Shown here: piece by piece, positions 1 to 64,000 of the stretch
Layout of the letters: every line of letters starts with the position of its first letter
Position numbering within the stretch: the stretch's first letter is position 1
Origin: Chloroflexaceae bacterium
GTDB taxonomy: Bacteria; Chloroflexota; Chloroflexia; Chloroflexales; Chloroflexaceae
Assembly (NCBI GenBank): GCA_028282325.1
Contig: JANQID010000077.1
Coordinates: forward strand, 124,001 to 188,000
Direction: 5' to 3'
Length of the DNA: 64,000 nucleotides
The notes under the pieces: model-generated
The model's input: the letters and a program-made list of their open reading frames with translations, nothing else
Told to the model about the DNA's origin: nothing
The model's database searches: none
Position numbers and translations under genes: made by a program

Positions 1-1
1 A

Positions 2-1942
2 CCCACCGCTGCGCCCGCCGAACCAATTGTCCTGAACGTCGGCGCCAAGTGCGGCCCGAGCCCGCACGCGATGCCGCTGTTCATTGCGCTGGCCAACAGC
101 GACGGCGGCCAGTTTGAACACGGGCAGATCGAGTTTGTTCCCGTCACCGAGCCCTCGCAAATGGCGGCGTTGCTCGGCAACGCCCAAGTCGACGCGATGG
201 TCGGCTTCGTCGCCCAGACCGCCAACATCTTTCAGAAGGGCGGCGTCGATAATCTGCGCCTGATCAGCGTCCCGCTCTGGCGCGCCTTCTACGTCGTCGC
301 TACTGAGGATGTGGCAAGCTGGGCCGACCTGCAGGGCGAGCCCATCCTGATGCCCGATCCGCAGGGCGGCCCCTCGCAACTGGCCCGTACGGCGATGCAG
401 CAGGCCGGGTTCGACCCGGAAACCGATTTCGAGATCCAGAACATGCCAGCTTCGCAGATCATCCAGTTGATGATCGCTGGCCAGGCTCGTGCAGCAGTCG
501 TCTCGGAACCGTTCAGCACCATGCTGATCAACAAGTCGCGCCAGGAAGGCGCCGCGCCACTGCAGATCGCCCCGATCAGTCTGTACAATGTGTATACCGC
601 CGAGAGCGCCTGGCCGGACGATGCCCTCCCGATGGAAGGCTTCCTGGCATTGCAGGAGACGCTCGACGATCCGGAACGCCTGGCACTGCTGCAGGAGTTT
701 GAAGCTGCCTACTACGAGGCTGTCGATTTTATGCAGACCAATCCGGAAGAGGCTAGCCAGTTGGTCGTTGCGCAACTGGGCGAGTACTGCGACAGCAATA
801 TGCAGCCCCAGGCTCTGGCGGCGTCGATCAGCAGCGAGCGCATGCTCTTCAATCCGTATCCCGCCGCGGATCTGCAGCCCGACCTGAGCGCCTATATCGA
901 AACCATCACCGGCACAGCGATTGACGAAGCATTCTATGCCCCAGCTGAGGTATCGATCGCGCCCAGCGCTCCGTTTGCCGAGGCCGCCCCTGAGCCCGCT
1001 GCTACGGCGGAAGTGAACGCCGATCTGCCCACGCTGCAGATCGGCGCCAAATGTGGCCCGACTCCCCATGCGATGCCGCTGTTCACAATGATCGGCCAGA
1101 ACGGGATGGTCTTCGACGACTTCAATCTCGAATATGTTGCGGTGGCCGATTCCTCCCAGATGGCGGCGCTGCTGACCAATGCGCAGATCGATGTGATGCT
1201 GGGCCAGATCGTCCAGACCGCCCGCATGCAGGCAACGGCTGTACCCGACCTGCGCCTGTGGAGTACGTCGATGAGTCGGGGCTTCTACGTGATGGGAGCT
1301 GACGATGTAAGCAGTTGGGAAGACCTTGTCGGCAAACGCATCCTTATGCCTGGCCCTACCAGCGGCCCGACTAACCTCGCGGTCGCCTCGATCCGCACCG
1401 CCGGGCTTGACCCCGAAACCGATTTCAGCATCGAGTATATGCCTGCCTCACAGATCGTGCAGTTGATGGTTGCGGGCGAAGCCCCGGCCGCAGTCGTGGC
1501 TGAGCCCTTTGTGACGATGATCATCAACAAGTCGCGTCAGGAAGGCGACACACCGATCGATGTGGCCCCGATCGATCTCTACGCCCTGTACGAGTCGGAG
1601 CAATGGAACAGCGGTGAGTTGCCGCTCGATGGTATCCTGACGCTGCAAGGAGTATTGGACGACCCCGATACCCGTGCGGCATTCGAGGCGTTTGTGATCG
1701 AGTACAACGCAGCGATCGCCTTTATGCAGGAGAGTCCGGAAGAGGCAAGCAAACTGATTGCCGCGCAGCTTACCGAGCAGTGCGACAGTATGATGCAGGC
1801 CAAACCGATCCAGATAACCCTGGGGAGTGAGCGACTGGTCTATGCGCCGAAACCGGCGGTCGATCTGCTCCCAGATCTGGACACCTATATTGAACTGGTG
1901 TTGAACGACGAAGTGAACGATACGTTCTATGCCCAGCCCTGA
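2..1942 (+). CDS. Tandem-fused NMT1/TauA-like ABC substrate-binding protein, 5' partial
   Basis: The reading frame is open from base 2, so the N-terminus lies outside the window. The product has two homologous binding modules joined by an Ala/Pro/Glu-rich linker, the second starting near base 1016. Each module opens with a GAKCGPxPHAMPLF block, then QMAALLxNAQ, an ExxxxNMPASQI-like block (EYMPASQI in the second) and EPFxTMxINKSRQEG. This is the layout of the periplasmic NMT1/SsuA/TauA/ThiY class, which captures small organic substrates for an ABC importer. The last 14 bases overlap the permease gene and an ATPase gene follows, so the three form one operon. The Pro/Ala-rich stretch at the very start could be a linker after a lipoprotein signal or after another module. 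The substrate cannot be read from sequence. The conserved Cys and His in each module might contact a ligand or metal (inference). Confidence 0.85.
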   Translation, partial: PTAAPAEPIVLNVGAKCGPSPHAMPLFIALANSDGGQFEHGQIEFVPVTEPSQMAALLGNAQVDAMVGFVAQTANIFQKGGVDNLRLISVPLWRAFYVVATEDVASWADLQGEPILMPDPQGGPSQLARTAMQQAGFDPETDFEIQNMPASQIIQLMIAGQARAAVVSEPFSTMLINKSRQEGAAPLQIAPISLYNVYTAESAWPDDALPMEGFLALQETLDDPERLALLQEFEAAYYEAVDFMQTNPEEASQLVVAQLGEYCDSNMQPQALAASISSERMLFNPYPAADLQPDLSAYIETITGTAIDEAFYAPAEVSIAPSAPFAEAAPEPAATAEVNADLPTLQIGAKCGPTPHAMPLFTMIGQNGMVFDDFNLEYVAVADSSQMAALLTNAQIDVMLGQIVQTARMQATAVPDLRLWSTSMSRGFYVMGADDVSSWEDLVGKRILMPGPTSGPTNLAVASIRTAGLDPETDFSIEYMPASQIVQLMVAGEAPAAVVAEPFVTMIINKSRQEGDTPIDVAPIDLYALYESEQWNSGELPLDGILTLQGVLDDPDTRAAFEAFVIEYNAAIAFMQESPEEASKLIAAQLTEQCDSMMQAKPIQITLGSERLVYAPKPAVDLLPDLDTYIELVLNDEVNDTFYAQP

Positions 1943-2843
1943 TCTCGACAAGGTGCGCCTGGGGTTCATCCCTCAGGCGCGCCGGTTGTTCCTGGTACGC
2001 AACCCCTTGCGAACGGCGGCCTGGGGAACGACCCTGGCCTGGGTTATCTCGATTGGAACCCTCCTGCTGCTCTGGCATATGGCCGCTAGCTTCTATCCAT
2101 CCGCCATCTTGCCTGGCCCCAGCGAAACACTGGAAGCCTTGATCTGGCTCGTTGGGCGCGCGAGTTTCTATACACATCTTCGCCTGACAGCCGGACGAGG
2201 CGCGGCAGGATTTACCCTGGCGATGAGCATCGGTGCAACGTTGGGCTTTCTTATGGGCCGTTATCGACTTATCGCGTGGCTGCTCAATCCGCTGGTCGCA
2301 ATTAGCACTATGGTTCCACCGATTTTCTGGGTTGCGGTGATGATTATCTGGATGGGCCTCGGTTCTGGCCCGCCAGTTCTGGTGGTGACAATAACAGCCA
2401 CCCCACTGGTTGCAGTGAATGTCGCGCAAGGTATGCGCAGCATTCCGCCCCGCCTGCTGGAGATGGCGAACATCTTCCGGGCGAGTTGGATGACGCGCCT
2501 GCGCGAGGTTTATCTGCCGGCGCTTAGCGGCCACCTGTTCGCCGCCGCCTTGATTGCGGTGCGGTTTGCCTGGCGCACGGTGATTATGGCCGAGTTTATC
2601 GGCAGCACGAATGGGCTGGGCAACCGCCTGGCCTGGGCCCGCCAGAATCTGGAAATGGATCTGGCGTTTGCTTATCTGCTGGTGATGGTGAGCATCGGTA
2701 TGACCCTGGAATACGGCATCCTGCGGCCAGCCAAACGCCGTCTGGTTTGGGAAGCCGATGCAGAAGACGGCGACGACACAGCAGAAGGAATCCGCAACCG
2801 CCACCCAGCCGCCGCCTTCCAAGCGGTATCCCAGCAACATTGA
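1929..2843 (+). CDS. ABC transporter permease, SsuC/TauC type
   Basis: This 304-residue inner-membrane permease has about six hydrophobic segments. The cytoplasmic coupling loop near residues 175-200 (EMANIFRASWMTRLREVYLP) is the EAA-type motif of binding-protein-dependent importers and docks on the ATPase. Its start overlaps the upstream binding-protein gene by 14 bases, indicating translational coupling. The C-terminal tail after about residue 270 is polar and low in complexity. A 141-bp palindromic repeat separates this gene from its ATPase, so the operon is interrupted by a non-coding element rather than tightly packed. The family is clear from the loop and the context; the substrate is unknown. 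Confidence 0.87.
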   Translation: MPSPDLDKVRLGFIPQARRLFLVRNPLRTAAWGTTLAWVISIGTLLLLWHMAASFYPSAILPGPSETLEALIWLVGRASFYTHLRLTAGRGAAGFTLAMSIGATLGFLMGRYRLIAWLLNPLVAISTMVPPIFWVAVMIIWMGLGSGPPVLVVTITATPLVAVNVAQGMRSIPPRLLEMANIFRASWMTRLREVYLPALSGHLFAAALIAVRFAWRTVIMAEFIGSTNGLGNRLAWARQNLEMDLAFAYLLVMVSIGMTLEYGILRPAKRRLVWEADAEDGDDTAEGIRNRHPAAAFQAVSQQH

Positions 2844-2860
2844 CGCCGGGAACTGGCAAT

Positions 2861-3001
2861 CTACCAAACGATGCTACCCATGCCGCATGTCACCCTGCAC
2901 GGCGCCGCTGGCAGCGTGCAGGGTCTCGGCGTTGGGGGAATCGGAGATTCTTCGCTGCGCTCAGAATGACACCATACGGTGTCTCCCATATTGTTTGGTA
3001 G
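2861..3001 (+). repeat. R1 palindromic element, copy 1 (141 bp)
   Basis: The element begins CTACCAAACG and ends TTTGGTAG, so its ends are inverted repeats. The interior carries a GTCACCCTG block and a TTCTTCGCTGCGCTCAGAAT block that also occur in the other R1 copies in this window. It lies between the permease and the ATPase of one importer and has no plausible coding frame. Its length is identical to the four array units at 44411-44974. It behaves like a miniature non-autonomous element and could fold into a long hairpin within the transcript. Confidence 0.85.
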
Positions 3002-3058
3002 CTTCCAGCCGTTTTGGACAACCTATACTTTGCCTCTCTGTGAGAACAGCCAAGAACT

Positions 3059-3826
3059 ATGCGGCTCATTGTCCAATTGCAACATGTAGCCAAGCAATTC
3101 GGCACGCTGCCGGTGATTGCCGATGTAAGCGTGACCCTGGTGGCAGGGGAGATCATTTCGCTGGTTGGACCGTCAGGATGCGGCAAATCAACGCTGCTGC
3201 GGATCATTGCCGGAGTCGAAACGGTCGGCGACGGACAAATGCAGCGCTATATTGCGCCGGAGCGGATCGGCTTCGTCTTTCAAGATGTGCGCCTGCTCCC
3301 TTGGCGCACGGCCTTGGAAAACATCACCTTTGTGCTGCGCGATCGAATCGCCGACAAGACACAGCGCTACGCCCGTGCTCAACGGGCGCTCCAGGGAGTC
3401 GGGTTGGCGGGCTTCGAGGGATATTTTCCACATCAGTTGAGCGGCGGGATGCAAAAGCGGGCAGCGATCGCTCGCGCATTAGCAATCGATGCCGAGTTAA
3501 TTTTGTTCGACGAGCCGTTTTCCGACCTGGATTTGCCCTTGCGCTTGCTGCTCATTCAGGAAATCCAACACGTCTTGAAGGATCGCGGGAAAACCGCCGT
3601 GTATGTGACGCACGACATCCGTGAAGCTCTGACCTTGAGCGACCGGGTGTATGTCCTTTCTGCACGCCCGGCGTATGTCAAGGAGATCATCGATCTCCAC
3701 GAATTGCCCCGCCGGGAAAGCCGAACCGGCGCACTCACGCCGGAACTGCTGGCGATCGAAGCGCGCATCATCGCCGCGTTGCAGACCGAGACACGTGTAC
3801 AAGCGGACGAGAGTTCCATTCGATAA
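3059..3826 (+). CDS. ABC transporter ATP-binding protein, SsuB/TauB type
   Basis: This is the 255-residue cytoplasmic ATPase that energises the upstream binding protein and permease. It has Walker A (GPSGCGKSTLL, near residue 39), the signature LSGGMQKRAAIARAL, Walker B with LILFDEPFSDLD, and a switch histidine in VTHDIREAL. The DIREAL ending and overall length are typical of the nitrate/sulfonate/taurine ATPase group. The ATG at 3059 has only a weak ribosome site. A repeat element separates it from the permease, and a strong hairpin follows the stop, so it is the last gene of the operon. Confidence 0.92.
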   Translation: MRLIVQLQHVAKQFGTLPVIADVSVTLVAGEIISLVGPSGCGKSTLLRIIAGVETVGDGQMQRYIAPERIGFVFQDVRLLPWRTALENITFVLRDRIADKTQRYARAQRALQGVGLAGFEGYFPHQLSGGMQKRAAIARALAIDAELILFDEPFSDLDLPLRLLLIQEIQHVLKDRGKTAVYVTHDIREALTLSDRVYVLSARPAYVKEIIDLHELPRRESRTGALTPELLAIEARIIAALQTETRVQADESSIR

Positions 3827-3857
3827 TTTTTGTTTGCCACCCATATATGGCTGTTCT

Positions 3858-3902
3858 CACCACGAAGACCTGGCAGGATATTCCCGTCAGGTCTTCGTGG
3901 TG
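3858..3902. terminator. Strong hairpin between convergent genes
   Basis: Fifteen bases (CACCACGAAGACCTG) pair perfectly with CAGGTCTTCGTGGTG across a 15-base loop. It lies between the end of the ABC ATPase on the plus strand and the end of a minus-strand gene, where a bidirectional terminator is expected. No long T run follows on either strand, so it could act through Rho or mainly as an mRNA-stabilising 3' structure. Confidence 0.6.
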
Positions 3903-3973
3903 ATATGGAGCGATCTGGATCGATCTGCTGGTGCTGTTAGGCCACTGATACAAACCTACATTGACGGCGTCGC

Positions 3974-4372
3974 TCAATTGAGCGATGCCGTCAAGTTATA
4001 CTCCCATGTATGCGTATGCTTCAGATCACCCTGATTGACAGTTATGACAGATGAGGATTCCAGCGCCTGGACTGTCTGCTCGATCAGCGTCATCAGAACA
4101 TCCAGCGCTTGAGGACAAAGATATAAACCGTATCGCAACAGCCACAGCTGAGCCATATCCGCGCTATTCCACAGCAGCGTAACATAGGGCGTGGCCAGCG
4201 TGTCGCGATTCTCAGGGGCATAATGATGGAGTGTACGCGCAATCATCAGCAGTTCATCGGGGTGGAAGCTTAATACCAAGCGCTCCCAACGCAGATGTAG
4301 TGTACCGTGTTCACATTGGGCGATGACATGGCGATCATCGTAGGTTGCAATCGGGGTCATCTGGTAGCACAT
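3974..4372 (-). CDS. Unknown 132-aa protein downstream of flavodoxin
   Basis: I do not recognise this family. The start at 4372 is preferred over an in-frame ATG at 4393 because AGAGGAG lies just upstream of it, inside the longer version. The product is soluble-looking. An N-terminal part (CEHGTLHLRWERLVLSFHPD) looks like a short beta-rich region followed by a helix. A middle helical part is Leu/Tyr-rich, and the tail contains HTHTWEY. It lies 40 bases downstream of the flavodoxin gene on the same strand, so the two are probably co-transcribed. Scattered His and Cys residues fit a redox or metal context but do not prove one. Confidence 0.6.
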   Translation of the reverse strand: MCYQMTPIATYDDRHVIAQCEHGTLHLRWERLVLSFHPDELLMIARTLHHYAPENRDTLATPYVTLLWNSADMAQLWLLRYGLYLCPQALDVLMTLIEQTVQALESSSVITVNQGDLKHTHTWEYNLTASLN

Positions 4373-4412
4373 CGATGCTTCTCCTCTCTGCATCTCTGGT
4401 GCGACACACCGA

Positions 4413-4958
4413 TCAGACTACAACTGATTCGGCGTTGGTTATGACGCCAAACTCAATTGCAACCTGCTGAACCCACTGCTTGATCCGATCGGCCGTCAAC
4501 TCCGGGGTAACGTCATTGTCTAACGCCAACCCTAAAAAATGACCATCCTCAACCGCCTGCGACACCTCGAAATTGTACCCCTCCGTTGGCCAAAAACCAA
4601 CCAGTTCAGCGCCTCTTTCGCGTGCTTTACGCGCCAGGATTCCCATCGCATCCTGATAAGTATCTGGATAGCCGTTCTCGTCGCCCAGACCGAATAAGGC
4701 AACCTGTTTACCTTGCAAATCCAGGTCATCCATCTGCGATATTGCATCTTCCCAATCGGACTGCAACTCGCCGTCATTCCATGTAGGTATACCAAGAATC
4801 AGCCCGTCAAATGTGGTCATACCGCTGAGATCTTGCTTCATTACATCGATCAGCGTGACCATTCCCGGTTTCAGAGCATCAAATGCCTTCTGGATCTGTT
4901 CGGCAGCATCCTCGGTGTTGCCCGTGCTAGTTCCATAATAAAGCCCGATTGCCGTCAT
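4413..4958 (-). CDS. Long-chain flavodoxin
   Basis: Flavodoxins are small FMN electron carriers that replace ferredoxin, often under iron limitation, and feed electrons to nitrogenase or other reductases. This 181-residue protein has the FMN phosphate loop GTSTGNTE near residues 9-16, the 50s loop IPTWNDGELQSDW with its aromatic flavin-stacking residue, and the 90s loop FGLGDENGYPDTY. Its length and the inserted loop near residue 125 mark it as the long-chain type (NifF/IsiB-like). AGGAGG precedes the ATG at good spacing. It heads a two-gene unit with the unknown gene downstream and sits in a cluster of Fe-S proteins and DtxR regulators, which suggests an iron-responsive role. Confidence 0.95.
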   Translation of the reverse strand: MTAIGLYYGTSTGNTEDAAEQIQKAFDALKPGMVTLIDVMKQDLSGMTTFDGLILGIPTWNDGELQSDWEDAISQMDDLDLQGKQVALFGLGDENGYPDTYQDAMGILARKARERGAELVGFWPTEGYNFEVSQAVEDGHFLGLALDNDVTPELTADRIKQWVQQVAIEFGVITNAESVVV

Positions 4959-5187
4959 ACGCTTCCTCCTTCAATACAAAATGTGAAGGCGCCTGATTCT
5001 TCAGGTAACGCGGCTACACCGCTTCATCGAAGGTTTCACCGCGCTACACTCTGAAGAACTTAAGGGGATCAAACATGAGCAAATACAAACCAAATATATT
5101 CTATATTACTCATGTCAAAAATAAGTATAAACTCATCATTCTATAGAGATCGAGGACAAAAGTCACATTCAGAGAAACGAATTTGTG

Positions 5188-6405
5188 CTAGTAGATAAAT
5201 TCTTCGATATTATAGGGGCTGACTTTCGGGCTATCGGTGCGTGTGGGCCGCAATGCCGTCTTGAACATCGCTGCCTGTCGCTGCATCTCATGACGATCCA
5301 GCGCACGCGCCCCAATGCGACGTAACTGCTGTGAGTACTGCTCTTCGCCCGATACCACTAGCGGCGACACATATACCAGATCGCCAGCGTCAAGTCCCAT
5401 CGCCTGGATCCGGGCAATAGATTGATCGGTATGTTGCACAGCAAAACGATCACCGCCTGCACCGGCCAGCAAGATTACCCCCACAGCGATACCGGCCTGC
5501 TTGATTGTTCGCACCGACTCGACGCAGGCTTGCGGCGAACCAGGTTTGTTCAGCAGTTCGAATAGCTCATCGTCGCCCGTTTCAAGTCCGATATAGATGC
5601 GCTTCATCTTATAGGCGCGCAGCTCGCGGTAGTCATCCAGCGTTTTGCGATCGGCGCCGAAGATGTCCAGGAAAGCGTAGATACCCTTTAAGATGTAATT
5701 ATCGCCAGATCTGGGGGCATCAATAGGAAATTCTTCATGTATCACCTGCAAAAGATCGAGCAGCCGCCGTTGCGGAATAACCAGAGCGTTCGCATCGCCC
5801 AGAAAGATCGACTTGCGCAACCCGATCGCCTGGCCCAGCAATTCCTTAATTTTGTGGATATGCAAGCGGAAATCGGTGGGGCATTTGACACGAAACTTGC
5901 GGTCGCGGTAGAAGGTGCAGAAGGTGCATTTGTTCCAGGAGCAGCCCTCGGCCATCTGAAGCACCACCGACAGATACTGATCCGGCGGCAAGATGCTAAC
6001 AGGCTTGTAGATATCGTGGAAAGCCGCTCGCTCCTGATACAGCCGTGCATAATCCCAATGCAAAATTGTGCGCAGATATGGCAAGAGATCAGCCTGATCA
6101 CTGTGTGCCACATGCTCGGAGATATGTGCAACGCGGGATTGTATTCTGTTAATGAAGGATTGCATCTCAGCATCTGACAGGCGATGGCATGCCTTGGCAG
6201 CCTCATTGGTTATCTGCTTGCGCAGAATGGTGCTATCCAGGCCACGCCGATAATTTGCGCCATTGAGAAATCCCGTCATAAAACGACCCGCCGGGTCAAA
6301 CGAGTAGTGTTGTTGTAAATTCTCTGAGATGGTTATGCGGTGGGGCTGGCGTTTGAAATAGACCTCGCCGATTCCAGGAACCGGCAAGTGACGTAGCCCA
6401 AACAT
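5188..6405 (-). CDS. Radical SAM protein with CX4CX2C cluster motif
   Basis: The 405-residue product contains EGCSWNKCTFCTFYRDRKFR near residues 155-175. This is a radical SAM 4Fe-4S site in which the first two cysteines are four rather than three residues apart. Downstream features are radical-SAM-like: IFLGDANAL (the GGE-equivalent strand), RIYIGLETGDDELFELLNKPG and AGIAVGVILLAGAGG. The first 140 residues are a separate helical domain of unknown role. AAGGA lies before the ATG. The gene stands alone between flavodoxin and a divergent ferredoxin, which could supply its electron. The substrate is not apparent, and I see no B12-binding domain. Confidence 0.88.
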   Translation of the reverse strand: MFGLRHLPVPGIGEVYFKRQPHRITISENLQQHYSFDPAGRFMTGFLNGANYRRGLDSTILRKQITNEAAKACHRLSDAEMQSFINRIQSRVAHISEHVAHSDQADLLPYLRTILHWDYARLYQERAAFHDIYKPVSILPPDQYLSVVLQMAEGCSWNKCTFCTFYRDRKFRVKCPTDFRLHIHKIKELLGQAIGLRKSIFLGDANALVIPQRRLLDLLQVIHEEFPIDAPRSGDNYILKGIYAFLDIFGADRKTLDDYRELRAYKMKRIYIGLETGDDELFELLNKPGSPQACVESVRTIKQAGIAVGVILLAGAGGDRFAVQHTDQSIARIQAMGLDAGDLVYVSPLVVSGEEQYSQQLRRIGARALDRHEMQRQAAMFKTALRPTRTDSPKVSPYNIEEFIY

Positions 6406-6456
6406 AGACGTGTCCTTCGTGGTGCATCAGTTCGTGCGATTGCAATAATGACGCTC

Positions 6457-6470
6457 TTCGGCATGCCGAA
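6457..6470. promoter_or_regulatory. 14-bp perfect palindrome between divergent genes
   Basis: TTCGGCATGCCGAA is a perfect inverted repeat in the 183-bp gap between the divergent radical SAM and ferredoxin genes. That is the right place for a shared operator. No promoter boxes could be assigned with confidence. Confidence 0.35.
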
Positions 6471-6588
6471 TTTGCAGCCTTCGCGTTGACGAAGCAGGTT
6501 GGGATCTGATACTCTCTAAATAGTAGTACGGAACTGGATTACTGCCCAATTATCTAGATGTATGCTGAATACAGAAAGGACTTAAGTC

Positions 6589-6792
6589 ATGCAGAAGTAC
6601 TGGATCGATCCCAAAGCCTGTGTTATGTGTGACGCCTGTCGTCCCGGTTGCCCACGCAACGCCATTAGCGCCCACGAGACCAACAGAACCTACGTGATTG
6701 ACGCCAACCTGTGCAACAACTGTCAGAACATGTCGTCAGTGCGCTGTGTCCCCCAATGCCCGGTGGATGCGATCAAAATGCCTGCGCAGTAA
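6589..6792 (+). CDS. 2[4Fe-4S] ferredoxin
   Basis: This 67-residue electron carrier has two cluster motifs. The first is [11 protein letters not shown] (CX2CX2CX3C). The second is [17 protein letters not shown], with six residues between the second and third cysteines instead of two. Extended second-site loops of this kind occur in the Allochromatium/FdxN-type ferredoxins often found with nitrogenase genes. GAAAGGA lies about ten bases before the ATG. The gene is divergent from the radical SAM gene and is followed by a bidirectional terminator-like hairpin. A low-potential donor role for the radical SAM protein or a nitrogenase is plausible but inferred. Confidence 0.93.
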
Positions 6793-6815
6793 GCGCCAGG
6801 CGCCGTTATCTTCCG

Positions 6816-6856
6816 ACATGGCTGCCCGATCAGACTCTCTGGTCAGGCAGCCATGT
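6816..6856. terminator. Bidirectional terminator between ferredoxin and DUF3793 gene
   Basis: ACATGGCTGCC pairs with GGCAGCCATGT, with a further partly paired interior (CGATCAG with CTGGTCAG). The hairpin follows the ferredoxin stop and overlaps the end of the convergent DUF3793 gene. TTATT follows on the plus strand. Placement between converging genes supports termination in both directions. Confidence 0.65.
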
Positions 6857-7490
6857 TATTGTCAGCGGGGTTATACGACTGATTGGCTGGCTGATAGAGT
6901 AAACGCAACGCGCGACGTGTAGCATCCTGGCAAGCATAGCTCATAGCCAGCGAAGGGGTTGGATCGCCATAGATGCGCCAGCCGCAGCAGCCAGTGCAGG
7001 TAAGGCTTTGCAAGCCCATATAGCCCAGGACATCTTTGACTGGATAGCCCAACGCCAACCCAATTTCGTGTGGAATTTCCCCCCGTTCGCGCCAACGCCG
7101 TCCGACTTCGGATACAAACGCATCTGGATCGATCATGCATCGATATCCCAGCGTGTTGCAAAGTATTTCGGGCGGCATTTCGCGCAGACGGGTTTCCACC
7201 AGCGCTGGGAGGTACAGTATCACTTTGATTGACACATCGTTCTGTTGCAAGATCTGGAGTTGCACGTCCCACTGCGCCGCCACGCCTTTGAGGCAAGATA
7301 GCTGCTGCATTAGCATCAAACCGAACTGGCCAGCGGACAACGTCAGCAATTCGCCCGCTTTCTGCTCGAAGAGGACACCTGCGGCCTGCACAAAAACCCA
7401 CTCCTCAAATGGCGCATAGTGCGAGGTACAGGAAATATTCTGCATTCGCCACTCGTGAAATCGGATCGTGGACAACCGGCGTTGCTCCAT
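6843..7490 (-). CDS. DUF3793 family protein
   Basis: Recognition rests on the C-terminal block EIPHEIGLALGYPVKDVLGYMG followed by TCTGCCGWRIYGD, which matches the characteristic core of DUF3793. These are small proteins of anaerobes that often lie near flavodoxin and ferrous-iron genes; their function is unknown. The product is 215 residues from the ATG at 7490, which has AGAGGAG just upstream; a GTG at 7511 lies further up. The Cys-rich segment TCTGCC could bind metal or a cluster (inference). The gene directly follows a DtxR-family regulator on the same strand with an 18-base gap, so the two are probably co-transcribed and metal-controlled. Confidence 0.75.
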   Translation of the reverse strand: MEQRRLSTIRFHEWRMQNISCTSHYAPFEEWVFVQAAGVLFEQKAGELLTLSAGQFGLMLMQQLSCLKGVAAQWDVQLQILQQNDVSIKVILYLPALVETRLREMPPEILCNTLGYRCMIDPDAFVSEVGRRWRERGEIPHEIGLALGYPVKDVLGYMGLQSLTCTGCCGWRIYGDPTPSLAMSYACQDATRRALRLLYQPANQSYNPADNNMAA

Positions 7491-7507
7491 ATATGATTCT
7501 CCTCTAC

Positions 7508-8173
7508 TCACCCTCCTCTATGTACGATCAAGACGCCGACATCCGCCGCAAGCTTTCGAGAAAGCGCGACAGTCTGCTTGCCAATGGTCACAATTAATGG
7601 CCCATCGAAGGGAAGTATCTCCATCACAGTAATCTGAGCGCCTGGCAACAACCCAACAGTTTGCAGATAACTCAACCGCTCTGGTTCCAGCGCATCCAAA
7701 CGACATACCGTTGCGGTACAACCGGGCGGCGCATCTATCAAGCAGACAGCGGATTTATGTTCAATCGTGCCATCGCTGCGAGGAATAGGCTGTCCATATG
7801 GATCAACAATTGGGTAATCAAGCAGAACCTCCAACCGATCAGCCAACCGATCAGAGATGGCATGCTCCAAAAGGCATGCATCCTCGAAAGCCTCGCCCAT
7901 TTGATAGTCCATCATACGGATCAGTAAAGTGGCCGCCAATCGATTTTTCCGTAGGACCTGCATCGCAACCTGCCGACCTGTCTCAGTTAGCGTCACCCCC
8001 TCGCGCCATGGATGCGCCAGATAGCCTTGATCGGTCAGAACGCGCACTTTCTCAGATGCACTCGATAAGGCTACGCCCAACTGATCGGCAATCTCACGAA
8101 TAGTGGTCTCTGATTGTCGAGTAGTCAACCGATAAACTGTCACCAGATACATTTCGGTAGACTCGCTGAGCAT
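7508..8173 (-). CDS. DtxR/MntR-family metal-dependent regulator
   Basis: The 221-residue protein has an N-terminal winged helix (SESTEMYLVTVYRL through REGVTLTETGRQVAM) and a dimerisation/metal domain with EAFEDACLLEHAISDRL, the usual position of the Fe/Mn ligands. The C-terminal part (LPGAQITVMEILPFDGPLIVTIGKQTVALSRKLA) is an SH3-like FeoA-type domain. The start at 8173 is chosen because GAGGA lies five bases before it; an in-frame ATG at 8191 has no such site. It is divergent from a second DtxR-family gene, with a DtxR-like palindrome between them, and probably co-transcribed with DUF3793. A role in repressing iron or manganese genes is the family expectation. Confidence 0.88.
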   Translation of the reverse strand: MLSESTEMYLVTVYRLTTRQSETTIREIADQLGVALSSASEKVRVLTDQGYLAHPWREGVTLTETGRQVAMQVLRKNRLAATLLIRMMDYQMGEAFEDACLLEHAISDRLADRLEVLLDYPIVDPYGQPIPRSDGTIEHKSAVCLIDAPPGCTATVCRLDALEPERLSYLQTVGLLPGAQITVMEILPFDGPLIVTIGKQTVALSRKLAADVGVLIVHRGG

Positions 8174-8339
8174 AGAGTCCTCACATAACATCGGTGTTCT
8201 TGTATGGACACAACACCGGCTATGGCGAGTCGATGATATATGAAGCCATCAACGAAAAGGTTCCTTTCAGTGAGCACAGTAGACAGGAGAACGCGTTGAC
8301 GGTAGAAAAGAAGATCACCGTAAAACGGAATAATATATG

Positions 8340-8465
8340 TATAGCAATCCTGTCCGGTTTGTGAATACCCAAAACCTGCCAAGTGCGGCGTAACAAGCTT
8401 CGTGAACGGACATAGCCATAGTTTGCTGCACCTGACAGGTTTCTATGTCGCGTATGATTACTATA
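8340..8465 (+). repeat. R2 element, copy a (126 bp)
   Basis: The element starts TATAGCAATCC and ends GATTACTATA, so its ends are imperfect inverted repeats. The interior blocks GTGCGGCGTAACAAGC and GCACCTGACAGG recur in the copies at 9742 and 38597. It has the same 126-bp length as copy b and is non-coding. Confidence 0.75.
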
Positions 8466-8486
8466 TTGATATTCTTTGGTAATATG

Positions 8487-8506
8487 TTAGTATATACTTA
8501 TACTAA
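8487..8506. promoter_or_regulatory. Candidate DtxR-family operator
   Basis: TTAGTATA TACT TATACTAA is a perfect 8+8 inverted repeat in the A/T-rich part of the region between two divergent DtxR-type genes. Known DtxR/IdeR/MntR boxes are palindromes of about 19-20 bp that begin TTAG and end CTAA. Autoregulation of one or both genes is the natural reading. The assignment rests on pattern only. Confidence 0.55.
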
Positions 8507-8814
8507 AGTTTAGCATCAAAATAATTAACTGTCAAATCTATATCAGTATATGAAAAATTTTATGGGGTATCCTGGTTGGGCATATCATACGCAGGTCATA
8601 ATGATGATGAAACAAAATTGCCGAAACCGGCTATGCGTGCTATAGTGTACATAGGTAGTTCGGTGTAGAAACACTATGTATACACATCGTCTTGGTATAC
8701 AATTAAGCGAATATCTCTGCGCTGCTCAGGTCTATTCACCACACTGTGATCAGCCTGACGGGCATTGTCGCTCAGAAGCAAGCAACACCAGATAGGGTCA
8801 GGAGGCAATACAAA

Positions 8815-9558
8815 ATGGTCGATGCTGTAGAGACCCGAGTGGCTAATCCACGCCAACGACGGCAAGTTGGCCTTTCTGGGCCAACCAACAAAGAGCGTGA
8901 CTATCTCGAAGTTATCTATTATTTATCACAACGCAACGAGCCCATCATCGCAGCCAACCTGGCGCGCTGGCTCGATCTTCAGCCATCCACTGTGAGCCAT
9001 GCTATCCAGGAGATGGACAAGAAGGGCTATATCCTGCGCAACGGGCGCAATACCATCTCACTCACGCCGGACGGTTTTGCGCTAGCCGAAGAGATTGTAC
9101 GACGGCATCGCATTCTGGAGCGTTTTCTGGCAGACATCGTCGATATGCCCTGGCATTTAGTACACGAAGAGGCGGTGCGGCTGGAGCATGCGCTTTCTCC
9201 AGCCCTGGAAGATCGCATCTTCACCTTGGTGGGCGATTCGGTGACTTGCCCTCATGGGAATCCAATACCTGGCAGCGGTGCGGGATATGCTGGCTCTACA
9301 CAGCTCGACAAAGCAGAGGTCGGGATGTTATTCACGATTCTGCGCATCGAGGAGAAAGCCGAAGAAAGCACCGATTTGATGCGTTATCTCGAGTCGAACG
9401 AGCTTATTCCAAACAATCAGTTCTTTATCCCTAATGCATCACCAGCCTATGGTATCACACTGCGGCGTTGCAACCACGACATCACATTATCGTCAGAAAT
9501 CGCTTCCCTCATATGGGGCGAAGGCGTGCCGTTTGAAGAGGGGGTGGCTTCACATTGA
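8815..9558 (+). CDS. DtxR-family metal-dependent regulator, second copy
   Basis: This 247-residue paralog of the divergent regulator carries a winged helix (TNKERDYLEVIYYLSQ, LDLQPSTVSHAIQEMDKKGYI) and the metal/dimer helix HRILERFLADIVDMPWHLVH followed by EEAVRLEHALS. A C-terminal FeoA-like region follows. The ATG at 8815 is preferred over a start at 8746 because AGGAGG lies nine bases before it. The N-terminus has about 25 extra basic residues (RVANPRQRRQ) before the HTH, absent from the other copy. It faces the first regulator across a shared region holding a DtxR-like palindrome. The two may sense different metals (Fe versus Mn or Ni), which cannot be decided here. Confidence 0.88.
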   Translation: MVDAVETRVANPRQRRQVGLSGPTNKERDYLEVIYYLSQRNEPIIAANLARWLDLQPSTVSHAIQEMDKKGYILRNGRNTISLTPDGFALAEEIVRRHRILERFLADIVDMPWHLVHEEAVRLEHALSPALEDRIFTLVGDSVTCPHGNPIPGSGAGYAGSTQLDKAEVGMLFTILRIEEKAEESTDLMRYLESNELIPNNQFFIPNASPAYGITLRRCNHDITLSSEIASLIWGEGVPFEEGVASH

Positions 9559-9741
9559 CGCTCGTTATTCGTTCATAGCGCTCGCCAGATCGCTGACGGG
9601 CGCATATGCTCCGCTTAACTCCATCCTCCCATCACTATGACGGCTATTATCGAATTGCCCGTCGCACGCGCCTTAGGCCGCCTTTGCAACATTGTCCAAG
9701 CAGTTTGCCCTCATCGTATACCTCTGTCTTAGCATCCGCAA

Positions 9742-9867
9742 TATAGCAATCCTACCCAATGTGTGAAGATCCAAGACCTGTCAGGTGCAGCATACCGAGC
9801 TGCGCGAAGAGGCATGGTCACGGGTTGCCGCACCTGACAAGTTCCTCTGTCGTGTAGGATCGCTATA
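9742..9867 (+). repeat. R2 element, copy b (126 bp)
   Basis: Its ends TATAGCAATCCTAC and GTAGGATCGCTATA are inverted repeats with one mismatch. It shares the interior GCACCTGACAAG/ACCTGTCAGGTGC pairing with copy a and is the same length. An R1 element begins 22 bases downstream. Confidence 0.8.
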
Positions 9868-9889
9868 CCACTACGCTATTCGCCGGGAG

Positions 9890-10018
9890 CTACCAAACGA
9901 TAATGAACAGGCCGTATGTCACCCTGAGCGGAGCGAAGGGTCTCGGCGTCCCCAACAGCCGGGATTCTTCGCTGCGCTCAGAATGACCGCTTGCGGTAGA
10001 TCCAAATTCGTTTGGTAG
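9890..10018 (+). repeat. R1 palindromic element, copy 2 (129 bp)
   Basis: It starts CTACCAAACG and ends CGTTTGGTAG, with the same interior GTCACCCTGAGCGGAGCGAA and CTGCGCTCAGAATGACC blocks as other R1 copies. It is 12 bp shorter than the 141-bp form, the loss lying in its left part. It is non-coding. Confidence 0.85.
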
Positions 10019-10107
10019 CGTCCCGCACGCATACGATCCGGTAGACCATACTCCCAGAACACAGCAGACGAATACTCGTTTAGCAGCGTCGCATATGTAC
10101 AATTTGA

Positions 10108-10123
10108 CAAATATTTATATTTG
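10108..10123. promoter_or_regulatory. A/T-rich inverted repeat upstream of NifX-like gene
   Basis: CAAATAT TT ATATTTG is a perfect 7+7 inverted repeat about 180 bases before the NifX-like start. It may be an operator, but in DNA this A/T-rich chance occurrence is possible. Confidence 0.3.
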
Positions 10124-10173
10124 TATATACTAACTAATAAGCTTTGCAATATCTAATCAATATAATATTTATA

Positions 10174-10188
10174 CGGTAAAGTTTACCG
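10174..10188. promoter_or_regulatory. CGGTAAA-G-TTTACCG palindrome
   Basis: This is a perfect 7+7 inverted repeat around one central base, 115 bases before the NifX-like gene. Its higher information content makes it a better operator candidate than the A/T-only repeat nearby. No known regulator is assigned. Confidence 0.4.
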
Positions 10189-10302
10189 CGATGCAATACT
10201 TTTGCAGAACCACCATTCCCTGCATTGGATGATAGTAGCATCATAGAACTTTGCGCAAACAGAAGCGGGAATATCAGGTGAGCTAATCGAAGGCGCTAAT
10301 TT

Positions 10303-10653
10303 ATGACAGAACGAAAATACATAGCCATCGGCGTAGATAACACCGGACGTCTCTGGCAAGGACATTTTGGTATGTCCCCTGTGTATTACATCTACGACGA
10401 AAATGGGATATTGATTGATCGGCGAATGAATCCGTACAGCGCGAGGGAGGGACAGGAACCCAGAAAAGATCACGGCAATCCGCAATTGATCATCGATTTG
10501 CTACCGGAGTGCAAGGTATTTATCGCTCGGCGTATGGGGGACGTAAGCAAACGCGCACTGATGACGAATATGGGCGTCACACCGATAATCACGCAAGAAG
10601 AAGACCCGGACAGCGCCTTACGCGCTTTTCTGGGCGCAAAAGACGATGCGTAA
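10303..10653 (+). CDS. NifX/NafY-like (dinitrogenase FeMo-cofactor family) protein
   Basis: The 116-residue product begins YIAIGVDNTGRLWQGHFGMSP and continues with VYYIYDENGILIDRRMN, IIDLLPECKVFIARRMG and a final TNMGVTPII strand. This is the ribonuclease-H-like fold of the NifX/NifB-C-terminal/NafY family, which binds iron-molybdenum cofactor precursors. Standalone members also occur in non-nitrogen-fixing anaerobes with unclear roles. GLWQGHFG corresponds to the family motif that usually carries a His ligand. No nifHDK genes lie in the window. It precedes the family-5 ABC importer by 91 bases on the same strand and could be the first gene of that transcript. Confidence 0.82.
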   Translation: MTERKYIAIGVDNTGRLWQGHFGMSPVYYIYDENGILIDRRMNPYSAREGQEPRKDHGNPQLIIDLLPECKVFIARRMGDVSKRALMTNMGVTPIITQEEDPDSALRAFLGAKDDA

Positions 10654-10744
10654 GCGTGCGTTGTACATATCCTAAAGGGTATAGCCCTGCACTCTCCAGG
10701 CTGAGATGTAGGAGTTGGGTTTACACAGGATCAGGAGAACAACA

Positions 10745-12469
10745 ATGATGTTCAGACGAATATCCGCAATGCTCGTAGTCGCTCTGCTTGGCATATCAAT
10801 AATAGCTGCTTGCGGCGGCGCCCCCTCCGAAAGCGATGTTGGCGAAACCACCGCCCCTGAAGCTGCCGCAAGTGGTCAGGAAGCGCCAACGGACGCCCCT
10901 GCCGCAGCGCGGGACACAGACGATACGCAAGGACCGCAAACGGCAAGCAAACTCACCATTGGTATCTGGAATACTGCCGGCAATATCACCACCTATACCA
11001 TCGGCAACTCCTGGAACGACTGGGTCTTGTGGCTATCGTTTGACAAACTGGTCGAACCATCGCCCTACGTCAGCGAAGCGGAATACTGGCTGGCCGAGTC
11101 AATTGAGCAGATCAGCGACGATGGGCGTACCTGGGAGATCAAGCTCCGCGACGGGGTCACCTGGCACGACGGCACGCCGTTGACGGCCGAAGATGTCGCC
11201 TTCACCTTTGTCTACTATCGCGAAGGCCCGGCCAATCGCTGGACTCACCACTGCAGCGCCGTTCCGCGTATGGAAGAGGTCGAGGTTATCGATCCACTAA
11301 CGGTGCGGGTTACCTCGGCGAAACCGATGCCCAACTTCGACAAAGTCACCGCAGCCGACCTGCCGATTATTCAAAAAGCTCAGTGGGAGGATGTCGAAGA
11401 ACCGCGCCAGTTCACCGACATTGCAATCGGCACCGGTCCCTACCGCATGGTCGAGTACAAGGCCGACGAGTTCTACCGGTTTGAGGCCAACGAGAACTAC
11501 TTTAAGGGTAAACCCCTGGTCGATGAGTTGACGCTGGTCATGATCAAGGACCCGCAGACGATGTTCACCGCCCTGAAAAGCGGCGAGATCGACGGCGCGG
11601 CGCGCAGCTTACCGCCGGAATTGCTGGCGGAATGGGCCAATGATCCCGATATCAAGATTATGCATGCGCCCACCCTGTGGGGCGTGTGGTTGGACGTTAA
11701 TCTAGGGCGCGAGCCGTTCAATCTGCGTGAGATGCGCCAGGCGGTTTCGGTTGCAGTCAATCCCGACCCGATGCTCGAAAACATTATGCTCAACGAAGGC
11801 CAATCCGGCCTCCAGGGCTGGCCGCATCCCGACTCGCAATGGACCAAGCCCGACCTTGAGCAGCCCTACGATCAGGCCAAAGCGATCGAACTGCTCGATG
11901 AGCTGGGCTATGTGGATAGCGACGGCGATGGGTTGCGCGATACACCTGCTGGCGAGCCGATCGACTGGAATATCAAGGTCGCATCGAACCAACCGCTCTA
12001 TATCCGCGCTGCCGAGATGATTGTCAAACAACTGGCGGAAATTGGACTGCAGAGCCACGTCGAAACGCTCGATCCGGCCGCCTTCAGCAGCCTGTGGACC
12101 AGCGGTGACTACGATTTGCGCGTTATGGAAATTACACCACACGGGATCGCCGACCAGGACATGTTAATCATTCTCTACAAGGGCGATAACAACCGGGCGC
12201 TCGAACCCGACCCTGAGAAGGACGCGATCGTTGCGCGCTGGTTTGAGGCTGCGACGGTCGAAGCGCGCCTGGAAGTGAGCTACGAACTGCAGGAACTGAA
12301 TAACCTCTATCCCAACCGGCGTATGCTCTGGTATCCCGATGGCATCTTCGCCTATCGCTGGCAGGCCTACGACAACTACCAGCCCTCATCCGGCTACGGC
12401 ATCTATCACAAGTACTCGTTCCTGCCCAACGAATCCCGTGGGCTGACCGTTTCGAATGTGGAAGAGTAG
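10745..12469 (+). CDS. Family-5 (Dpp/Opp/Nik type) solute-binding lipoprotein
   Basis: This 574-residue extracytoplasmic binding protein captures peptides, nickel chelates or similar ligands for the ABC importer that follows. The start at 10745 has CAGGAG upstream and gives a clean lipoprotein signal ending IIAACGG, where Cys anchors the lipid. An Ala/Thr/Glu-rich linker leads into the mature domain, with family-5 features such as WEIKLRDGVTWHDGTPLTAEDVAF, AIGTGPYRMVEY and EAIELLDELGY-like segments. A hairpin-bearing 143-base gap separates it from the permease. Nearby nickel genes favour a nickel or metallophore ligand (inference). Confidence 0.93.
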   Translation: MMFRRISAMLVVALLGISIIAACGGAPSESDVGETTAPEAAASGQEAPTDAPAAARDTDDTQGPQTASKLTIGIWNTAGNITTYTIGNSWNDWVLWLSFDKLVEPSPYVSEAEYWLAESIEQISDDGRTWEIKLRDGVTWHDGTPLTAEDVAFTFVYYREGPANRWTHHCSAVPRMEEVEVIDPLTVRVTSAKPMPNFDKVTAADLPIIQKAQWEDVEEPRQFTDIAIGTGPYRMVEYKADEFYRFEANENYFKGKPLVDELTLVMIKDPQTMFTALKSGEIDGAARSLPPELLAEWANDPDIKIMHAPTLWGVWLDVNLGREPFNLREMRQAVSVAVNPDPMLENIMLNEGQSGLQGWPHPDSQWTKPDLEQPYDQAKAIELLDELGYVDSDGDGLRDTPAGEPIDWNIKVASNQPLYIRAAEMIVKQLAEIGLQSHVETLDPAAFSSLWTSGDYDLRVMEITPHGIADQDMLIILYKGDNNRALEPDPEKDAIVARWFEAATVEARLEVSYELQELNNLYPNRRMLWYPDGIFAYRWQAYDNYQPSSGYGIYHKYSFLPNESRGLTVSNVEE

Positions 12470-12494
12470 AACAACGGAGTTTTCGAAAAATTCC

Positions 12495-12534
12495 GTTTGT
12501 ATGTCGGCGGCAAAGCCGCCGTCGACATACAAAC
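12495..12534 (+). promoter_or_regulatory. Intergenic hairpin between binding protein and permease genes
   Basis: GTTTGTATGTCGGCGGC pairs with GCCGCCGTCGACATACAAAC around an AAA loop, with a three-base bulge. A stable hairpin immediately after the binding-protein gene can protect its mRNA 3' end or attenuate the transcript, so the binding protein is made in excess over the membrane parts. Confidence 0.55.
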
Positions 12535-12612
12535 TCTTCCGAAGCGACAGCGGTTTGCCGGAATTGCAAGGCAACGGCGAACTATAGCATTATTCATCAG
12601 GGAGTCTCAACC

Positions 12613-13590
12613 TTGGTGTACCTACGGATTGCCGCCCAGTATGTCCTGGTGCTCATCGTCACACTCTCGATCAACTTCGCGCTACCGCGGATTGCGCCGG
12701 GCAGCCCGCTGCTCTACCTGGTCGGCGAAGATGTGGCAACAATGACCCAAGCCGAACAGGATCAGGTACTGCGCGAGTTCAAGCTGGATCGACCGATAGT
12801 CGAGCAATTTGTCAATTATGCCGTCGGTATCGTGCAAGGTGATCTGGGTGTCTCAGTACGTTATGGGATGCCGGTCTGGGATGTGTTGCTCGATCATCTG
12901 CCCTGGACGCTATTGCTGATGGGTACATCGTTGTTGCTCAGCGCCTCGGCCGGCACGGTGATCGGTGTCTTTGCAGCCTGGAAGCAGGGTGGTAAGCACG
13001 ATATCGGAGCCCTGACGCTGGTACTCTTTCTGGGTTCGATTCCGCCGTTCTGGGTTGCGATGCTGTTGATTACCTTCTTCTCAGCCCAGCTCGGCTGGCT
13101 GCCCTCGTACGGCGCTTATGCCATCGGCGTCGCTTCCGGCACGCCGGAATACTATGTCGAAGTGGTTCGACGCATGATCATGCCCATCTCGGCCCTGGCC
13201 CTAGTCAACACCGGAAACATGTTTCTGACTGCACGCTCATCAATGGCAATGGCCCTGGAAGAAGACTATATCATGCTCGCACACGCCAAAGGCCTGCGCG
13301 AACTGACGGTGGTCTTCAAACATGGCTTTCGCAATGCTTTGCTGCCGATCTACACCAACGTGATGGTCAGTATGGGGCATCTCATCGGCGGAGCTATGGT
13401 CATCGAGACCGTCTTTTCCTATCCCGGGTTGGGCAGCACGATCTATGACAGTGTGCTGGCCCGCGATTATAACTTGTTGCAGGGTGCCTTCTTGCTGGTG
13501 ACAATAAGTGTCCTGGCAGCCAATTTCATCGCCGACATGGGCTACCCCTTGCTTGATCCGCGTGTACGACGACCGGGAGTGTCCGCCTGA
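12613..13590 (+). CDS. ABC permease, DppB/NikB type
   Basis: The 325-residue protein is the first membrane subunit of the family-5 importer. It has the N-terminal signature YVLVLIVTLSINFALPRIAPG, the domain-linker LDRPIVEQFVNYAVGIVQGDLGVS and, near residues 215-240, an ALEEDYIMLAHAKGLRE coupling motif that contacts the ATPase. The coding frame begins TTG-GTG, with AGGGAG about eight bases before; either codon could start translation. Its last base is shared with the ATG of the next gene, so the two are tightly coupled. Confidence 0.92.
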   Translation: MVYLRIAAQYVLVLIVTLSINFALPRIAPGSPLLYLVGEDVATMTQAEQDQVLREFKLDRPIVEQFVNYAVGIVQGDLGVSVRYGMPVWDVLLDHLPWTLLLMGTSLLLSASAGTVIGVFAAWKQGGKHDIGALTLVLFLGSIPPFWVAMLLITFFSAQLGWLPSYGAYAIGVASGTPEYYVEVVRRMIMPISALALVNTGNMFLTARSSMAMALEEDYIMLAHAKGLRELTVVFKHGFRNALLPIYTNVMVSMGHLIGGAMVIETVFSYPGLGSTIYDSVLARDYNLLQGAFLLVTISVLAANFIADMGYPLLDPRVRRPGVSA

Positions 13591-16151
13591 TGGCTCTTGC
13601 AATCAAGCATTCGCTGGCTACCAGCCTGAATACATCGCACGGGCGATTGCGGCTGGTCGGGATCCTGATCCTGACCGTTTTCATTCTGGCCGCTATCTTC
13701 GCACCGCTCACAACGCCCTACGAACCATCGGCACGCGTCTGCCCGTCATTCCAGACACCCAACAGCGAGCACCTGCTCGGCTGCAACGATGTGGGCCACG
13801 ATCTCTTCACCGAGATTGTCTACGGGGCCCGCGTGTCGTTGACGATTGGGGTGGTGGTGGCGATCATCACCACATTGATCGCGACGATCGTCGCCCTCGT
13901 GTCGGGCTTCGTCGGCGGCTGGGTCGACCAGTTCTTCATGCGGATCGTCGATGTGGTGATGGCAATTCCCTTCCTCCCGCTGGTGATTGTGTTAGGGGTG
14001 TTTCTGGGAGCCGGGCTGACGACGCAGGTGCTGGTAATCTCGCTGGTGATGTGGGCCCACCCAGCCCGCGAACTTCGCTCGCAGGTGCTGGCCATTCGCG
14101 AAAGCGGTTATGTCGAGTCCTCACTGGCGATGGGCGCCTCACAGTTCACGGTGATGCTGCGCCACATCCTCCCCGAAATCACACCGCTAATCGTTCCCCA
14201 ATTCGTGCGGGTGGCGCACAACGCTATTCTGATCGAGGCCGCCCTGAGTTTTCTGGGTCTGGGCGATCCGATCCAGAAGAGCTGGGGTGGGATCCTCTTC
14301 TACGCCAACGCCCGCGCTGCGTTTCTCACCGGCGCCTGGAGCTACTGGGTGATGCCGCCGGGGATCTGCATCGCACTGGTTGTGGTTGCCTTCGCTTTCA
14401 TCGGTTATTCATTGGGCGGCAAATCGGGGCAGATCTATTATCCGTTCGGCTCGTTTACGCTGAAACGCCGGCCATCGATCGACACAGGCGGTGCTAATGG
14501 TCGGCGCTTGCAGATTGAGCAGTTGACTACACTGTACTCCTCGTCCAACGAGACGATCAAGGCCGTCGATGAAGTTAATCTGGGGTTGCACGATTGCGAG
14601 ATCGTCGGGATCGTCGGCGAGTCGGGATCGGGCAAATCGACAGTGGCGATGTCGGTGCTGGGATTGCTCAAATATCCGGCAGCGATCGCCAGCGGGCGGA
14701 TCTATCTGGGGCAGGTTGACCTGCTCGATCTCGACAAGCCCAGCCTGCAACAGGTGCGTGGCAAACGACTGGCCTTTATTCCGCAGAGCGCGATGAATAC
14801 GCTCAACCCGGTTATGACCATCTGCGACCAGGTGCAGGAGGCGATTCTGCAGCAGCGCGACCTGAACCGCGACGCAGCCGAGGAACGCGCCCTAAAGCTG
14901 CTGAGCATGGTTGAACTACCGGACGAGCGGGCTCAGGCCTATCCCCACGAACTCTCGGGCGGGATGCGCCAGCGCGTGGTCACGGCGATTGCTCTGGCGA
15001 ACGAGCCAGAGGTGATCATCGCCGACGAGCCGACCACTGGTCTGGACGTGCTGGTGCAGAAAGAGATTATCGGGCTGCTGATCGACCTACAACGACGGCT
15101 GGGAATCAGTGTTATGTTCATCACTCACGATCTGCCGCTAGTATCCAGTTTTGCCGACCGGATGGCGGTGATGTATCAGGGACAGATTGTCGATATCGAC
15201 ACCCCCCAGCAACTGGCCCGCTCCGCCGATCACGCACATACCCGGGATCTGTTCGAGAACTTCCCCCGGCTCCAGGCTCCCAAGCGCTGGCAACGCTCCG
15301 ACGCCAACGGCAACACCATGCGCGAGTTGGCGCCGCTTCTGCAGCTGACCAATGTCTCCAAGACTTTCCACTCGCGCCGGCGCCTGGACTTCAAGCCGGT
15401 CGCTCCGATCCGGGCGGTCAACCAGGTCTCGTTCAAAATCTTCGCTGGCGAAGTTGTGGGCCTGATCGGCGGCAGCGGTTCAGGCAAGACGACGCTGGCC
15501 CGGCTAATGATGGGCCTGATCGACGTGGACGAAGGGGAAATCAGTTTCGATAGGCGTGAGATGCACAATCTGGTGCGAGCGGAACGGCGGGCTATGCTGA
15601 AAGACGTGCATATGGTCTTTCAGGATCCGTACCAATCGATGCGCAACGGGATGCGCGTGCGTGACATCGTGGCCGAGCCGTTGCGCATCCACGGCCTGCG
15701 CGATGCAGCCGAGATCGAGCAGCGTGTCACCACGGCATTGGGCGAGGTGCAGTTGCCGCAATCGCGCCAGTTCCTGGCCCGCCGAATCTCGGAGCTGTCG
15801 GGTGGGCAACGCCAACGAGTCGCCTTTGCTCGCGCTGTGGTAACCAACCCACGTCTGATCATCGCCGACGAACCGACCTCGATGCTCGATGTGTCACTGC
15901 GGATGGGTTTGCTACAACTAATGGAGTCGTTACGAGCCAATCACAACGTCGGCTATCTCTTCATTACCCATGATCTGGCACTGGCGCGCCATTTCTGCGA
16001 TCGGCTGGTTGTCTTGCAGCACGGAACAGTGGTGGAGTCGGGTCGCACCGAGCAAGTCATCCATCAGCCGGCTCACCCCTACACTCGCGCTCTGGTTAAT
16101 GCCGTCGTGGATCCGGCGTTCACTGAGCCAGAATTGGCTCAGCAAGCATGA
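13590..16151 (+). CDS. Fused DppC permease + DppD ATPase + DppF ATPase
   Basis: Three subunits that are normally separate form one 853-residue polypeptide. Residues 1 to about 290 are a DppC-type permease with GMRV-class loop MGASQFTVMLRHILPEI. Next is ATPase 1 with GESGSGKST (about 343), LSGGMRQRV (about 454) and VIIADEPTTGLD. ATPase 2 has GGSGSGKTT (about 627), LSGGQRQRV (about 736) and LIIADEPTSMLD, then a Dpp-type C-terminal tail (HPYTRALVNAV). All ATPase motifs are intact in both halves, so the fusion looks functional. It fixes a 1:1:1 stoichiometry and leaves only DppB as a separate membrane subunit. No stop or frameshift occurs at either junction. Confidence 0.93.
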   Translation: MALAIKHSLATSLNTSHGRLRLVGILILTVFILAAIFAPLTTPYEPSARVCPSFQTPNSEHLLGCNDVGHDLFTEIVYGARVSLTIGVVVAIITTLIATIVALVSGFVGGWVDQFFMRIVDVVMAIPFLPLVIVLGVFLGAGLTTQVLVISLVMWAHPARELRSQVLAIRESGYVESSLAMGASQFTVMLRHILPEITPLIVPQFVRVAHNAILIEAALSFLGLGDPIQKSWGGILFYANARAAFLTGAWSYWVMPPGICIALVVVAFAFIGYSLGGKSGQIYYPFGSFTLKRRPSIDTGGANGRRLQIEQLTTLYSSSNETIKAVDEVNLGLHDCEIVGIVGESGSGKSTVAMSVLGLLKYPAAIASGRIYLGQVDLLDLDKPSLQQVRGKRLAFIPQSAMNTLNPVMTICDQVQEAILQQRDLNRDAAEERALKLLSMVELPDERAQAYPHELSGGMRQRVVTAIALANEPEVIIADEPTTGLDVLVQKEIIGLLIDLQRRLGISVMFITHDLPLVSSFADRMAVMYQGQIVDIDTPQQLARSADHAHTRDLFENFPRLQAPKRWQRSDANGNTMRELAPLLQLTNVSKTFHSRRRLDFKPVAPIRAVNQVSFKIFAGEVVGLIGGSGSGKTTLARLMMGLIDVDEGEISFDRREMHNLVRAERRAMLKDVHMVFQDPYQSMRNGMRVRDIVAEPLRIHGLRDAAEIEQRVTTALGEVQLPQSRQFLARRISELSGGQRQRVAFARAVVTNPRLIIADEPTSMLDVSLRMGLLQLMESLRANHNVGYLFITHDLALARHFCDRLVVLQHGTVVESGRTEQVIHQPAHPYTRALVNAVVDPAFTEPELAQQA

Positions 16152-16166
16152 GAACACCGATAACGC

Positions 16167-16212
16167 ATATGTGGTGCGGGGGGCGAAGCCGCGCCGCGCC
16201 ACAACACACATA
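16167..16212 (+). promoter_or_regulatory. G/C-rich intergenic hairpin after the ABC fusion gene
   Basis: The segment ATATGTGGTGCGG...GGC pairs with GCCGCGCCGCGCCACAACACACAT around a GAA loop, with some bulges. It resembles the hairpin after the binding-protein gene (both have GGCRAAGCCGC at the apex). A partial terminator or mRNA-stabilising role is likely. Confidence 0.5.
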
Positions 16213-16279
16213 CTTGCGGCTCACAGGCCTACGGAGTTGCCCGCAGGATAATGAGCATTAGGAAGGAGTACCATTTGTT

Positions 16280-16954
16280 ATGCAAGTCTCTATCGAACGT
16301 GCAGGACTGGATACAGCCATACGAGGCGTGCTAGGCTGCGTGGTCGCCCCGTTGTTTGAAGAGGTGATGCACGCCTATCGGGAGTTGGACGATGCCGCAC
16401 TGGTGGATTACAGCACCTTGCTGGAGATCGCGGAAAAAACGAGCCAACAGACCCCATTCCACATGTTGCTGGAGTTTGCCTCCTACGGTCAGGACGACCC
16501 GCATCGGTTCACCATCACCCACAACGCCGTCATGCGGCTCTTCTGCACAAAGTACCACTTCGATTTTATAGCGAAGAATCTGCTCAATCCAATGCTGGTG
16601 CGCGATACCGCCAGCTTCCTGGTCAATCATATGCTCTTGCCTATGCAACTGAGCGAGTACGGCGGCCAATTGCGGGGAGAATACCGCATTGGCGGTCACA
16701 CGATGCATGTCTTTCCCCTGATCGTCGCACCCGATCTGGAACTCGCAAGCGATGCCGTCTACGGCGTGCACATGGGTTCTATTATTACGGCTTTGACCGA
16801 TGCGCAAATACGTATGATCGAAGCCCAGCTCGCGCTCAGCGCAGAATTCGGCTTCCTCGCAAAACACGTGAGCGAAGTCGATTTCACCGACTATCAGCAT
16901 TTCGGCAATTTTCATCAACGCATTGCGGAACGGCATCACAAGGTGTTCGGCTAA
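16280..16954 (+). CDS. Unknown 224-aa protein, paralog A
   Basis: I do not recognise this family. The product is soluble, with no signal peptide or membrane segment. Blocks shared with the next gene are TPFHMLLEFA..GQDDPHRFTITHN (TPVHFLRDF..LQDDPSNFTITHN in B), a central NPMLVRDTASFLVNHMLLP, YGVHMGSIITALTDAQIRMIE and HVSEVDFTDYQHFG. The repeated conserved His and Asp residues (ITHN, GVHMG, KHV..VDF.D.QH) would suit metal binding. GGAG precedes the ATG. It lies between a family-5 ABC importer and a nickel transporter plus CooC, so a role in nickel handling or a cofactor pathway is a reasonable guess only. Confidence 0.7.
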   Translation: MQVSIERAGLDTAIRGVLGCVVAPLFEEVMHAYRELDDAALVDYSTLLEIAEKTSQQTPFHMLLEFASYGQDDPHRFTITHNAVMRLFCTKYHFDFIAKNLLNPMLVRDTASFLVNHMLLPMQLSEYGGQLRGEYRIGGHTMHVFPLIVAPDLELASDAVYGVHMGSIITALTDAQIRMIEAQLALSAEFGFLAKHVSEVDFTDYQHFGNFHQRIAERHHKVFG

Positions 16955-16998
16955 GCGCCTCACCGAACAAGAGCCAAACAATAGGAGCAAACTAAACA

Positions 16999-17673
16999 AT
17001 GGACATCACCATTGAAACGCCTGGATTGCAGACATTGCTGCACAGCATGCTGAGTTGCCGTTGTCCGGTCGACGAGCCGACCGAACGGGCGTTGTTCAAG
17101 GTCTACTTCTCAGTACGCGACCGCGATACAGTCGACTTCAACGAGATTGTACAGATCGCCGATGAGAATCCGGAGCCAACGCCGGTGCATTTTCTGCGCG
17201 ACTTCTGCGTGTATTTGCAGGATGATCCCAGCAACTTCACGATTACGCACAACGATGTGCTGCGCTACTTCAGTACGACCTACCATCTCAACCGGATGAA
17301 GGCGCTCAACCCCTTGTTGGTTCGCGAACCAGCGGCGTACCTCTTCAGCCATCTGCTGGTTCCGGTACGTGTTTCGGTTGTGGACGGCAAGGCTGAAGCC
17401 ATCTGTAAGATCAACGACTTTTCAATTCGCTCCAAGAATATCTTTATGTCGTCGGAGTTTCCACCGATTGTAGAAGCCTACTATGGCCTGCATATGGGCG
17501 CCATCGTGACCACGCTGAGCAAAGCCCAGGCCCGCATGATCGAAGGCCATCTGACAATATTCGACGAGATTCCGTTTCTAGCCCGCCATGTCACGCACGT
17601 GGATTTTTGCGATTTCCAGCACTATGGAGATTATCGCGCGGATGTCGCTGCACGCTATGCACGTCATTTCTAG
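16999..17673 (+). CDS. Unknown 224-aa protein, paralog B
   Basis: It is the same length as the preceding gene and clearly paralogous, with the shared blocks FTITHNDVLRYF, NPLLVREPAAYLFSHLLVP, YGLHMGAIVTTLSKAQARMIEGHL and ARHVTHVDFCDFQHYGDY. The pair starts with similar TIETPGLQT/SIERAGLDT strands, then diverges to a Cys pair (SCRCPVD) here versus GCVVAP in A. AGGAG precedes the ATG, 44 bases after paralog A. Tandem duplication with retained His/Asp positions suggests a heterodimer or two specialised copies. Function unknown. Confidence 0.7.
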   Translation: MDITIETPGLQTLLHSMLSCRCPVDEPTERALFKVYFSVRDRDTVDFNEIVQIADENPEPTPVHFLRDFCVYLQDDPSNFTITHNDVLRYFSTTYHLNRMKALNPLLVREPAAYLFSHLLVPVRVSVVDGKAEAICKINDFSIRSKNIFMSSEFPPIVEAYYGLHMGAIVTTLSKAQARMIEGHLTIFDEIPFLARHVTHVDFCDFQHYGDYRADVAARYARHF

Positions 17674-17725
17674 TACGACTGCAGCGCAGGGGTCAGAGAT
17701 CAGGAGTCAGCGAGAATCAGGCATC

Positions 17726-19495
17726 ATGACGCGACCGATTGCGGCAATCGTTGTGGCGATTATGCTGTTGCTGGTCGGCGCGCCTGTACCCGGCGTGTCG
17801 GCCCACCCGCTGGATGAGTTCTCGGTGAAGACACGGATTATGTTCCAACCGGACGGGGTCAAGTTAAAGCTAGAGCTTGACCCTGGCATTCTGGTTGCAA
17901 CACTATTGCTAGAAGATCTAGATGCGGATGGCGATGAGTGGATTAGCGCAGCGGAGGAAATGGCATTTGCCCAGATTGTGGCCCAGGAGTTGACCGTACG
18001 ACTGGATGATCAGGATGTGGTGCTGCAAATCGTAAATATTGAGGTGGATCCACTCACGGATCTGATCACTGGTGTGGGGACGATCACGCTGGTCTACTAC
18101 GTCCCTGCCGAGCATGCGGCGGCGAGCGCACGCGAGCAGCACACCCTCTTCTATGAGAATCGCTTCTATGATGGATTGGCTCTGTATAGCCTGCATCTTG
18201 AGACCGACCCGGACGGCGGGGTTGTGATCGATGCCGCCGAACGCGACGAGATCACCCAGGCCCTGGTCGAGGTCGTGTACAGCGTCGATCCTGCTACCGC
18301 TATCGCCAAGGACGCAACAGATGCCGATCCGCCTCAACCCGCAGCGTTCTGGCAAGACCTCGATCTGACAGCAATCCCGGCGGTAGACAGTCTGATCGAA
18401 CGACTGCGTGGTGGCATCCTGTCCCCGGGCATCGTGCTCCTGTTGTTTGGTCTGGCGATGGTCGCCGGTGCATTTCATGCGTTTACGCCGGGCCACGGCA
18501 AGACCCTGGTTGCGGCCTTCCTGATCGCCAACCGGGGCACTCTCTGGCACGCGATCGCCCTGGGATTGCTGGTGACGTTAACCCACTCGGCCAGTATTTA
18601 TCTTCTCGGCGGGCTGGTGTTGGCAGCGACCGAGTTCTTTCTGCCGGGACGGGTGATCCCGATCATTGAGATCGCGGCCGGGATATTGGTGATTGGGCTG
18701 GGGATCTGGATGCTGTTCACCAGAATCTACGGCGGGGTGGCCGACCACGCACATGTACTACCGAACCTGGCAATTCTGGAACATCGCAATATGAATGTAT
18801 TGCTAGACGGCAACGCCGCCGATGCCGTCGATTTGCTTATCACTGCCAGCATTAGGCCTGATGTGCAGACCGCTATGGAGCGAGCCGGCGCCGACAATAT
18901 CAATATCTGCTCGCTGGGCTGCGAGACCCACGATCTGCTGCCGACAATCAAGCCCGAGCGCCTGAATCTGGCAACGGTCAAGCATGCCTTGAAAACCGGA
19001 GCGGTCGACGGGATGGTTGTGAGTGCTGGCAAACGCCAGACGCTCGTGAATCGGATGGCCCAGCGTATGGGCCGTTCCCCGGCTATGGATGAGCCGGGTA
19101 CGCTGGACGAAGCGGCGGCGCTGCTAATCGAAGCGACCCAGCGCTTCACCCGCCGTGGCCCGGTGCATATCCCGCAGACCGAGCTATCGTGGCGCAGTCT
19201 GGCATCGATGGGGCTGGCGGGCGGTATGGTGCCATGCCCAGATGCGCTGGCGATTTTACTGATCGCCCTGAGCATGGGCCAGCTTCTGCTGGGCCTGAGC
19301 GTCGTATTCTTCTTCAGCATCGGGCTGGCGCTGACCTTGATCGCCGTCGGCCTGCTGATAGTATCGTCCGGGCGTATGTTTGCGCAGTCGCCGTTCTTGG
19401 ATCGGCTTTCCGTCATCACACCCTATGCCGCCTCGATTTTTATCACATCTATCGGATTCTGGATGGTCGCTCGTGTACTAGGGAGTATCTCATGA
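17726..19495 (+). CDS. NicO/RcnA-like Ni/Co transporter with inserted CODH-like domain
   Basis: The 589-residue product starts with a signal peptide ending near VSAHPLDEF, then an extracytoplasmic domain with an EF-hand-like DLDADGDEWISAAEE, as in NicO-family proteins. The membrane core holds the family motif HAFTPGHGKTLVAAFL and, after a large insertion, MGLAGGMVPCPDALAILLIAL. The insertion (about residues 350-490) replaces the usual His-rich loop. It resembles the central Rossmann-like domain of CooS carbon monoxide dehydrogenase: NMNVLLDGNAADAVDLLI, NINICSLGCETHDLLP, TGAVDGMVV and RRGPVHIP line up with CooS segments around the ICCTGNE cysteine and the late VHIP strand. Other CooS cluster cysteines are absent, so catalysis is unlikely. 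The ATG overlaps CooC as ATGA. A start at 17588 is possible but would overlap paralog B. Confidence 0.8.
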   Translation: MTRPIAAIVVAIMLLLVGAPVPGVSAHPLDEFSVKTRIMFQPDGVKLKLELDPGILVATLLLEDLDADGDEWISAAEEMAFAQIVAQELTVRLDDQDVVLQIVNIEVDPLTDLITGVGTITLVYYVPAEHAAASAREQHTLFYENRFYDGLALYSLHLETDPDGGVVIDAAERDEITQALVEVVYSVDPATAIAKDATDADPPQPAAFWQDLDLTAIPAVDSLIERLRGGILSPGIVLLLFGLAMVAGAFHAFTPGHGKTLVAAFLIANRGTLWHAIALGLLVTLTHSASIYLLGGLVLAATEFFLPGRVIPIIEIAAGILVIGLGIWMLFTRIYGGVADHAHVLPNLAILEHRNMNVLLDGNAADAVDLLITASIRPDVQTAMERAGADNINICSLGCETHDLLPTIKPERLNLATVKHALKTGAVDGMVVSAGKRQTLVNRMAQRMGRSPAMDEPGTLDEAAALLIEATQRFTRRGPVHIPQTELSWRSLASMGLAGGMVPCPDALAILLIALSMGQLLLGLSVVFFFSIGLALTLIAVGLLIVSSGRMFAQSPFLDRLSVITPYAASIFITSIGFWMVARVLGSIS

Positions 19496-20286
19496 CCAAA
19501 ATAGCAGTCAGCGGCAAGGGCGGCGTGGGCAAAACCACCTTTTCAGCCTTGCTGGCCTATATTTTGACGGAAAACGGACAACAGGTTTACGCCATCGACG
19601 CCGATCCCAGTCCGACTCTGGCTGAGACGCTAGGCTTCCCGGCGCAAACTGCGGCGCAGATCCGTCCAATCATTGAAATGAAGGAGCTGATCGCCGAACG
19701 CACCGGAGCCAAACCAGGAGAATACGGCAGCTATTTCAAGCTTAACCCGCGCGTAGACGATATTCCCGCGCAGTTTTCGGCAACCTACCGAAATATCCGT
19801 TTGCTGGAGATGGGAGCCGTCAAGGGCGCCGGGAAGGGCTGTGCTTGTCCAGAAAACGCTATGCTCAAAGCGTTGACCAGCCATCTTTTGTTGCAAGAGC
19901 AAGAGACAGTCATTCTGGATATGGTCGCTGGCGCCGAGCACCTTGGGCGCGGAACCGCGCAGGCCGTCGACGCGATGGTTATTGTGGTCGAGCGTGGCTC
20001 GCGCAGCCTGAAAACCGCACGCACGATTCTGGCAATGGCTGCCGATCTGGGCATCACGAATATGTGGATCGTGGGCAACAAGATCCGCAATCCCGAAGAC
20101 CAGGACTTTATCGCCAATGCACTGCCGCAGGTGAAGATCGCCGGCTGGCTTCCTTTCTCCAACCGGGTGATCGATGCCGAGCGCAGCGGACTGTCCGTCT
20201 ATGACGCCGACCCTGAGTTTGTCGCCCAGGGTCGCAAAATTGTCGGGGTAATTCTGTCAAACGGAGGCAGCATATGGAAAACATAA
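19492..20286 (+). CDS. cooC: CooC-type nickel-insertion ATPase
   Basis: CooC is a MinD-type ATPase that loads nickel into carbon monoxide dehydrogenase. This 264-residue protein has the deviant P-loop GKGGVGKTTF at residues 6-15 (signature Lys included) and the CooC-specific C117-A-C119 pair in GKGCACPENAM, which holds a metal at the dimer interface. It also has VILDMVAGAEHLGRGTA, the family switch region. The ATG overlaps the stop of the NicO gene, so the two are translated together. No CODH catalytic gene is present in the window. The only CODH-like sequence is the domain inside the adjacent transporter, which makes a physical or functional link between the two attractive. Confidence 0.9.
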   Translation: MTKIAVSGKGGVGKTTFSALLAYILTENGQQVYAIDADPSPTLAETLGFPAQTAAQIRPIIEMKELIAERTGAKPGEYGSYFKLNPRVDDIPAQFSATYRNIRLLEMGAVKGAGKGCACPENAMLKALTSHLLLQEQETVILDMVAGAEHLGRGTAQAVDAMVIVVERGSRSLKTARTILAMAADLGITNMWIVGNKIRNPEDQDFIANALPQVKIAGWLPFSNRVIDAERSGLSVYDADPEFVAQGRKIVGVILSNGGSIWKT

Positions 20287-20909
20287 AGGCCACAACGCTC
20301 CTTATTATATCTGGCAGTCGAGGAGCGCCGTTCCTTCAGCATCCGGTCAGCGCCGGACGGGTCGAGACCATTGATATGTATGACCTGGATAAGGCAGCGT
20401 TGCGCAACTACAAAGCATTACTGATCCCAATGCATAGCGACCAGCGGCATCTAGTCAAGCATCGAGCCCGGCTCGAAGCGTTCTTAAGCGGTGGAGGGAT
20501 CATCATCTTCAGCGGCCATGTGGCGTATCCCTTTTTGCCTGAACTACGACCTTTTATTGCGTCTGACTATCGCAGTGTAAACGACCTGTTTATCTATCGC
20601 GCTGCTGAGCATCCGATCTGGCGGGATGTCCTTGAGGAAGATCTGACCTTTCGGAAGGGCGTCGCCGGCTTCTACGGACGTGGTTATAATCCGCCGCCGC
20701 CCAATGCGACAATTATCAACACCCTTGGGCCGAAACGCTTGCCGATCGATTATATGTACGTCCGCTCCAGCGGGGGCACGGTACTAGTTCACTCCGGCAA
20801 CGATTTCTGGAACTTCGCGCTCTTTCCTAACGACATCACTAGCGCCGCACGGATGCCAGGACAACTGCTGGAATGGATTGAAACGGATATGGTGGGAGAC
20901 GCAGCATGA
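20274..20909 (+). CDS. ThuA-like (class I amidotransferase-fold) protein A
   Basis: The 211-residue product has the alternating strand/helix pattern of a flavodoxin-like or ThuA-type amidotransferase fold: TLLIISGSRG, KALLIPMHSD, LEAFLSGGGIIIFSGHVAYPFLP and GGTVLVHSGNDFWNF. The usual nucleophilic Cys at the elbow after the GGG-IIIF strand is replaced (FSGHV), so amidase activity is unlikely. His and aromatic residues are frequent. It overlaps the end of cooC by 13 bases and the next paralog by 4, marking it as part of the CooC operon. Function unknown. Confidence 0.6.
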   Translation: MENIKATTLLIISGSRGAPFLQHPVSAGRVETIDMYDLDKAALRNYKALLIPMHSDQRHLVKHRARLEAFLSGGGIIIFSGHVAYPFLPELRPFIASDYRSVNDLFIYRAAEHPIWRDVLEEDLTFRKGVAGFYGRGYNPPPPNATIINTLGPKRLPIDYMYVRSSGGTVLVHSGNDFWNFALFPNDITSAARMPGQLLEWIETDMVGDAA

Positions 20910-21577
20910 GTCGTGTGGACAGGATCGCCATTCTTGATGGCGGAACCTACTATCACCATTTCGCGATCAACACGCCGGAGTATCGCCCCTATTTTGATCA
21001 GATCATCTATGCACCGGAGCTCGACGAGACGGACCTGAACCCGTTCAACGCCCTGATTGTCATCGATCGGCTCAATCCGGATCTGCTGCGCAAGCACGCG
21101 GCACAACTGATCGATTTCGCCAATCAAGGCAAGACGCTGGTCGTGTTCGGCGAGGTGGAGGCGCACACCTGGCTGCCCGGCGCACGTTGGGTTCAGCGCC
21201 CGACCAATTTCTGGTGGTGGCTGGAGCCGGGTGCCGACCCCGGGCTGCGCATCGTCGCGCCAGAGCATAGCCTGTTTCGCCACCTCACGCTACAGGATGC
21301 GACCTGGCACTATCACGGCCTGTTTCAGCCGCCTCTTGGCGCCTCTAGACTGATCGTGCTGCACGAGGAAGATCTGATGGACAGCCCTGCGGACGGTGAT
21401 CGCTACGACGCCATCCTGTACGAAGACCGCGTCTCGACGGGTGGTCGGCTGCTGGTGACCTGCCTGGATCCCTTCTACCATCACGGCAGCAGCTTTATGC
21501 CGGCCACCACGCGCTTCATCGCAAAGTTCCTGGAGTGGCTCCAGGTCGATCTGGCACAAGGCGCCGACAGAGAGTGA
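20906..21577 (+). CDS. ThuA-like protein B, paralog of the preceding gene
   Basis: The 223-residue protein shares the fold and order of elements with its neighbour: NALIVIDRLNPDLLRKHAAQL, a LVVFGEVEAHTWLPG elbow without Cys, then RLLVTCLDPFYHHGSSF. It begins DRIAILDGGTYYHHF, with paired His residues. Its ATG overlaps the preceding stop. Side-by-side paralogs next to CooC echo the 224-aa paralog pair upstream and suggest paired subunits. No catalytic assignment is justified. Confidence 0.6.
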   Translation: MSRVDRIAILDGGTYYHHFAINTPEYRPYFDQIIYAPELDETDLNPFNALIVIDRLNPDLLRKHAAQLIDFANQGKTLVVFGEVEAHTWLPGARWVQRPTNFWWWLEPGADPGLRIVAPEHSLFRHLTLQDATWHYHGLFQPPLGASRLIVLHEEDLMDSPADGDRYDAILYEDRVSTGGRLLVTCLDPFYHHGSSFMPATTRFIAKFLEWLQVDLAQGADRE

Positions 21578-21599
21578 TTATGGACGACAAGGAGAAATA

Positions 21600-22889
21600 A
21601 TGAGTTCGGATATTCTAAAAGGCCCTGCACAATGGCGCAAGATGGTACTGCTCGGCGGTCTGTACATCACCCAGTTTCTCGGGCTGGGATTCATCATTAC
21701 CGCTATTCCCGCGATTATGCGCGCATCGGGCGCCGGCCTCGACAGCATCGCCTGGATTTACGCGCTCGGGCTGATCTGGGCGATTAAATTCCTGTGGGCG
21801 CCGTTGATCGACCGCTACGGATCAAAACGGCATGGGCATTATCGCGGCTGGCTGATCCTCCTGCAGAGCCTGATGATCATCTCGCTGGTGTGCGCCGCCT
21901 TCCTCGACATCGGCAGCCAGATGCCGATCCTCGCCGTCTTTCTCGTGTTTGCATCGTTCTTCTCGGCCACCCAGGACATTGCCACCGACGCACTCGCGGT
22001 GACGATCCTGGCGCCGGAAGAACGGGGCCTGGGCAACAGCATTCAGACCGCAGGCGGGCTTATCGGCAACATCATCGGCGGCGGACTGGTGCTGATCGCC
22101 TATCAGTGGATTGGCTGGTCGGCCAGCCTGCTCATCCTCGCCGCCGGCACCGCCATTCCGCTGTTCACTATCTTGCGCCACAAGGAGCAACCCGCACCGG
22201 CCGACCAGCGCGCCGAGAAGGTGGGCATGAAGGATCTATATCGTTTTTTTGGACGCCCGGGCATGGGCCGCTGGGTGCCTGTCTTGCTGGTGTACGGCCT
22301 GGCAATCTCGCTGGCCTACGCCCTGATTAACCCCATGCTCGTCGACCTCGGGTGGTCGCTCGACCGGATCGGATTCGCGGTCAACATCGTCGGTATGCTG
22401 GCCTCGATTGCAGGCGCCGGGCTGGCCGGTTTTGTCGTCCAACGCCTCGGGCGCAAGCCGGCCATGCTCTGGACCAGCCTGCTCGTGACCGTCTCTATTA
22501 TCGGGTTATATTTGCCGGGGAGCGGCATCGAAAACACTGCCGTCATCTACGGCACGATTATGCTCATGCTGCTTGCCTACGGCGCAAATACAACTATTCT
22601 CGCCACCATGATGATGGACAAGAGCGACCCATCCTCGGCGGGCACCGATTACACCCTGCAATACTCGCTCTTTTCGATCCTCGCCTTCGTCGCCAGTGGC
22701 GGCGCATTGGTATTGGCTGAGGCGATCGGTTATACCGGCGTGTTAACGGCTGCGATTGCCGCCGGTTTGATCACCATAGTAGTTGTGCTGTTCTACAACG
22801 ACTTCGCGCCGGTGGTCTACACAAAAACCGACCAGATGGATGCCCCGGCAGTGGCGCCGGTGCTGATGAGCCAGGCTGCTGAAGATTGA
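21600..22889 (+). CDS. MFS transporter, AmpG/RhtX-YbtX-like
   Basis: This is a 429-residue, roughly 12-helix inner-membrane carrier. The early GLYITQFLGLGFIITAIPAIMR, the WAIKFLWAPLIDRYGSKRHGHYRGW loop between helices 2 and 3 and SATQDIATDALAV are hallmarks of the AmpG/RhtX group. That group moves muropeptides, siderophores (RhtX, FptX) or acts with YbtPQ (YbtX). It is followed by two YbtP/YbtQ-like genes, the same three-part grouping seen in yersiniabactin loci, so a metallophore role is favoured. AAGGAGA precedes the ATG. The gene follows the ThuA-like pair by 22 bases in the same direction. Confidence 0.85.
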   Translation: MSSDILKGPAQWRKMVLLGGLYITQFLGLGFIITAIPAIMRASGAGLDSIAWIYALGLIWAIKFLWAPLIDRYGSKRHGHYRGWLILLQSLMIISLVCAAFLDIGSQMPILAVFLVFASFFSATQDIATDALAVTILAPEERGLGNSIQTAGGLIGNIIGGGLVLIAYQWIGWSASLLILAAGTAIPLFTILRHKEQPAPADQRAEKVGMKDLYRFFGRPGMGRWVPVLLVYGLAISLAYALINPMLVDLGWSLDRIGFAVNIVGMLASIAGAGLAGFVVQRLGRKPAMLWTSLLVTVSIIGLYLPGSGIENTAVIYGTIMLMLLAYGANTTILATMMMDKSDPSSAGTDYTLQYSLFSILAFVASGGALVLAEAIGYTGVLTAAIAAGLITIVVVLFYNDFAPVVYTKTDQMDAPAVAPVLMSQAAED

Positions 22890-22932
22890 GATTGCCATTC
22901 TACGTGGTATCAGCGCAGTAGGAGATTGCTTC

Positions 22933-24759
22933 ATGAGTGACACAACAAAAAAGACCCAGGAGCTATCCCTGTGGGAAATCATCAAGCCCGTAAACCGCCA
23001 CATTTATGCGGCAATGACCATATCAGCGATCAGCGCAGTGACCTGGATTGTCGCTCTGGTTTTGATTCGCCCCGTTGTGAGCGAACTGATGGCCCAAGCG
23101 CCCAACATTACTCGCCTGTGGCAATTTCTGGGTATCAGTATTGGCTTGATTCTGGTGGGGGTTGTGCTGAGTGTGTACTCCTTCAACTGGTCGCACAAAG
23201 GCGCATTTAAGTTGGAAGAGATTTTACGCACCCAATTGACCGCCCACCTTGCCAAAGTTCCGCTGGGTTATGTGATTACCACCGGCTCCGGGGCGCTGAA
23301 AAAGATACTGATGGATGACGTGCGCAGCCTGCACGCTTTTGTCGCCGACAGCACACCGTTGCTGGCGCGCGGCTACACCACCCCACTGGCAGCGCTGGTC
23401 TTGATGTTTGTCGTTGACTGGCGCATGGCGCTGATCTCGCTGGCCGTTTTCCCGATCGGGATGATCGGTATGCAAATTGCCTTCAAGGATTTTGCCGAAG
23501 GACGGGCGCAGTACGATGCCGCCAATGAACGCATCAACCGCACCATCATTGAATACGTGCAGGGGATGCAGGTGGTGCGTACGTTTGACGACGGCACCTC
23601 TTCCTTCAAGCGGTATCGGGATGCGCTGGAGCATGCCACCGAGTCACAACGAGCCTGGTCGGAAAAATCCCAGACAGGCGCTTTTATCGCCCGTACCCTT
23701 TTTGCGGCGCTGCCTACATTGGCAATTGTCACCCCGATCGGTATCTGGATGGTACAACGCGGGTGGTTGGATGTGCCGACGCTGCTCCTTTTTATTTTCC
23801 TGGCTCCAACAGTGGCTGAATCGGTTGTGCCACTCGTGTGGTTAAGCCAGCTTATTCAGATGTCCAAGGCCGGTGCCAAGCGAATTGGCCGGTTGCTTGC
23901 GGAATCGATTTTGCCGGAGCCAGAAACGTCCGTACGGTCGCGGAATGGCAGCGTGGCCTTTGAAAACGTGACATTCACCTACGCCGACCGCGAAGCCCCC
24001 GCTCTGCAAGATGTCAGTCTGTATATGGCCGCAGGAACCGTCACTGCGTTGGTCGGGCCATCTGGGGCGGGTAAGAGCACCATTGCCCAACTCATTCCCC
24101 GCTTTTGGGATGTGGATGCAGGCGCTGTGAAAGTTGGCGACATAGATGTGCGCCATATGAGCAGCGACGACCTGATGCAGCAGGTCAGCTTTGTCTTCCA
24201 GAATCCGTTTTTGCTGCACGACACCATCCGCGAGAACATCCGGCTAGGCAAACCGGATGCCACCGATGCGGAAATAGAAGCGGCGGCCAGAGCAGCCCAG
24301 TCCCACGACTTCATCCTCAATGAACTGCCCGACGGGTATGAGACAAAAGCCGGAGATCGGGGCACGCGCCTTTCCGGCGGGCAGCGCCAGCGCATTACCA
24401 TTGCCCGTGCAATTTTGCAGAATTGCCCGATTGTGGTTTTGGATGAGGCGACGGCGTTCGCTGATCCAGAAAATGAGGCCAAAATCCACGCGGCTATTGC
24501 CAATTTGACAGCGGGAAAAACGCTGATTGTGGTGGCGCACCGGCTGTCAACCATTCGCGACGCGCACCAGATCGTCGTGCTGGACAAAGGCAAGGTGGCT
24601 GAGGTTGGCACGCACGATGAACTGGTCGCGACCAATGGGGTTTACAGGGGGCTGTGGTTGAAATTTGAAGAGGCGCAGTCGTGGGGGTTACGCCGTACCG
24701 GTGAGGCTTCCGATGCTGTAGGTGCAACCGTTCCGGGCTATGAGCAGGCAGAAGGGTGA
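22933..24759 (+). CDS. ABC transporter, YbtP/IrtA-like half (pair A, subunit 1)
   Basis: The 608-residue half-transporter has an N-terminal six-helix type IV (exporter-fold) membrane domain and a C-terminal ATPase: Walker A GPSGAGKST near 375, LSGGQRQRITIARAIL near 480 and VVLDEATAFADPENE near 500. The ATAFADPENE ending, rather than TSALD, is characteristic of the YbtP/IrtA side of siderophore-uptake heterodimers, which import despite their exporter fold. AGGAGA precedes the ATG. The partner gene follows 12 bases on. It is close in sequence to the gene at 33807, so pairs A and C are duplicates. Confidence 0.88.
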   Translation: MSDTTKKTQELSLWEIIKPVNRHIYAAMTISAISAVTWIVALVLIRPVVSELMAQAPNITRLWQFLGISIGLILVGVVLSVYSFNWSHKGAFKLEEILRTQLTAHLAKVPLGYVITTGSGALKKILMDDVRSLHAFVADSTPLLARGYTTPLAALVLMFVVDWRMALISLAVFPIGMIGMQIAFKDFAEGRAQYDAANERINRTIIEYVQGMQVVRTFDDGTSSFKRYRDALEHATESQRAWSEKSQTGAFIARTLFAALPTLAIVTPIGIWMVQRGWLDVPTLLLFIFLAPTVAESVVPLVWLSQLIQMSKAGAKRIGRLLAESILPEPETSVRSRNGSVAFENVTFTYADREAPALQDVSLYMAAGTVTALVGPSGAGKSTIAQLIPRFWDVDAGAVKVGDIDVRHMSSDDLMQQVSFVFQNPFLLHDTIRENIRLGKPDATDAEIEAAARAAQSHDFILNELPDGYETKAGDRGTRLSGGQRQRITIARAILQNCPIVVLDEATAFADPENEAKIHAAIANLTAGKTLIVVAHRLSTIRDAHQIVVLDKGKVAEVGTHDELVATNGVYRGLWLKFEEAQSWGLRRTGEASDAVGATVPGYEQAEG

Positions 24760-24771
24760 AGAGCAACCGTC

Positions 24772-26517
24772 ATGATTTCCACATACCGACGAATGATCCG
24801 GGCGGCGGGTTCGCAAGCCCATATGTTGAAGCGAGCTGTCAGGCTCGTGATTCTCAGCGCCATTGTGCAGGGTATCGCCTATGGAATGCTGTTCCCCCTG
24901 TTTCGATCGCTGCTGACACCGGATGGGGAAGGTCTGTTGCTTTACGCTGGTATTCTGATCGGTTTCATCGTGCTTGATGGCATCTTGCGCCTGATTATTT
25001 TGAAAGATGATTGGGAAACGCAGATGCTGACGGGGCATGAGGCGCGCCTCAGACTAGGGGAACAACTGCGCCGGATGCCACTGGAATATCTGAACTCGCG
25101 CCAGGCGGGTGACCTCAACGTGGTTCTCAGTGGCGATGTGAATGATCTGGTCATGATTATGGGCGGATTGTACAACATGGTGCTGTATACGATTATCGCC
25201 CCTGTAACCACGATTGTGATTACGCTGTTTGTGGATTGGCGATTGGCATTGATGTTGATCGTGCTTTTCCCTCTGGCAACGCCTTTTTATCAACGAATTC
25301 GAAATATTGCCGCGCGGGAAAACCGGGTGACTTCGGCGGCTACAGCGCTGGTGACGGCGAATTTGATTGAGTATGCACAAGGATTGGGGGTTTTGCGAGC
25401 CACGCGTCAGGTTGGCACGCAGTCGGTGCGTTTGCAAAACTCGCTCGCGCATCTGCGCCGGCAGCAGACAATGGCAGCGAATTGGAATATTGCGCCCGGC
25501 ATCATGATCGCTACGGTGGTGCAGATGGGAATTCTGGTGGTAACGGCAATTGGCGTGGTCTGGATATTGGGCGGCGGTTTGAGTGTTGCCATAATGCTGG
25601 CGCTGCTGGCGATTATGGTGCGCTTTGCCGAGCCGCTCTCCCATTTTGCCAATATAGCATCCATGTTCGACTTCATGGAAGCGGCGCTGGAGCGCATCGA
25701 TGTCTTGTCATCTGTTGAGCCACTTCCGGTTAAGACCCCGCACGGGCAAATCGAGTCCTTTGACATCACGTTTGACCGGGTTGACTTTGTGTATGAAGCC
25801 GGCGTTGCCGAAATGAATGGCGATCGGGTATTGCGCGACATTTCGTTTACGTTGCCGGAGCGCAGCCTTACCGCGCTGGTAGGACCTTCGGGAAGCGGCA
25901 AAACGACCATTACCAAGCTCATTACGCGCTATGCCGATCCGCAGAAAGGGAGCGTCAACATTGGCGGCGTCGATATTCGCAGCGTGACGCCGGAAACGTT
26001 GATGCACCATATTTCGGTGGTGTTCCAGGATGTCTACCTGTTTGACGATTCGATTCGCAACAACATTCGCATGGCAAAGCCAGACGCAACCGATGCGGAA
26101 GTGGAAGCGGCGGCGGAAGCGGCCAACTGCCATGAATTTATCACTCGACTGCCGCAGGGGTATGACACAACAGTGGGCGAGATTGGCGGCTCGTTGTCGG
26201 GCGGCGAACGTCAGCGAATTTCGATTGCCCGCGCCATCCTGAAGGATGCACCGATTGTGCTGCTGGATGAACCAACCTCCGCGCTCGATACGGAGAGTGA
26301 GGTTGCCGTCCAGCGGGCGATTGACAAGCTGGTCGAAAACAAGACGGTGGTGGTCATCGCCCATCGCCTGTCTACGGTGGTGGCTGCGGACATGATTTTG
26401 GTGTTGGAAGACGGACGCATTGTGGAACAAGGCAAGCATGATGCGCTGTTGAGTGGAAACGGCCGTTATGCCGCCATGTGGAACGCCCAACAGCAAGCCC
26501 GTCGTTGGAAAGTGTGA
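24772..26517 (+). CDS. ABC transporter, YbtQ/IrtB-like half (pair A, subunit 2)
   Basis: The 581-residue partner of the preceding half has a membrane domain with LVILSAIVQGIAYGMLFPLF and VDWRLALMLIVLFPLATP. Its ATPase carries GPSGSGKTT near 371, LSGGERQRISIARAIL near 475 and IVLLDEPTSALDTESE near 495. This DEPTSALDTESE form is the IrtB/YbtQ-side signature, complementary to the first subunit. The C-terminus MWNAQQQARRWKV is shared with the gene ending at 37363. A metal-chelate substrate is inferred from family and from the MFS neighbour. Confidence 0.88.
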   Translation: MISTYRRMIRAAGSQAHMLKRAVRLVILSAIVQGIAYGMLFPLFRSLLTPDGEGLLLYAGILIGFIVLDGILRLIILKDDWETQMLTGHEARLRLGEQLRRMPLEYLNSRQAGDLNVVLSGDVNDLVMIMGGLYNMVLYTIIAPVTTIVITLFVDWRLALMLIVLFPLATPFYQRIRNIAARENRVTSAATALVTANLIEYAQGLGVLRATRQVGTQSVRLQNSLAHLRRQQTMAANWNIAPGIMIATVVQMGILVVTAIGVVWILGGGLSVAIMLALLAIMVRFAEPLSHFANIASMFDFMEAALERIDVLSSVEPLPVKTPHGQIESFDITFDRVDFVYEAGVAEMNGDRVLRDISFTLPERSLTALVGPSGSGKTTITKLITRYADPQKGSVNIGGVDIRSVTPETLMHHISVVFQDVYLFDDSIRNNIRMAKPDATDAEVEAAAEAANCHEFITRLPQGYDTTVGEIGGSLSGGERQRISIARAILKDAPIVLLDEPTSALDTESEVAVQRAIDKLVENKTVVVIAHRLSTVVAADMILVLEDGRIVEQGKHDALLSGNGRYAAMWNAQQQARRWKV

Positions 26518-26547
26518 AATTTACAGATATGAGCAATTAGGAGAAAT

Positions 26548-27300
26548 GTGTTGCAACAGGAAACCACGATTAAAACCGAACCTGCAATGAAGAAAGAAGA
26601 TCAGCTGATTGAGCCGCGCGTGCTCGACCCACGCACACAGATTTTGGTGCTGATTCTCATTAGCGTCATCTTTTTTTCTTTGAGTGATTTGCTGCTCGAA
26701 GTGGCATGCATGGTCATGATCGGCCTGATCTTGATCTGGCAGGGGATGTGGAAAACTGCGTTGAAATACTGGGCATTTTACGCTGGAACGATGCTGTTTT
26801 TTTTATTCTCGCTTGAATATCCCAATATGCTGATTTCAATGATTGGCATTCTGTGCGTTGCATTGAGAAAGGTTATCCCCAGTTTCATGTTTGCCACGGC
26901 CATTATTGAAAAAACCAAGGTGGGGAAGCTCGTTTCAGCCTTGCAAGAAATCCGCCTCCCCAAAGGTCTGATTATTGCCTTTGCGGTGACAATTCGATTT
27001 TTTCCCACTTTGAAAGAGGAATATTGGCTGGTGATCAATGCGATGCGCATGCGCGGCATTCGATTTTCATTGAAAAACCTGATCCTTCGCCCCATGTTGG
27101 TGATGGAAAGCATTCTTATTCCAATCATGCTGCGCATGTCTGTGATTGCAGATGAGCTGGCGGTTTCATCGGTGACGCGGGGGATCGATTCAAACAGAAA
27201 ACGGACTTCTTACTACAAAAACCGGTTCATTTGGATGGATGGCGTGGTGATTCTTATCTTCTCGGTTCTCGCTATTTTGGCAATTATTACTGGAAACTAA
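26548..27300 (+). CDS. ecfT: ECF transporter transmembrane subunit EcfT
   Basis: The 250-residue membrane protein couples the S component to the ATPase in an energy-coupling-factor importer. It has about five to six hydrophobic segments and the coupling-helix motif INAMRMRGIRF near residues 165-175, the A-R-G signature of EcfT. The start is GTG at 26548 with AGGAGA six bases before; an ATG at 26587 is the alternative. From here to about 29466 the DNA is visibly richer in A/T than the flanks, suggesting separate ancestry. The stop is two bases before the ATPase start. Confidence 0.88.
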   Translation: MLQQETTIKTEPAMKKEDQLIEPRVLDPRTQILVLILISVIFFSLSDLLLEVACMVMIGLILIWQGMWKTALKYWAFYAGTMLFFLFSLEYPNMLISMIGILCVALRKVIPSFMFATAIIEKTKVGKLVSALQEIRLPKGLIIAFAVTIRFFPTLKEEYWLVINAMRMRGIRFSLKNLILRPMLVMESILIPIMLRMSVIADELAVSSVTRGIDSNRKRTSYYKNRFIWMDGVVILIFSVLAILAIITGN

Positions 27301-27302
27301 TC

Positions 27303-28775
27303 ATGATCAGCATAAAAAACGTCAAATTTTCTTATGATGACAGCGAGAATTCTGGATTGGATGAACTCTCTTTGCACATTCCCAAAGGGCAATGTGTTTT
27401 GCTGGCGGGTGTTAGCGGTTGTGGAAAAACCACATTGCTGCGTTTGATCAACGGGTTGATTCCCCGCTTCTATTCGGGTGAGTTAAGCGGCCAGGTGGAG
27501 ATCGATGGGCAAGCAGTGAACGGCTACGACACGGACGATCTCTCGCAAAAGGCAGGCTGTGTCTTTCAAAATCCGCGCAGTCAGTTTTTTAATGTGGACA
27601 CGACCAGTGAGATTGCCTTTGGTTGTGAAAATCTGGGGTTCACGCGGAAAGAGATTCACAGGCGTGTGGATGAAACGGTCAAGGCTTTGGGCATTACTCA
27701 TTTGCTGGACAAAAGCATTTTTTCTCTGTCGGGTGGCGAAAAGCAGATGATTGCCATCGCGTCGATTTATGCGATGGGCGTGGATATTTTCCTGATGGAT
27801 GAGCCGTCTTCAAATCTGGATGCGGTGGCTACGCAGCAGCTCAGAAAAATGATTGAAAGGCTGAAAGCTGAAGGCAAAACGATTGTGATTGCGGAACACC
27901 GGCTCCATTATCTGAAAAATGTAGTCGATCGCGTACTGCATTTGAAAGAAGGTCAGGTTGCAAACGATTGGACAAGCACAGAATTCCAGGCGCTGGGAAC
28001 AGCTGAATTAGGAGCCAACGGACTGCGGTCATTGTCGTTCCATCATCTGATTAACGAAGAACCCAATAAGGTGGATTCTGCTGATACGCAGCTTCAAATT
28101 GAAGACCTTTGGGTTTCTTATGAGCCGAAGCAGTATGTCGTCAAAGAGGTCTCGCATGTTTTTCATCAGGGGGAGATTGTGGGGCTGGTGGGGCATAACG
28201 GACAGGGTAAATCTACATTGGCTCGCTGTTTGTGCGGCATGGTCAAGGAAAAGCGAGGGACGGTTTCATACGATAACACCCTCATGCCTCATAAGAAACG
28301 GATAGGCAATATCTATTTGGTGATGCAGGATGCGACCAGTCAATTGTTCAGCGACAGCGTTCTCGGCGAACTTGAGCTGTCTTGTCAGGCCAGAAAGGAA
28401 GACAGCCCATACACAAATGACGAGATTTTGGACATGTTTTCGCTGTCACACCTGCATGATCGCCATCCGATTAGCTTGTCTGGTGGTGAAAAACAGCGAC
28501 TGGCGATTGCGGCCGGGATGGCACAGAACGCTGATGTGATCATTCTGGATGAACCCACGAGTGGTCTGGATCATCAGAACATGAAGCGGGTAAAAGAGGT
28601 CATGAAAGTGCTGCGGCAGAATGGAAAAATGGTGTTGGTGATTACGCATGATTTTGAGTTTTTGCTCAACACGTGTGACCGCGTCTTGATTATTGAAGAT
28701 GGGACCGTGCGGACGGATTACCATCTGGATGAGGCGCATTTCTCGCAAATTAACAAGTTTTTTTTGATTGATTGA
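27303..28775 (+). CDS. ECF transporter ATPase, two ABC domains fused (EcfA-EcfA')
   Basis: The 490-residue protein joins the two ECF ATPases in one chain. Domain 1 has GVSGCGKTTLLRLINGLIPR, LSGGEKQMIAIASI and IFLMDEPSSNLD. Domain 2, from about residue 265, has GHNGQGKSTLARCL, LSGGEKQRLAIAAGM and VIILDEPTSGLD. The start at 27303 follows the EcfT stop by two bases; an upstream in-frame ATG lies inside ecfT and is not favoured. Codon use is A/T-leaning like ecfT. It supplies ATP hydrolysis for the S subunits encoded just downstream. Confidence 0.9.
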   Translation: MISIKNVKFSYDDSENSGLDELSLHIPKGQCVLLAGVSGCGKTTLLRLINGLIPRFYSGELSGQVEIDGQAVNGYDTDDLSQKAGCVFQNPRSQFFNVDTTSEIAFGCENLGFTRKEIHRRVDETVKALGITHLLDKSIFSLSGGEKQMIAIASIYAMGVDIFLMDEPSSNLDAVATQQLRKMIERLKAEGKTIVIAEHRLHYLKNVVDRVLHLKEGQVANDWTSTEFQALGTAELGANGLRSLSFHHLINEEPNKVDSADTQLQIEDLWVSYEPKQYVVKEVSHVFHQGEIVGLVGHNGQGKSTLARCLCGMVKEKRGTVSYDNTLMPHKKRIGNIYLVMQDATSQLFSDSVLGELELSCQARKEDSPYTNDEILDMFSLSHLHDRHPISLSGGEKQRLAIAAGMAQNADVIILDEPTSGLDHQNMKRVKEVMKVLRQNGKMVLVITHDFEFLLNTCDRVLIIEDGTVRTDYHLDEAHFSQINKFFLID

Positions 28776-28781
28776 TGTATT

Positions 28782-28814
28782 AGGTGACAGTCATGTGGAA
28801 AGTGACTATCACCT
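28782..28814 (+). promoter_or_regulatory. Hairpin between ECF ATPase and S-component genes
   Basis: AGGTGACAGTCA pairs with TGACTATCACCT with one mismatch across a nine-base loop, directly ahead of the TTTAGGAGGAGG ribosome site of the next gene. It could be an operator or an mRNA structure setting expression of the S components relative to the ATPase. Confidence 0.5.
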
Positions 28815-28830
28815 TTAGGAGGAGGACCTA

Positions 28831-29466
28831 ATGAGTGAGAATATTGTGCAGGATGAGGTAACGGCCGTTAACCCCCAAAATAACAAACTGGTCGGTAGAG
28901 ATTTTATAACCATTGGTATTTTTACCTTGGTCTTGATTGTCGTGTTCTTTGGCATTGCCACAGCAGTGTCATTGATTCCTATTGGCTTTGTCTTTTCTTA
29001 TGCAGTAGCTGGAATTCCGATTGGGATCATCTTTATGTATGTGCTCGCCAAAGTGCCGAAAAGAGGCGCAGTTGCAATCATGATCACAGTGATGGCCGTA
29101 ATCTTTTTCCTCATGGGTGCGCCCGGCTTGATGGCTCCTGGCGCTTTTGTAGGCGGCATTGTCGCCGAGATAATCATCAGTTCCGGTAAATATAAAGTGT
29201 TCTGGCGAAATCTTCTTGGATATGTCGCTTACCTCACCATTAATTGGTATGGGCATATGCACACAATGATATTTGCAACTGAATCATATACGGCCGAAAT
29301 GGTCGCTACTGGCCTGACCGTAGAATCCCTGCAACCGATGCTCAATTTCATCAATGGCCCATTCTTCTCTCTGGTGTTAGCAGCTACCGTCGTCGGCGGA
29401 ATCCTCGGTGCGCTTCTGGGCCGTAAGACCCTGAAAAAGCATTTCGAGAAAGCCGGAATCGTCTGA
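28831..29466 (+). CDS. MptD-type ECF substrate-binding (S) component, copy 1
   Basis: The 211-residue integral membrane protein has about six hydrophobic segments. Motifs typical of the MptD/Trep_Strep S-component family are LVGRDFITIGIFTL, a YAVAGIPIGIIFMYVLAKVPKRG loop, LMGAPGLMAPGAFVGGIVAE and GGILGALLGRKTLKKHF. S components bind the substrate in the membrane and share the EcfT/EcfA engine. AGGAGG lies before the ATG. The substrate of this family is not firmly known to me; its company here suggests a metal chelate or tetrapyrrole. Confidence 0.85.
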   Translation: MSENIVQDEVTAVNPQNNKLVGRDFITIGIFTLVLIVVFFGIATAVSLIPIGFVFSYAVAGIPIGIIFMYVLAKVPKRGAVAIMITVMAVIFFLMGAPGLMAPGAFVGGIVAEIIISSGKYKVFWRNLLGYVAYLTINWYGHMHTMIFATESYTAEMVATGLTVESLQPMLNFINGPFFSLVLAATVVGGILGALLGRKTLKKHFEKAGIV

Positions 29467-29469
29467 TTT

Positions 29470-29600
29470 GGGTGCGTTTCATTTGTTTTAAGACAAGCGG
29501 AGACTGAGCCTGTCGAAGTCGTAGCGGCCTCTGCACTCGACCGCCTTTGCCTTCGACAAGCTCAGGCGACGGCTATGTTCTAAGTAGATGAAACACACCC
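29470..29600. mobile_element. R4: 131-bp miniature element with 9-bp target duplication
   Basis: The ends GGGTGCGTTTCAT and ATGAAACACACCC are inverted repeats with one mismatch. GTCTGATTT lies immediately outside both ends (29461-29469 and 29601-29609), a perfect direct repeat of the kind left by transposition. The interior holds a second inverted pair, CTGAGCCTGTCGAAG and CTTCGACAAGCTCAGG. It has no coding capacity and sits between the two S-component genes. Confidence 0.8.
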
Positions 29601-29622
29601 GTCTGATTTGAAGGAGAAAAAC

Positions 29623-30228
29623 ATGTCTGACACACAGCAAAAGTCCAAGTTAGTTAGTAGAGACTTTATCACGATAGGTATTTTTTCCTTGATCATGATC
29701 GTTATCCAGATCGTATTCGATTCTCTGATGGCATTGAGCGCTATCGCTTTTCCATTTACGTACGCTGTGGCCGCGATTCCGGCGGGGATTGTCTTTATGT
29801 ATGTAGTCGCCAAAGTGCCAAAAACAGGCGCAATTGCGCTCATGAGTACGGTGGTGGCTCTGATCTATTTCCTCATGGGTGCGCCCGGTTTAATGCCGCT
29901 TGGCGCCTTTATCGGCGGCATTGTCGCCGAGGCGATCATCAGTTCCGGCAAGTACAAGAGCTTTTCCAGAAATGCCATCGGGTTCGTGGCTTTCATAGCT
30001 ATCTGGTGGTTTGGGCATATGACCAATATGCTTTTCTTCGCCGAGTCTTATATCGCAGAGATGACGGCCATGGGCATAGCCGAGGAAACTATGGCGCCGA
30101 TGATCTCCTTTGTCAATGGGCCAATGTTCTTTTTGGTGTTGGCGCTCACCCTTGTCGGGGGCATCTTGGGTGCGTTCCTGGGGCGCAGAACCCTGAAAAA
30201 GCATTTTGTAAAGGCAGGTATTGTCTGA
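29623..30228 (+). CDS. MptD-type ECF S component, copy 2
   Basis: The 201-residue paralog of the preceding gene keeps the full motif set: LVSRDFITIGIFSL, YAVAAIPAGIVFMYVVAKVPKTG, LMGAPGLMPLGAFIGGIVAE, GGILGAFLGRRTLKKHF. The ATG at 29623 is used because GAAGGAG lies six bases upstream; the TTG at 29608 is unlikely. A 131-bp mobile element separates it from copy 1. Two S subunits next to a single T/A engine suggest two related substrates, or alternatives that compete for EcfT. Confidence 0.85.
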   Translation: MSDTQQKSKLVSRDFITIGIFSLIMIVIQIVFDSLMALSAIAFPFTYAVAAIPAGIVFMYVVAKVPKTGAIALMSTVVALIYFLMGAPGLMPLGAFIGGIVAEAIISSGKYKSFSRNAIGFVAFIAIWWFGHMTNMLFFAESYIAEMTAMGIAEETMAPMISFVNGPMFFLVLALTLVGGILGAFLGRRTLKKHFVKAGIV

Positions 30229-30229
30229 T

Positions 30230-32017
30230 ATGGCAGCGAGGCAAGAAAGCAAAAATCAGGGGCTTTGGGCGATCACGGTTCCTGTTAAAACCCATATGGC
30301 GGCAGGGGTAGTTCTCGCCGCTGTAAGCGGCGTGCTGTTGATTGCCGGTAACGTTATGCTGGCGCAGGTGGTGACGATTGTCGCCGGTGGTGAGCTGGCG
30401 ATCTTTGGCCTGGCTTTCGGTTTCAGAGAGGCTTTCTGGCTCCTGACGGGGCTGATCGTTCTCACCTATGCCATCCGTGGCTACAGCTTCATCATCTCCC
30501 ATCTCGGGGCGTTCAGGCTCGAAGAGATACTCAGGACTGACCTGACGGAACGCCTGGCGGATATGCCGCTCGGCTATGTGATTTCAACGGGAACTGGCGC
30601 TCTGAAGAAGGTGCTGTTGGATGATGTGAAGAATCTGCATGCCTTCGTTGCCGACAGTACCCCGATGATCGGGAAGAGCGTGGCGACACCCATCGCTTCC
30701 CTCGTTGCCATGCTTCTCATTGATTGGCGGCTGGCTCTTGTGGCTGTGGGCGTGCTTGTTCTGGGCATGATCCTTATGTATGCAGCCATGAAGGATGACG
30801 CCACCTACAGGAAGCAGTATGAACAAAGCCAGTCGGACATCAACAAAGCGGTGATCGAGTTTGTTCAGGCTATGCCGGTGGTGCGAACCTTTGACGACGG
30901 GACAACCTCTTTCAAACGCTACAATCTGGCGCTGGAACGCTACAGACATCATACGAAGGCGTGGATCGAGTTGACGGCCCTACCGGGCAAGATCGCGCTG
31001 ATCATTCTCAGTCCGCTCCCGACGCTTCTGGCGGTAACCGCAGCCGGAATTCTTTTTGTGACCGGTGGCAGTCTGAGCCTATTTGGACTGATGGCTTCGC
31101 TGATGGTCAGCACCGGCATGGCAGACACACTGATGCCGTTAATGTGGTTCAACCAAGCGCTTAAGAAATCTAATGCGGCAGCCGAGCGGATCCAGGAAAT
31201 CCAGGGATTACCGACGCTGGACAAGACAGAGGAACCTCAGATACCCGAACGTTTCGATGTCACCCTCGAGGACGTTACCTTCCGCTATGGGGAAGAGGAC
31301 ATCTATGCGCTGAAGAACGTCAGTTTCCATGTCCCGGAAAATACCACCACGGCCCTGGTAGGCCCTAGCGGTGCCGGCAAGAGCACCGTAGCCAGGCTGA
31401 TTCCCAGGTTCTGGGACGTAACCGAAGGCTCCATACGGATTGGCGGGGTGGATGTCCGGGATATGACCACGGAAACGCTGATGGACACGGTTTCCTTCGT
31501 CTTCCAAGACACGTTCCTGTTCAATGATACGCTGGCGGGCAATATCCGGATTGCGGCACCGGACGCTTCGGATGAAGCAGTGAAGGCGGCAGCGAAAGCG
31601 GCCCAGATTCATGACTTCATCATGAGTCTGCCCCACGGTTACGACACCCTGGCCGGCGACCGGGGCACCAACCTGTCCGGCGGGCAGAAGCAGCGGATCA
31701 CCATTGCCCGCGCCATCCTCAGGGACGCGCCGGTCATTGTGCTGGATGAGGCCACCGCCTTTGCAGACCCGGAAAACGAAGATGAGATCGTCAAGGCGCT
31801 CTCCAACCTGTTGAAACAAAAGACTGTCATCGTCATTGCCCACCGGTTATCCACCATCAAGGATGTCGGCCAGATCGTGGCCTTCGACCATGGGGAAGTG
31901 ACCGAGAAGGGCCGCCACGATAAACTCCTGGCCTTGGACGGCACCTATGCAGCGCTTTGGAAGAACTACACCCTGGCCCAGAACTGGGACGTTCAACACA
32001 GCGGGGGTGCGCGATGA
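30230..32017 (+). CDS. ABC transporter, YbtP/IrtA-like half (pair B, subunit 1)
   Basis: The 595-residue half-transporter has the same arrangement as pair A: exporter-fold membrane domain, then GPSGAGKSTVARLIPRFWD, NLSGGQKQRITIARAIL and VIVLDEATAFADPENE. It begins two bases after the S-component stop (ATG at 30230; a TTG at 30221 overlaps). It is the more divergent of the three first-subunit genes in the window. Its closeness to the S components suggests that the ECF importer and this pair act on one substrate, one perhaps handling import and the other transfer or export. Confidence 0.87.
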   Translation: MAARQESKNQGLWAITVPVKTHMAAGVVLAAVSGVLLIAGNVMLAQVVTIVAGGELAIFGLAFGFREAFWLLTGLIVLTYAIRGYSFIISHLGAFRLEEILRTDLTERLADMPLGYVISTGTGALKKVLLDDVKNLHAFVADSTPMIGKSVATPIASLVAMLLIDWRLALVAVGVLVLGMILMYAAMKDDATYRKQYEQSQSDINKAVIEFVQAMPVVRTFDDGTTSFKRYNLALERYRHHTKAWIELTALPGKIALIILSPLPTLLAVTAAGILFVTGGSLSLFGLMASLMVSTGMADTLMPLMWFNQALKKSNAAAERIQEIQGLPTLDKTEEPQIPERFDVTLEDVTFRYGEEDIYALKNVSFHVPENTTTALVGPSGAGKSTVARLIPRFWDVTEGSIRIGGVDVRDMTTETLMDTVSFVFQDTFLFNDTLAGNIRIAAPDASDEAVKAAAKAAQIHDFIMSLPHGYDTLAGDRGTNLSGGQKQRITIARAILRDAPVIVLDEATAFADPENEDEIVKALSNLLKQKTVIVIAHRLSTIKDVGQIVAFDHGEVTEKGRHDKLLALDGTYAALWKNYTLAQNWDVQHSGGAR

Positions 32018-33786
32018 GTAGGAAAAGTTATACACCTTTCAGAGAGCTTTACAGACTGGCTCTGGCAGCTATCGGAGAGAAGCAAGCCAATTACAAAGAG
32101 TCTGTGAGATGGTTCATCGTGACCTATATTGCCCAGGGGATTGCCTTCGGTCTGTTCTATCCCCTGCTGAAAAGCATCTTTGCAGAGACACCGGATACGA
32201 AAAAGACCTTGATGCTCTTCGGCATTATGGCCGCCGTCACCGTCCTGTCTCTTTATGCCAAGTGGAAGGGGCACGGCTTTGATTTCTCCGGCAATATCGT
32301 CGATATCGCCCACGACATGCGCACCAGACTGGGTGTCAGTCTGCGCCGGATGCCCCTTGAAAAGCTGTCAACCTACAAGACGGGGGAACTGAATGCCATC
32401 TTTTCCAATAATGTGGAAGAATCGGGCCTTACCCTGGGGATCATAACCGCCATGATCGTGGAACTGATTTTCGTTCCGTTGACCATGGTGGTCGTGACTT
32501 TGTTCGTGGACTGGCGTCTAGCCCTGTTCATGGTGGTTTTGTTTCCGCTGGCTATCCCATTGTACGACAGGATCAGAAATACCAATGTGGCAGAAAAGTC
32601 TGCTTTCAATCGTGCCAACGCAGACCTGGAGGCCGGCTTCATCGAATATATTCAGGGATTGCCCGTATTGCGAGCGGCGAACAGGACCGGGGCCAATGAA
32701 GAGAAGTTGCAGGACGCCATAAAGAAGGCCAGAAGTACCCAGGTCTCCGGTCTCTACAGAACCCAGATCCCCTATTTTCTGATGGGTATCCTCATCCAAG
32801 CGGTGCTGCTGCTTCTGCTGTTCTTTGGCGCCGGTTTCGTGCTGGAAGACACACTGACTCTGGTGACCCTGGCCGCCTGTATCACAGTTGTAGTGCGACT
32901 TGTGGAGCCTTTGTCGCTGTTTGTGGCAGTCATCAACCTCTTTGAAACCACCGACATAGCCTTGGGCAGGATCAATGAAGTTCTTGAAATTGAGCCGCTG
33001 GCAGTCCATGAACCGGCGGACAACTCTGTGGGTCATGATATCCGTTTTGACGGCGTTGATTTCACCTATGAGGGACAGTCTGAGAAAACGATCAAGAATT
33101 TGAGCTTCCACACGCCCGAGAGAACAATGACGGCCATCGTCGGTCATTCCGGCTGCGGCAAGACCACCCTGACCAAGCTGCTTATGCGTTATGCGGATGT
33201 ACAGCAGGGCAGTATCCGTATCGGGGGTGTGGACATTCGGTATATGACCCAGGAAGACTTGATGAGCCATTTTTCGATGGTCTTCCAGGATGTATATCTC
33301 TTTGACGATACGGTGATGAACAACATCCGTATGAATAACCCCAATGCTACCGATGAAGAAGTGAAGCAGGCGGTGCGAGCAGCTCACTGTCACGAATTCA
33401 TCGCGAGGCTTCCGGAAGGATATCAGACCACCATCGGTGATATCGGTGGCAGCCTGTCCGGCGGCGAACGTCAGCGGATCAGCATTGCCAGAGCCATCCT
33501 GAAGGATGCCCCCATCGTCATTCTAGACGAGCCAACCGCGGCTTTGGATACGGAAAGTGAAGTCTCCGTTCAGCAGGCCATCGACAAACTGGTGGAAAAC
33601 AGAACCGTCATTGTCATCGCCCACCGGCTGTCGACCATCGTCGGTGCTGACCGGATTCTGGTCATGGACAGTGGTGAGATTATCGAACAGGGCCGGCATC
33701 GCGAGTTGATGGCCCTGGAAGGCAAATACTATGCTATGTGGGCCGCCCAGCAGCGCGCCAAGGCCTGGTCGGTTGTTGAAGATTAG
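32014..33786 (+). CDS. ABC transporter, YbtQ/IrtB-like half (pair B, subunit 2)
   Basis: The 590-residue partner overlaps the preceding stop as ATGA. Its ATPase has GHSGCGKTTLTKLLMRYAD, LSGGERQRISIARAIL and IVILDEPTAALDTESE. Its membrane domain includes YIAQGIAFGLFYPLLKSIF and RRMPLEKLSTYKTGELNAIF. It keeps the IrtB-side ATPase ending. The N-terminus is about 20 residues longer than in pairs A and C. No signal peptide. It is followed 20 bases later by pair C. Confidence 0.88.
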   Translation: MSRKSYTPFRELYRLALAAIGEKQANYKESVRWFIVTYIAQGIAFGLFYPLLKSIFAETPDTKKTLMLFGIMAAVTVLSLYAKWKGHGFDFSGNIVDIAHDMRTRLGVSLRRMPLEKLSTYKTGELNAIFSNNVEESGLTLGIITAMIVELIFVPLTMVVVTLFVDWRLALFMVVLFPLAIPLYDRIRNTNVAEKSAFNRANADLEAGFIEYIQGLPVLRAANRTGANEEKLQDAIKKARSTQVSGLYRTQIPYFLMGILIQAVLLLLLFFGAGFVLEDTLTLVTLAACITVVVRLVEPLSLFVAVINLFETTDIALGRINEVLEIEPLAVHEPADNSVGHDIRFDGVDFTYEGQSEKTIKNLSFHTPERTMTAIVGHSGCGKTTLTKLLMRYADVQQGSIRIGGVDIRYMTQEDLMSHFSMVFQDVYLFDDTVMNNIRMNNPNATDEEVKQAVRAAHCHEFIARLPEGYQTTIGDIGGSLSGGERQRISIARAILKDAPIVILDEPTAALDTESEVSVQQAIDKLVENRTVIVIAHRLSTIVGADRILVMDSGEIIEQGRHRELMALEGKYYAMWAAQQRAKAWSVVED

Positions 33787-33806
33787 ATGTGCTGGTGTTA
33801 TGAGAA

Positions 33807-35612
33807 ATGACGAAAGAAACTGAACAAAAAGAACTTGGACTGTGGGGAATCATCGCCCCGGTTAAGTGGCAGATTTATGGCGCTATGGCTATGGCAGCCA
33901 TCGGCAGTATCGCCTGGATTGCCTCGCTGGTCTTGATTCTCCCCATCGGACGCGAAATCCTGGGCGTATCGCCCGATATGGGACGCCTGTGGCAACTCTG
34001 GGGACTGATGCTGGTAGCGGTGGTCGTCGCCCTGGTGTTGCGGACGCTGTCATTCAGAACAGCGCACCTCGGCGCTTTCAGGCTGGAGCAGATACTGCGC
34101 ACCCAGTTGACCACGCACCTGGCCAAAGTGCCGTTGGGTTACGTGATCACCACCGGCTCCGGCGCACTCAAAAAGGTGCTGATGGATGATGTCCTCAGCC
34201 TGCATACCTTCGTCGCAGATAGTACCCCATTTATCGCGCGGGCTTACACGACACCGTTGGTGGCGCTGGTCTTGATGTTCATTGTCGATTGGCGCATGGC
34301 GCTGCTCTCTCTGGCCGTTTTTCCCGTAGGTATGGTTGCCATGTACTATGGCACCAAAGACTTTGCTACCGAGCGCGTAGCCTACGATGCGGCTAGTGAA
34401 CAGATCAACCGCACCATCATTGAGTACGTGCAGGGCATGCAAGTTGTCCGCACCTTTGACGATGGGACGGTCTCCTTTCAGCGCTATCACGATGCCTTGA
34501 CCAACGCCACCGAGACGATGCGTAATTGGGCCGGCAAGTCACAGACCGGTGCCTATATTGCGCGTACCCTTTTTGCCGCCTTGCCGACGCTGGCCGTTGT
34601 CACCCCCATCGGCATCTGGTGGGTTTATCAAGGATGGCTCGACATACCCACCCTGATCTTTTTTGTCTTTCTTGCGCCCACGGTGGCTGAATCGCCGGTG
34701 AATATTATGTGGCTGAACCAACTGCTCAACCAATCCAGTGCCGGCGCCAAGCGCATCGGCGTTCTGCTGAATGAGCCGATCCTTCCCCAGCCGGTCAACT
34801 CCAACGCGCCGCGCAATGCCGGCGTCACCTTCCGGGATGTCTCGTTCACCTACGCCGGCCGCGAAGATGCCGCGTTGCAACACGTCAACCTGCGTATGGA
34901 ACCGGGTACGGTCACGGCGCTGGTCGGGCCGTCCGGCGCGGGCAAGAGTACCGTCGCCCAGCTCATCCCGCGCTTTTGGGACGTGAATGAGGGAGCGGTG
35001 CTGGTGGGTGATGTGGATGTACGTGAGATGAGCAGCGACGATCTGATGAAGCAGGTCAGCTTTGTCTTCCAAAATCCCTACCTGTTGCACGATACCCTCC
35101 GCGAGAATATTCGCCTGGGCAAGCCCGATGCCTCTGATGCAGAGGTGCAGGCCGCCGCCGAGGCCGCCCAGGCGCACGAATTCATCATCAACGAGCTACC
35201 CGACGGTTACGATACACTGGCCGGCGACCGGGGCACACAGCTTTCCGGCGGACAGCGCCAGCGCGTCACCATGGCCCGCGCCATCCTCCAGGACTGCCCC
35301 ATTGTGGTGCTGGACGAAGCGACCGCCTTTGCCGACCCGGAAAACGAGGCCAAAATCCACGCCGCCATCGCCAATCTCACAGCGGGAAAAACGCTGATTG
35401 TGGTGGCGCACCGCCTGTCTACCATTCAGGATGCGCACCAGATTGTAGTTCTGGACAAGGGCCGCGTCGCCGAAATTGGCGACCATGACACGTTGGTGGC
35501 GGCTGGCGGGGTCTATGCCGGACTGTGGAGCAAGTTTTCGGAAGCGCAAGATTGGGGATTGCGGCGTAATTCGCCGCCAACCGCCAACCAGACAGGGGAG
35601 GTGGCATCATGA
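33807..35612 (+). CDS. ABC transporter, YbtP/IrtA-like half (pair C, subunit 1)
   Basis: The 601-residue protein is a near twin of the pair A first subunit. Shared stretches include KVPLGYVITTGSGALKK, RTIIEYVQGMQVVRTFDDGT and ATAFADPENEAKIHAAIANL. Walker A (GPSGAGKST) lies near residue 374 and the signature is LSGGQRQRVTMARAIL. Duplication of the whole pair is therefore likely. The 3' end overlaps the next ATG by four bases. Codon choice is more G/C-rich than in pair A, so the duplication is not very recent. Confidence 0.88.
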   Translation: MTKETEQKELGLWGIIAPVKWQIYGAMAMAAIGSIAWIASLVLILPIGREILGVSPDMGRLWQLWGLMLVAVVVALVLRTLSFRTAHLGAFRLEQILRTQLTTHLAKVPLGYVITTGSGALKKVLMDDVLSLHTFVADSTPFIARAYTTPLVALVLMFIVDWRMALLSLAVFPVGMVAMYYGTKDFATERVAYDAASEQINRTIIEYVQGMQVVRTFDDGTVSFQRYHDALTNATETMRNWAGKSQTGAYIARTLFAALPTLAVVTPIGIWWVYQGWLDIPTLIFFVFLAPTVAESPVNIMWLNQLLNQSSAGAKRIGVLLNEPILPQPVNSNAPRNAGVTFRDVSFTYAGREDAALQHVNLRMEPGTVTALVGPSGAGKSTVAQLIPRFWDVNEGAVLVGDVDVREMSSDDLMKQVSFVFQNPYLLHDTLRENIRLGKPDASDAEVQAAAEAAQAHEFIINELPDGYDTLAGDRGTQLSGGQRQRVTMARAILQDCPIVVLDEATAFADPENEAKIHAAIANLTAGKTLIVVAHRLSTIQDAHQIVVLDKGRVAEIGDHDTLVAAGGVYAGLWSKFSEAQDWGLRRNSPPTANQTGEVAS

Positions 35613-37363
35613 TTAGCCTCTATCAACGAATGATGCGTGTTGCCGGGTCAACGGCTCCGCTCCTGCGCGCTTCAATGTTCATCACCATCGCCAGCGCCAT
35701 TGTGCAGGGCATTATGTTTGCCATGCTCTACCCGTTGTTCCATGAACTCATCTATCCCGACGAGAACAGCATCCGCCGGCTGGTGATCCTCGGTGGTATT
35801 CTGGTCGGCCTGGTTTTGATTGATGCCGCCCTGCGGTTCATCATCAATCGCTCTGATTGGGAGAGCTATATTGTGGCCGGGCATGAATTACGGATCAAGC
35901 TGGGCGAGCAACTGCGCCGCATCCCGCTGGAAGACCTCAACGACCGCAGAGTCGGCGAACTGAATGTGGCGCTCAGCGGGCATGTTGACTATGTGGTCAT
36001 GGTCTTGAGTGGTCTGTACAACATAGTCCTTTACACCATCATCGCGCCCGTCACCACCCTGTTGATCACACTCTTTGTCGATTGGCGTCTGGCGCTGGCC
36101 CTGGGGTTGATCTTTCCCTTTGTGATACCACTCTATCGCCGGATCAGAGTTCTTTCCGCTTATGGATTTCGCGCTTCGGGAGAGGCCCACGAAACGGTAA
36201 CGTCTAACCTGATTGAGTACGCGCAGGGGCTGGGCGTGTTACGCGCCACCCGGCAGGTCGGCCCGCAGTCGGTGCGGCTACAAGACTCGCTGGAGAATCT
36301 GCGTCAAAAGCAAAGTACGGCCCAGAACTGGAAGACCATTCCCGGCCTGATGATTGCCACCGTGGTGCAGGTGGGCATTCTGATAGTGACCCTCCTTGGC
36401 CTGCTGTGGGTTGTGGGCGGCAGTCTGGATGTGGCAATTATGTTGGCGCTGTTTGCCATTATGGTCCGCTACTCCGAGACGTTGGCGATGTTTGCCAATA
36501 TGACCACGATGTTTGACATTATGGAAACCGCCCTTGAGCGGATTGATGAACTGCTGGACATAGAGCCGTTGCCCATCAATCAACCTCACGGGAACATCGA
36601 GCGTTTTGACATCACCTTTGATGAGGTTGATTTTGAATATGCGGCAGACGATGACAGTTCACTTGACGGCCAGGTTCTGCACGATGTGTCGTTCAACCTG
36701 CCGGAGCGAAGTCTGACGGCGCTGGTCGGCTCATCGGGGAGCGGCAAGACAACTATCACAAAGCTGATCACGCGCTACGCAGACCCACAAAAAGGTGCCA
36801 TCAAAATCGGTGGGGTCGATATTCGGTCACTGGAGCAAAAGGAATTAATGCGGCATGTTTCGGTGGTCTTTCAGGATGTTTACCTGTTCGACGACTCTAT
36901 TCGGGACAACATCCGTATGGCGAAACTGGACGCCACCGACGCGGAGGTGGAAGCGGCGGCCACAGCAGCCAACTGCCACGAGTTTATTACGCGCTTGCCG
37001 GATGGTTATGACACAACAGTTGGTGAGATTGGCGGTTCGTTGTCGGGCGGCGAACGGCAGCGAATTTCGATTGCGCGGGCCATTTTGAAGGGTGCGCCTA
37101 TCGTTTTGTTGGATGAGCCAACGTCGGCGTTGGATACGGAAAGTGAAGTGGCGGTGCAGCGGGCTATCGACAAGCTGGTGGAAGACAAGACGGTCGTTGT
37201 GATCGCGCACCGGCTGTCCACGGTAGTAGCGGCGGATACGATTTTGGTGTTGGATGACGGGCGACTCGTCGAACGCGGCACGCACGATGCGTTGATGGCA
37301 GAAAACGGCCGCTACGCCGCTATGTGGAACGCCCAACAGCAAGCGCGCCGGTGGAAGGTTTAG
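35609..37363 (+). CDS. ABC transporter, YbtQ/IrtB-like half (pair C, subunit 2)
   Basis: This 584-residue protein is the counterpart of the pair A second subunit, with the same ATPase (GSSGSGKTTITKLITRYADP, LSGGERQRISIARAIL, IVLLDEPTSALDTESE) and the same C-terminus WNAQQQARRWKV. The Walker A begins GSSG instead of GPSG, still functional by family standards. It is the last gene of the long plus-strand run. No clear terminator follows, only a palindromic element about 95 bases on. Confidence 0.88.
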   Translation: MISLYQRMMRVAGSTAPLLRASMFITIASAIVQGIMFAMLYPLFHELIYPDENSIRRLVILGGILVGLVLIDAALRFIINRSDWESYIVAGHELRIKLGEQLRRIPLEDLNDRRVGELNVALSGHVDYVVMVLSGLYNIVLYTIIAPVTTLLITLFVDWRLALALGLIFPFVIPLYRRIRVLSAYGFRASGEAHETVTSNLIEYAQGLGVLRATRQVGPQSVRLQDSLENLRQKQSTAQNWKTIPGLMIATVVQVGILIVTLLGLLWVVGGSLDVAIMLALFAIMVRYSETLAMFANMTTMFDIMETALERIDELLDIEPLPINQPHGNIERFDITFDEVDFEYAADDDSSLDGQVLHDVSFNLPERSLTALVGSSGSGKTTITKLITRYADPQKGAIKIGGVDIRSLEQKELMRHVSVVFQDVYLFDDSIRDNIRMAKLDATDAEVEAAATAANCHEFITRLPDGYDTTVGEIGGSLSGGERQRISIARAILKGAPIVLLDEPTSALDTESEVAVQRAIDKLVEDKTVVVIAHRLSTVVAADTILVLDDGRLVERGTHDALMAENGRYAAMWNAQQQARRWKV

Positions 37364-37832
37364 GATCGCTTGATCGCAAGGATATATTACGTCAACTTAG
37401 AATAGCTACCAAGAAGAAGGATCTTAAACCTTTGGACAGGCGATCCGGCCATAGCATAACTAGTACAGCCATTTGGAAGTCCGCAGGGAGTTGCGGCCTG
37501 GGAGCGCGGGCAGCTTGCCCGCATCCCGCCTGAGCGGGCGGGCCGCCCGCGTTCCCGGACCCCCTACGGATCTTCGGAACCCTGTACTAGTCTATCGGTT
37601 TGCGAGCGGCGACTGAGGTGTAAAAGTCTTCCAATATTGATGGAGTATTGTGAAGTTTCCAGCCGTTCAACGCCGGGCTTCAGCGGCGCCGTGGGCGGAT
37701 TCTATAGACCGGCACGACTGATGGCGCACGCCAGGCTTAAAAACGCGCCAGATTCCGGGCCGCACCCGCGGCATCGTGCTGCGAGGGATATTGGGCGGCA
37801 TGGCGTCCCGGATCGCGCTGATTACACAATCA
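37364..37832. other. Gene-free stretch after the transporter run
   Basis: The region contains one palindromic element (37459-37591). From 37600 to 37832 I find no credible gene: the short frames there lack ribosome sites or recognisable motifs. Confidence 0.5.
37459..37591. repeat. R5: 133-bp palindromic element
   Basis: ACTAGTACAG at the left end is the exact reverse complement of CTGTACTAGT at the right end. The interior contains G/C-rich inverted runs around GCGGGCAGCTTGCCCGC and GGGCGGGCCGCCCGC, giving a large cruciform potential. It is non-coding and occurs once in this window. No target duplication is evident. Confidence 0.65.
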
Positions 37833-38405
37833 TCAGTTGGCCAGTTTTGCGGTCGACAGTCCTCGAGGTGATGCGGGCGGGATACTGGCACCTACTGATT
37901 TTTGAAATTTCCCTACTGCCTTGCTGATGGCATCTACGCGATCTTTGCCGCGCAAAATCTCTCCTATCGCCTCAAGGGCCAGGCGTAGGAGGTAGGTTAT
38001 GTCATGAGAGCTTGCCGTCTCCATATAATTCTCAGGTATGCTCCCTTGCTGATGTGCCTCGAATATGATGATGAAGACGATACCTGCTGACATCTGTATG
38101 CCAAAAGCGGCCATAGTGCTCGCACCTAGCCCAATGAAGGGGAGCGGCATCGCTACTTCGCTTGCCAATTTCAAACCGCCCCCTGCACCTATGAGCTTGA
38201 CAGTAAATTGCGTTAGCCCCGGAAGGGCTCTGAGGCCATAAATAGATGCTATCTTATCAGATATCACCTTCATAGTCACGACTTGTGAGAGAACATCTGA
38301 GATTGGAAGCGGATTGCAAATCTTTACGAGAAACGATGCCCCGGAGCCTGTCGCTGACAAGTTGAGCGCGTAATCCATGGCTTGTTTGATTTCCTGGATA
38401 GACAT
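37833..38405 (-). CDS. Unknown 190-aa protein with Gly-rich hydrophobic core
   Basis: A good GAAGGAG site precedes the ATG. The N-terminal 40 residues are polar or amphipathic. Residues about 55-120 (YGLRALPGLTQFTVKLIGAGGG, PLPFIGLGASTMAAFGIQM, GIVFIIIFEA) look like two to three hydrophobic, Gly-rich membrane segments. The tail is polar (ILRGKDRVDAISKAVGKFQ). The pattern is reminiscent of DUF697-like or channel-like membrane domains, but I cannot assign a family. It stands alone in a repeat-rich stretch on the opposite strand from the transporter run. Confidence 0.55.
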   Translation of the reverse strand: MSIQEIKQAMDYALNLSATGSGASFLVKICNPLPISDVLSQVVTMKVISDKIASIYGLRALPGLTQFTVKLIGAGGGLKLASEVAMPLPFIGLGASTMAAFGIQMSAGIVFIIIFEAHQQGSIPENYMETASSHDITYLLRLALEAIGEILRGKDRVDAISKAVGKFQKSVGASIPPASPRGLSTAKLAN

Positions 38406-38596
38406 ATGTTCTCCTTCAGCTAATCCTCGTAACCACCACCGTCCTCTTGCTCGCCGCCCAACGATCAGCCTCAGCGGCGGCGCTGGCAGGTTCGGGGATC
38501 GGCATAGCCGACGGCACGAGACGACATCGAAATGAGTATTGTCTCGTTGGCCATCACATCCTCCTGCTCAGGCGGGACTGAACAGGATTATACCAG

Positions 38597-38856
38597 CTCT
38601 CGCTGTACTACTGATTTGTGCCGATCCAAAACCCGTCAGATGCGGCGTGATGAGCTTCGTGAATAGATATGGCTACGGGTTGCCGCCAAACCATAATTGG
38701 ATGTACCGCATGCGGTCATTCTGAGCGCAGCGAAGAATCCCCGGCTTTGAGGTCGAGACCCTTCCCCTTCGCTTTGCTCAGGGTGACATGCGGTATGACT
38801 TTGATCGTTTGGTTGCCGCATCTGACAGATTTCTCTGTCGCGTAGGATCGCTACAG
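38597..38856 (+). repeat. R2 element, copy c, split by an R1 insertion
   Basis: The left part (38597-38685) and the right part (38813-38856) align to R2 copies a and b. Removing R1 and one TTGCCG leaves about 127 bp, the length of an intact R2. The left terminal bases are degraded. R3 begins within the last few bases, so three elements are stacked here. Confidence 0.75.
38686..38812 (-). mobile_element. R1 element, copy 3, inserted in R2 with TTGCCG duplication
   Basis: CCAAAC and GTTTGG bound a reverse-oriented R1 whose interior has the ATTCTGAGCGCAGCGAAGAA and CTTTGCTCAGGGTGACATGC blocks. TTGCCG occurs on both sides (38680-38685 and 38813-38818). Those bases belong to R2 and occur once in the intact R2 copies, so they are a target-site duplication. 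Confidence 0.8.
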
Positions 38857-38957
38857 AGAGAGAGCAGCCTAAGAATAGACAATCGAGGACTGCCAGTCCT
38901 CGAAGGACTGGCAGTCCTACAGCCACATTGTACGACCTCTAACTGATTTATCTATAT
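38852..38957 (-). repeat. R3 element, copy 1 (about 106 bp)
   Basis: It runs from TACAGAGAGAGAGCAGCC to TTTATCTATAT. It contains a perfect hairpin, GAGGACTGCCAGTCCTC followed by GAAGGACTGGCAGTCC. The same sequence, inverted and lacking one arm, is at 51191-51277. Confidence 0.7.
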
Positions 38958-39069
38958 CTTTATAATACGCCCAAAGACCCGATCAAGGGAAGGGCTTCTA
39001 ACGCGTCCAGGATTTCGGGGACTTCTGCGACCAAACAAACAACACGTTGGGGATAATTATTATGCCGTA

Positions 39070-39873
39070 TCATTTTTTGCGCCCGTTTCCGTTTAATCGG
39101 CTGCCGAGCGCCTCCGGGAAAAAGTTGATGACCAGTTTGCCGGTTAGCGGGTGGGTGGCGACTTCTGACCAGACGCCGTAGACCTGGCGGATCAAATCGG
39201 GGTGCAGCACCTCCTCCGGCGTGCCAGAGGCGACCAGCCGACCCGCTTTGAGCATGTACAGCCGGTCGCAGTAGAAGGCCGCCAGGTTTAGCTCGTGCAG
39301 GGCGGCGATGGTGGTGACGCCCAGGTTCTTGACCAGTTCCAAAATCTCAAGCTGGTAGTGGATGTCCAGATGGTTAGTCGGTTCATCCAGCACCAGAAAT
39401 TTGGCTTGCTGCACCAGGGCGCGAGCAATCAGCACCCGCTGCTTCTCCCCGCCGGAGAGGGTAAGAAAAGAGCGTTGGGCAAAGTCGGTCATGTCAACGC
39501 GAGCCAGCGCCTCATCGACCAGTTGAAAATCGTGGGTGGTGTCCCGGTCGAACATGCCTTTGTGCGGGTTGCGGCCCATCATCACAATTTCGTGTACGGA
39601 GAAATCAAAGTCTCCGGTGCGCTCCTGCATGACCACGGCCATTTGGCGGGCCACCTGGCGGGGGGAAAGCTGCCACACATTGGCTCCGGCCAGCTCGATG
39701 ACCCCGGCATCGGGCTTGAGAATGCGGTAAATGATGCGCAGCAGGCTCGATTTACCGCTGCCGTTGGGGCCAAGCAGGCCCACAAATTCGCCTTCGGCCA
39801 CGGCCAGCGTAACAGCGTCGACAATTTTTTTGGCCTCAACCGACCAGCTTACATTTTCCGTTTGCAGGTTCAT
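39070..39873 (-). CDS. btuD: ABC ATPase, BtuD/FecE type
   Basis: The 267-residue ATPase of a corrinoid/siderophore-type importer has GPNGSGKSSLLRIIY (Walker A, near residue 40), LSGGEKQRVLIARALVQ and LVLDEPTNHLDIHYQLE (Walker B and D-loop), followed by an H-loop LHELNLA. DEPTNHLDI is typical of the FecE/BtuD/FhuC group. The ATG at 39873 shares a base with the permease stop; an upstream in-frame start would lie inside the permease gene. The btu name rests on the cobalamin riboswitch heading the operon. Confidence 0.85.
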   Translation of the reverse strand: MNLQTENVSWSVEAKKIVDAVTLAVAEGEFVGLLGPNGSGKSSLLRIIYRILKPDAGVIELAGANVWQLSPRQVARQMAVVMQERTGDFDFSVHEIVMMGRNPHKGMFDRDTTHDFQLVDEALARVDMTDFAQRSFLTLSGGEKQRVLIARALVQQAKFLVLDEPTNHLDIHYQLEILELVKNLGVTTIAALHELNLAAFYCDRLYMLKAGRLVASGTPEEVLHPDLIRQVYGVWSEVATHPLTGKLVINFFPEALGSRLNGNGRKK

Positions 39874-41000
39874 TACAGCCCTCCCCGCTCTTTCAACTGC
39901 CGGTGCAGCAGCCACAGAAAGAAGGGGCCGCCCAGCAACGAGGTGATGACGCCCACCGGCAACTCCACCGGATCGAAGGCGGTGCGAGCCACTACATCGA
40001 CCCAAATCAAAAAGATGCTGCCCACAAAAATGGAGACCGGCAGCACCCGGCGGTGGTCGGTGCCGACCATGAGCCGCACAATGTGGGGAATCATCAGACC
40101 GATAAAGCCGATGGCCCCACTGACGGCCACCATCACGCCCGTAACCAGCGAAACTGCCAGAAAGAGTAATCGTCGAAAGCGAGTCAGGTCAACGCCCAGC
40201 GTGGCCGCGGTTTCATCGCCCACAATGAGCGCGTTGAGGCCGCGCGCCTGCATGGCGAGGTAGAGGCTGCCGAAAAGCAGCACCACGGCTGGCAGGGTCA
40301 GTTCCGGCCAGTCGGTGCCGGCCAGACTACCGAGCAGCCAGGCCAGCACGGCCCGGGCCAGTTCCCGTTTATCGGAGGTGAGGGTGATGAAGCTGGTTAA
40401 GCCGGAAAAGAAGTAGGCCACGGCCACCCCGGCCAGAATGAGTCGGGCCGGATTCAGCCGGCCATTACTCTGGGCCAGCAGAAAGACGATAAAAAAGGTG
40501 AGTGTGGAACCGACAAACGCACCGAAGGAGATGGCGTAAATGCCGGCAAAGGCAAACGCGCCAAAAGCTAAAACTGCCACCGCCCCCACCGACGCCCCGG
40601 ACGAGATGCCCAAAATGTAGGGATCGGCCAGGGGGTTGCGCACCAGAGCCTGCATGGTGACACCGACCGCAGCCAGCCCGGCCCCCACAAAAACGCCCAA
40701 CAGCACCCGTGGAAAGCGGATTAGCCAGATGATGTTGAACTGGGCCTTTGACCAATCTTCCTCGATGTTTACCCACCCGCTCAGATCCAGCGAGGTGATG
40801 TCTGACAGAACCCGGAGCGTTTCCGAGGCCGCAATCCGCCAGACCGCGCTGACCGGAATTTCAACCGGCCCCAGCGTGATGCCCAGCGTGATAGAAACAA
40901 GCAACAGCACGGCCAATCCGCCGAGCAGCAGCCAAAACCGAAGCTGTGTGGCGCGGCTTTGGCCGGCAGAGGCACTTTGAATAGCCGTAAGCATTGACAT
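39873..41000 (-). CDS. btuC: ABC permease, BtuC/FecCD type
   Basis: The protein has about 375 residues and roughly ten membrane segments. Typical FecCD blocks are FPRVLLGVFVGAGLAAVGVTMQALVRNPLADPYILGISSGAS near residues 100-145, LAWLLGSLAGTDW, and a C-terminal GAIGFIGLMIPHIVRLMVG. GRLNPARLILAG also fits. It imports vitamin B12-type or iron-chelate ligands. The ATG at 41000 has AAGG seven bases before it; a GTG at 41024 is an alternative. It lies between the fused binding protein and the ATPase in one minus-strand operon. Confidence 0.88.
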   Translation of the reverse strand: MSMLTAIQSASAGQSRATQLRFWLLLGGLAVLLLVSITLGITLGPVEIPVSAVWRIAASETLRVLSDITSLDLSGWVNIEEDWSKAQFNIIWLIRFPRVLLGVFVGAGLAAVGVTMQALVRNPLADPYILGISSGASVGAVAVLAFGAFAFAGIYAISFGAFVGSTLTFFIVFLLAQSNGRLNPARLILAGVAVAYFFSGLTSFITLTSDKRELARAVLAWLLGSLAGTDWPELTLPAVVLLFGSLYLAMQARGLNALIVGDETAATLGVDLTRFRRLLFLAVSLVTGVMVAVSGAIGFIGLMIPHIVRLMVGTDHRRVLPVSIFVGSIFLIWVDVVARTAFDPVELPVGVITSLLGGPFFLWLLHRQLKERGGL

Positions 41001-41054
41001 AAAGAAACCTTGCGAGGGGGTCACAAAGCCAACTCTGCGACCCCCAATCTGTCT

Positions 41055-43979
41055 CTACTCAAACTTATCCGGGTACAGACCTTTGGCTACGTCTTCAACG
41101 GCATCCACATTGCGAATGCCGAGCGTAGTGGCGCTAAACGGAACAATGATGAAGCGCTCGTCCTGCACGGCGCTGATGTCGGCATAGGCCGGGTTGGTGG
41201 TCAACAGTTCGATTTTTTCGTCCGCAGTCGACCAGTCGGCTTCGATAATGACGATGGCCTCCGGGTTGCGGTCAATCACTTCTTCCCAACTGACGGTGGC
41301 CCAGTTGCCCTCCGCATCGGCAAAGATGTTTTCGGACCCAATCTGGCGAATGATCTCGTTGGGGGTGCCGCAGCAAGCCCCGGCAAGAGCATCGTCGGTG
41401 CCGCTGTCGTACCAGAAGATTTTTACCGGTTCAGCTTCGTCGCCAATCGTTGCGATCACCGCTTCCAGCCGGGCCTGCATATCGGCCACCAAAGCCTCGC
41501 CTCGCTCCGGCACGCCAAAGATGGCCGCGATGTCTTTGATTTCGTTGTAAACGGTTTCCATTGTGGCGGATTCCGGGCGGAGGACCTCGTCTTCGCAGGA
41601 AACCGCCGACAGGTAGGAGTCGATGTCCAGCCCCAGCAGCTCTTCACGCGGCCCGGCGGCTTCATCGCCAAAGGCGCTGCGATACGCACCGTAAACAAAG
41701 TCCGGCTCGCTGGTAAACAGAATTTCCTGCGAGGGGTACTTTTCGGCCAGCACAGGCACGCTGTTGTAGGCCTCGGCCAGCGACGGCAGAATTTTGTCAT
41801 CTATGTAGGCCGTGCCAACCATTTTGTCTTCCAGTCCCAGCGCCAACATCACCTCGGTGGAGGCCTGATTCATGGTAACGGCCCGTTCCGGCGGGGCATC
41901 GTAGCTATAGGTCAGGCCGCAGTTGTCGATGGTGAGGGGGAAGGTGGAAGTATCGTCCCCGGCGGCAGCGGCGCTTTCTTCGCCGCCGAATTTTTCGGGA
42001 TAGAAGCCTCTGGCCAGCGTTTCCACCGCGTCGGGATTGCGGACGCCTTCAAAGACGCTGGGCAGGGGTAGCACGACAAACCACTTGTTTTGAATGGCTG
42101 GCATACTGCTGAGGGCTGGACTGTTAAGCAGAAAGTCTATTTTTTCCTCAGCCGGAGTTTCGCCATAGTCGTTGATGACGATGACGTCAGGGTTGCGGGA
42201 TACGGCCTCTTCCCAACTCACGGTGGTCCAATTTTTCTCAACGTCGTCAAAAACGTTCCGCCCACCGGCCAGACCAATCAGGTGCGTTTGCAAAGATTGG
42301 CCGGCGGTGAACAAATCATCCGTACCAAAATCATAAACCAGCACCCTGACCGGCTCGGATATATCGCCCACTTGGGCCTGAGTTGCGGCAATTTCATCTT
42401 TCATCGACTGAATCATCGCCTCAGCCCGGGGCTGAATATCAAAGATTTGGCCCAACTTGTGGATGTCTTCGTAGACGTCGTCCATCGTGGCGGCCTCAAC
42501 CAGCGTGCCTTTTACAGTGTAGGCGTTGATGCCCAGCGCGGCTAAATCTTCCGGCGTACCTACACCATCGGCGCGGTGAGCACTCTCGCGGCCGTAGCTA
42601 AAATCGGGCTCGGCGGCCGCCAGCACTTCCATTGATGGGTATTTTTCTGCCAGAACGGGAATGTTGTTGTAGGCTTCTTCAAATTCGGGCAGAATGACCG
42701 CGTTGCCATAGGCCGTACCGACCATTTTGTCAGCTAGCCCTAATGCCAGCATGATTTCGGTGGTGTGCAGGTTGAGGCTAACGGCTTGTTCCGGGGCTTG
42801 CTCAAAGGTTAAGGTGACGTCACCGTTTTCGATGGTTAGCGGGTACCCTGTCGCTAGTGACTCAGCAGGCATCGAGGCTGCTTCTTCGTTGCCAAACTTG
42901 TCGGGATAGAATGCTTCGGCCAGGGTACGGGTGCGGGCTACGTTGCGCGGTCCGGGCGTGGCTTCGGCGTAGGTCAACACTACAAATCTATCGTTTTTAA
43001 TGGCGTCAACGTCGACCAGCGCCGGTTGACTCTTTAAAAAGTCAATCTTGCCCTGGGCGTCCGGCTCGTCGTAATCGATGATGACGATGTGCTGCGGATT
43101 GCGATCAACCACATCTTCCCAATTGACGCGGGTCCAACTGCTGTCAACGTCGTTGAAAATGTTGGCGCCGCCGGCGGCTTCGATCATCGCATTGGGCATG
43201 GCAAACTTGGCCGCAGTCAGCGGGGTGTCATCGCCGCTGTCGTAGACAAACACCCGCATAGGGGTCTCTACTGCACCAATTGATTGCTCAATTTCAGCCA
43301 GTTCGGCCCGGTATTGGTCAACCTTCGCCTGCGCTTGATCTTCAACGCCAAAAATGCGGCCAATGTTGAGCAAGTCGGTGAAGGTGTCTTCCAGGCTCAC
43401 CTGCTCGCGCTCCATTATGCGAATACACGACTCTGTCAGCACATAAGATTTGATGCCGTACTGCTCCAGCTCAACCGGGGTGATGCCTTTCTCCTCGGAA
43501 AAGCCGTAGCTCCACCCGGCAAAGAAAAAGTCCGGCTCGGCTCCCACCAATACTTCCAGGTCGATGTATTTGGGCGAAAGCTGCGGCACGTCGGCCAGTA
43601 GTTGACGGTAATCTGCCCCAACCATACGCGTATCATTGATGCCGCTGTAGCCGACCAGTTTGTCGGCCAAGCCCACATCCAGAAAAATCTCGGTGATATT
43701 GACATCGCTGGTGACGGCTCGTTCCGGTGGCGCATCGAAGGTGACCGGTTCGCCGCAGCTTTCGACGGTGACGGGGAAGCCGGTCAGGTCGACCTCAGCC
43801 GATAACTCCCCCGGCTGACTTTCTGCAGCAGTTGTGACCTCTTCCTCAGCGACCGATTCTTCTGCCGCGCTTTCTTCCTGGGCCGGAGCGTTCTCGGCAG
43901 CAGGCTCCGGCGCTGCTGTACCGCAAGCTGCCAGTGCCAGCAGCCAGAAAATTATGAAGATTTTGCTTAGGTGTTTCAT
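41055..43979 (-). CDS. Triple-domain BtuF/FepB-like binding lipoprotein
   Basis: The 974-residue product is a lipoprotein (signal ending LLALAACGTA) with an acidic Ala/Glu linker and three tandem helical-backbone binding domains beginning near residues 67, 379 and 679. Each domain repeats FPVTVESCG/YPLTIENGD/FPLTIDNCG, then APPERAVT-like, ALGLxDKMVGTAY, W..V.WE..V.RNP..IVI and a closing YPDKF/YPEKFG. Domains 1 and 3 keep the ESCG/DNCG cysteine, which domain 2 lacks. A normal BtuF has one such domain. GAGGAG precedes the ATG. The cobalamin riboswitch upstream implies a corrinoid ligand, although iron-chelate ligands use the same fold. Confidence 0.93.
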   Translation of the reverse strand: MKHLSKIFIIFWLLALAACGTAAPEPAAENAPAQEESAAEESVAEEEVTTAAESQPGELSAEVDLTGFPVTVESCGEPVTFDAPPERAVTSDVNITEIFLDVGLADKLVGYSGINDTRMVGADYRQLLADVPQLSPKYIDLEVLVGAEPDFFFAGWSYGFSEEKGITPVELEQYGIKSYVLTESCIRIMEREQVSLEDTFTDLLNIGRIFGVEDQAQAKVDQYRAELAEIEQSIGAVETPMRVFVYDSGDDTPLTAAKFAMPNAMIEAAGGANIFNDVDSSWTRVNWEDVVDRNPQHIVIIDYDEPDAQGKIDFLKSQPALVDVDAIKNDRFVVLTYAEATPGPRNVARTRTLAEAFYPDKFGNEEAASMPAESLATGYPLTIENGDVTLTFEQAPEQAVSLNLHTTEIMLALGLADKMVGTAYGNAVILPEFEEAYNNIPVLAEKYPSMEVLAAAEPDFSYGRESAHRADGVGTPEDLAALGINAYTVKGTLVEAATMDDVYEDIHKLGQIFDIQPRAEAMIQSMKDEIAATQAQVGDISEPVRVLVYDFGTDDLFTAGQSLQTHLIGLAGGRNVFDDVEKNWTTVSWEEAVSRNPDVIVINDYGETPAEEKIDFLLNSPALSSMPAIQNKWFVVLPLPSVFEGVRNPDAVETLARGFYPEKFGGEESAAAAGDDTSTFPLTIDNCGLTYSYDAPPERAVTMNQASTEVMLALGLEDKMVGTAYIDDKILPSLAEAYNSVPVLAEKYPSQEILFTSEPDFVYGAYRSAFGDEAAGPREELLGLDIDSYLSAVSCEDEVLRPESATMETVYNEIKDIAAIFGVPERGEALVADMQARLEAVIATIGDEAEPVKIFWYDSGTDDALAGACCGTPNEIIRQIGSENIFADAEGNWATVSWEEVIDRNPEAIVIIEADWSTADEKIELLTTNPAYADISAVQDERFIIVPFSATTLGIRNVDAVEDVAKGLYPDKFE

Positions 43980-44062
43980 TACGTCTCCTCGTTTTGTTTG
44001 ATTAGTGAAAAAAACAACAAAAAAGCAGCTCCTGGTAAAGCCGCTGTGTGTACTGATGGTAA

Positions 44063-44086
44063 TAAAAAACCCGCCAGAAGGCGGGT
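44063..44086 (-). terminator. Riboswitch-controlled intrinsic terminator
   Basis: On the minus strand ACCCGCC-TTCT-GGCGGGT is followed by TTTTTATT. It lies between the cobalamin riboswitch and the binding-protein ATG, about 85 bases before the gene. This is the position expected for transcription termination when the riboswitch is occupied. Confidence 0.88.
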
Positions 44087-44102
44087 GAGAGATGCTACCT
44101 TA

Positions 44103-44345
44103 TACCATCCACTCGGCCCCCTTTCTCCACGAAGGTGGAACTCGAACGACAGCCAAGGCAGGTATTCGGACTTTTGTTCAATGGACAATGAGAAATTAAC
44201 AATTAATAAATTTATTCATTACTCATTGAACAATTACCGTTGCGGGACAGTGCCGGACTCCCAGCAGTGTTTTGCACTACCGACCACCGGGCTTCCCCCA
44301 TTATGCGCCGCGCATCCGGGCGACTGGCGCACCTTAACTTTAAGA
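44103..44345 (-). promoter_or_regulatory. Cobalamin riboswitch
   Basis: Read on the minus strand, the RNA contains GGGGGAAGCCCGGTGG, then GAGTCCGGCACTGTCCCGC, then ACGGT, and finally the B12 box AGTCCGAATACCTGCC (44157-44172). These are the conserved core segments of the adenosylcobalamin-type riboswitch in the right order. An A/T-rich hairpin (GTTCAATGAG ... CATTGAAC) forms the variable arm between them. It precedes the BtuFCD-like operon with an intrinsic terminator in between, so excess cobalamin should switch the operon off. The outer boundaries are approximate. Confidence 0.93.
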
Positions 44346-44410
44346 TATTCAATTTTCACGGCGAGAACTCTACTATGAATGCGCAAAATTGTCAAAAAAT
44401 CATGATGAAG

Positions 44411-44974
44411 CTACCAAACGATGATACCCATGCCGCATGTCACCCTGAACGGAGCAGCCGGCAGCATGAAGGATCTCGGCGTTGGGGGAATCTGAGATTC
44501 TTCGCTGCGCTCAGAATGACCGCTTGCGGTAGATCCAAATTCGTTTGGTAGCTACCAAACGATGATGCGTATGCTGCATGTCACCCTGACCCTGAGCGAA
44601 GCGAAGGGGAAGGGTCTCAATGGCCTTGGAGTCCGAGATTCTTCGCTGCGCTCAGAATGACCGCTTGCGGTAGATCCAAATTCGTTTGGTAGCTACCAAA
44701 CGATGCTACCCATGCCGCATGTCACCCTGAACGGAGCCGCAGGCGGAGGGATGGGTCTCGATGGCCTTGGAATCCGAGATTCTTCGCTGCGCTCAGAATG
44801 ACCGCTTGCGGTAGATCCAAATTCGTTTGGTAGCTATCAAACGATGACGAGTATGCTGCATGTCACCCTGAACGAAGCCGCAGGCGGAGGGAAGGGTCTC
44901 GATGGCCTTGGAGTCCGAGATTCTTCGCTGCGCTCAGAATGACCGCTTGCGGTAGATCCAAATTCGTTTGGTAG
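44411..44974 (+). repeat. Tandem array of four 141-bp R1 elements
   Basis: Unit borders are 44411-44551, 44552-44692, 44693-44833 and 44834-44974; each is exactly 141 bp. Every unit begins CTAYCAAACGATG and ends TTCGTTTGGTAG, so each junction forms the palindrome TTTGGTAGCTACCAAA (one base differs at the last junction). Units share TGACCGCTTGCGGTAGATCC and vary mainly in their left halves. There are no unique spacers, and no coding sense. Confidence 0.92.
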
Positions 44975-45123
44975 CGGCATGAGAGAGAGCAATGTACTTT
45001 TATCGCCTGCCAACAGGTTGCGCACGCGTACTTTGAAGACGACCACATCCAACTCTTGAATCTGATCTCCCGGCGTCTTTCCTGCCATCCCTCGTGCGCC
45101 GATCCGTGTGATACAGATGAGCC

Positions 45124-45741
45124 CTATTGTTTTGTGGCAAGGGCGACTCCAATACCGATAAATATTGTGCCTGCACCACGATTCAATATACGAATTTTCT
45201 GTTGATCTTTGACAAGAAATTTCACCTTAGTTGCTATTAATGCATAAAATGAAAGGCTTGTGCCAAGTACAGCTAAAAACACAAAGATTATCAGAAAAGC
45301 ATCAATTATGTTTAATGCTGAGAGGTCGAAAAACGTTGGTAAGAAACCTAAGTGAAATAGAATCGCTTTTGGATTGCCAAGAGTAATACTGAATCCGGTC
45401 AGAAAATTTTTGTATTCATCTCGTGAATCTTTTTTTAATGTAGAACCAACCAAATCTGTATTTTTGAACCATAGGCTTAAACCTAAGTAAATTAAATACA
45501 ATGCTCCCGCAAATCGTATGAAAACAAAAAACTCACCAAGAAATTTTCCTATTGCTGCCATTCCAAATAGTACCAATGCAATGTAAAAAACATCCCCCAA
45601 CAGAATACCAATAATTAAATTTAAAGACGATTTTAATCCCGAAGTCAGGGATTTAGCAATAATCGCAAGAATGGCTGGGCCTGGAATCGCAACCCATATT
45701 AACAGCGCAAAACAGAATGTAATTAAGGAATCTATACTCAT
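45124..45741 (-). CDS. LysE/RhtB-family amino-acid exporter
   Basis: The 205-residue protein has six hydrophobic segments. The N-terminal LIWVAIPGPAILAIIAKSL corresponds to the LysE PGP motif, and FLTGFSITLGNPKAILFHLGFLP is the conserved central NPKA block. Family members export amino acids or homoserine lactones. GGAGAA precedes the ATG. The gene is strikingly A/T-rich compared with everything around it (long A and T runs, AAA/ATT codons). It is flanked by an R1 array on one side and a decayed gene on the other, so it looks acquired. Confidence 0.9.
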   Translation of the reverse strand: MSIDSLITFCFALLIWVAIPGPAILAIIAKSLTSGLKSSLNLIIGILLGDVFYIALVLFGMAAIGKFLGEFFVFIRFAGALYLIYLGLSLWFKNTDLVGSTLKKDSRDEYKNFLTGFSITLGNPKAILFHLGFLPTFFDLSALNIIDAFLIIFVFLAVLGTSLSFYALIATKVKFLVKDQQKIRILNRGAGTIFIGIGVALATKQ

Positions 45742-45854
45742 ATTTTCTCCATTTTTTTACTCGTGGATAGGCATTACACACATAACGTCAAAGCTCACCG
45801 GCGGCAGTGGAGCGCAGCGGAATCGCCTTCCTGCGCATCGCATTGTCAGGCATT

Positions 45855-46200
45855 TTACGTAATTGCTTCAATGATCGCGACGGCGTTTCCAACCCCATCT
45901 TCATAACAGATTTTCGCACCTAAGTCCTCAGCCTTTCGTCTGATAATTTGGATTCGATATCACATCTTTGATGGCTGCCGCCAGTTTCTCAGCCGTCAGT
46001 TTCTTTTGAGGGATTGATCTATTTGCAGAATTGTTTCAGGCAAGGCAACGGCCTTCAGGCCACTCCATCCTGTCGCTATTATACCCCATACGTTTGCTTC
46101 TTGAAGTGCCTCAATGCCAATGTTGGCCAGACGCTCCGGGTTACGTCCGGCCATGGAGCCGAATCCTGTATAAACCGAGCGAAGATCGCTATTCCCCCGT
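45855..46200 (-). pseudogene. Remnant of a GT1/MGT-type glycosyltransferase
   Basis: Only the C-terminal half survives. One frame gives VYTGFGSMAGRNPER, ATGWSGLKAVALPETI. Near 46012 the frame jumps to IPQKKLTAEKLAAAIKDVI, and near 45935 a single-base change leads to AEDLGAKICYEDGVGNAV then a stop. Intact members of this family have about 60 residues, including the HHGGAGTT donor-binding motif, between the first two blocks. They are missing here. The 5' half is gone, cut off where the next gene ends. Confidence 0.75.
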
Positions 46201-48339
46201 CCGCACCTCAAGCACCGCAACCCCGACATTCCACGGCGCGCGGTCGATGTCGAGCACAGCGGTCGCGCTGGCAATGTGAACCTCCAGCGGCGGCGCTTCG
46301 GCGCAATCGGCGATGTCGCCAAGCGGCAGCATCACCGTTTGCACGCCGCCGTCGAGCGTCGCCGCCTGCCAGATCGCCGTATCCGTGATCCACACATTGA
46401 CCGCCCGACCGGCCGGCCCCTGGAGGCGCAACGTCAGGTCGCCGCACGCGCCGCGCACCCGCACCCGCCCATCGCTCAACGTCCAGCGGCCCTGCGTCAG
46501 GTCGAAGGTCGCCGGGGCAAAACCGGCGAAATGGCCCAACGCCGGCGGATCGCCGGGAACGACGCGCGCCGGCGCGAGGGTAGGAACGTTGTCCCATGCC
46601 CACTCATAGAGATCATTGTTATCGCGCCCATAGCCGTCAATAGCAGATAGCGCCGCCTGCGCCGCAGCGGGATCATCGCTCCGCGCCGCGCTATAGATGC
46701 GCATCGCGTGGGCGTAGAGGCTGCGCGGTTCCAGCGCGACGGCCTCGTCGTACAATGCGGCGGCACGGTCTGGCGCACCCTCGAAAGCCAGATCGGCGAG
46801 ATCGATCACACGCAGCGCGTTCGTCGGGTCGGCGGCGCGGGCGCGCGCAAACGCTGCCTGGGCCCGCCCAACATCACCCTGAGCGAGCGCCGAGCGCGCC
46901 GCCCAGGCGTGGGTCTCGCCGCCAAACCAGGTGAAATAGCGGGTGCTGAAGATCAGCGCGCCGAACACCAGGATGCCCGCCAGCGCCAGCCAGATGCGGC
47001 GGTCGCGCCGCGCCTCGTCGAACTCGCGCACGAACTCAGGGATAATCATAATGAAGAAGGCGCTGAACGGAATCAGCGCGCCGACAATCGGCAGGCGCAG
47101 CCGATGATGCGCGATGGTGATCGCCGAAATCGCCACGCTGTACAGCACCCACAGCAGGATCGGAGTCGCCCGCCGCCACGACGGCGTGAAACTCACGCCG
47201 ATGATCGCCGCAATCATGATCAGCACATATTCGGCATCGGCGATCAGGCTCCACCAGAGCGGATCCTCCCCCGCGCTCAAGCCGATCTGTTGGTTGTCCG
47301 GGCTAATCGTCACCACCTCACCGGTCGCATAGCTGCGCGACTGCAACAGGAACAATGACGCGACCTTATAACGCATGCGACTGAAGAACAAGCCTGGATC
47401 GTCGGCGATCTTCGCAAAGGCCATATCCAACGCCAGCGACTGGCGGTCGGCCAGATTGGGTTCGGCATAGATGCGCGCCTCGCCCTGCAGCCGCTCCTCC
47501 TCGCCTTGCACCATGCCATACCACATGCTAACGCCGCCGTTGGTGTCCGCCAGAATCAGCCGGTCGTGGACAAGATAGTTGCGCAGCGTCCATGGTCCGA
47601 TGATCAACACAGCGCCCAGCAGCAGGAAGCCCGCGGCGCGGATGACCTGGTCGCGGGTTTGGCGCTCGCTGAGCAGCACGAGCGCCAGCACCGCAATCGG
47701 AATGAAAAACAGCGCCACAGCACGCGTTAGCGCGGCTAACCCCCAGACGACGCCGCAAAGCAACGCCAGCCGGGGACGTTGTATGATCATTGTCTGGTCG
47801 AACAGCGCCAGCCCCAGCACGACAAGAATCACAAACAACGCCTCGGCGAAGAGCACGCTGCCAAAGCTCGCCAGCGGCACAAACAGCGCCGCGATCAATC
47901 CGCTGACCAGCCCGATGTCGCGACGCTCGAAGAGAGACGCGCCGAGCATAACGAACGCCAGCACGCCGACGCCGGAGAGGATCGCCTGGCCCAGCAATGC
48001 GAAGGGGATATTGATGCCACCGATGGCAAACATCAGCGCCAGGAAAGCCGGATAGAGCGGCGGGCGCAGCCACTTGCCGTCGTCGTGATAGCCGCCGTTC
48101 AGGATGTGCAACGCCGCGCGGTAGTATTCTTCGGGATCGCCGGGTTGCACCGCGCCGCTCTGCGCCTGGAACTGCCAGAATACGACGCGCAACGCCACAG
48201 CCAGCAGAACGACAATGACGATACCCGTGACATATGCAGGCGTCGCCATCTGCGGCTCAACCGGATAGATTTCCACCGTCTCTCGACGCCGTGATTGGGC
48301 GAAGCGGTCAGGTTTGGGATTTTTCGCAGATTTAAGCAT
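46189..48339 (-). CDS. GT39/ArnT-like membrane glycosyltransferase with TPR-like tail
   Basis: The product has about 716 residues. After a polar N-terminus come eleven or so membrane segments. The first external loop holds QPGDPEEYYRAALHILNGGY and RPPLYPAFLALMF, where the acidic pair is the usual catalytic site of GT-C enzymes that use polyprenyl-phosphate sugars. From about residue 480 there is a TPR-like helical stretch (LAQGDVGRAQAAFARARAADP, AALYDEAVALEPRS), then a beta-rich C-terminal domain. It probably glycosylates lipid or protein at the cell surface. An upstream ATG at 48402 is possible; neither start has a clear ribosome site. Confidence 0.78.
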   Translation of the reverse strand: MLKSAKNPKPDRFAQSRRRETVEIYPVEPQMATPAYVTGIVIVVLLAVALRVVFWQFQAQSGAVQPGDPEEYYRAALHILNGGYHDDGKWLRPPLYPAFLALMFAIGGINIPFALLGQAILSGVGVLAFVMLGASLFERRDIGLVSGLIAALFVPLASFGSVLFAEALFVILVVLGLALFDQTMIIQRPRLALLCGVVWGLAALTRAVALFFIPIAVLALVLLSERQTRDQVIRAAGFLLLGAVLIIGPWTLRNYLVHDRLILADTNGGVSMWYGMVQGEEERLQGEARIYAEPNLADRQSLALDMAFAKIADDPGLFFSRMRYKVASLFLLQSRSYATGEVVTISPDNQQIGLSAGEDPLWWSLIADAEYVLIMIAAIIGVSFTPSWRRATPILLWVLYSVAISAITIAHHRLRLPIVGALIPFSAFFIMIIPEFVREFDEARRDRRIWLALAGILVFGALIFSTRYFTWFGGETHAWAARSALAQGDVGRAQAAFARARAADPTNALRVIDLADLAFEGAPDRAAALYDEAVALEPRSLYAHAMRIYSAARSDDPAAAQAALSAIDGYGRDNNDLYEWAWDNVPTLAPARVVPGDPPALGHFAGFAPATFDLTQGRWTLSDGRVRVRGACGDLTLRLQGPAGRAVNVWITDTAIWQAATLDGGVQTVMLPLGDIADCAEAPPLEVHIASATAVLDIDRAPWNVGVAVLEVRTGE

Positions 48340-48453
48340 ATGATAGAAACTATTCAAGTGTTTCGAATAAGAACTTGAAGCGATAACGACGTAGTTGCAC
48401 ATTGGGAACTGCTCGGACTGCGAATATAACGCGGGGATGAAAATCGCCGGCGA

Positions 48454-48549
48454 TTAATATGCCGCAGATGCGATTTCTTCGCGGCTTAGTTCGCCCTGCT
48501 GTAGCAAGGCAATGATTTGTGATTTTTGATCATCGGATATAGTGGCCAT
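48454..48549 (-). CDS. 31-aa HTH-like small ORF
   Basis: The frame reads MATISDDQKSQIIALLQQG, then ELSREEIASAAY and a stop. This looks like the first helix-turn-helix of a larger regulator or resolvase N-terminus. It lies in the 216-bp gap between two large minus-strand genes. It may be a decayed fragment rather than a gene; no ribosome site stands out. Confidence 0.25.
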   Translation of the reverse strand: MATISDDQKSQIIALLQQGELSREEIASAAY

Positions 48550-48555
48550 AGCGCT

Positions 48556-50970
48556 TTAGATGGTCGGCGAACCAGCGATGCGCATAATCCACTGGTTGAT
48601 CGCCGCGAAAAAGGTGAAGACGTACGTCACCGTGATCATCACTTGCCCCCAGCGCCCACGCTGCCAGTAGCGTTCCGCGTAGACCGCCCAGCACAGCGCC
48701 ATCACCGGCAGCAAGTAGAACACCTGCTTGTCCACCATCGAGATGCGATAGCCCGCGAACATAAACAGCAGCGCCACGATAAACCAGGCCGCGAGCGCGA
48801 CGCCGATCAGCGGGCGTTTCCAGAACACGAAGAAGCCGGGGATGAGGAAGATGAGCGGAATGGCAATGCCGTAGTAGAGGTAGTCGCCCGGCCAGACGCG
48901 ATAGTCGAGGTGGGGAATATAGCTGAGCAGGTATTGGCTGAATGGCCCGCGATCAACGCCCACGGTCTCCGGCCCTCTGGCGAACACGTCACTCATATAG
49001 GGCACGGTGCGCGCGATGATCGGGCCAATATATTGACCGTAGTAGATCAGCAACGACAGCGCGATCGCCGCACCGGCAGCCAGCCAGAGCGGGCGCAGAC
49101 CGGGCAGCAGCGCGCGCCAATCGCGGCCCTGCCGCGCCGCCAGCCAGGCGGCCAACGTGAAGCTGACCAGGAAGACGCCTAAAAATACCGCCGCCACCGT
49201 GTAAAACAAAAACGACGCCAGCAACAGAAGCGTCAGGATGATCAGCGAGCCGCGCTCGGACAGCCGCTCCCAACGCACAACGATGAACGTCGTCGCGACC
49301 AGCGTCCACCAGAGGCCGAACGTGGTCGGGATATTGCCCCACGAATGCAGCAAAAACGCGACCGGCAATACGGCGTAGAGCAGCGCGGCATGCACTGTTG
49401 CGCGCCCGCTCAGCCCGGCCTTGCGCGCCAGCAGGGCGATCAAGATGATGCGCGTGCTGTCGATCACCGCGCTGAACATATTCGCGCCCATTTCAAGCGA
49501 GAAAGGCAGCAGCGCAAAAACGGTCGAGAACATATGGAAGTAGGGCGAATAGGGGATGACCGGACGATTTTCGCCCCATTCGGCGGTAGGCATCGTCGAT
49601 TCGTTGAGCGGGCTGTTCACGCCGTAGAGCAGCGGCAACTGGCCGTCGAGTATCCAGCGCACACGATCCATGTGCCACTGAATGTCAACCGCCACAAAGT
49701 AAGGATAGAGCATCCCGGCGGCTTTGAGCCAGTAGCTCACGAAAAAGATCAGCAGCAGCAGATTGATGAATGTGGCGCGGCGCATCCCCAACGTCGCCTC
49801 GTGTTGCGCACCGAAGAAGCGGTTCAGCAGCGGGCGCAGCGCCAGCAGCAGTAGGAGGCTCCAGATCATCAACAGCGCCAGGCGCGGCAACATAAAGCTG
49901 GTCGGGAAGCGGTACGCGGCCAGCGCCCAACCGCCCGTCGCCGTCACCAGCAGCGCGCCGAGCACGGCCAGCGTTTCGGGGCGCACCCACGCTCCGGCGC
50001 GTCGTTCGCGCATCGCGCCGCCAATCAGCAGCAGCAGGCAGACATAGACGCCCAGCCCAACCACCAGGCTGTAGAACAGCGCGCTCCATGGCGGCAGGGC
50101 TTGCAGCAACCCGCCGGCGCGGGTTGGCGCAATAACCGCGTTGGAGAGAAACACGCCAAGGGAGCGCGGGTCTTCAAAGGTATTCGAGCGAAGCGTCAAC
50201 TCCAGATTGCCGTCGCCGGCCAGCGCGGCGGGAACCAGCAGGCTGGCCCGGCGGGCGACGTTGGTTTCCGGCAAGGTTGCCAGCAACGTTTCGTTCGCAA
50301 ACACGCGCGCATCCAACGGCGCGCCGTCGGGGTGCATAGTGACGACGGCGAGATCAACCTGCCACGCGCCGCGCCCCAGGTTTGGCAGCACAATGCTGCT
50401 CTCATCGCGCGACCAGCGATAGGTGCGCGCGGGAGCCAGCGTCACCTGACCGACAATGTCGGGCGGCGGTTCCGGCCCGCCCATCAGCGGCGAGACCAGC
50501 GTGAACGCGAGCTGATCGGCGGCGGCGATGTCGGGCGGGATCGTCGCGACGATCTGGCGCGGCGGGCGACGCGGCATGCTTACCTGTACGCCGTTCACTG
50601 CAACCGCTGCGAGATCGAGGATCTCATCGGGCTGACCATCGGCGGCGCGCAGCACGGCGATCCAGATGCCGCTGCGATTGCCCGGCAGCGTGAGCGTCGC
50701 TTGCCCCGGCGCCCAGTCGAACGTCGTACTGGTTCCATCGGCATCAATCTCACGCCCGTTGAAATTGCGCAGATAGGCCGAATCATCGGCGGCGCCCATA
50801 TCGATATGCACCACCGGACGCACGGCATAGGCCAGCGTCAGCGTGAGCAATATCAGCAGCGCAAGCAGAAGCGGCGGCCCCAGGCGCAGCGTCTCCGGCC
50901 AAGCCAGCGTCCGGTCCGCGCCGGCGCGACGCGGTTGCGCCGGCGCCGATTTATCGAGCGAACGAGCCAT
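48556..50970 (-). CDS. Large polytopic membrane protein with extracytoplasmic beta domain (GT-C-like)
   Basis: The product has about 804 residues from the ATG at 50970, preferred because the upstream extension is basic and unlike a leader. One membrane helix (LLLALLILLTLTLAYAV) leads into a roughly 270-residue beta-rich external domain, with repeated LPGNRSGIWIAVL/LPNLGRGAWQVDLAV strands. About ten more helices follow. VAVDIQWHMDRVRWILDGQLP in the first loop of the second membrane block and ENRPVIPYSPYFHMFS resemble GT-C acceptor loops. A glycosyltransferase or glycan-processing role is likely. The stop lies seven bases from the HTH-like small ORF. Confidence 0.7.
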   Translation of the reverse strand: MARSLDKSAPAQPRRAGADRTLAWPETLRLGPPLLLALLILLTLTLAYAVRPVVHIDMGAADDSAYLRNFNGREIDADGTSTTFDWAPGQATLTLPGNRSGIWIAVLRAADGQPDEILDLAAVAVNGVQVSMPRRPPRQIVATIPPDIAAADQLAFTLVSPLMGGPEPPPDIVGQVTLAPARTYRWSRDESSIVLPNLGRGAWQVDLAVVTMHPDGAPLDARVFANETLLATLPETNVARRASLLVPAALAGDGNLELTLRSNTFEDPRSLGVFLSNAVIAPTRAGGLLQALPPWSALFYSLVVGLGVYVCLLLLIGGAMRERRAGAWVRPETLAVLGALLVTATGGWALAAYRFPTSFMLPRLALLMIWSLLLLLALRPLLNRFFGAQHEATLGMRRATFINLLLLIFFVSYWLKAAGMLYPYFVAVDIQWHMDRVRWILDGQLPLLYGVNSPLNESTMPTAEWGENRPVIPYSPYFHMFSTVFALLPFSLEMGANMFSAVIDSTRIILIALLARKAGLSGRATVHAALLYAVLPVAFLLHSWGNIPTTFGLWWTLVATTFIVVRWERLSERGSLIILTLLLLASFLFYTVAAVFLGVFLVSFTLAAWLAARQGRDWRALLPGLRPLWLAAGAAIALSLLIYYGQYIGPIIARTVPYMSDVFARGPETVGVDRGPFSQYLLSYIPHLDYRVWPGDYLYYGIAIPLIFLIPGFFVFWKRPLIGVALAAWFIVALLFMFAGYRISMVDKQVFYLLPVMALCWAVYAERYWQRGRWGQVMITVTYVFTFFAAINQWIMRIAGSPTI

Positions 50971-51290
50971 GCGTTGTATCCGTCTCTGAAGCAGAATCTC
51001 TTGCAGAGATCGCAGAATTCTGCAGATATTTCCTGGCCATAGGCTATGATACGGCAACTACGGGCTGCGATTGTACCAGAAATACCCCGGCCTGCAAAGG
51101 AAACGGGGCGTTGGAGAGGAGGGATGTGCTATAATCGGGCGCGATTTTCCGAAGATGCGCAACCTATGCCGCAACATTGACCGCCGGTCGCTATAGATAA
51201 ATCAGTTAGAGGTCGGACAATGTGACTGGAGGACTGCCAGTCCTTGATTGTCTACTCTTAGGCTGATCTCTCTATATACAGATAACGCCT
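50971..51290. other. Divergent promoter region with an R3 copy
   Basis: This 320-bp gap separates the two arms of the glycan island. It holds R3 copy 2 (51191-51277). A TATAATCGGGCGCG stretch near 51129 could serve as a -10 element for the rightward arm. No gene seen. Confidence 0.45.
51191..51277 (+). repeat. R3 element, copy 2 (about 87 bp)
   Basis: It begins CTATAGATAAATCAGTTAGA and ends GATCTCTCTATA. It is the reverse complement of copy 1 at 38852-38957 apart from point changes and a missing 17-bp hairpin arm in the middle. It ends 14 bases before the next gene, so the element may contribute to that gene's leader. Confidence 0.75.
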
Positions 51291-54200
51291 GTGCTAGGAT
51301 TACTCCTGATCGCCGCGCTAACACTGCCATTCCTGCTCTATCTTCCCGGCTGGCTGCTCAGTCGTGCGTTTGCCGGCGCATTGCCCGACGATCCGCTGGA
51401 TCGTCACTATGAGCGCGTTGTCGTCAGCGCGCTGCTGAACGGCTGGCTGGCGTTGCTGCTAGCCGAATTCGGCATCTTTTCGCTCTGGCTGCATCTCGGC
51501 GTTGTGCTGGTCATCTGCGCGGCGCTGATACCGCTGGCCCGCCGCCATCGTCTGCCGCCGGCGCCGGACCACGCCGACCGCGTGGCCATCGGTCGCTGGT
51601 CGTTCGATCGCCGCTATGGAGAAGCGCTCGCTTTCGCGCTAGTCGGCGCGATCGCGCTGCTGCTGGTCATCCGCCCGTTCGAGATCGTGCTCGGCGTGCG
51701 CGATGCCGGGGTCTACGCCAACGCTGGCTTCGCCATCGCGCGCACGGGCGGCATCGTACAGTCCGACGCGCTGGTGGCTGAACTTGGCCAGGCGGCGCAG
51801 TCCGACGATCCGGCGCTGCGCGATCCGGCGGCCCAGGCGCTAACCAACTTTCTCGGCGTGCAGCATCCGCAGCGCTACATCGCCACGCGCCTGCGCGCCG
51901 CCGGGTTCTTCATCAACGAGGGTGAAGCGGCGGAAGGGCGCGTTACGCCCCAGGGGCTGCACCTGCTGCCGGCCTGGATCGGCCTGCTGACCAGCGCCGC
52001 CGGGTATTACGGCGGGCTGTTCGCGCCGGGTTTGATGGGGTTGCTGGGCGCGTGGAGCGTAGGTATGCTCGGACGGCGGCTGATCGGAACACGAGTCGGC
52101 CTGCTGGCGTTCCTGCTGCTGGCGCTCAACGGCGTGCAAGTCTGGTTCGCGCGCTACTCGACTGCCGAGACAACAGCGCAGTTTCTGGCGTTCGCCGGGC
52201 TGCACTTCTTCGCTACATCGGCGCTGCCAAATCGGAATCCGGCCTCCGGCTCCGCATCGACGTACTATGCAGCACTGGCCGGCATCGCGATCGGCCAGGT
52301 TGCGCTGGCACGGATCGACTTTTTCCTGCTCGCGCCGATGCTGATCTACTTGCTCTATAGCCTGGTTATACGCCGCTGGAGCGCAACCCATACCGCGCTC
52401 GCCGCCGGGCTGGGGCTGATATTGTTGCACGCCGGGCTGCATATCGTCTTCATCGCCCGCGCGTATTTCTTCGACACCGCGTTCAATCGCCTGCTCGACT
52501 ATGCCGTCGTCGCATGGCTGGCGCAGCCCTTCCTCACTCCAACACTGCGCGAGGTCTACCACACAATCGAGGGCAGCCCGCTCGCCGACTCGGCACGGCT
52601 CTGGCGTGAGCTGGCGGTGATCGGCGCGGGGCTGGTCGCGCTACTGGCGATCTGGCGCTGGCCGCGCCCGTTACAAGCGTTGGAGGATGTCCTGAAGCGC
52701 CAGCGAAGCCCGTTGTTGGCGCTCTCGGCCGGCGCTATCGTGCTGCTGGCTGGCTACGCCTACTTCGTGCGCCCGCAAATCATCGACGCCGATATACTCT
52801 TCAACACCCGCGGCGGTTGGAGCGATCCGCTCGAACGCGATCCGCTGCTCGTCCAGCAAGATGTGAACGCGTGGCGGATGACGCCGGAGGCCGCGCGAGC
52901 ACAGGCCGGGGTTGTGCTGGAAGGCCCGGCATATTGGGCGGCGACGAAGATCGATTGGGATGCGACCGCCGCGCTGCGCGAACAACTGCGCACCGAACGC
53001 GGGGCGTGGGCCGGGCCGTTCAGCAACCAGACCTTCAACTGGATGCGGTTGCAAGGCTACGTCGGCGCGCCGATTGCGCTGCCGCGCATCGTCTATGACA
53101 CCGATGTGGAATGGTGGAGCACATTCACGACCGTACCTGAAGGCGTCGATCCGCCGCCCGGCATCCCGGTCAAGGACAAATACGCGATTCCGCTGGCAAA
53201 TATGGTCCGGCTGGGCTGGTATCTCTCGCCGCTCGGCGTAATCCTCGGCGTCGTCGGCTTTGGGTTGTGGTGGGCGCGCGACATGAATCGGGGGTCGTGG
53301 CCGCTGCTGCTGATCGCGCTGGTCGGGACATTGTTCTACGTGCGCCAGACATACGGCACCAGCGACCAGACCTATATCTATATTTTGCGCCGTTTCGCGA
53401 CAATCTCCTACCCGGCGCTCAGTCTGAGCATCGCCTATGCGCTGGCCGCCCTGGCCGACTGGCGCTGGCCGGGGCGGCTCGCACGTTTGCCGCTGGTTGG
53501 AGCGAGCGGCGCGGCGCTCTTGCTGGTCGCGTTTTTTGTCTGGACCAACCGTCCGATTTACGCCCACACCGAGTACGCGGGAGCGGTGCAGCAGGTCAGC
53601 GCCATCGCCCGGCGTTTTACACCCGCAAGTGATGTCGTGTTGCTGCGCGGCGGCGCGCCGACCTACGCCGAGGCGCGCGATGTGCCCGACCTGTTGGCCA
53701 CGCCGTTGCGCCTGATGTTCGGCATCGACGCGTTGACGGTGAAAAGCAATCAGCCGGGCGCTTACGCCGACGCATTGGCCGCTCAGACGCAGCGCTGGAT
53801 AGCGGAAGGGCGCGCAGTCTATCTGGCGCTGAGCGCCAGCGGCGGAAGTTTCACCCTGCCGGGCTTCGAGTTGGAGCCGATCGATAACTTCGCGCTCGAC
53901 CTGCCGGAGTTCGAGCAGCTCACCGACCAGAAGCCGCGCAACGTCGCCCGGCTGGCGCTGCCGTTCCAGGTCTATCGCCTAGTTGAGACGACACCGAATA
54001 GCATCGCGGCGCCGTCCGAGTCGCTCGCCGCGACCGACTTTGCCGCGCAGGTTCACGGCTTTTACCTGCCCGAAACCGGCGTGGCCGCCGTCGCCGCCAC
54101 AAACGACGTCGCAACGCTGAACGAGCAAACCACCTGGACCAATGGCAATGGCATTCTGCGGCTGAACTGGCCGCGCGCGCTAGGAGACGGCCCGCTTCCC

Positions 54201-54533
54201 GCCGAGATTCATCTGCGATTGGCCCCCGGACAGCGTCCCGCACACCTCGGCCCGGCGGAAGTATGCCTCGCGCTCCAACCCGAAACCACGCCCTGGCCAA
54301 CAACGAGCAGCGATCGCGTCGAGTTGGGGTGTCTAACAATTGATGAAACCCTGACCACTTACACGCTGGCTCTCAATCCACGCCAACTGCCCGTAACGCC
54401 GACCGGCAGTATGCTGCTGTACCTGACCAGCGACGCCTGGGTTCCGGCCGAGCAAGACCCGCAGCAGAACGACCGACGCTCGGTGGGCGTGCAATTCGCC
54501 GGGCTGGCGGTTGGCGACGCAGCAGCGCCGTAA
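51291..54533 (+). CDS. Very large polytopic membrane protein, GT-C-like
   Basis: The 1080-residue protein begins with GTG. The first 80 residues contain two or three helices. The large first loop includes LGVRDAGVYANAGFAIARTGGI, an Asp-containing GT-C-type acceptor loop, and LHLLPAWIGLLTSAAGYYGGLFAP. VQVWFARYSTAETTAQFLAF is another block frequent in this Chloroflexota protein class. About 13 helices are followed by an extracytoplasmic C-terminal domain from about residue 760. It probably transfers sugars onto lipid or protein at the outer face of the membrane. No ribosome site is evident and the start is close to an R3 element. Confidence 0.72.
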   Translation: MLGLLLIAALTLPFLLYLPGWLLSRAFAGALPDDPLDRHYERVVVSALLNGWLALLLAEFGIFSLWLHLGVVLVICAALIPLARRHRLPPAPDHADRVAIGRWSFDRRYGEALAFALVGAIALLLVIRPFEIVLGVRDAGVYANAGFAIARTGGIVQSDALVAELGQAAQSDDPALRDPAAQALTNFLGVQHPQRYIATRLRAAGFFINEGEAAEGRVTPQGLHLLPAWIGLLTSAAGYYGGLFAPGLMGLLGAWSVGMLGRRLIGTRVGLLAFLLLALNGVQVWFARYSTAETTAQFLAFAGLHFFATSALPNRNPASGSASTYYAALAGIAIGQVALARIDFFLLAPMLIYLLYSLVIRRWSATHTALAAGLGLILLHAGLHIVFIARAYFFDTAFNRLLDYAVVAWLAQPFLTPTLREVYHTIEGSPLADSARLWRELAVIGAGLVALLAIWRWPRPLQALEDVLKRQRSPLLALSAGAIVLLAGYAYFVRPQIIDADILFNTRGGWSDPLERDPLLVQQDVNAWRMTPEAARAQAGVVLEGPAYWAATKIDWDATAALREQLRTERGAWAGPFSNQTFNWMRLQGYVGAPIALPRIVYDTDVEWWSTFTTVPEGVDPPPGIPVKDKYAIPLANMVRLGWYLSPLGVILGVVGFGLWWARDMNRGSWPLLLIALVGTLFYVRQTYGTSDQTYIYILRRFATISYPALSLSIAYALAALADWRWPGRLARLPLVGASGAALLLVAFFVWTNRPIYAHTEYAGAVQQVSAIARRFTPASDVVLLRGGAPTYAEARDVPDLLATPLRLMFGIDALTVKSNQPGAYADALAAQTQRWIAEGRAVYLALSASGGSFTLPGFELEPIDNFALDLPEFEQLTDQKPRNVARLALPFQVYRLVETTPNSIAAPSESLAATDFAAQVHGFYLPETGVAAVAATNDVATLNEQTTWTNGNGILRLNWPRALGDGPLPAEIHLRLAPGQRPAHLGPAEVCLALQPETTPWPTTSSDRVELGCLTIDETLTTYTLALNPRQLPVTPTGSMLLYLTSDAWVPAEQDPQQNDRRSVGVQFAGLAVGDAAAP

Positions 54534-54647
54534 CGCACAGCGCCGCCTGGGGTTCCCGACCGTACGATGGACAGGGTGACATAGCGCTGATCGAGAGTGA
54601 TCTATAATAGGCGCGTTCGTAGCGAGCAACATCCCGGAAGGTAACGC

Positions 54648-56207
54648 ATGCTCTCCCAATCCGAAGCGTCGAAATCAACAACTTCAACAACCCGACCCGC
54701 GGGCCTGCGCCTGAACGCGATCAGCCCGATCTGGGCGCTGACCGCGCTGATCGGGCTGTACAGCGCAGCCCTGATCGCCGGCGGCGCGTTCAAGTTTGCG
54801 CTGTGGGGTCAGGGTTTCGACATGGTTGATTTCTCGCTGCCGGTCTGGAGCACGACGCAGGGCCGCTTCCTGGGCATCTCGCGCTTTAACTTTACCGACA
54901 CGTTTTTGGGGCTGGATGTGGCGCTTGGCTTTTTACCGGCAATCCCGTTTTACGCGCTGATCCCTTCGTTCTACGTATTGATCGTCGTGCAAACGCTGCT
55001 GCTGGCATCAGGCGCCATTCCGGTCTATTTGATCGCGCGCGACCGCTTTGCCAGCCCGTGGGCTGGCGTGGCCTGGGCCGCAACCTATCTGCTCTATCCG
55101 ACGACCCAGTTCGTCACAATGACTGCGCCGTTTCAGCCGCGCATTCCCGGCTTGCTCTGCATCCTGTGGGGATTCTGGTTTTTCCAGCGCCGGAGCTACT
55201 GGCCCTGGCTCGCGTTGACGCTGATTGGAATGCTTTCGCGCACCGACGCCGCGCTGATCGCCATCGCCTTCGGTATGTACGCCGCGCTCGAACGGCGCGG
55301 CTGGCGCTGGGCCGTTCCGCCGATCCTCTTCGGCGCGCTCTACTTTTATGCCGCGATCACCTATATCTCGCCAGCGTTCTACAGCGAGAGCTTTCAGCCA
55401 CAGCGGGTCGAAGTGGAGTTCGATCTGAGTCGCGACTACAATGACATCTGGCCCTGCGGAATGAGCCCCCAGGCTTGCTACTATCTGCACCTCGGCGGCA
55501 GCCTGGGCGAGATTGCCAAGAATATTCTGACCCACCCGCTGGAGGTGGCGGGTTTGTTGTTCGAACCAGCCAAAGTTGAATACTTGCTGCTGCTGTCTGG
55601 CACACTGCTATTCCTGCCGCTCCTGGCGCCCAAAGAACTGCTGCTTGCCGCGCCGCCGCTCGCCGTCAATCTGCTCTCAACGCGCCCGTATCAATATGTA
55701 ATCACCGAGCAATATCAGATTCTGGTGATCCCAGGGCTGATTATCGCGGGGATTTGCGGCGGGGCGCGGCTGTGGCAATGGCTCAAAAATCGTTGGACAG
55801 CAGCGGCGCAATGCCCAACGGTGATCGGCTCGCGACTCTTGCTCGCCCAGATAGCGATTGTCGCGCTGCTGAATATCCCGCTGAAGAATCCGGTTGTGTC
55901 AACATTTCGCAACCACGAAGACCCGGCGCGGGTGGCGCTGATGGAGGAGATGCGGGCGATGATCCCGCCCGATGCGGCGGTGTCGGCGACGTCGTTCCTC
56001 GGTCCACATCTGATGCCGCGCCAGAAGCTGTATTACATTCCGCCCGGCCCGATGCATCACCAGATCGACGAGGCCGACTACGCCTTCATCGATGAACGGG
56101 CCGCCGTGTTGCAAGGCACGGATCTGGTCGCGAACCTGCGCGCCGATCCCGCGTGGGAAGTAGTGGCCGAGATCGACGATCTGGTACTGTTGAAACATAA
56201 CCGGTGA
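54648..56207 (+). CDS. DUF2079 membrane protein
   Basis: The 519-residue polytopic protein matches the DUF2079 pattern: FKFALWGQGFDMVDFSLPVWSTTQG in the first loop, then DVALGFLPAIPFYALIPSFYVLIVVQTLLLASGAIPVYLIARDR. Family members are predicted GT-C-like membrane enzymes of unknown activity. Asp and His residues usual in the loop are partly conserved. GGAAGG precedes the ATG. It is followed by a repeat cluster and then a methyltransferase, in the middle of the glycan island. Confidence 0.85.
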   Translation: MLSQSEASKSTTSTTRPAGLRLNAISPIWALTALIGLYSAALIAGGAFKFALWGQGFDMVDFSLPVWSTTQGRFLGISRFNFTDTFLGLDVALGFLPAIPFYALIPSFYVLIVVQTLLLASGAIPVYLIARDRFASPWAGVAWAATYLLYPTTQFVTMTAPFQPRIPGLLCILWGFWFFQRRSYWPWLALTLIGMLSRTDAALIAIAFGMYAALERRGWRWAVPPILFGALYFYAAITYISPAFYSESFQPQRVEVEFDLSRDYNDIWPCGMSPQACYYLHLGGSLGEIAKNILTHPLEVAGLLFEPAKVEYLLLLSGTLLFLPLLAPKELLLAAPPLAVNLLSTRPYQYVITEQYQILVIPGLIIAGICGGARLWQWLKNRWTAAAQCPTVIGSRLLLAQIAIVALLNIPLKNPVVSTFRNHEDPARVALMEEMRAMIPPDAAVSATSFLGPHLMPRQKLYYIPPGPMHHQIDEADYAFIDERAAVLQGTDLVANLRADPAWEVVAEIDDLVLLKHNR

Positions 56208-56233
56208 TCGGTCGGGGCGCCAAAGTTTTTGGA

Positions 56234-56378
56234 GAGACTGGGCCAGTCTCAAATCCGACGGATCATTTAGCCGGAACGTTCCGCCCACCGAGCCATAGAA
56301 GACTGGACCAGTCTGCGATCCGTTACGTTTCAGAGGCAAAGTGTTTGCCGAGACTGGGCCAATCTCAAATCCGACGGA
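56234..56378 (+). repeat. R6: repeat cluster with GACTGGGCCAGTC cores
   Basis: Two near-identical 29-bp copies (56234-56262 and 56350-56378) read GAGACTGGGCCAGTCTC, then AAATCCGACGGA. A third, divergent copy (GACTGGACCAGTCTGCGATC) lies at 56299-56322. Each core is a small self-complementary hairpin. The cluster fills the gap before the methyltransferase gene, so it could act as an operator array or an RNA-level element. Confidence 0.65.
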
Positions 56379-56410
56379 TTCTTGTACAGTTGACAGATCG
56401 CGATAGGCCA

Positions 56411-57250
56411 ATGACCGAGCTTGAGCAACACATTGATACCTGGCTTCAGCATATGACCTGGCGGCGCGATTTTGCGCGCTGGCGCGAGCGACGGATCAAC
56501 CAGGAGAATTATCAGGACGAGCGGCTCGCCATGCTGGAGCGCGTTACCGGGCCGCTGACCGGTCTGCGCCTGCTCGATCTCGGCGCGGGAATGGGCGGTT
56601 TCGCCGTTGCCGCCGCGCTGCGCGGCGCCGATGTCACAGTGTGCGAATACAACCCGGCCTACTGCGAAATCATTGCCCTGCGCGCCGCACGCCATAACCG
56701 CACGCTGCCGATCTTCAACGCCGCCGGCGAAGCGTTGCCGTTTCCCGACGCCGGTTTCGACACCGTCGTCAGTTGGGATGTAATCGAGCATGTCCGTTCG
56801 CCCGAACGCATGCTGGAGGAGATCGCGCGGGTGCTGCGACCCGGCGGCCACGTGCTGCTGACCGCGATCAACCGCCGCGCCTGGGTCGATCCGCACTACC
56901 ACATCAAGGGCGTCAACTGGCTGCCGCGCCCCTGGGCCGAAGCGATCATTGCGCGGCGCGGGCGTAGCAAGAACGGCGCGATGTTCCGCGATATGCAACG
57001 CCTCAGCGAGATGCACTATTTCCACTATGGCGCGTTCGTGGCGCTGGCGCGACGTTACGGCTTCAGCACTCGTGACCTGCGCGAGGAGGAGTTGCGCGAG
57101 GGACGTTTGCATAGTCCCCGCCCCAGTCGCCGTGCGATCCGATCCGCTCTGCGCGCGATTGGCCTGGAAACGCTGGCCTACCGCACGCAACGGCGCTGGT
57201 ACGTCGGTATGTTCGAACTCGCGCTGACGAAAGTGATGCCGGATCAGTGA
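56411..57250 (+). CDS. Class I SAM-dependent methyltransferase
   Basis: The 279-residue soluble enzyme has the SAM-binding strand LRLLDLGAGMGGFAVAAALRGADVTVCE, the NAAGEALPFPDAGFDTVVSWDVIEHV segment (motifs II-III) and EIARVLRPGGHVLLTAIN, as in UbiE-type methyltransferases. The start at 56411 avoids reading through the repeat cluster, from which a longer frame would begin. The stop overlaps the next GTG by four bases. In a glycan island it probably methylates a sugar or lipid precursor. The C-terminal half is basic (SPRPSRRAIRSALRAIG). Confidence 0.9.
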   Translation: MTELEQHIDTWLQHMTWRRDFARWRERRINQENYQDERLAMLERVTGPLTGLRLLDLGAGMGGFAVAAALRGADVTVCEYNPAYCEIIALRAARHNRTLPIFNAAGEALPFPDAGFDTVVSWDVIEHVRSPERMLEEIARVLRPGGHVLLTAINRRAWVDPHYHIKGVNWLPRPWAEAIIARRGRSKNGAMFRDMQRLSEMHYFHYGAFVALARRYGFSTRDLREEELREGRLHSPRPSRRAIRSALRAIGLETLAYRTQRRWYVGMFELALTKVMPDQ

Positions 57251-59361
57251 TCGATGACAGGCTCGGCGATTCCTTGAATGTCGGTGCGAAGCGGGCGGCG
57301 AGCGCTGCAACGGTTAGCGGTCAGCTGATGACGATCGGCGTTGTGATCGGGCTGTTCGTGCTGGCGCTAATTCCGCGCGCGTACGCCACAGGCGCTTTCG
57401 TCACCGTGGACGAGGGGCTCGACTGGTTTCGCTGGTCGGCGCTGTTCCTCGACGCGTTCACACGGGGTGATTTCGCCGCAATGCGCTTCGTCGGCCATCC
57501 CGGTGTCACAACGCTCTGGTTCGGCGCCGTCGGCGAGACGCTACACCGGGCGCTGGGCGCGGTCGGCTGGATCGACCCCGCCGACGTGAGCGTACACCAC
57601 GACTTCTTGCGCTTCCCCGTCGCCGTAGCAACCTCCGCCTGCGTCGCGATGGCATTTCTGCTGCTACGCAGCTTGCTCGATTGGCGGATCGGGCTGCTCG
57701 CCGCGATCTTCTGGGCCACTGATCCGTTTCTGGTCGCCCATTCACAACTACTGCACGTCGATGCTTTGCTCGCTTCGCTGGCAACACTCGCTCTGCTGGC
57801 GGCGCTGGCAGCGTTTCGCGTCGGCGCGGCTCCTGCAACCGAACGGTCGGAACCGGCAAGCGTTCGGAAAGCCGCCCTGGTTGGATCGGCGCTGGCGTAT
57901 GGACTGGCGTTGCTAACCAAAGCCCCAGCGCTGTTGGCGCTGCCATTCATCGGCCTGACTGCACTGATCGGCGGTTGGTCGGGAGGCAATAACCTGGCAA
58001 CGTATCTACGCGCATTCCGCGCCATGCTGGTTTGGGGCGGCATCGTCGTCGCCGTCTGGATCGCGTTCTGGCCGGCGGCCTGGGTCGATCTGCCGGGCGC
58101 AGTCGCCGGCATCATCGCCGAGGTACATGACAACGGCGGTCAGCCTCACGAAGCGGGCAATTTCTTCCTTGGGCGCGCCGTCGCCGATCCCGGCGCGTTG
58201 TTCTACCCGATCGCCATCGCGCTGCGGCTGACGCCGTGGGCGGCGGCGGGACTGCTGCTGTCGCCCTTCGCCCTTATCGCCCGGCGAACCACCGCCGGAC
58301 AACGCGCGGTCCTGCTGATATTGCTCGCCTTCGCGGTCGGTTTCATCGCGCTGATGAGCTTGCCGCCGAAGAAATTCGACCGGTACGCACTGCCGATCTT
58401 CCCGACGCTGAACGTGCTCGCCGCCGCCGGATGGATCTGGGCCATCGATCAGGCACGGCGCTGGATTCCGCGCGCGGGCGTGCGCACGACGGCGATCCTC
58501 AACTCCGGCGCCTGGATTTCCCTGATCGGCCTGTTGGGTTTAAATCTGGCCTGGTACCATCCTTACGAGCTGGCCTACTACAACCCATTGCTTGGCGGCG
58601 GCCCGACCGCTGCGCGCGCAATTCCCGTCGGCTGGGGCGAAGGGCTGGAACAAGCCGCCGCGTATGTCGTGCGCCAGCCCGACGGCTGTGATCGTCAGGT
58701 CGCCGCCTGGTTCGAGGAGTTGCTCGGACCGTACGCCTGCCCGTCAGTCGTGCCGATGAACTGGGCCGCCTACCCGGATACGCGCGTCGGTTATGTCATC
58801 CTATACATCGATCAAATCCAGCGCGGCAATCACCCGGAAGTTTTGGCGCTGCTCAACGGTAGGCCGCCGGTGCATACGGTGCGGATTCACGGCATTGACT
58901 ATGCGTACGTCTACCAACTTCCGCCGCCGATTGACCGACGGATCGCCGCCGACTTCGGCCCGGCAATCGGGTTGCGCGGCTACGCGGTTGATGTCGGCGC
59001 GCTCCGCACAACCGGCGTGCTGGCGTTGACGCTCCAATGGCAAAGCCAGGCACCGATCACGACCGATTACCAACTTTTTGTACATCTGCTCAACGCCGAC
59101 GGTCAGACGGTCGCCCAGGCCGATGTGCCGCCCGGCGGCCCGGAAGCGCCGACGAGCAGTTGGCGCGTCTATCACTATCAAACCCGCATCCAGCCCATTC
59201 CCACGTCCGCGGATCTGCCGGCCGGCGCCTATTGGCTGACACTGGGCGTGTACGATCCGCAAACCTTTGCGCGCCTGACGCTGGACGGTCCGCCGCGCCC
59301 GGACGCTGCGCCCGACGATGGCCCGGATGCGCTGACATTGGGCCCGATCCTTATTCCCTGA
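57247..59361 (+). CDS. GT39/ArnT-like membrane glycosyltransferase
   Basis: The 704-residue protein has the GT-C signature in its first external loop, AFVTVDEGLDWFRWS, where Asp-Glu is the expected catalytic acidic pair, followed by GHPGVTTLWFGA. About twelve helices lead to an external C-terminal domain. The domain begins near residue 560 (beta-rich, WQSQAPITTDYQLFVHLLN), a carbohydrate-binding-like fold seen in such Chloroflexota proteins. The start is a GTG overlapping the methyltransferase stop. It likely uses a polyprenyl-linked sugar donor. Confidence 0.85.
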   Translation: MIDDRLGDSLNVGAKRAASAATVSGQLMTIGVVIGLFVLALIPRAYATGAFVTVDEGLDWFRWSALFLDAFTRGDFAAMRFVGHPGVTTLWFGAVGETLHRALGAVGWIDPADVSVHHDFLRFPVAVATSACVAMAFLLLRSLLDWRIGLLAAIFWATDPFLVAHSQLLHVDALLASLATLALLAALAAFRVGAAPATERSEPASVRKAALVGSALAYGLALLTKAPALLALPFIGLTALIGGWSGGNNLATYLRAFRAMLVWGGIVVAVWIAFWPAAWVDLPGAVAGIIAEVHDNGGQPHEAGNFFLGRAVADPGALFYPIAIALRLTPWAAAGLLLSPFALIARRTTAGQRAVLLILLAFAVGFIALMSLPPKKFDRYALPIFPTLNVLAAAGWIWAIDQARRWIPRAGVRTTAILNSGAWISLIGLLGLNLAWYHPYELAYYNPLLGGGPTAARAIPVGWGEGLEQAAAYVVRQPDGCDRQVAAWFEELLGPYACPSVVPMNWAAYPDTRVGYVILYIDQIQRGNHPEVLALLNGRPPVHTVRIHGIDYAYVYQLPPPIDRRIAADFGPAIGLRGYAVDVGALRTTGVLALTLQWQSQAPITTDYQLFVHLLNADGQTVAQADVPPGGPEAPTSSWRVYHYQTRIQPIPTSADLPAGAYWLTLGVYDPQTFARLTLDGPPRPDAAPDDGPDALTLGPILIP

Positions 59362-59365
59362 GTGT

Positions 59366-61048
59366 ATGCCTATGACGACCGAACCTCGCAACCCGCCGCC
59401 TTCCCTCGCCTCCCAGGTTTCCCTGGCGGTGATCTGGAATACGCTCTTCGTGCCGCTGCGCATGCTGGCCGAGGTAATCGCCACGCTGGTCAAGCTTAAC
59501 CTGCTGTCGCGGGCCAGCTTCGGCCTGCTGGCGCTGGTGAGCGGGGCGAGCAACGGGCTCGGCACCGGCATTGACCTGGGCACAACCCGCGCGTTGCCCA
59601 AATACATCCCGGAGACCAATCGTTCCGGCGGGCCGCGCGCGACGCTGCGCCTGCTGACGGGCGTGCTGCTGGCGCAAATGGTTATGCTGGCAATCACCAG
59701 CGCGGGGCTGGCATTGTTCAGCGCGTCCTATATCGCCAAACTGAGCAACGACGTTCGCGGCGCGTCCGATCTCGACGCCGTGACTCAGCAGGCGCTCATC
59801 ACGTTTGTCCATGACTACGCCTGGCTGCTGATTTTTGCTATCATCGCACTGCTCTTCCTGGGCGTGTGTTATGACATGCTGATGGCCTATCTCAACAGCT
59901 TCTTCAAGCAGCGCGCCTGGAATAGCATCGCACTGGCCGCCGGGTTGCTGCCGCAGGCGTTGAGCGCCGGAGCCATTCTGCTGGGCTGGGACATTCTCGG
60001 CGTTCTGATCGCGATGGTCGTTGCTCCGGCGATCGCGGTCGCGCTGGCGGCGTGGCAGGTGGCGCGGTTGTGGCGCGATCTGGCCCACCAGCATCCCGAC
60101 GATGCGCCACTGACCGGCGCCGAAATAGCGCGCCTCATCAGCCGTCCGTGGCAGATCGGCGCGTGGCTGCCGCCCGGCTTCATACGCTATTCCGGCGTCT
60201 CGTTCTTGATGACGATGACCGACTATGTCGCCAGCGCCTCGTTCGCGGTGTTCCTGGCCAACGACATCGGCGATGTGGCGTTGCTGTGGGCCGGCGCGTC
60301 GGTGGTGCGGATGATCCTGAGCTACTTGTACACGCCGATGGTCGGCGTACAAGTGCCGCTATTTACGCGCGTGCGCGCCGGCGAGGGCGGTACGCTACTC
60401 GGCGCGTACCAATCGCTGATCCGGTTGCAGGCGCTGCTGCTGATCCCTGGCGGCGTCGGGTTGGTCTTGCTGGCCGGCCCGGTGCTCGCCGTACTCAGTC
60501 CGAACTACATCGCCGCCGCGCCGCTGGTCTGGGTGTTGGTTCCCAGCCTGTTCCTCGAATCGCTGCTGACCACCGCGCACAATGCGCTCATCGTCTACGA
60601 ACGCCTGCGGATCATCGTCATTTCGCGCCTACTGACCCTGCTGGTTGTCGTGCCGCTGTCGATCTGGCTGCCGCCGCTGTTCGGCGTGGTCGGCGTGGCG
60701 CTGGCATTCGGTCTGGCCCGACTGGCCTCCGGATTCTGGGTAACAGCAAGCGGGTATCGCCTGCTGGGTCTGCGCTGGCCCTGGGCCTTTACCGTGCGCG
60801 TTCTGATCGCCAGCGCGGCGATGGCGCTGCTGGTTCTGGGCGTGCGCGGCATGCTACCGGCCATTCCCGCTGATGCCGACATCGGCGAGCGGCTGCGCGA
60901 GGCGCTGTTGTTGCTCGCCGTCGCCGCCGTGGGCGCGATCGGATTGCTCGCCACGCTGCGAATCAGCGGCGGCATCGATCCGCGCGACCGCCAGCAGCTC
61001 GCCAGGCTGCGCCTGCCGCTGAAGCGCTGGGTGCTGCGGGTGTTGTAA
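59366..61048 (+). CDS. Wzx/MATE-like polysaccharide flippase
   Basis: The 560-residue polytopic protein has about 14 hydrophobic segments and no ATPase motifs. Two six-to-seven-helix halves, LNLLSRASFGLLALVSGASNGLGTGIDLGTTRALPKYIPE in the first and LSYLYTPMVGVQVPLFTRVRAGEG in the second, fit the O-antigen/polysaccharide translocase superfamily. It would carry lipid-linked glycans across the membrane between synthesis and final transfer by the GT-C enzymes around it. It begins five bases after the preceding gene. Confidence 0.82.
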   Translation: MPMTTEPRNPPPSLASQVSLAVIWNTLFVPLRMLAEVIATLVKLNLLSRASFGLLALVSGASNGLGTGIDLGTTRALPKYIPETNRSGGPRATLRLLTGVLLAQMVMLAITSAGLALFSASYIAKLSNDVRGASDLDAVTQQALITFVHDYAWLLIFAIIALLFLGVCYDMLMAYLNSFFKQRAWNSIALAAGLLPQALSAGAILLGWDILGVLIAMVVAPAIAVALAAWQVARLWRDLAHQHPDDAPLTGAEIARLISRPWQIGAWLPPGFIRYSGVSFLMTMTDYVASASFAVFLANDIGDVALLWAGASVVRMILSYLYTPMVGVQVPLFTRVRAGEGGTLLGAYQSLIRLQALLLIPGGVGLVLLAGPVLAVLSPNYIAAAPLVWVLVPSLFLESLLTTAHNALIVYERLRIIVISRLLTLLVVVPLSIWLPPLFGVVGVALAFGLARLASGFWVTASGYRLLGLRWPWAFTVRVLIASAAMALLVLGVRGMLPAIPADADIGERLREALLLLAVAAVGAIGLLATLRISGGIDPRDRQQLARLRLPLKRWVLRVL

Positions 61049-61061
61049 CAAGGAGCGTCGT

Positions 61062-63143
61062 ATGCGTTCACACCTCACAACCTTGACCCGGCGCCACATC
61101 CTGCCGCTGACGTTCTACACGCTGCTGGCGCTGCTGATGACTTGGCCGCTGGCGCAGCAATTCACCCGCGCCACCCCCGGCGATAGCGTCGATAGCTGGC
61201 AGAATATGTGGAATATGTGGTGGCTCAAGCAGGCACTGCTCCAGGGGCGCAACCCATTTTTTACCGACGTCATCTACTATCCGGAGGGCGTGAGCCTGCT
61301 GTTGCACACGCTGAATCCGTTTAATTTCCTGGTCAGCTTGCCGGTGCATGCGCTGTTCGGCCTGGTGGTCGCCTACAATACGATGATCATCTTCTCGATC
61401 GCGGTCAGCGGCTACGGCGCCTACCTGCTGGCCGCCGACGCAGTCGGTGATCGACGCGCCGCGCTGATCGGCGGGACGGTCTTCGCCGCCAGCGGGTACG
61501 TGCTGGCCCAGGCGCTCGGCCATCTCAACCTGATCGCCGTCGAATGGCTGCCGTTCGCCGCGCTGGCGTTGCGCCGCGCGAATATGCAGCCCGGCCCGCG
61601 CTGGCGCTGGATCGTCAGCGCCGGATTCTTCATCGCCCTCAACGCACTATGCGACTGGCAATACCTTATCTTTGCGCTGATCTGGGCCGGTTGGTACGCA
61701 CTGGCCGCCGCCTGGAGCAAGCGCGATCTGCGCGCGGCGGGGCCATCCGTTGCGGCAATCGCGCTGGCGCTGGCGCTGGCGACGCCGCTGCTCATTCCGA
61801 CCGCCTACGTAGCGGCGAACACCGAAAAAGCTGATACCGGCGCGGAACATCGCCTGAACCACTCGGCGGATCTGGTCGATCTCTTCATTCCCAGCCAGTT
61901 GCACGCCTGGTGGGGCGACGCCGCTGCGCGCGCGCAGTCGTACAAAGATGACATCCTGATCCAGAACAAAACCGCCTATCTGGGCACGGTCGCGCTGGCG
62001 CTGGCGCTGATCGGGGCGCGGCAGCGCGAAGGACGCTTCTGGGCCGCCAGCGCGCTGCTCTTCGTCGTGCTGGCATTGGGGCCGCGCCTGTTCGTTGGCG
62101 GCGTGCAGACGCCCATTCCGCTCCCCGCCGCCCTGATCTATCAGCTCCCGTTCGTCAACATCTCGCGCGTACCGCTGCGCTTCGTCACGCTGGCAACGCT
62201 GGCGCTGGCGGTGCTGGCGGCGTTCGGCGCGCGCGCGCTGCTCAACCGGAGCGCGGCTGCTGCGCCGCCGGAAGCGCGAGAGTATGGCGCCCGCACTTCG
62301 AAGCATCTGCGCAGCGGCCTGATCACAGCGGCGCTGATCGGGCTGCTCGCGCTCGACAACCTGACCGCGCCCTTCCCGCTGGTCGGCATCTATGTGCCGC
62401 CGATTTACGCCGAACTGGGCCAGGACGCGGAATCATACGCCATTCTCGAATCGCCCGCCTATGCGCGCACCAGCCTGATCTATATGTTCTACCAGACCAT
62501 TCATGACAAAGATCTGGTCGGTGGGATCATCTCGCGCGAGCAACCCTACCCACTGGTTGAGCAATTCCCGACGGTGCGCATGTTTATGGAGGCCGGGCCA
62601 GTCTACGACATCATTGGTCAGGATCGCGCTGAAATTGCGCCGAGCCTGTTGAGCGCCTTCAACATTCGCTACTTGATGCTGCACAGCGACGGCGGCGGGC
62701 TACGCTACAATACGCTGCAACGGGTGGCGCGCGCCGCGGCCGGCGGAGCCGATCCGCGCGTCGAAGAGATTCCGGGACGCTCATTTTTGATCTACCGCGT
62801 CGTCCCGCCCGACCGACCCCGGCCATTTATCGGCATCGGGCGCGGATGGACGGAGCCGGAGGTCAGCGCCGACAACCGCGTCACGCGCACGATTCGCGAA
62901 GAGGCGGAAGTCTTGATCTATAATGGTGCGTCGTCGAACGTCGAGATCGAACTAGAAGCGCTTGCCGCGCAGCCCGGACGGCTGGATTTAAGCGCCGACG
63001 GGCACGATTTGCCGCCGGTTACGCTTCGCGCGGGCGCCCAGCGCGTTGTCATCCCGCTAGAACTTGCAGACGATCGCATCGACCTGCTGTTGCGACCCGA
63101 CAGCGCCATTACGGTGACACGCATCGACGTTATATCGCCTTAA
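61062..63143 (+). CDS. GT-C-like polytopic membrane protein, paralog 1
   Basis: The 693-residue protein starts after AAGGAG. The first loop holds PGDSVDSWQNMWNMWWLKQALLQG and VIYYPEGVSLLLHTLNPFNF; the Asp-Ser-Trp and NMWW block repeats in the next gene. About eleven helices are followed by a soluble C-terminal domain from about residue 470 (SPAYARTSLIYMFYQTIHDKD). Such proteins are probable glycosyltransferases of unknown specificity. It and its downstream twin are tandem duplicates. Confidence 0.75.
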   Translation: MRSHLTTLTRRHILPLTFYTLLALLMTWPLAQQFTRATPGDSVDSWQNMWNMWWLKQALLQGRNPFFTDVIYYPEGVSLLLHTLNPFNFLVSLPVHALFGLVVAYNTMIIFSIAVSGYGAYLLAADAVGDRRAALIGGTVFAASGYVLAQALGHLNLIAVEWLPFAALALRRANMQPGPRWRWIVSAGFFIALNALCDWQYLIFALIWAGWYALAAAWSKRDLRAAGPSVAAIALALALATPLLIPTAYVAANTEKADTGAEHRLNHSADLVDLFIPSQLHAWWGDAAARAQSYKDDILIQNKTAYLGTVALALALIGARQREGRFWAASALLFVVLALGPRLFVGGVQTPIPLPAALIYQLPFVNISRVPLRFVTLATLALAVLAAFGARALLNRSAAAAPPEAREYGARTSKHLRSGLITAALIGLLALDNLTAPFPLVGIYVPPIYAELGQDAESYAILESPAYARTSLIYMFYQTIHDKDLVGGIISREQPYPLVEQFPTVRMFMEAGPVYDIIGQDRAEIAPSLLSAFNIRYLMLHSDGGGLRYNTLQRVARAAAGGADPRVEEIPGRSFLIYRVVPPDRPRPFIGIGRGWTEPEVSADNRVTRTIREEAEVLIYNGASSNVEIELEALAAQPGRLDLSADGHDLPPVTLRAGAQRVVIPLELADDRIDLLLRPDSAITVTRIDVISP

Positions 63144-63201
63144 CCGGTCAGGCGCCCCCCGACTGCATCTGACCGACTTCATAACTTGGAGGAAAGATTT
63201 C

Positions 63202-64000
63202 GTGCGTTCGCGCCTCTCGACACTGGCGCGTCATCATCTTGCGCCCATCCTGCTCTACTTGACGCTGGCGCTGTTGATGACCTGGCCGCTGGCAACCCAA
63301 CCGTTCACGGCGGTTCCCGGCAATGCTTACGATAGTTGGCAAAATATGTGGAATATGTGGTGGCTCAAGCAAGCGCTGCTGACCGGGCAAAATCCTTATT
63401 TCACACCGATGCTCTACTATCCGAACGGCGCCAGTCTGTTCCTCCAGACCCTGAATCCGATCAACTTTCTGATCTCGTTGCCGGTTCATGCCGTATTCGG
63501 GCTGGTCATCGCCTACAATTTTGTTGTGCTGTTCTCGCTGACGGCCAGCGGGTACACGGCATATTTGCTGGCGAACGACATCACCGGCGATCGGCGTGCG
63601 GCGCTGATCGGCGGAGCATCCTTCGCTCTCTGTGCGTTTCTGCTGGCCCAGGTGATGGGCGGTCACACACATATGATGGCCGCCGAATGGCTGCCGCTGG
63701 CGATGCTGGCGATGCGACGCGCCGGACGCGCACCCGGCGTCGGCGCAACTGCGCTGGCCGGATTGCTACTGGCCATCAACGTGCTGTGCGATTGGCAATA
63801 CTTCCTGTTCATTATGCTGTGGGGCGGCTGGTATATGCTGGCGCTGGCCTGGGAGCAGCGCCGCGTTCAGGCTGCCGTTCCGCTGGCGCTGGCGCTTGGC
63901 GTCGCGGTTGTACTGGTAAGTCCGCTGGTAATCGGCACCGCCCGCCTCGCTGCCGCGACGCCGACTGCATCGACCGAGGGCGGCGAGAATTTCCGCCGTG
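63202..64000 (+). CDS. GT-C-like polytopic membrane protein, paralog 2, 3' partial
   Basis: The frame opens with GTG at 63202 after GGAGG and runs without a stop to the window end (266 codons). The translation starts MRSRLSTLARHHLAPILLY and has AYDSWQNMWNMWWLKQALL, LYYPNGASLFLQTLNPINF and WLPLAMLAMRRAGRAPG. These match the preceding gene block for block, confirming a tandem paralog. The rest of the protein lies beyond the window. Confidence 0.88.
   Translation, partial: MRSRLSTLARHHLAPILLYLTLALLMTWPLATQPFTAVPGNAYDSWQNMWNMWWLKQALLTGQNPYFTPMLYYPNGASLFLQTLNPINFLISLPVHAVFGLVIAYNFVVLFSLTASGYTAYLLANDITGDRRAALIGGASFALCAFLLAQVMGGHTHMMAAEWLPLAMLAMRRAGRAPGVGATALAGLLLAINVLCDWQYFLFIMLWGGWYMLALAWEQRRVQAAVPLALALGVAVVLVSPLVIGTARLAAATPTASTEGGENFRR

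Follow-up and report, generated by a model that had tools for sequence, protein, structure and literature searches.

A NicO-type nickel permease carrying a CODH-derived domain beside an intact CooC in a Chloroflexaceae genome lacking CODH

Results

The genome of a Chloroflexaceae bacterium encodes a nickel-cobalt permease of the NicO/RcnA type with a CODH middle domain inserted between two of its transmembrane helices. The gene is followed directly by one for an intact nickel-insertion ATPase, CooC, in a genome that contains no CODH. The CODH-derived domain may dock CooC on the permease, with CooC loading or gating NicO within a metal-import island; we assign this reading a probability of roughly 45%. 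The window, meaning the whole stretch of 64,000 nucleotides analysed here, contains the following features at this locus.

10715-12469, + strand: family-5 (NikA/CntA-like) substrate-binding lipoprotein (SBP)
12613-13590, + strand: NikB/DppB-type permease
13590-16151, + strand: fused NikC-NikD-NikE, a permease with two ATPase domains, 853 aa
16280-16954, + strand: P224a, orphan protein, 224 aa
16999-17673, + strand: P224b, paralog of P224a, 224 aa
17726-19495, + strand: NicO/RcnA-type nickel-cobalt permease, CODH chimera, 589 aa
18743-19186, + strand: CODH middle (Rossmann) domain within NicO, aa 340-487, homology core at about aa 347-480
19492-20286, + strand: CooC, nickel-insertion P-loop ATPase
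20274-20909, + strand: ThuA1, first of an importer-associated GATase-like pair
20906-21577, + strand: ThuA2, second of the GATase-like pair, class-I GATase/ThuA fold
21600-22889, + strand: MFS transporter; nearest models RhtX/FptX siderophore importer and AmpG, both below cut-off

Six open reading frames from P224a to ThuA2 are chained on the + strand by overlaps or short gaps. The genes for NicO, CooC, ThuA1 and ThuA2 overlap successively, the other gaps measure 44 and 52 bases, and the MFS gene starts 22 bases past ThuA2. The mechanical reading frame of NicO spans 17588-19495, and the ATG at 17726, which opens a signal peptide, is the more plausible start. The mechanical frame of CooC starts at 19189, and the start at 19492 overlaps the NicO stop codon as ATGA. 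A promoter scan at the locus stayed at chance level, and a guessed palindrome for a DtxR-type site found no match. The gene content of the original prediction, namely six consecutive, overlapping or nearly abutting genes with two 224-aa paralogs, a NicO-CODH chimera and CooC, a family-5 importer directly upstream and no CODH catalytic gene, is borne out throughout. The nickel handling it proposed is well supported by the combination of a NikA-type importer, NicO and CooC.

A CODH middle domain inside NicO

The permease scores above the Pfam cut-off for NicO (PF03824, 45.4 against 27.7 bits). It shares with the NicO/RcnA family (PF03824, PRK10019) the motifs, the extracytoplasmic N-terminal domain and the split by an inner loop, with stretches of 31-47% identity to proteins in genomes of the same family. 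Its architecture comprises a signal peptide, the extracytoplasmic domain and about six likely transmembrane helices. The chimera departs from the family between TM3 and TM4. At this position the five same-family NicO proteins compared carry a short loop, His-rich in most of them (for example, GGHHHHHGAEGHHHHHGAEGH); this loop of the RcnA type is absent from the chimera and is replaced by about 140 aa of a near-complete CODH middle domain. The signal peptide and the helix count predict that the loop is cytosolic, in the compartment of CooC; the His-rich loop of RcnA is likewise predicted to be cytosolic (PMC11247825).

The insert matches CODH models at E 3e-6 in NCBIfam, CODH structures at E 1e-6 in the PDB and a Chloroflexota CODH at E 2e-9 with nearly the whole insert aligned, the second half of the CODH match being weak. 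It is in frame, and its GC3 of 0.69 is on a par with the flanks (0.69 and 0.71). The C-cluster ligands of the CODH middle domain, His261, Cys295 and Cys333 in C. hydrogenoformans numbering, are incompletely represented: in the alignment at least two ligand positions are lost, with HGH changed to DGN and VDVQC to VSAGK. Of the CODH ICC motif one Cys survives (LGC), and six His remain in the insert.

So far one genome is known to encode such a chimera. A search with the insert through 400 Chloroflexota and 348 Romboutsia-phylum genomes revealed no second chimera and returned only weak matches, none with E below 4e-8, whose open frames are 630-706 aa long. Three Chloroflexota matches were rejected as chimeras since they align as CODHs, and the remaining two were taken as CODHs from their frame length. 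A literature search found no report of NicO-CODH fusions.

CooC in a genome without CODH

The normal client of CooC is CODH. The protein encoded after NicO has the CooC structure 3kje as its best PDB match (E 7e-50, residues 3-244). It shares 48% identity with a CooC of the acetogen Romboutsia that is encoded directly after the acsA CODH. Because the insert precedes cooC as acsA does in Romboutsia, the order of CODH followed by CooC is kept here, with one CODH domain left. The CooC motifs, as defined in PMC6006190, are intact, with the deviant Walker A GKGGVGKTT at aa 8 and CxC at aa 117/119. CooC acts on CODH via ATP hydrolysis, and carries Ni in one case (PMC6006190).

Neither the window nor the genome, which is 99.98% complete, contains a CODH gene; the genome has no match to PF03063, the insert used as a query finds only itself, and a full-length Ni-CODH with N- and C-terminal domains is missing. 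The genome does encode two [NiFe] hydrogenases, together with HypF, HypD and a protease. We accept the protein as CooC on its sequence, though it has no CODH client in this genome; a literature search for CooC without CODH returned nothing. The position of a CODH piece in NicO directly before cooC, in a genome without CODH, suggests that CooC now works on the permease.

Discussion

What we infer beyond the anatomy of the chimera is the docking and the direction of transport. The CODH-derived domain would form a docking platform for CooC at the cytosolic face of the permease, and CooC, ATP-driven and holding nickel at the CxC site of its dimer, would bind to it. Once bound, CooC might either exchange nickel with the pore or gate the permease, using ATP to drive a change of conformation. 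CooC has been proposed to change the conformation of CODH in an ATP-driven manner. Nickel would then pass to the hydrogenases via the general Hyp route. On this view the ThuA-like pair belongs to the importer side, where it probably handles or senses the imported metal-chelate, and P224a and P224b may serve the NicO-CooC unit as accessory proteins. In its fullest form this describes a chaperone-gated nickel permease in which the CODH middle domain was recruited for docking, NicO is a second, non-CODH client of CooC and the orphan 224-aa pair is a further part, which we propose tentatively. In H. pylori, SlyD and NiuD set a precedent for direct action of a metallochaperone on a nickel transporter (PMC7840056).

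The importer upstream places the chimera among genes of metal uptake. Its nearest relative is a Paracoccaceae plasmid cluster (L013; 64, 62 and 51% identical), whose NikA-type SBP and NikB-type permease account for the first two values; the NikB-type permease of the window is 37% identical to a Paenibacillus counterpart (L016). The cluster has a HupE/UreJ nickel permease between its fused ABC gene and ThuA1. The fused protein of the window reaches 361.9 bits against NikD (TIGR02770, cut-off 318.7) and 372.6 bits against NikE (TIGR02769, cut-off 332.55), these being whole-protein scores summed over its two ATPase domains. The SBP scores 127 bits against NikA (TIGR02294), below the cut-off of 393, and the importer likewise does not reach the CntA equivalog cut-off. 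The window contains several importers of the siderophore type, two DtxR-FeoA-type regulators and a flavodoxin, which indicate that the island is concerned with iron too. The locus is best read as a nickel-handling branch within a large metal- and metallophore-import island.

These iron-related genes also fit an arrangement in which promiscuous chelate importers of the island bring in iron or other metals and NicO exports the accompanying nickel or cobalt. The CODH domain would then act with CooC as a sensor of nickel in the cytosol that opens or closes the exporter. RcnA-type NicO proteins are exporters, and the best NCBIfam model of the permease is the nickel/cobalt efflux model PRK10019/RcnA. 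However, that score lies below the cut-off (112 against 195 bits), and the recurrence of a NikA-type importer with a nickel permease in the Paracoccaceae cluster fits acquisition. We regard this safety valve as the most credible of the alternatives, and as unlikely.

The lost C-cluster ligands and the missing CODH might instead reflect an accident of descent, in which a transferred CODH-CooC pair decayed, a CODH fragment landed in the NicO loop and CooC became idle or a general Ni-binding ATPase unlinked to the permease. The insert is nonetheless in frame, complete at both ends, seated exactly in the loop slot and normal in codon composition, and the CooC motifs and the tight gene overlap have been retained; this makes a mere relic improbable. 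More doubtful still is a role of the insert as a nickel site of its own, a buffer or filter in place of the His-rich loop that would bind nickel through the remaining ICC-motif Cys and its own His, with CooC loading another client such as the 224-aa pair. In RcnA the replaced loop is believed to be nickel-binding (PMC11247825), and the LGC cysteine and six His would be available, but the insert has lost two C-cluster ligand positions and contains few His, and the presence of a CODH domain beside CooC would go unexplained.

The ThuA-like pair has a distribution of its own, with relatives in at least 300 genome stretches. Among the 87 relatives' loci examined, ThuA1 precedes ThuA2 in 86, and the importer within 5 kb is FecBCD in 47, Nik in 19 and Ssu-type in 11; an FmdE-like third protein often stands beside the pair. 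One such protein (from locus L014) scores 19.9 bits against PF02663, below the cut-off of 22.9. The window pair keeps the same order but lacks an FmdE-like partner, which is absent from the window, and is the only one of the examined pairs accompanied by CooC and NicO. ThuA1-ThuA2-(FmdE-like) is apparently a widespread, undescribed companion of metal-chelate importers: we found no published description of this importer-associated set or of FmdE with ThuA.

The designation of both proteins as ThuA-like stands for ThuA2 by its fold; no Pfam profile is above cut-off for either, ThuA2 matching no family and ThuA1 only DUF4159, below cut-off. The ThuA2 model (pLDDT 91) has a class-I GATase/ThuA fold and aligns to ThuA-like 1t0b with Z 12.3 and rmsd 3.5 over 189 residues, to 4jqs with Z 12.5 and to GATases with Z 12-14. 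The window ThuA2 is 43-59% identical to 52 other ThuA2 sequences. The motifs WHxHG and DPxxH are invariant, whereas the nucleophilic Cys of an amidotransferase is missing, no column of the 53 sequences being more than half Cys.

P224a and P224b are 38% identical to each other. No relatives were found in Pfam, NCBIfam, the PDB, plasmids, viral contigs and one scan of genome contigs, or in about 1,190 sampled genomes (400 Chloroflexota, 41 same-family, 398 Romboutsia-phylum and 349 Bradyrhizobium-phylum). One match at E 5e-4, a 49-residue stretch with internal stops, was rejected. With two sequences as input, AF2 gave a model of P224a too poor to use (pLDDT 48), and the pair shows no similarity to FmdE-like or ThuA-like profiles (hhalign probability 0.5 and 0.4). 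The conserved positions of the pair show no enrichment of His relative to other residues (P 0.24), and we therefore withhold the claim of a metal site.

The original prediction of a single six-gene module, to be judged by whether its families travel with CooC and NicO, is not supported, the ThuA-like pair being found without them, and its suggestion of a new metal-cofactor assembly pathway found no positive evidence. An undescribed nickel cofactor assembled from 224-aa and ThuA-like heterodimers with CooC would suit the tight operon and its two paralogous pairs but is very improbable, given that all 87 examined ThuA-pair loci lack CooC, NicO and the 224-aa family, that none of the six genes encodes a biosynthetic enzyme and that ThuA2 has no conserved amidotransferase Cys.

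The locus finds partial counterparts in known systems. It resembles the acetogen CODH-CooC pair (AcsA/CooS) in its CooC and in having CODH-derived sequence directly upstream of cooC, but retains a single CODH domain, devoid of C-cluster ligands and enclosed in a membrane protein. The importer scores with the NikA, NikD and NikE models of NikABCDE/CntABCDF systems, yet its NikC-NikD-NikE is one polypeptide and the NikA and CntA equivalog cut-offs are unreached. The H. pylori SlyD-NiuD pair brings a cytosolic nickel chaperone to a transporter, through unrelated proteins and without a CODH domain (PMC7840056).

The locus bears on how nickel passes from transporter to chaperone without release and on which part of CODH is recognised by CooC. 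Here a permease bears an isolated, ligand-poor CODH middle domain and its gene adjoins that of an intact CooC, an arrangement that amounts to a natural minimal construct. If CooC binds the insert, the docking site on CODH would be narrowed to one domain, and the hand-over of nickel from transporter to chaperone would become testable.

Organization of the gene cluster

All six genes of the original prediction proved real and compactly arranged: the 224-aa paralogs P224a and P224b, the NicO permease, CooC, ThuA1 and ThuA2. The mechanical start of the NicO reading frame, at 17588, falls within P224b; read from the ATG at 17726, the protein has a signal peptide followed by HPLDEF, a beginning common to other NicO proteins. 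The CooC start (19492) lies in an ATGA that also contains the NicO stop. Further on, CooC and ThuA1 share 13 bases, and ThuA1 and ThuA2 share 4.

The host genome (4.6 Mb, 99.98% complete) carries the window on contig C118. A metal-uptake island fills the left two thirds of this window.

Features of the metal-uptake island
71-3826: SsuA/NMT1-type ABC system
within 4413-9558: flavodoxin, radical SAM protein (weak model matches only), DUF3793, two DtxR-type regulators
7508-8191 and 8746-9558: the two DtxR-type regulators, with FeoA domains
10303-10653 (+): small NifX/NafY-like (Nitro_FeMo-Co) protein, encoded shortly before the Nik-type importer
10715-16151: Nik-type importer
downstream of the six genes: RhtX-like MFS transporter
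22933-37363 (+): three ABC half-transporter pairs, placed around an ECF system that has two S components of the MptD type
in the island: FecCD importer with triple binding protein

The half-transporters and ECF system that follow the RhtX-like protein resemble Ybt-type metallophore import; no metallophore biosynthesis genes were seen at 22933-37363. A 623-aa protein (71-1942, +) contains two tandem NMT1/SsuA-like binding domains and is accompanied by its own permease and ATPase. Beside the FecCD permease, a 974-aa protein (41055-43979, −) with three Peripla_BP_2 stretches looks like a FecB-type binding protein in triplicate. The 131-base spacer that separates fused NikCDE from P224a has a folding z of −2.05, and a strong stem-loop between these genes (16169-16203) is a possible transcript boundary.

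A CODH domain inside the nickel permease

The predicted fusion of NicO with carbon monoxide dehydrogenase (CODH) is borne out by the domain models, with Pfam NicO matching in two stretches and an NCBIfam CODH model between them. The insert had six matches among PDB sequences at E below 0.01, all six to CODHs, and residues 8-146 of its 148 align with a Chloroflexota CODH (27%, E 2e-9). The aligned stretch runs from CODH NLGVLKEDEVN to the IP motif past the middle domain, and the insert thus amounts to about one whole structural domain of CODH. The CODH motifs HGH and VDVQC are replaced by DGN and VSAGK, and ICC keeps one Cys; we take these positions to be His261, Cys333 and Cys295, respectively, of the C-cluster of C. 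hydrogenoformans CODH-II.

NicO matches better than E 1e-10 occur in 6 of the 41 same-family genomes, the host counted. Five same-family relatives bear short, mostly His-rich loops at the insertion point, such as GGHHHHHGAEGHHHHHGAEGHTHEP, and the transmembrane regions flanking it align on both sides. The hydropathy profile suggests that the CODH-carrying loop is cytosolic, because a cleaved signal peptide and three transmembrane helices precede it; the equivalent loop of RcnA is cytosolic by prediction and may chelate nickel (PMC11247825). The insert equals its flanks in GC and GC3 and therefore shows no sign of recent origin or assembly error. No second chimera was found when the insert was searched in 748 genome draws, and the chimera is confined to one genome among them; the weak non-chimera matches are CODHs, two of them taken as such from frame length.

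CooC in a genome without CODH

CooC aligns with a solved CooC from end to end (E 7e-50) and keeps the GKGGVGKTT motif and the CxC motif, through which the two subunits of a CooC dimer jointly bind metal (PMC6006190). It is 51% identical to an Acetoanaerobium CooC and 48% to the best CooC of a Romboutsia genome. Since the Romboutsia gene directly follows acsA in a Wood-Ljungdahl cluster, the window has the same order as the acetogen, CODH sequence and then CooC, but retains a single CODH domain, housed in a permease. CODH operons are the known setting of CooC (PMC13056359), and its presence without CODH is thus unexpected. As originally claimed, no CODH catalytic gene exists: the host genome has no Prismane/CODH match, and the insert as query found only itself there. 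The genome does encode [NiFe] hydrogenases in two clusters: the first includes a small subunit, cytochrome b and a protease, the second NADH-binding subunits, HypF and HypD.

The 224-aa and ThuA-like pairs

No member of the 224-aa family was found outside the host in about 1,190 genome draws, nor any relative in a scan of the species collection with two peptide patterns, which would miss distant relatives.

The ThuA-like pair is widespread. A ThuA2 scan of 84,980 species genomes gave at least 300 encoding stretches; the 80 that scored best, and hence no random sample, were combined with seven plasmid loci into a set of 87. The top two ThuA2 relatives come from Chloroflexales MAGs, which makes the host probably a member of the Chloroflexales as well, and ThuA1 relatives lie on 27 plasmids. 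In 86 of the 87 loci ThuA1 comes first, with ThuA2 after it on the same strand, and none of the 87 has CooC, NicO or either 224-aa protein. Within 5 kb of the pair lie FecBCD (47/87), Nik (19/87) or Ssu-type (11/87) importers; among the other ten are short contigs and loci whose Nik importer is more distant. An FmdE-like protein occurs within the same distance in 43 of 87. This third partner (L014:9235-9786, L085:8773-9333 and some 45 further ThuA loci) has 170-187 aa and falls below the Pfam FmdE cut-off; one His, H37, is invariant, and there is a GPG.RD motif.

ThuA1 and ThuA2 (hhalign 98%) are distant paralogs. The ThuA-like assignment holds for ThuA2, whose model (pLDDT 91) gives Z scores of 12-14 against ThuA-like and GATase structures. 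Its invariant residues are WHxHG, DPxxHxG, FMP and NxWWW. Because the fold matches but no Cys is conserved, ThuA2 is a GATase-like protein that lacks amidotransferase chemistry and is associated with importers for metal chelates or solutes of a similar kind.

In one locus, on a conjugative Labrenzia plasmid of 22.7 kb (L017:7932-9242), the pair forms a single fused protein of 436 aa, and in another, from Paenibacillus agricola, there are three tandem ThuA1-ThuA2 pairs (L058:5635-10609). In Romboutsia (L097:5092-7541), two nitrogenase-component-1-like genes (PF00148) and a FecBCD importer lie beside the pair. Other pairs neighbour a flavin-reductase-like gene (L059:8783-9586) or FMN reductase and FMNH2-dependent monooxygenase genes (L014:12363-16526); that these genes relate to aminopolycarboxylate-type metal chelate import is only a guess.

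Nickel as a proposed cargo and a possible mechanism

The importer of a Paracoccaceae plasmid (L013) is close to that of the window (binding protein 64%, NikB 62%, fused NikCDE 51% identical), and after its fused NikCDE come a nickel permease of the HupE/UreJ type, then ThuA1, ThuA2 and an FmdE-like protein. The window fills the HupE/UreJ slot with NicO-CODH and CooC plus the 224-aa pair. Two different nickel permease families sharing one slot argue, in this one case, that nickel (or cobalt) is among the solutes carried by this importer subtype; the other loci of the 87-locus set contain neither NicO nor HupE/UreJ permeases.

The observed parts of the model we propose are the gene order, the swapped domain in NicO, an intact CooC, the lack of a CODH and the presence of hydrogenases. 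The Nik-type importer would bring in nickel or a nickel chelate, ThuA1-ThuA2 would act on, or sense, the imported chelate, and NicO would carry nickel across the membrane. The main alternative is that surplus nickel is exported and CooC serves as a sensor. In the model we propose, CooC would instead dock on the CODH-derived loop of NicO, and there may take nickel from the permease or gate it via ATP hydrolysis, in keeping with the two ways in which CooC has been proposed to act on CODH (PMC6006190).

Follow-up and report, generated by a model that had tools for sequence, protein, structure and literature searches.

A NicO/RcnA-type protein with a CODH-like domain in its loop, encoded together with CooC

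What could a piece of a nickel enzyme be doing inside a nickel/cobalt transporter whose gene runs into that of a nickel chaperone? The question is raised by one gene of the window, by which we mean the whole stretch of 64,000 nucleotides of Chloroflexaceae DNA that was analysed. An earlier note, made from the letters alone, had proposed that this gene encodes a NicO transporter with a CODH-derived domain in its loop, a proposal now supported by the family models PF03824 and TIGR01702, by hhalign and by shuffled controls.

The transporter and its loop

The intact open reading frame and its parts are the following:

17726-19495 (+): NicO/RcnA-type transporter of 589 aa, its loop holding the CODH-like domain (PF03824, PRK10019, alignment with relatives)
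17804-18400 (+): periplasmic N-terminal domain, residues 27-225, after a signal peptide (structure match 9gce)
18425-18742 (+): first helix bundle with the NicO motifs HAFTPGHGKT and THSAS, residues 234-339 (alignment with relatives, structure model)
18743-19186 (+): CODH middle-domain homologue, cytoplasmic loop, residues 340-487 (TIGR01702, hhalign, fold Z 14, 39 invariant residues)
18743-18754 (+): invariant D340-H341-A342-H343 where the third helix ends (five-member alignment)
18908-18931 (+): invariant C395-S-x-G-C399-x-x-H402, candidate metal site (alignment; C399 at the CODH Cys295 position)
19190-19489 (+): second helix bundle with GGMVPCPDAL, residues 489-588 (alignment with relatives)

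The protein matches the NicO family model PF03824 (E 2.9e-13; 50.2 bits, above the gathering score of 27.7) and, under the cut-off of that model, PRK10019 (E 2e-32). Its core is intact, with HAFTPGHGKT, THSAS and GGMVPCPDAL in the helix order of the relatives, and both family motifs, HAxxPGHGKT and GGxxPCP, are present. By model and motifs it is filed as a member of the NicO/RcnA family, nickel or cobalt transport itself being inferred. In the structure model, residues 29-198 of the N-terminal part match Ang-1, a copper-bound domain in a HupE/UreJ-2 protein (9gce, Z 9.9), and the same region (17804-18400) has a weaker likeness to ZrgA/PA4063. With this domain outside and three membrane passes before the loop, further passes coming after it, the loop is inferred to be cytoplasmic.

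The helix bundles, the HAxTPGHGKT, TH and GGxVPCP motifs and the position of the cytoplasmic loop are shared with NicO/RcnA proteins (PF03824), as is the periplasmic N-terminal domain with the Chloroflexota relatives. Unlike them, the chimera has a folded CODH-like domain in the place of the His-rich loop and a cooC gene overlapping its own. In the alignment, the His-rich loop of the relatives sits exactly where the window protein has its insert. Such a loop is a common feature of NicO proteins, not demanded by the Pfam model: among 99 NicO proteins, the loops of the 94 without the insert are mostly short and His-rich (median 48.5 aa and 28.7% His), in comparison with 147-150 aa and 2-5% His in the five chimeras. 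The window loop itself, with 4% His over 150 aa, does not qualify as His-rich, which bears out the replacement proposed by the earlier note. The nearest described variant is the RcnA of cable bacteria, whose loop is expanded but still His-rich (PMC11247825).

Homology of the loop domain with CODH

Residues ~340-487 share homology with the middle Rossmann domain of Ni-CODH over its full extent. Within NCBIfam, the loop taken alone is matched solely by the CODH model TIGR01702 (E 6e-5), and the whole protein only by TIGR01702 (E 2.8e-6) and by the NicO model PRK10019; the curated TIGR01702 cut-off of 478 bits is unmet by the 25.8 bits of the window protein. A PDB sequence search places CODHs on top (E 0.0016), and the sensible tblastn matches of the insert across class and phylum are CODHs. 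Against a CODH profile, the inserts of the window and of L070, a Treponema relative, score 31 and 34 bits, respectively, in comparison with 6.3 bits at most for 400 shuffled copies. Moreover, hhalign gives a probability of 97.6-97.8 (E 8.6e-13, or 4e-12 with the five-member alignment) over ~140 collinear columns, which span residues ~238-394 of the reference CODH from Chloroflexota. What had been taken, from the letters, for separate central and late segments is one contiguous domain.

The case for homology is carried by these sequence statistics. When the full-length protein was modelled from an alignment of NicO relatives only, without CODHs, the insert stayed unresolved at low confidence. 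A model of the loop, whose input alignment included CODH sequences, reaches a pLDDT of 81.5 and adopts the CODH middle Rossmann fold, the outcome on which the earlier claim had been staked (Z up to 14 against CODHs, first non-CODH fold at Z 7.3; CODHs in all 50 Foldseek matches listed). Given the CODHs in that alignment, the fold shows compatibility and not independent proof. It could be argued that the resemblance is generic to Rossmann-like domains and reflects no common origin, and simple Rossmann-like domains of unrelated proteins do align, at lower Z (about 7). Such a view is scarcely credible, as each of the five inserts independently matches the CODH model and no other family well, shuffled sequences fail, the collinearity runs from the NL.VL....VN entry through the entire domain to the R..G...IP exit, and the partner gene is CooC. 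The refutation envisaged beforehand, an equally good alignment to unrelated families, did not come about, no unrelated family fitting as well.

The domain does not make the protein a CODH. It does have a middle Rossmann domain whose sequence and fold are homologous; the full set of C-cluster ligands (H261, C295, C333, C446, C476 and C526 in CODH-II numbering) and the B and D clusters are missing, so the window protein is no CODH. Of the three cluster ligands falling inside the middle domain two are gone, in the window protein with Asn at the His261 position and Lys at the Cys333 position, in agreement with the loss of cluster cysteines noticed before; the Cys295 equivalent is retained as C399. 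This loss of ligands excludes catalysis by the domain and makes docking or the handling of metal a reasonable, if only inferred, role, which is the preference that the earlier note had expressed. Compared with the middle domain of CooS (TIGR01702), the fold, ~140 collinear residues, the Cys295 position and a CooC partner gene are common to both, whereas the chimera has only one of the three domains, without B/D cluster or C-terminal domain, has lost the His261 and Cys333 positions, and lies in a membrane-embedded host protein.

The alignment of the five members contains 145 invariant positions, 39 of them in the loop, at 36-38% identity between the window protein and those of spirochaetes. The invariant loop residues include D340, H341, A342, H343, P346, N347, L348, N357, D361 and G362, and further on C395, S396, G398, C399, H402, K423, T424, G425, R477, G478 and P483; CSxGCxxH and DHAHxxPNL are invariant across all five chimeras. 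The CSxGCxxH motif occurs in none of the 94 other NicO proteins (0/94), and the aligned CODHs of Chloroflexota have no equivalents of C395 and H402 there. The insert might be a structural relic captured by recombination, a loop replacement without activity, to which the loss of two of the three ligands would correspond. We hold this improbable in view of 39 invariant residues clustered in motifs and kept over two phyla at 36% overall identity, and of the linked cooC found in all members with a readable contig at that point.

Several candidates were set aside. Weak matches of the insert in G422, G247 and G432 were dropped as unrelated or antisense frames, and the other phylum-level matches inspected were ordinary CODHs, not chimeras. 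Clade B CODHs are encoded beside ABC transporters and are possibly repurposed (PMC13056359). The chimera resembles them in that a protein of the CODH family has been put to another use next to an ABC transporter; unlike it, they are whole CODHs, with no NicO and, in almost all operons, no maturases. Descent of the insert from clade B is not claimed, since the CooS of Ruminococcus albus, itself not assigned to a clade here, does not come closer to it than other CODHs. This plasmid-borne CooS (L184:11716-13854) has a His-rich N terminus and degenerate ligands, with Asp at the Cys333 position, and adjoins an NMT1-type ABC transporter, being another candidate repurposed CODH.

Relatives, nickel cassette and CooC

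At least four further full-length chimeras, the relatives whose search the earlier note had recommended, were found, all in Spirochaetota (L070, L157, L196 and L197). A full-length single-sequence search of genome contigs returned no relatives, and an alignment of relatives was needed. With the NicO-relative alignment against GTDB species genomes, L070, from a Treponema MAG, was an outlier among the matches listed (E 2e-100, the next being 1e-49). A profile of the window and L070 pair recovered the other three in Spirochaetota, L157 coming from a 4.06 Mb single-contig genome (G967); a partial match, L198, ends with its contig where NicO begins. Genome sampling was partial, so the following frequencies are lower bounds: one in 274 genomes for the family of the Treponema MAG, five matches (one partial) among 394 genomes at the order level and, for Chloroflexota, the window genome as the only carrier among 158 and 400 genomes sampled. 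No homologue was found in the viral contigs and plasmids searched. This scattered pattern suggests horizontal transfer, which remains an inference.

The other genes of the run in the window are:

10303-10653 (+): NifX-like Nitro_FeMo-Co domain protein, opening the run (PF02579, E 9e-8)
10715-12469 (+): NikA/Opp-type substrate-binding lipoprotein (TIGR02294 nikA, E 7e-37, below cut-off)
12613-13590 (+): NikB-type permease (Opp2B nickel permease, E 1e-71, below cut-off)
13590-16151 (+): NikC-NikD-NikE fusion, 853 aa (53% identical to the L070 fusion)
19492-20286 (+): CooC, 264 aa (PDB match to CooC structures, tree)
20274-20909 (+): ThuA/class I amidotransferase-like protein, common with L070 (34% identity, E 5e-31; weak DUF4159 match)
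20906-21577 (+): second protein of the ThuA-like pair, common with L070 (37% identity, E 2e-42)

The set of nikB, fused nikCDE, NicO with insert, cooC and nikA is common to the chimeras wherever contigs allow, and was seen in two phyla: in the window, L070, L157 and L196, and in L197 to the reach of its contig. In L070 the genes are nikB, fused nikCDE, NicO, cooC, nikA and, further on, two ThuA-like genes, its NikA-type protein being 50% identical to that of the window. As a nickel-specific system the ABC transporter scores only moderately, with nikA and nikB under curated cut-offs. A sigma-70-like site at 10104 lies ahead of the NifX-like gene; a search for a nickel/cobalt riboswitch gave none, only a distant cobalamin riboswitch. 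Upstream of the operon, two metal-dependent repressors of the DtxR/MntR type with FeoA domains (7508-8191, reverse strand, and 8746-9558, forward strand) are candidate regulators. Between nikCDE and NicO, the operon encodes two similar proteins of 224 aa (16280-16954 and 16999-17673), without significant Pfam or NCBIfam match and with no counterpart at this position in the cassettes of spirochaetes.

The ATG of cooC (19492) overlaps the TGA of NicO (19493-19495) as ATGA (19492-19495), as the earlier note had pointed out. The only PDB match of the encoded protein is to the CooC structures 3kje, 3kjg, 3kjh and 3kji (E 7e-50), with Cys112 and Cys114 aligned; it carries the deviant Walker A GKGGVGKTT and a CxC (GCACPEN), in keeping with the sequence features of the maturase, and the CxC is retained in the CooC of L070 and L157 as well. 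CooC is an ATPase with a nickel-binding CxC site (Cys112/Cys114) at the interface of two monomers, and it has to hydrolyse ATP to deliver nickel when CODH matures (PMC6006190). The NicO-linked CooCs, three members being included in the tree, form one clade (support 100/99) apart from those of CODH operons.

For the earlier note, the overlap strengthened a connection of nickel with CODH, but a link to a CODH enzyme is not supported. The window genome (99.98% complete) contains no CODH and no hybrid-cluster protein (HCP), the CODH profile finding the NicO loop only, with positive results in control genomes; the genome of L070 (G504, a MAG) has CooC and neither CODH nor HCP. CODH presence was checked in two chimera-bearing spirochaetes, those of L070 and L157, leaving out L196 and L197, and one of the two was positive: a CODH/ACS operon lies 0.47 Mb away in G967, with its own cooC and CooJ- and CooT-like genes. 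That CooC serves a CODH of the same genome fails, then, for the window genome and G504. In the absence of CODH from the window genome it must have another client, for which the CODH-like domain is the simplest candidate.

Possible roles of the loop domain

What has been observed directly is how the protein is built, that its loop is homologous to CODH, that CSxGCxxH and DHAH are conserved, and that CooC and a nickel-type ABC importer are its fixed companions. On this we build the reading, to which we give a probability of about 0.5, that the His-rich loop of a NicO transporter was replaced by a dead CODH middle domain acting as a docking or transfer site of CooC. The domain would be a membrane-anchored partner or metal-transfer site, CooC binding being inferred, the metal either nickel or cobalt and transport either inward or outward. 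By imitating the natural client of CooC, it would allow the cytosolic chaperone to dock on the transporter, although the CooC-binding surface on CODH is not established. Nickel might move between the CxC site of CooC, the C395/C399/H402 site and the DHAH channel mouth; NikABCDE would supply the metal, and NicO with CooC would deliver it onward under nucleotide control, either for periplasmic export or into a cytosolic cofactor pathway. The cassette would in this way couple a nickel-type ABC importer, a NicO protein with a chaperone-receptor loop and an ATP-dependent nickel chaperone.

In the ArsA-ArsB arsenite pump, a transport-associated SIMIBI ATPase is encoded with a membrane carrier. By analogy, and only tentatively, the cassette could be a new type of ATP-energised or ATP-gated transporter, in which CooC would dock on the CODH-derived adaptor of NicO and load or drive it, nickel being handed from chaperone to channel. 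The encoding of a SIMIBI ATPase with a carrier is the likeness; unlike in the arsenite pump, CooC is a metal-binding chaperone, and ATP-driven transport by NicO has not been shown.

Two other roles, both possible but rather unlikely, have to be weighed against docking. The same conserved residues and gene association would fit a regulatory sensor of nickel or cobalt, or of the nucleotide state of CooC, that gates NicO without any hand-off of metal; the CxC metal site that CooC retains would be superfluous in a partner with regulation as its only task, and no test separates this from the docking reading. The cassette may instead supply nickel to a non-CODH cofactor or enzyme, the domain being its loading dock, with the neighbouring H/D/K proteins of spirochaetes as an example. 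Nitrogenase-like H, D and K genes lie divergent from nikB in L157 (13912-17396) and L198 (1158-4548), H- and D-like ones in L196 (3289-5432), and a CbiM-like gene follows in L198. The nearest models of the NifH-like protein of L157 are CfbC (the best), which acts on a nickel tetrapyrrole, and NifH, in both cases below cut-off. Together with the NifX-like gene that precedes nikA in the window, and the [NiFe] hydrogenases and several nitrogenase-superfamily genes (Oxidored_nitro) of the window genome, these neighbours keep nickel cofactor supply a live rival, but the Oxidored_nitro genes sit on other contigs and L070 has no nitrogenase-like neighbours.

It is still unsettled by what means CooC finds CODH and transfers nickel (PMC6006190). 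A single CODH domain, apparently excised and kept with CooC without the enzyme, points to a likely platform for CooC recognition and nickel transfer, and would make that question testable with a small soluble domain. The architecture suggests a new way to couple a metal chaperone to a metal pump. The chimera is real, conserved and, as far as available searches go, undescribed: no NicO-CODH domain fusion was found in the open-access literature, in line with the novelty claimed at the outset. It would be, as far as found, the first nickel transporter with a built-in metallochaperone client domain.

Elsewhere in the window, an ORF with a start near the window edge (71-1942) is a tandem fusion of two NMT1/phosphonate-type substrate-binding domains, followed by permease and ATPase genes. 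At 22933-37363, three pairs of half-size ABC exporters surround an ECF module comprising a CbiQ-like T component, two Trep_Strep-type membrane proteins and a double ATPase, which has the look of an extensive region for importing metals or metallophores. The cobalamin riboswitch (44140-44351, reverse strand, 49.5 bits) stands ahead of a gene (41055-43979, reverse strand) whose 974-aa product combines three periplasmic-binding (Peripla_BP_2) repeats in a single polypeptide, with FecCD/BtuCD-type genes downstream. Finally, a 141-bp tandem repeat in four copies (44409-44975), whose unit resembles a single copy at ~9915-9990 upstream of the operon, is perhaps an interspersed repeat of the window genome.

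What the first reader, a model, noticed from the sequence alone, without database searches (positions are those of the whole stretch)
38597..38957. Nested miniature elements: R1 inserted into R2, with R3 abutting
R2 copy c is split by an inverted R1. TTGCCG is duplicated on both sides, and the rejoined R2 regains its normal length. R3 begins at the end of R2. This gives a relative order of insertion and shows that R1 transposed.
Basis: seen in the sequence. Interest (0 to 1): 0.7.

Follow-up and report, generated by a model that had tools for sequence, protein, structure and literature searches.

The report
Nested miniature transposons carrying palindrome cargo
A roughly 127-base miniature jumping element really did land inside another miniature element here, but comparing some ninety copies shows that the element normally duplicates only 2-3 bases of its target, not the 6 seen at this site, and that it carries a palindrome pair which related bacteria carry inside other transposon shells.

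Summary
Confirmed: at 38598-38956 an R1 element (38686-38812, inverted) splits an R2 element. TTGCCG flanks R1 on both sides. Removing 133 bp restores a gap-free R2 of 125 bp, against 126 bp in copies a and b. R3 abuts R2 and shares its terminal TATA. A second R1-in-R2 nest exists elsewhere in the genome, at another R2 position (L037). R1 is therefore a real transposing miniature element.

Corrected: the 6-bp duplication is not R1's rule. R1 ends are TACCAAAC...GTTTGGTA. Of 74 non-tandem copies with both TAs, 52 have a 2-bp and 9 a 3-bp duplication (61 in all; shuffles average 21, maximum 33). The 6-bp rule fits 2 of 74. The window copy is the outlier: both terminal TAs are replaced, giving an exact 6-bp repeat, while its closest relative (95% identical) follows the 2-bp rule. 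The R2/R3 order cannot be decided.

Beyond the finding: R1's interior is a head-to-head pair of GTCA-tagged imperfect palindromes that resembles CGTC-REP dimers. In relatives the same cargo sits in other terminal-repeat shells, one of them TACCAA-type with 3-bp TNA duplications. No autonomous partner was found. Verdict: a new variant of a known kind (a REP-bearing MITE).

The parts
38598..38685 (+). R2 copy c, left part (degenerate left end TCTCGCTGTACTA corresponding to TATAGCAATCCTA)
   Evidence: aligns to R2 copies at 8340-8465 and 9742-9867 and to L032-L037
38680..38685 (.). TTGCCG, left copy of the 6-bp duplication
   Evidence: sequence; single in the empty R2 copies
38686..38812 (-). R1 element, CCAAAC...GTTTGG, 127 bp, inverted relative to the other R1 copies of the window; contains a head-to-head pair of GTCA-tagged palindromes
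   Evidence: 95% identical to L171 (C88:22866-23001)
38813..38818 (.). TTGCCG, right copy of the 6-bp duplication
38819..38855 (+). R2 copy c, right part, ending GGATCGCTACA (TATA in other copies)
38852..38956 (+). R3 element, TATAGAGAGATCAG...CTGATTTATCTATA ends, internal AGGACTGCCAGTCCT hairpin; shares TACA with the R2 end
   Evidence: fold z-score -4.2
8340..8465 (+). R2 copy a (uninterrupted)
9742..9867 (+). R2 copy b (uninterrupted)
2862..3000 (+). R1 copy with TA ends
9889..10015 (+). R1 copy with TA ends and GC duplication
   Evidence: L031
44409..44974 (+). head-to-tail array of four R1 copies joined as GGTA-GC-TACC
51192..51275 (-). second R3 copy of the window (one hairpin unit shorter)

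Best explanation
R1 is a non-autonomous miniature inverted-repeat transposable element (MITE), usually 127-139 bp from TACC to GGTA, with ends TACCAAACGAT.../...GTTTGGTA. A DDE-type transposase supplied in trans, not found in this assembly, inserted it at palindromic targets (about GWMGCKWC), duplicating 2 bp and less often 3 bp. In the window one R1 landed in the 3' arm of an R2 element, so R1 is younger than that R2. R3, a TATA-ended element, sits against the R2 end. R1's cargo is a head-to-head dimer of GTCA-tagged imperfect palindromes (REP-like). Shown: nesting, empty sites, the TSD rule, end conservation, copy number, and other shells around the same cargo. Inferred: transposase type (an IS5-like IS1031/ISL2 group, or IS30-like, judged from TSD length) and mobilisation in trans. 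The exact 6-bp duplication with lost TA ends at the window copy is an aberrant insertion or a later local conversion event, not the rule.
For: 61/74 non-tandem TA-ended copies have a 2-bp or 3-bp direct repeat just outside the TA (shuffled mean 21, maximum 33 of 10,000); duplicated sequences vary (GC, GA, TC, GT, AC, TA; GAC, GTC, CCA, TTA, GTA). Palindromic target preference. Two independent R1-in-R2 nests with restored empty sites. 287 cores and at least 223 left ends per 4.6 Mb. Nearest-neighbour identity median 94%, best 98.4%. TACCAA-type shells in relatives with 3-bp TNA duplications: L071 TAA, L082 TTA, L088 TAA, L075 TAA and L084 TCA. IS1031-group elements insert at TNA with 3-bp repeats (PMC12016507); ISDge6, listed as IS5 (ISL2)-like, has TCA repeats (PMC7674623).
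Against: No element with these ends and a transposase gene was found. A whole-genome end pattern gave no paired ends; PF13936, PF01609, PF00665 and PF13358 hits carry other ends or none; a scan of about 1.3 Mb found none. 13 of 74 copies show no duplication. No recent activity is evident (no identical unlinked copies).
Confidence: 0.88

Rival explanations
1. R1 is an element without TA ends (CC...GG) that makes 6-bp duplications; the flanking TAs of other copies are target preference (TANNTA).
For: The window copy and L029 show exact 6-bp repeats, and tandem junctions read TAGCTA.
Against: Non-tandem copies carry TA on both inner sides with different outer bases: 6-bp identity in 2/74 against 0.9 expected, while the inner 2 bp match in 52/74. 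L037 keeps TA ends around a TA duplication in a known empty site. The nearest relative of the window copy, L171, has TA ends with a GC duplication.
Confidence: 0.04
2. At the window copy, R1 inserted by the usual 2-bp rule (GC) and three later point mutations changed its terminal TA bases so that they happen to extend the repeat to 6 bp.
For: Net insert length is the same under both readings (127+4+2 = 133). Other single copies have lost one TA (L150, L161, L181, L199).
Against: R1c differs from L171 at about 6 of 127 interior positions but at 3 of 4 terminal TA bases, and all three match the neighbouring target bases; my rough estimate is of order 1e-5.
Confidence: 0.2
3. Gene conversion from another R2 copy ran up to the R1 boundary and replaced the terminal TA on each side with R2 sequence, lengthening the apparent duplication from 2 to 6 bp.
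For: The replaced bases are exactly those of uninterrupted R2 copies (GCGGCAACCC), and several R2 copies exist in the genome.
Against: R2 copies are only 70-86% identical to one another, which should make conversion rare; no tract was demonstrated.
Confidence: 0.25
4. R1 is a REP/BIME-type repeat moved by a RAYT (IS200-like tyrosine transposase), not a DDE-type MITE.
For: The interior is a head-to-head pair of tagged palindromes, the usual arrangement of REP dimers (PMC3733652).
Against: IS200/RAYT movement makes no target duplication (general knowledge), whereas R1 has 2-3 bp duplications and terminal inverted repeats. No RAYT-like HxH motif in about 1.3 Mb sampled. 62 of 66 sampled core loci sit inside R1 shells rather than alone.
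Confidence: 0.05

Closest known systems
QMITE2 of Coxiella burnetii (PMC5896051)
   Same: 150-190 bp MITE with terminal inverted repeats and direct repeats that contains a REP palindrome, mostly intergenic or 3' UTR.
   Different: QMITE2 holds a GTAG REP and has 7-11 bp repeats; R1 holds a GTCA-tagged head-to-head pair and has 2-3 bp repeats and other ends.
CGTC-tagged REP dimers (Di Nocera et al. 2013, PMC3733652)
   Same: Short tagged palindromes, mostly head-to-head dimers; tag CGTC often changed to TGTC; AT next to the tag; some dimers lie inside longer palindromes.
   Different: Those authors found no dedicated transposase for CGTC REPs and list five phyla for them, Chloroflexi not among these. 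Here the pair is cargo of a transposing element with target duplications; tags are GGTC/TGTC, the stem has two mismatches and the loop is 3 nt.
IS5 family, IS1031 and ISL2 groups
   Same: 3-bp TNA duplications (PMC12016507; ISDge6 TCA in PMC7674623) resemble the TAA/TTA/TCA duplications of TACCAA shells in relatives.
   Different: Terminal sequences differ (GAACCTG..., AGACC...). No IS5-type transposase with TACCAA ends found. R1 itself mostly duplicates 2 bp.
IS30 family
   Same: 2-3 bp duplications and IR-2bp-IR junctions (general knowledge) resemble the R1 rule and its GGTA-GC-TACC tandem junctions.
   Different: No IS30 transposase found: only weak helix-turn-helix hits.

Membership tests
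MITE (non-autonomous DDE-type element) | Short (70-300 bp), no coding capacity | tested here: met
   R1 mean 132 bp CC..GG; R2 about 126 bp; R3 about 105 bp; frames through the repeats are mechanical only
MITE (non-autonomous DDE-type element) | Terminal inverted repeats conserved between copies | tested here: met
   TACCAAACGA / TCGTTTGGTA in 91 copies; caveat: some copies were collected by their left-end pattern
MITE (non-autonomous DDE-type element) | Target-site duplication of fixed short length | tested here: met
   2 bp in 52 and 3 bp in 9 of 74
MITE (non-autonomous DDE-type element) | Matching autonomous element with transposase | tested here: not met
   none in this assembly by end pattern and four Pfam families; commonly missing for MITEs, so it does not exclude membership
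IS30-mobilised element | IS30 transposase (HTH_38 + rve) present | tested here: not met
   PF13936 hits weak and not IS30; two rve hits without R1 ends
IS5 family (IS1031/ISL2)-mobilised element | 3-bp TNA duplication | tested here: inconclusive
   met in five TACCAA shells of relatives; R1 mostly 2 bp
IS5 family (IS1031/ISL2)-mobilised element | IS5-type transposase between the same ends | tested here: not met
   five PF01609 hits; those classified by NCBIfam are IS4 or IS701 type and none has R1 ends; PF13359, PF13586 and PF13340 were not searched
CGTC REP superfamily | CGTC (or TGTC/CCTC) tag at one end | tested here: inconclusive
   half-cores read GGTCATTCT... and TGTCACCCT...
CGTC REP superfamily | 8-9 bp stem, 4-5 nt loop, short unpaired tail, head-to-head dimers | tested here: inconclusive
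   5+2 bp stem with two mismatches, 3-nt loop; dimers head to head
RAYT-mobilised REP | RAYT gene in the genome | tested here: inconclusive
   no motif in about 1.3 Mb of 4.6 Mb; the rest not searched

The most novel reading that the evidence does not exclude
The GTCA-tagged palindrome pair is a portable cargo that rides in several different transposon shells: TACCAAACGA (R1) and AGTGGCTCAACTACGA in this genome, and TACCAATTCGA, TACCAATTGG and TACTACAACGAGAC in relatives. That would be one answer to how REP-like palindromes lacking their own transposase spread: they are borrowed by, or selected within, many unrelated MITEs.
Probability: 0.35. Interest if true: 0.65.

Novelty: new variant of a known kind. 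Interest (0 to 1): 0.42.

Why it matters
Nested miniature elements are common, but this nest gives clean empty sites, and the genome-wide test turns one anecdote into a duplication rule (2-3 bp, palindromic target). The shell-and-cargo pattern bears on an open question stated in print: CGTC REPs seem to lack a dedicated transposase and may be mobilised by a broad spectrum of transposases (PMC3733652). R1 shows that such a dimer can move as the interior of an ordinary inverted-repeat element.

Tried and rejected
(1) 6-bp rule: rejected by 74 copies. (2) IS30, IS5/IS4, rve and IS630 transposases as the R1 partner: none has R1 ends. (3) An IS4 element flanked by R2-like ends (L160) looked at first like R2's autonomous parent. 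Its own inverted repeat is CAATACCATTCAAATAA with a 10-bp duplication TCTTTACGAC, so it is a separate element that inserted into an R2-like one. (4) Candidate R1-like ends elsewhere (C14, C22, C34, C39, C53, C55, C118, C135) have no partner end. (5) Rfam: only chance-level hits. (6) Plasmid and phage collections: no R1. (7) Literature searches for the core sequence or its translated peptide: nothing.

Full report
Observation. The region reads exactly as described. TTGCCG stands at 38680-38685 and again at 38813-38818, on either side of a 127-bp segment CCAAAC...GTTTGG. That segment is an inverted copy of a repeat (R1) present at 2.9, 9.9 and 44.4-45.0 kb; the sequences on either side are the two halves of a repeat (R2) present uninterrupted at 8340-8465 and 9742-9867. 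Removing 133 bp (38686-38818) gives a gap-free R2 through the junction, 125 bp long against 126 bp in copies a and b. R3 (38852-38956) starts in the last four bases of R2, TACA here and TATA in the other copies.

Copy number. The window lies in a 4.62-Mb, 140-contig genome assembly. The R1 core has 287 matches with at most two mismatches, and the reversed control has none; the left end has 223. R2 has about ten matches and R3 about fifty, partial ones included. Many contigs begin or end inside R1, as expected for a dispersed repeat.

The rule at R1 ends. I collected 91 unique copies with both ends. Nearly all carry TA outside CC and GG, so the ends are TACCAAAC...GTTTGGTA. Among 74 non-tandem copies with both TAs, the two bases outside TA are identical in 52 (GC 31, GA 9, TC 5, GT 3, AC 2, TT 1, TA 1), and nine more have a 3-bp repeat (GAC 3, GTC 3, CCA, TTA, GTA). 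Together 61 of 74, against a shuffled mean of 21 and maximum of 33 in 10,000. The 6-bp rule fits 2 of 74 (0.9 expected). Copies with 2-bp repeats sit in a palindromic target of the type GWMGCKWC, which resembles R1's own junction GTAGCTAC and explains the head-to-tail array at 44409-44974, whose members are joined as GGTA-GC-TACC. Caveat: part of the sample was found by a left-end pattern, which favours TA on the left; the copies found by BLAST show the same ends.

Second nest. In L037 (contig C43) R1 sits in another R2 copy at a different position: GTGAATA-[TACC...GGTA]-TAGACATGG, where R2 without R1 reads GTGAATAGACATGG, a 2-bp TA duplication. So R1 entered R2 at least twice independently.

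The window copy is odd. In R1 orientation it reads GCGGC-AACCAAAC...GTTTGGCG-GCAACCC. Net length is what the 2-bp rule predicts, but three of the four terminal TA bases are replaced by the neighbouring R2 bases, which makes the repeat 6 bp. Its closest relative L171 is 95% identical and has TA ends with GC repeats. Because only about 6 of 127 interior positions differ, three independent terminal mutations that all match the target are unlikely (inference, of order 1e-5). An aberrant insertion or gene conversion by another R2 copy is more likely; I cannot decide between them.

Order of events. R1 after R2 is certain for this copy. R2 and R3 share one TATA, so either could have inserted at the other's end. 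R1 and R3 do not interrupt each other.

Partner. No autonomous R1 element was found. A whole-genome pattern for non-R1 TACCAAAYRA ends gave no pairs. HTH_38, DDE_Tnp_1, rve and DDE_3 searches gave few genes, none with R1 ends. An approximately 1.3-Mb scan for any TACCAA...TTGGTA element with a 2-3 bp duplication found only R1 pairs and one chance hit. Nearest-neighbour identity (median 94%, best 98.4%) suggests past rather than current activity. R2's partner is also unknown: an IS4 element inside an R2-like copy (L160) has its own ends and a 10-bp duplication.

Cargo. R1's interior is GTCA-CCCTGAGCGAAGCGAAGGG-TCTC facing GAGA-TTCTTCGCTGCGCTCAGAA-TGAC. The arms change together between copies (CC/GG, TT/AA; also GC and CG types in relatives). 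In this genome 62 of 66 sampled core loci lie by an R1 end, and at least three lie in another shell, AGTGGCTCAACTACGA. In other genera of the same family the core is kept but the R1 ends are not; instead it lies inside TACCAATTCGA, TACCAATTGG, TACCAAGTG and TACTACAACGAGAC shells. The five readable TACCAA shells carry 3-bp TNA duplications: L071 TAA, L082 TTA, L088 TAA, L075 TAA, L084 TCA. TNA with 3 bp is the habit of IS1031-group IS5 elements (PMC12016507), and TCA is reported for an ISL2-like IS5 element (PMC7674623). This makes an IS5-like enzyme my leading guess for the TACCAA lineage; IS30 remains possible for the 2-bp rule.

Known relatives. REP palindromes tagged CGTC/TGTC, mostly head-to-head dimers, were catalogued in 2013; the authors found no dedicated transposase and suggested mobilisation by a broad spectrum of transposases, and noted some dimers inside longer palindromes (PMC3733652). 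Coxiella QMITE2 is a MITE that holds a GTAG REP (PMC5896051). R1 is therefore a new variant of a known kind. Strict CGTC membership is not established: tags, stem and loop only partly fit.

Verdict. The 6-bp rule is wrong and is replaced by 2-3 bp plus conserved TA. The broader point, one palindrome-pair cargo in several transposon shells, is the more interesting lead, but it is not proven to be swapping rather than descent with diverging ends.

Noticed in passing
L160 (G000:C32:2608-3288 and flanks): A 1.48-kb IS4-family element (ends CAATACCATTCAAATAA, 10-bp duplication TCTTTACGAC) sits inside an R2-like element with a different hairpin; another nest.
   Followed up: partly
L164, L165: Two contigs of a public MAG labelled Chromatiaceae (JANQFI010000688.1, JANQFI010000346.1) carry R1 copies with the same flanking sequence as this genome (compare L014, L105), so they probably come from a close relative and were binned wrongly.
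   Followed up: partly
L165:9-3174: A reverse-transcriptase-like ORF (465 aa) lies next to cas1-like and cas2-like ORFs, with R1 between other genes nearby.
   Followed up: no
window 41055-43979: A single 974-aa ORF looks like three substrate-binding-protein domains in tandem, next to a permease and an ATPase of an uptake system.
   Followed up: no
window 23192-37363: A run of repeated ABC exporter genes (direct repeats of 60-82% identity at about 1.8-kb spacing).
   Followed up: no
window 38636-38926 and L165:5578-6174: Mechanical ORFs through the R1 core read as peptides such as CHPERSEGEGSRR..RFFAALRMT; likely spurious gene calls wherever this repeat occurs.
   Followed up: no
L249:8644, L226 (minus strand 19871), L264:4414: The same palindrome cargo in a second shell, AGTGGCTCAACTACGA...TGAGCCACT, in this genome.
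   Followed up: partly
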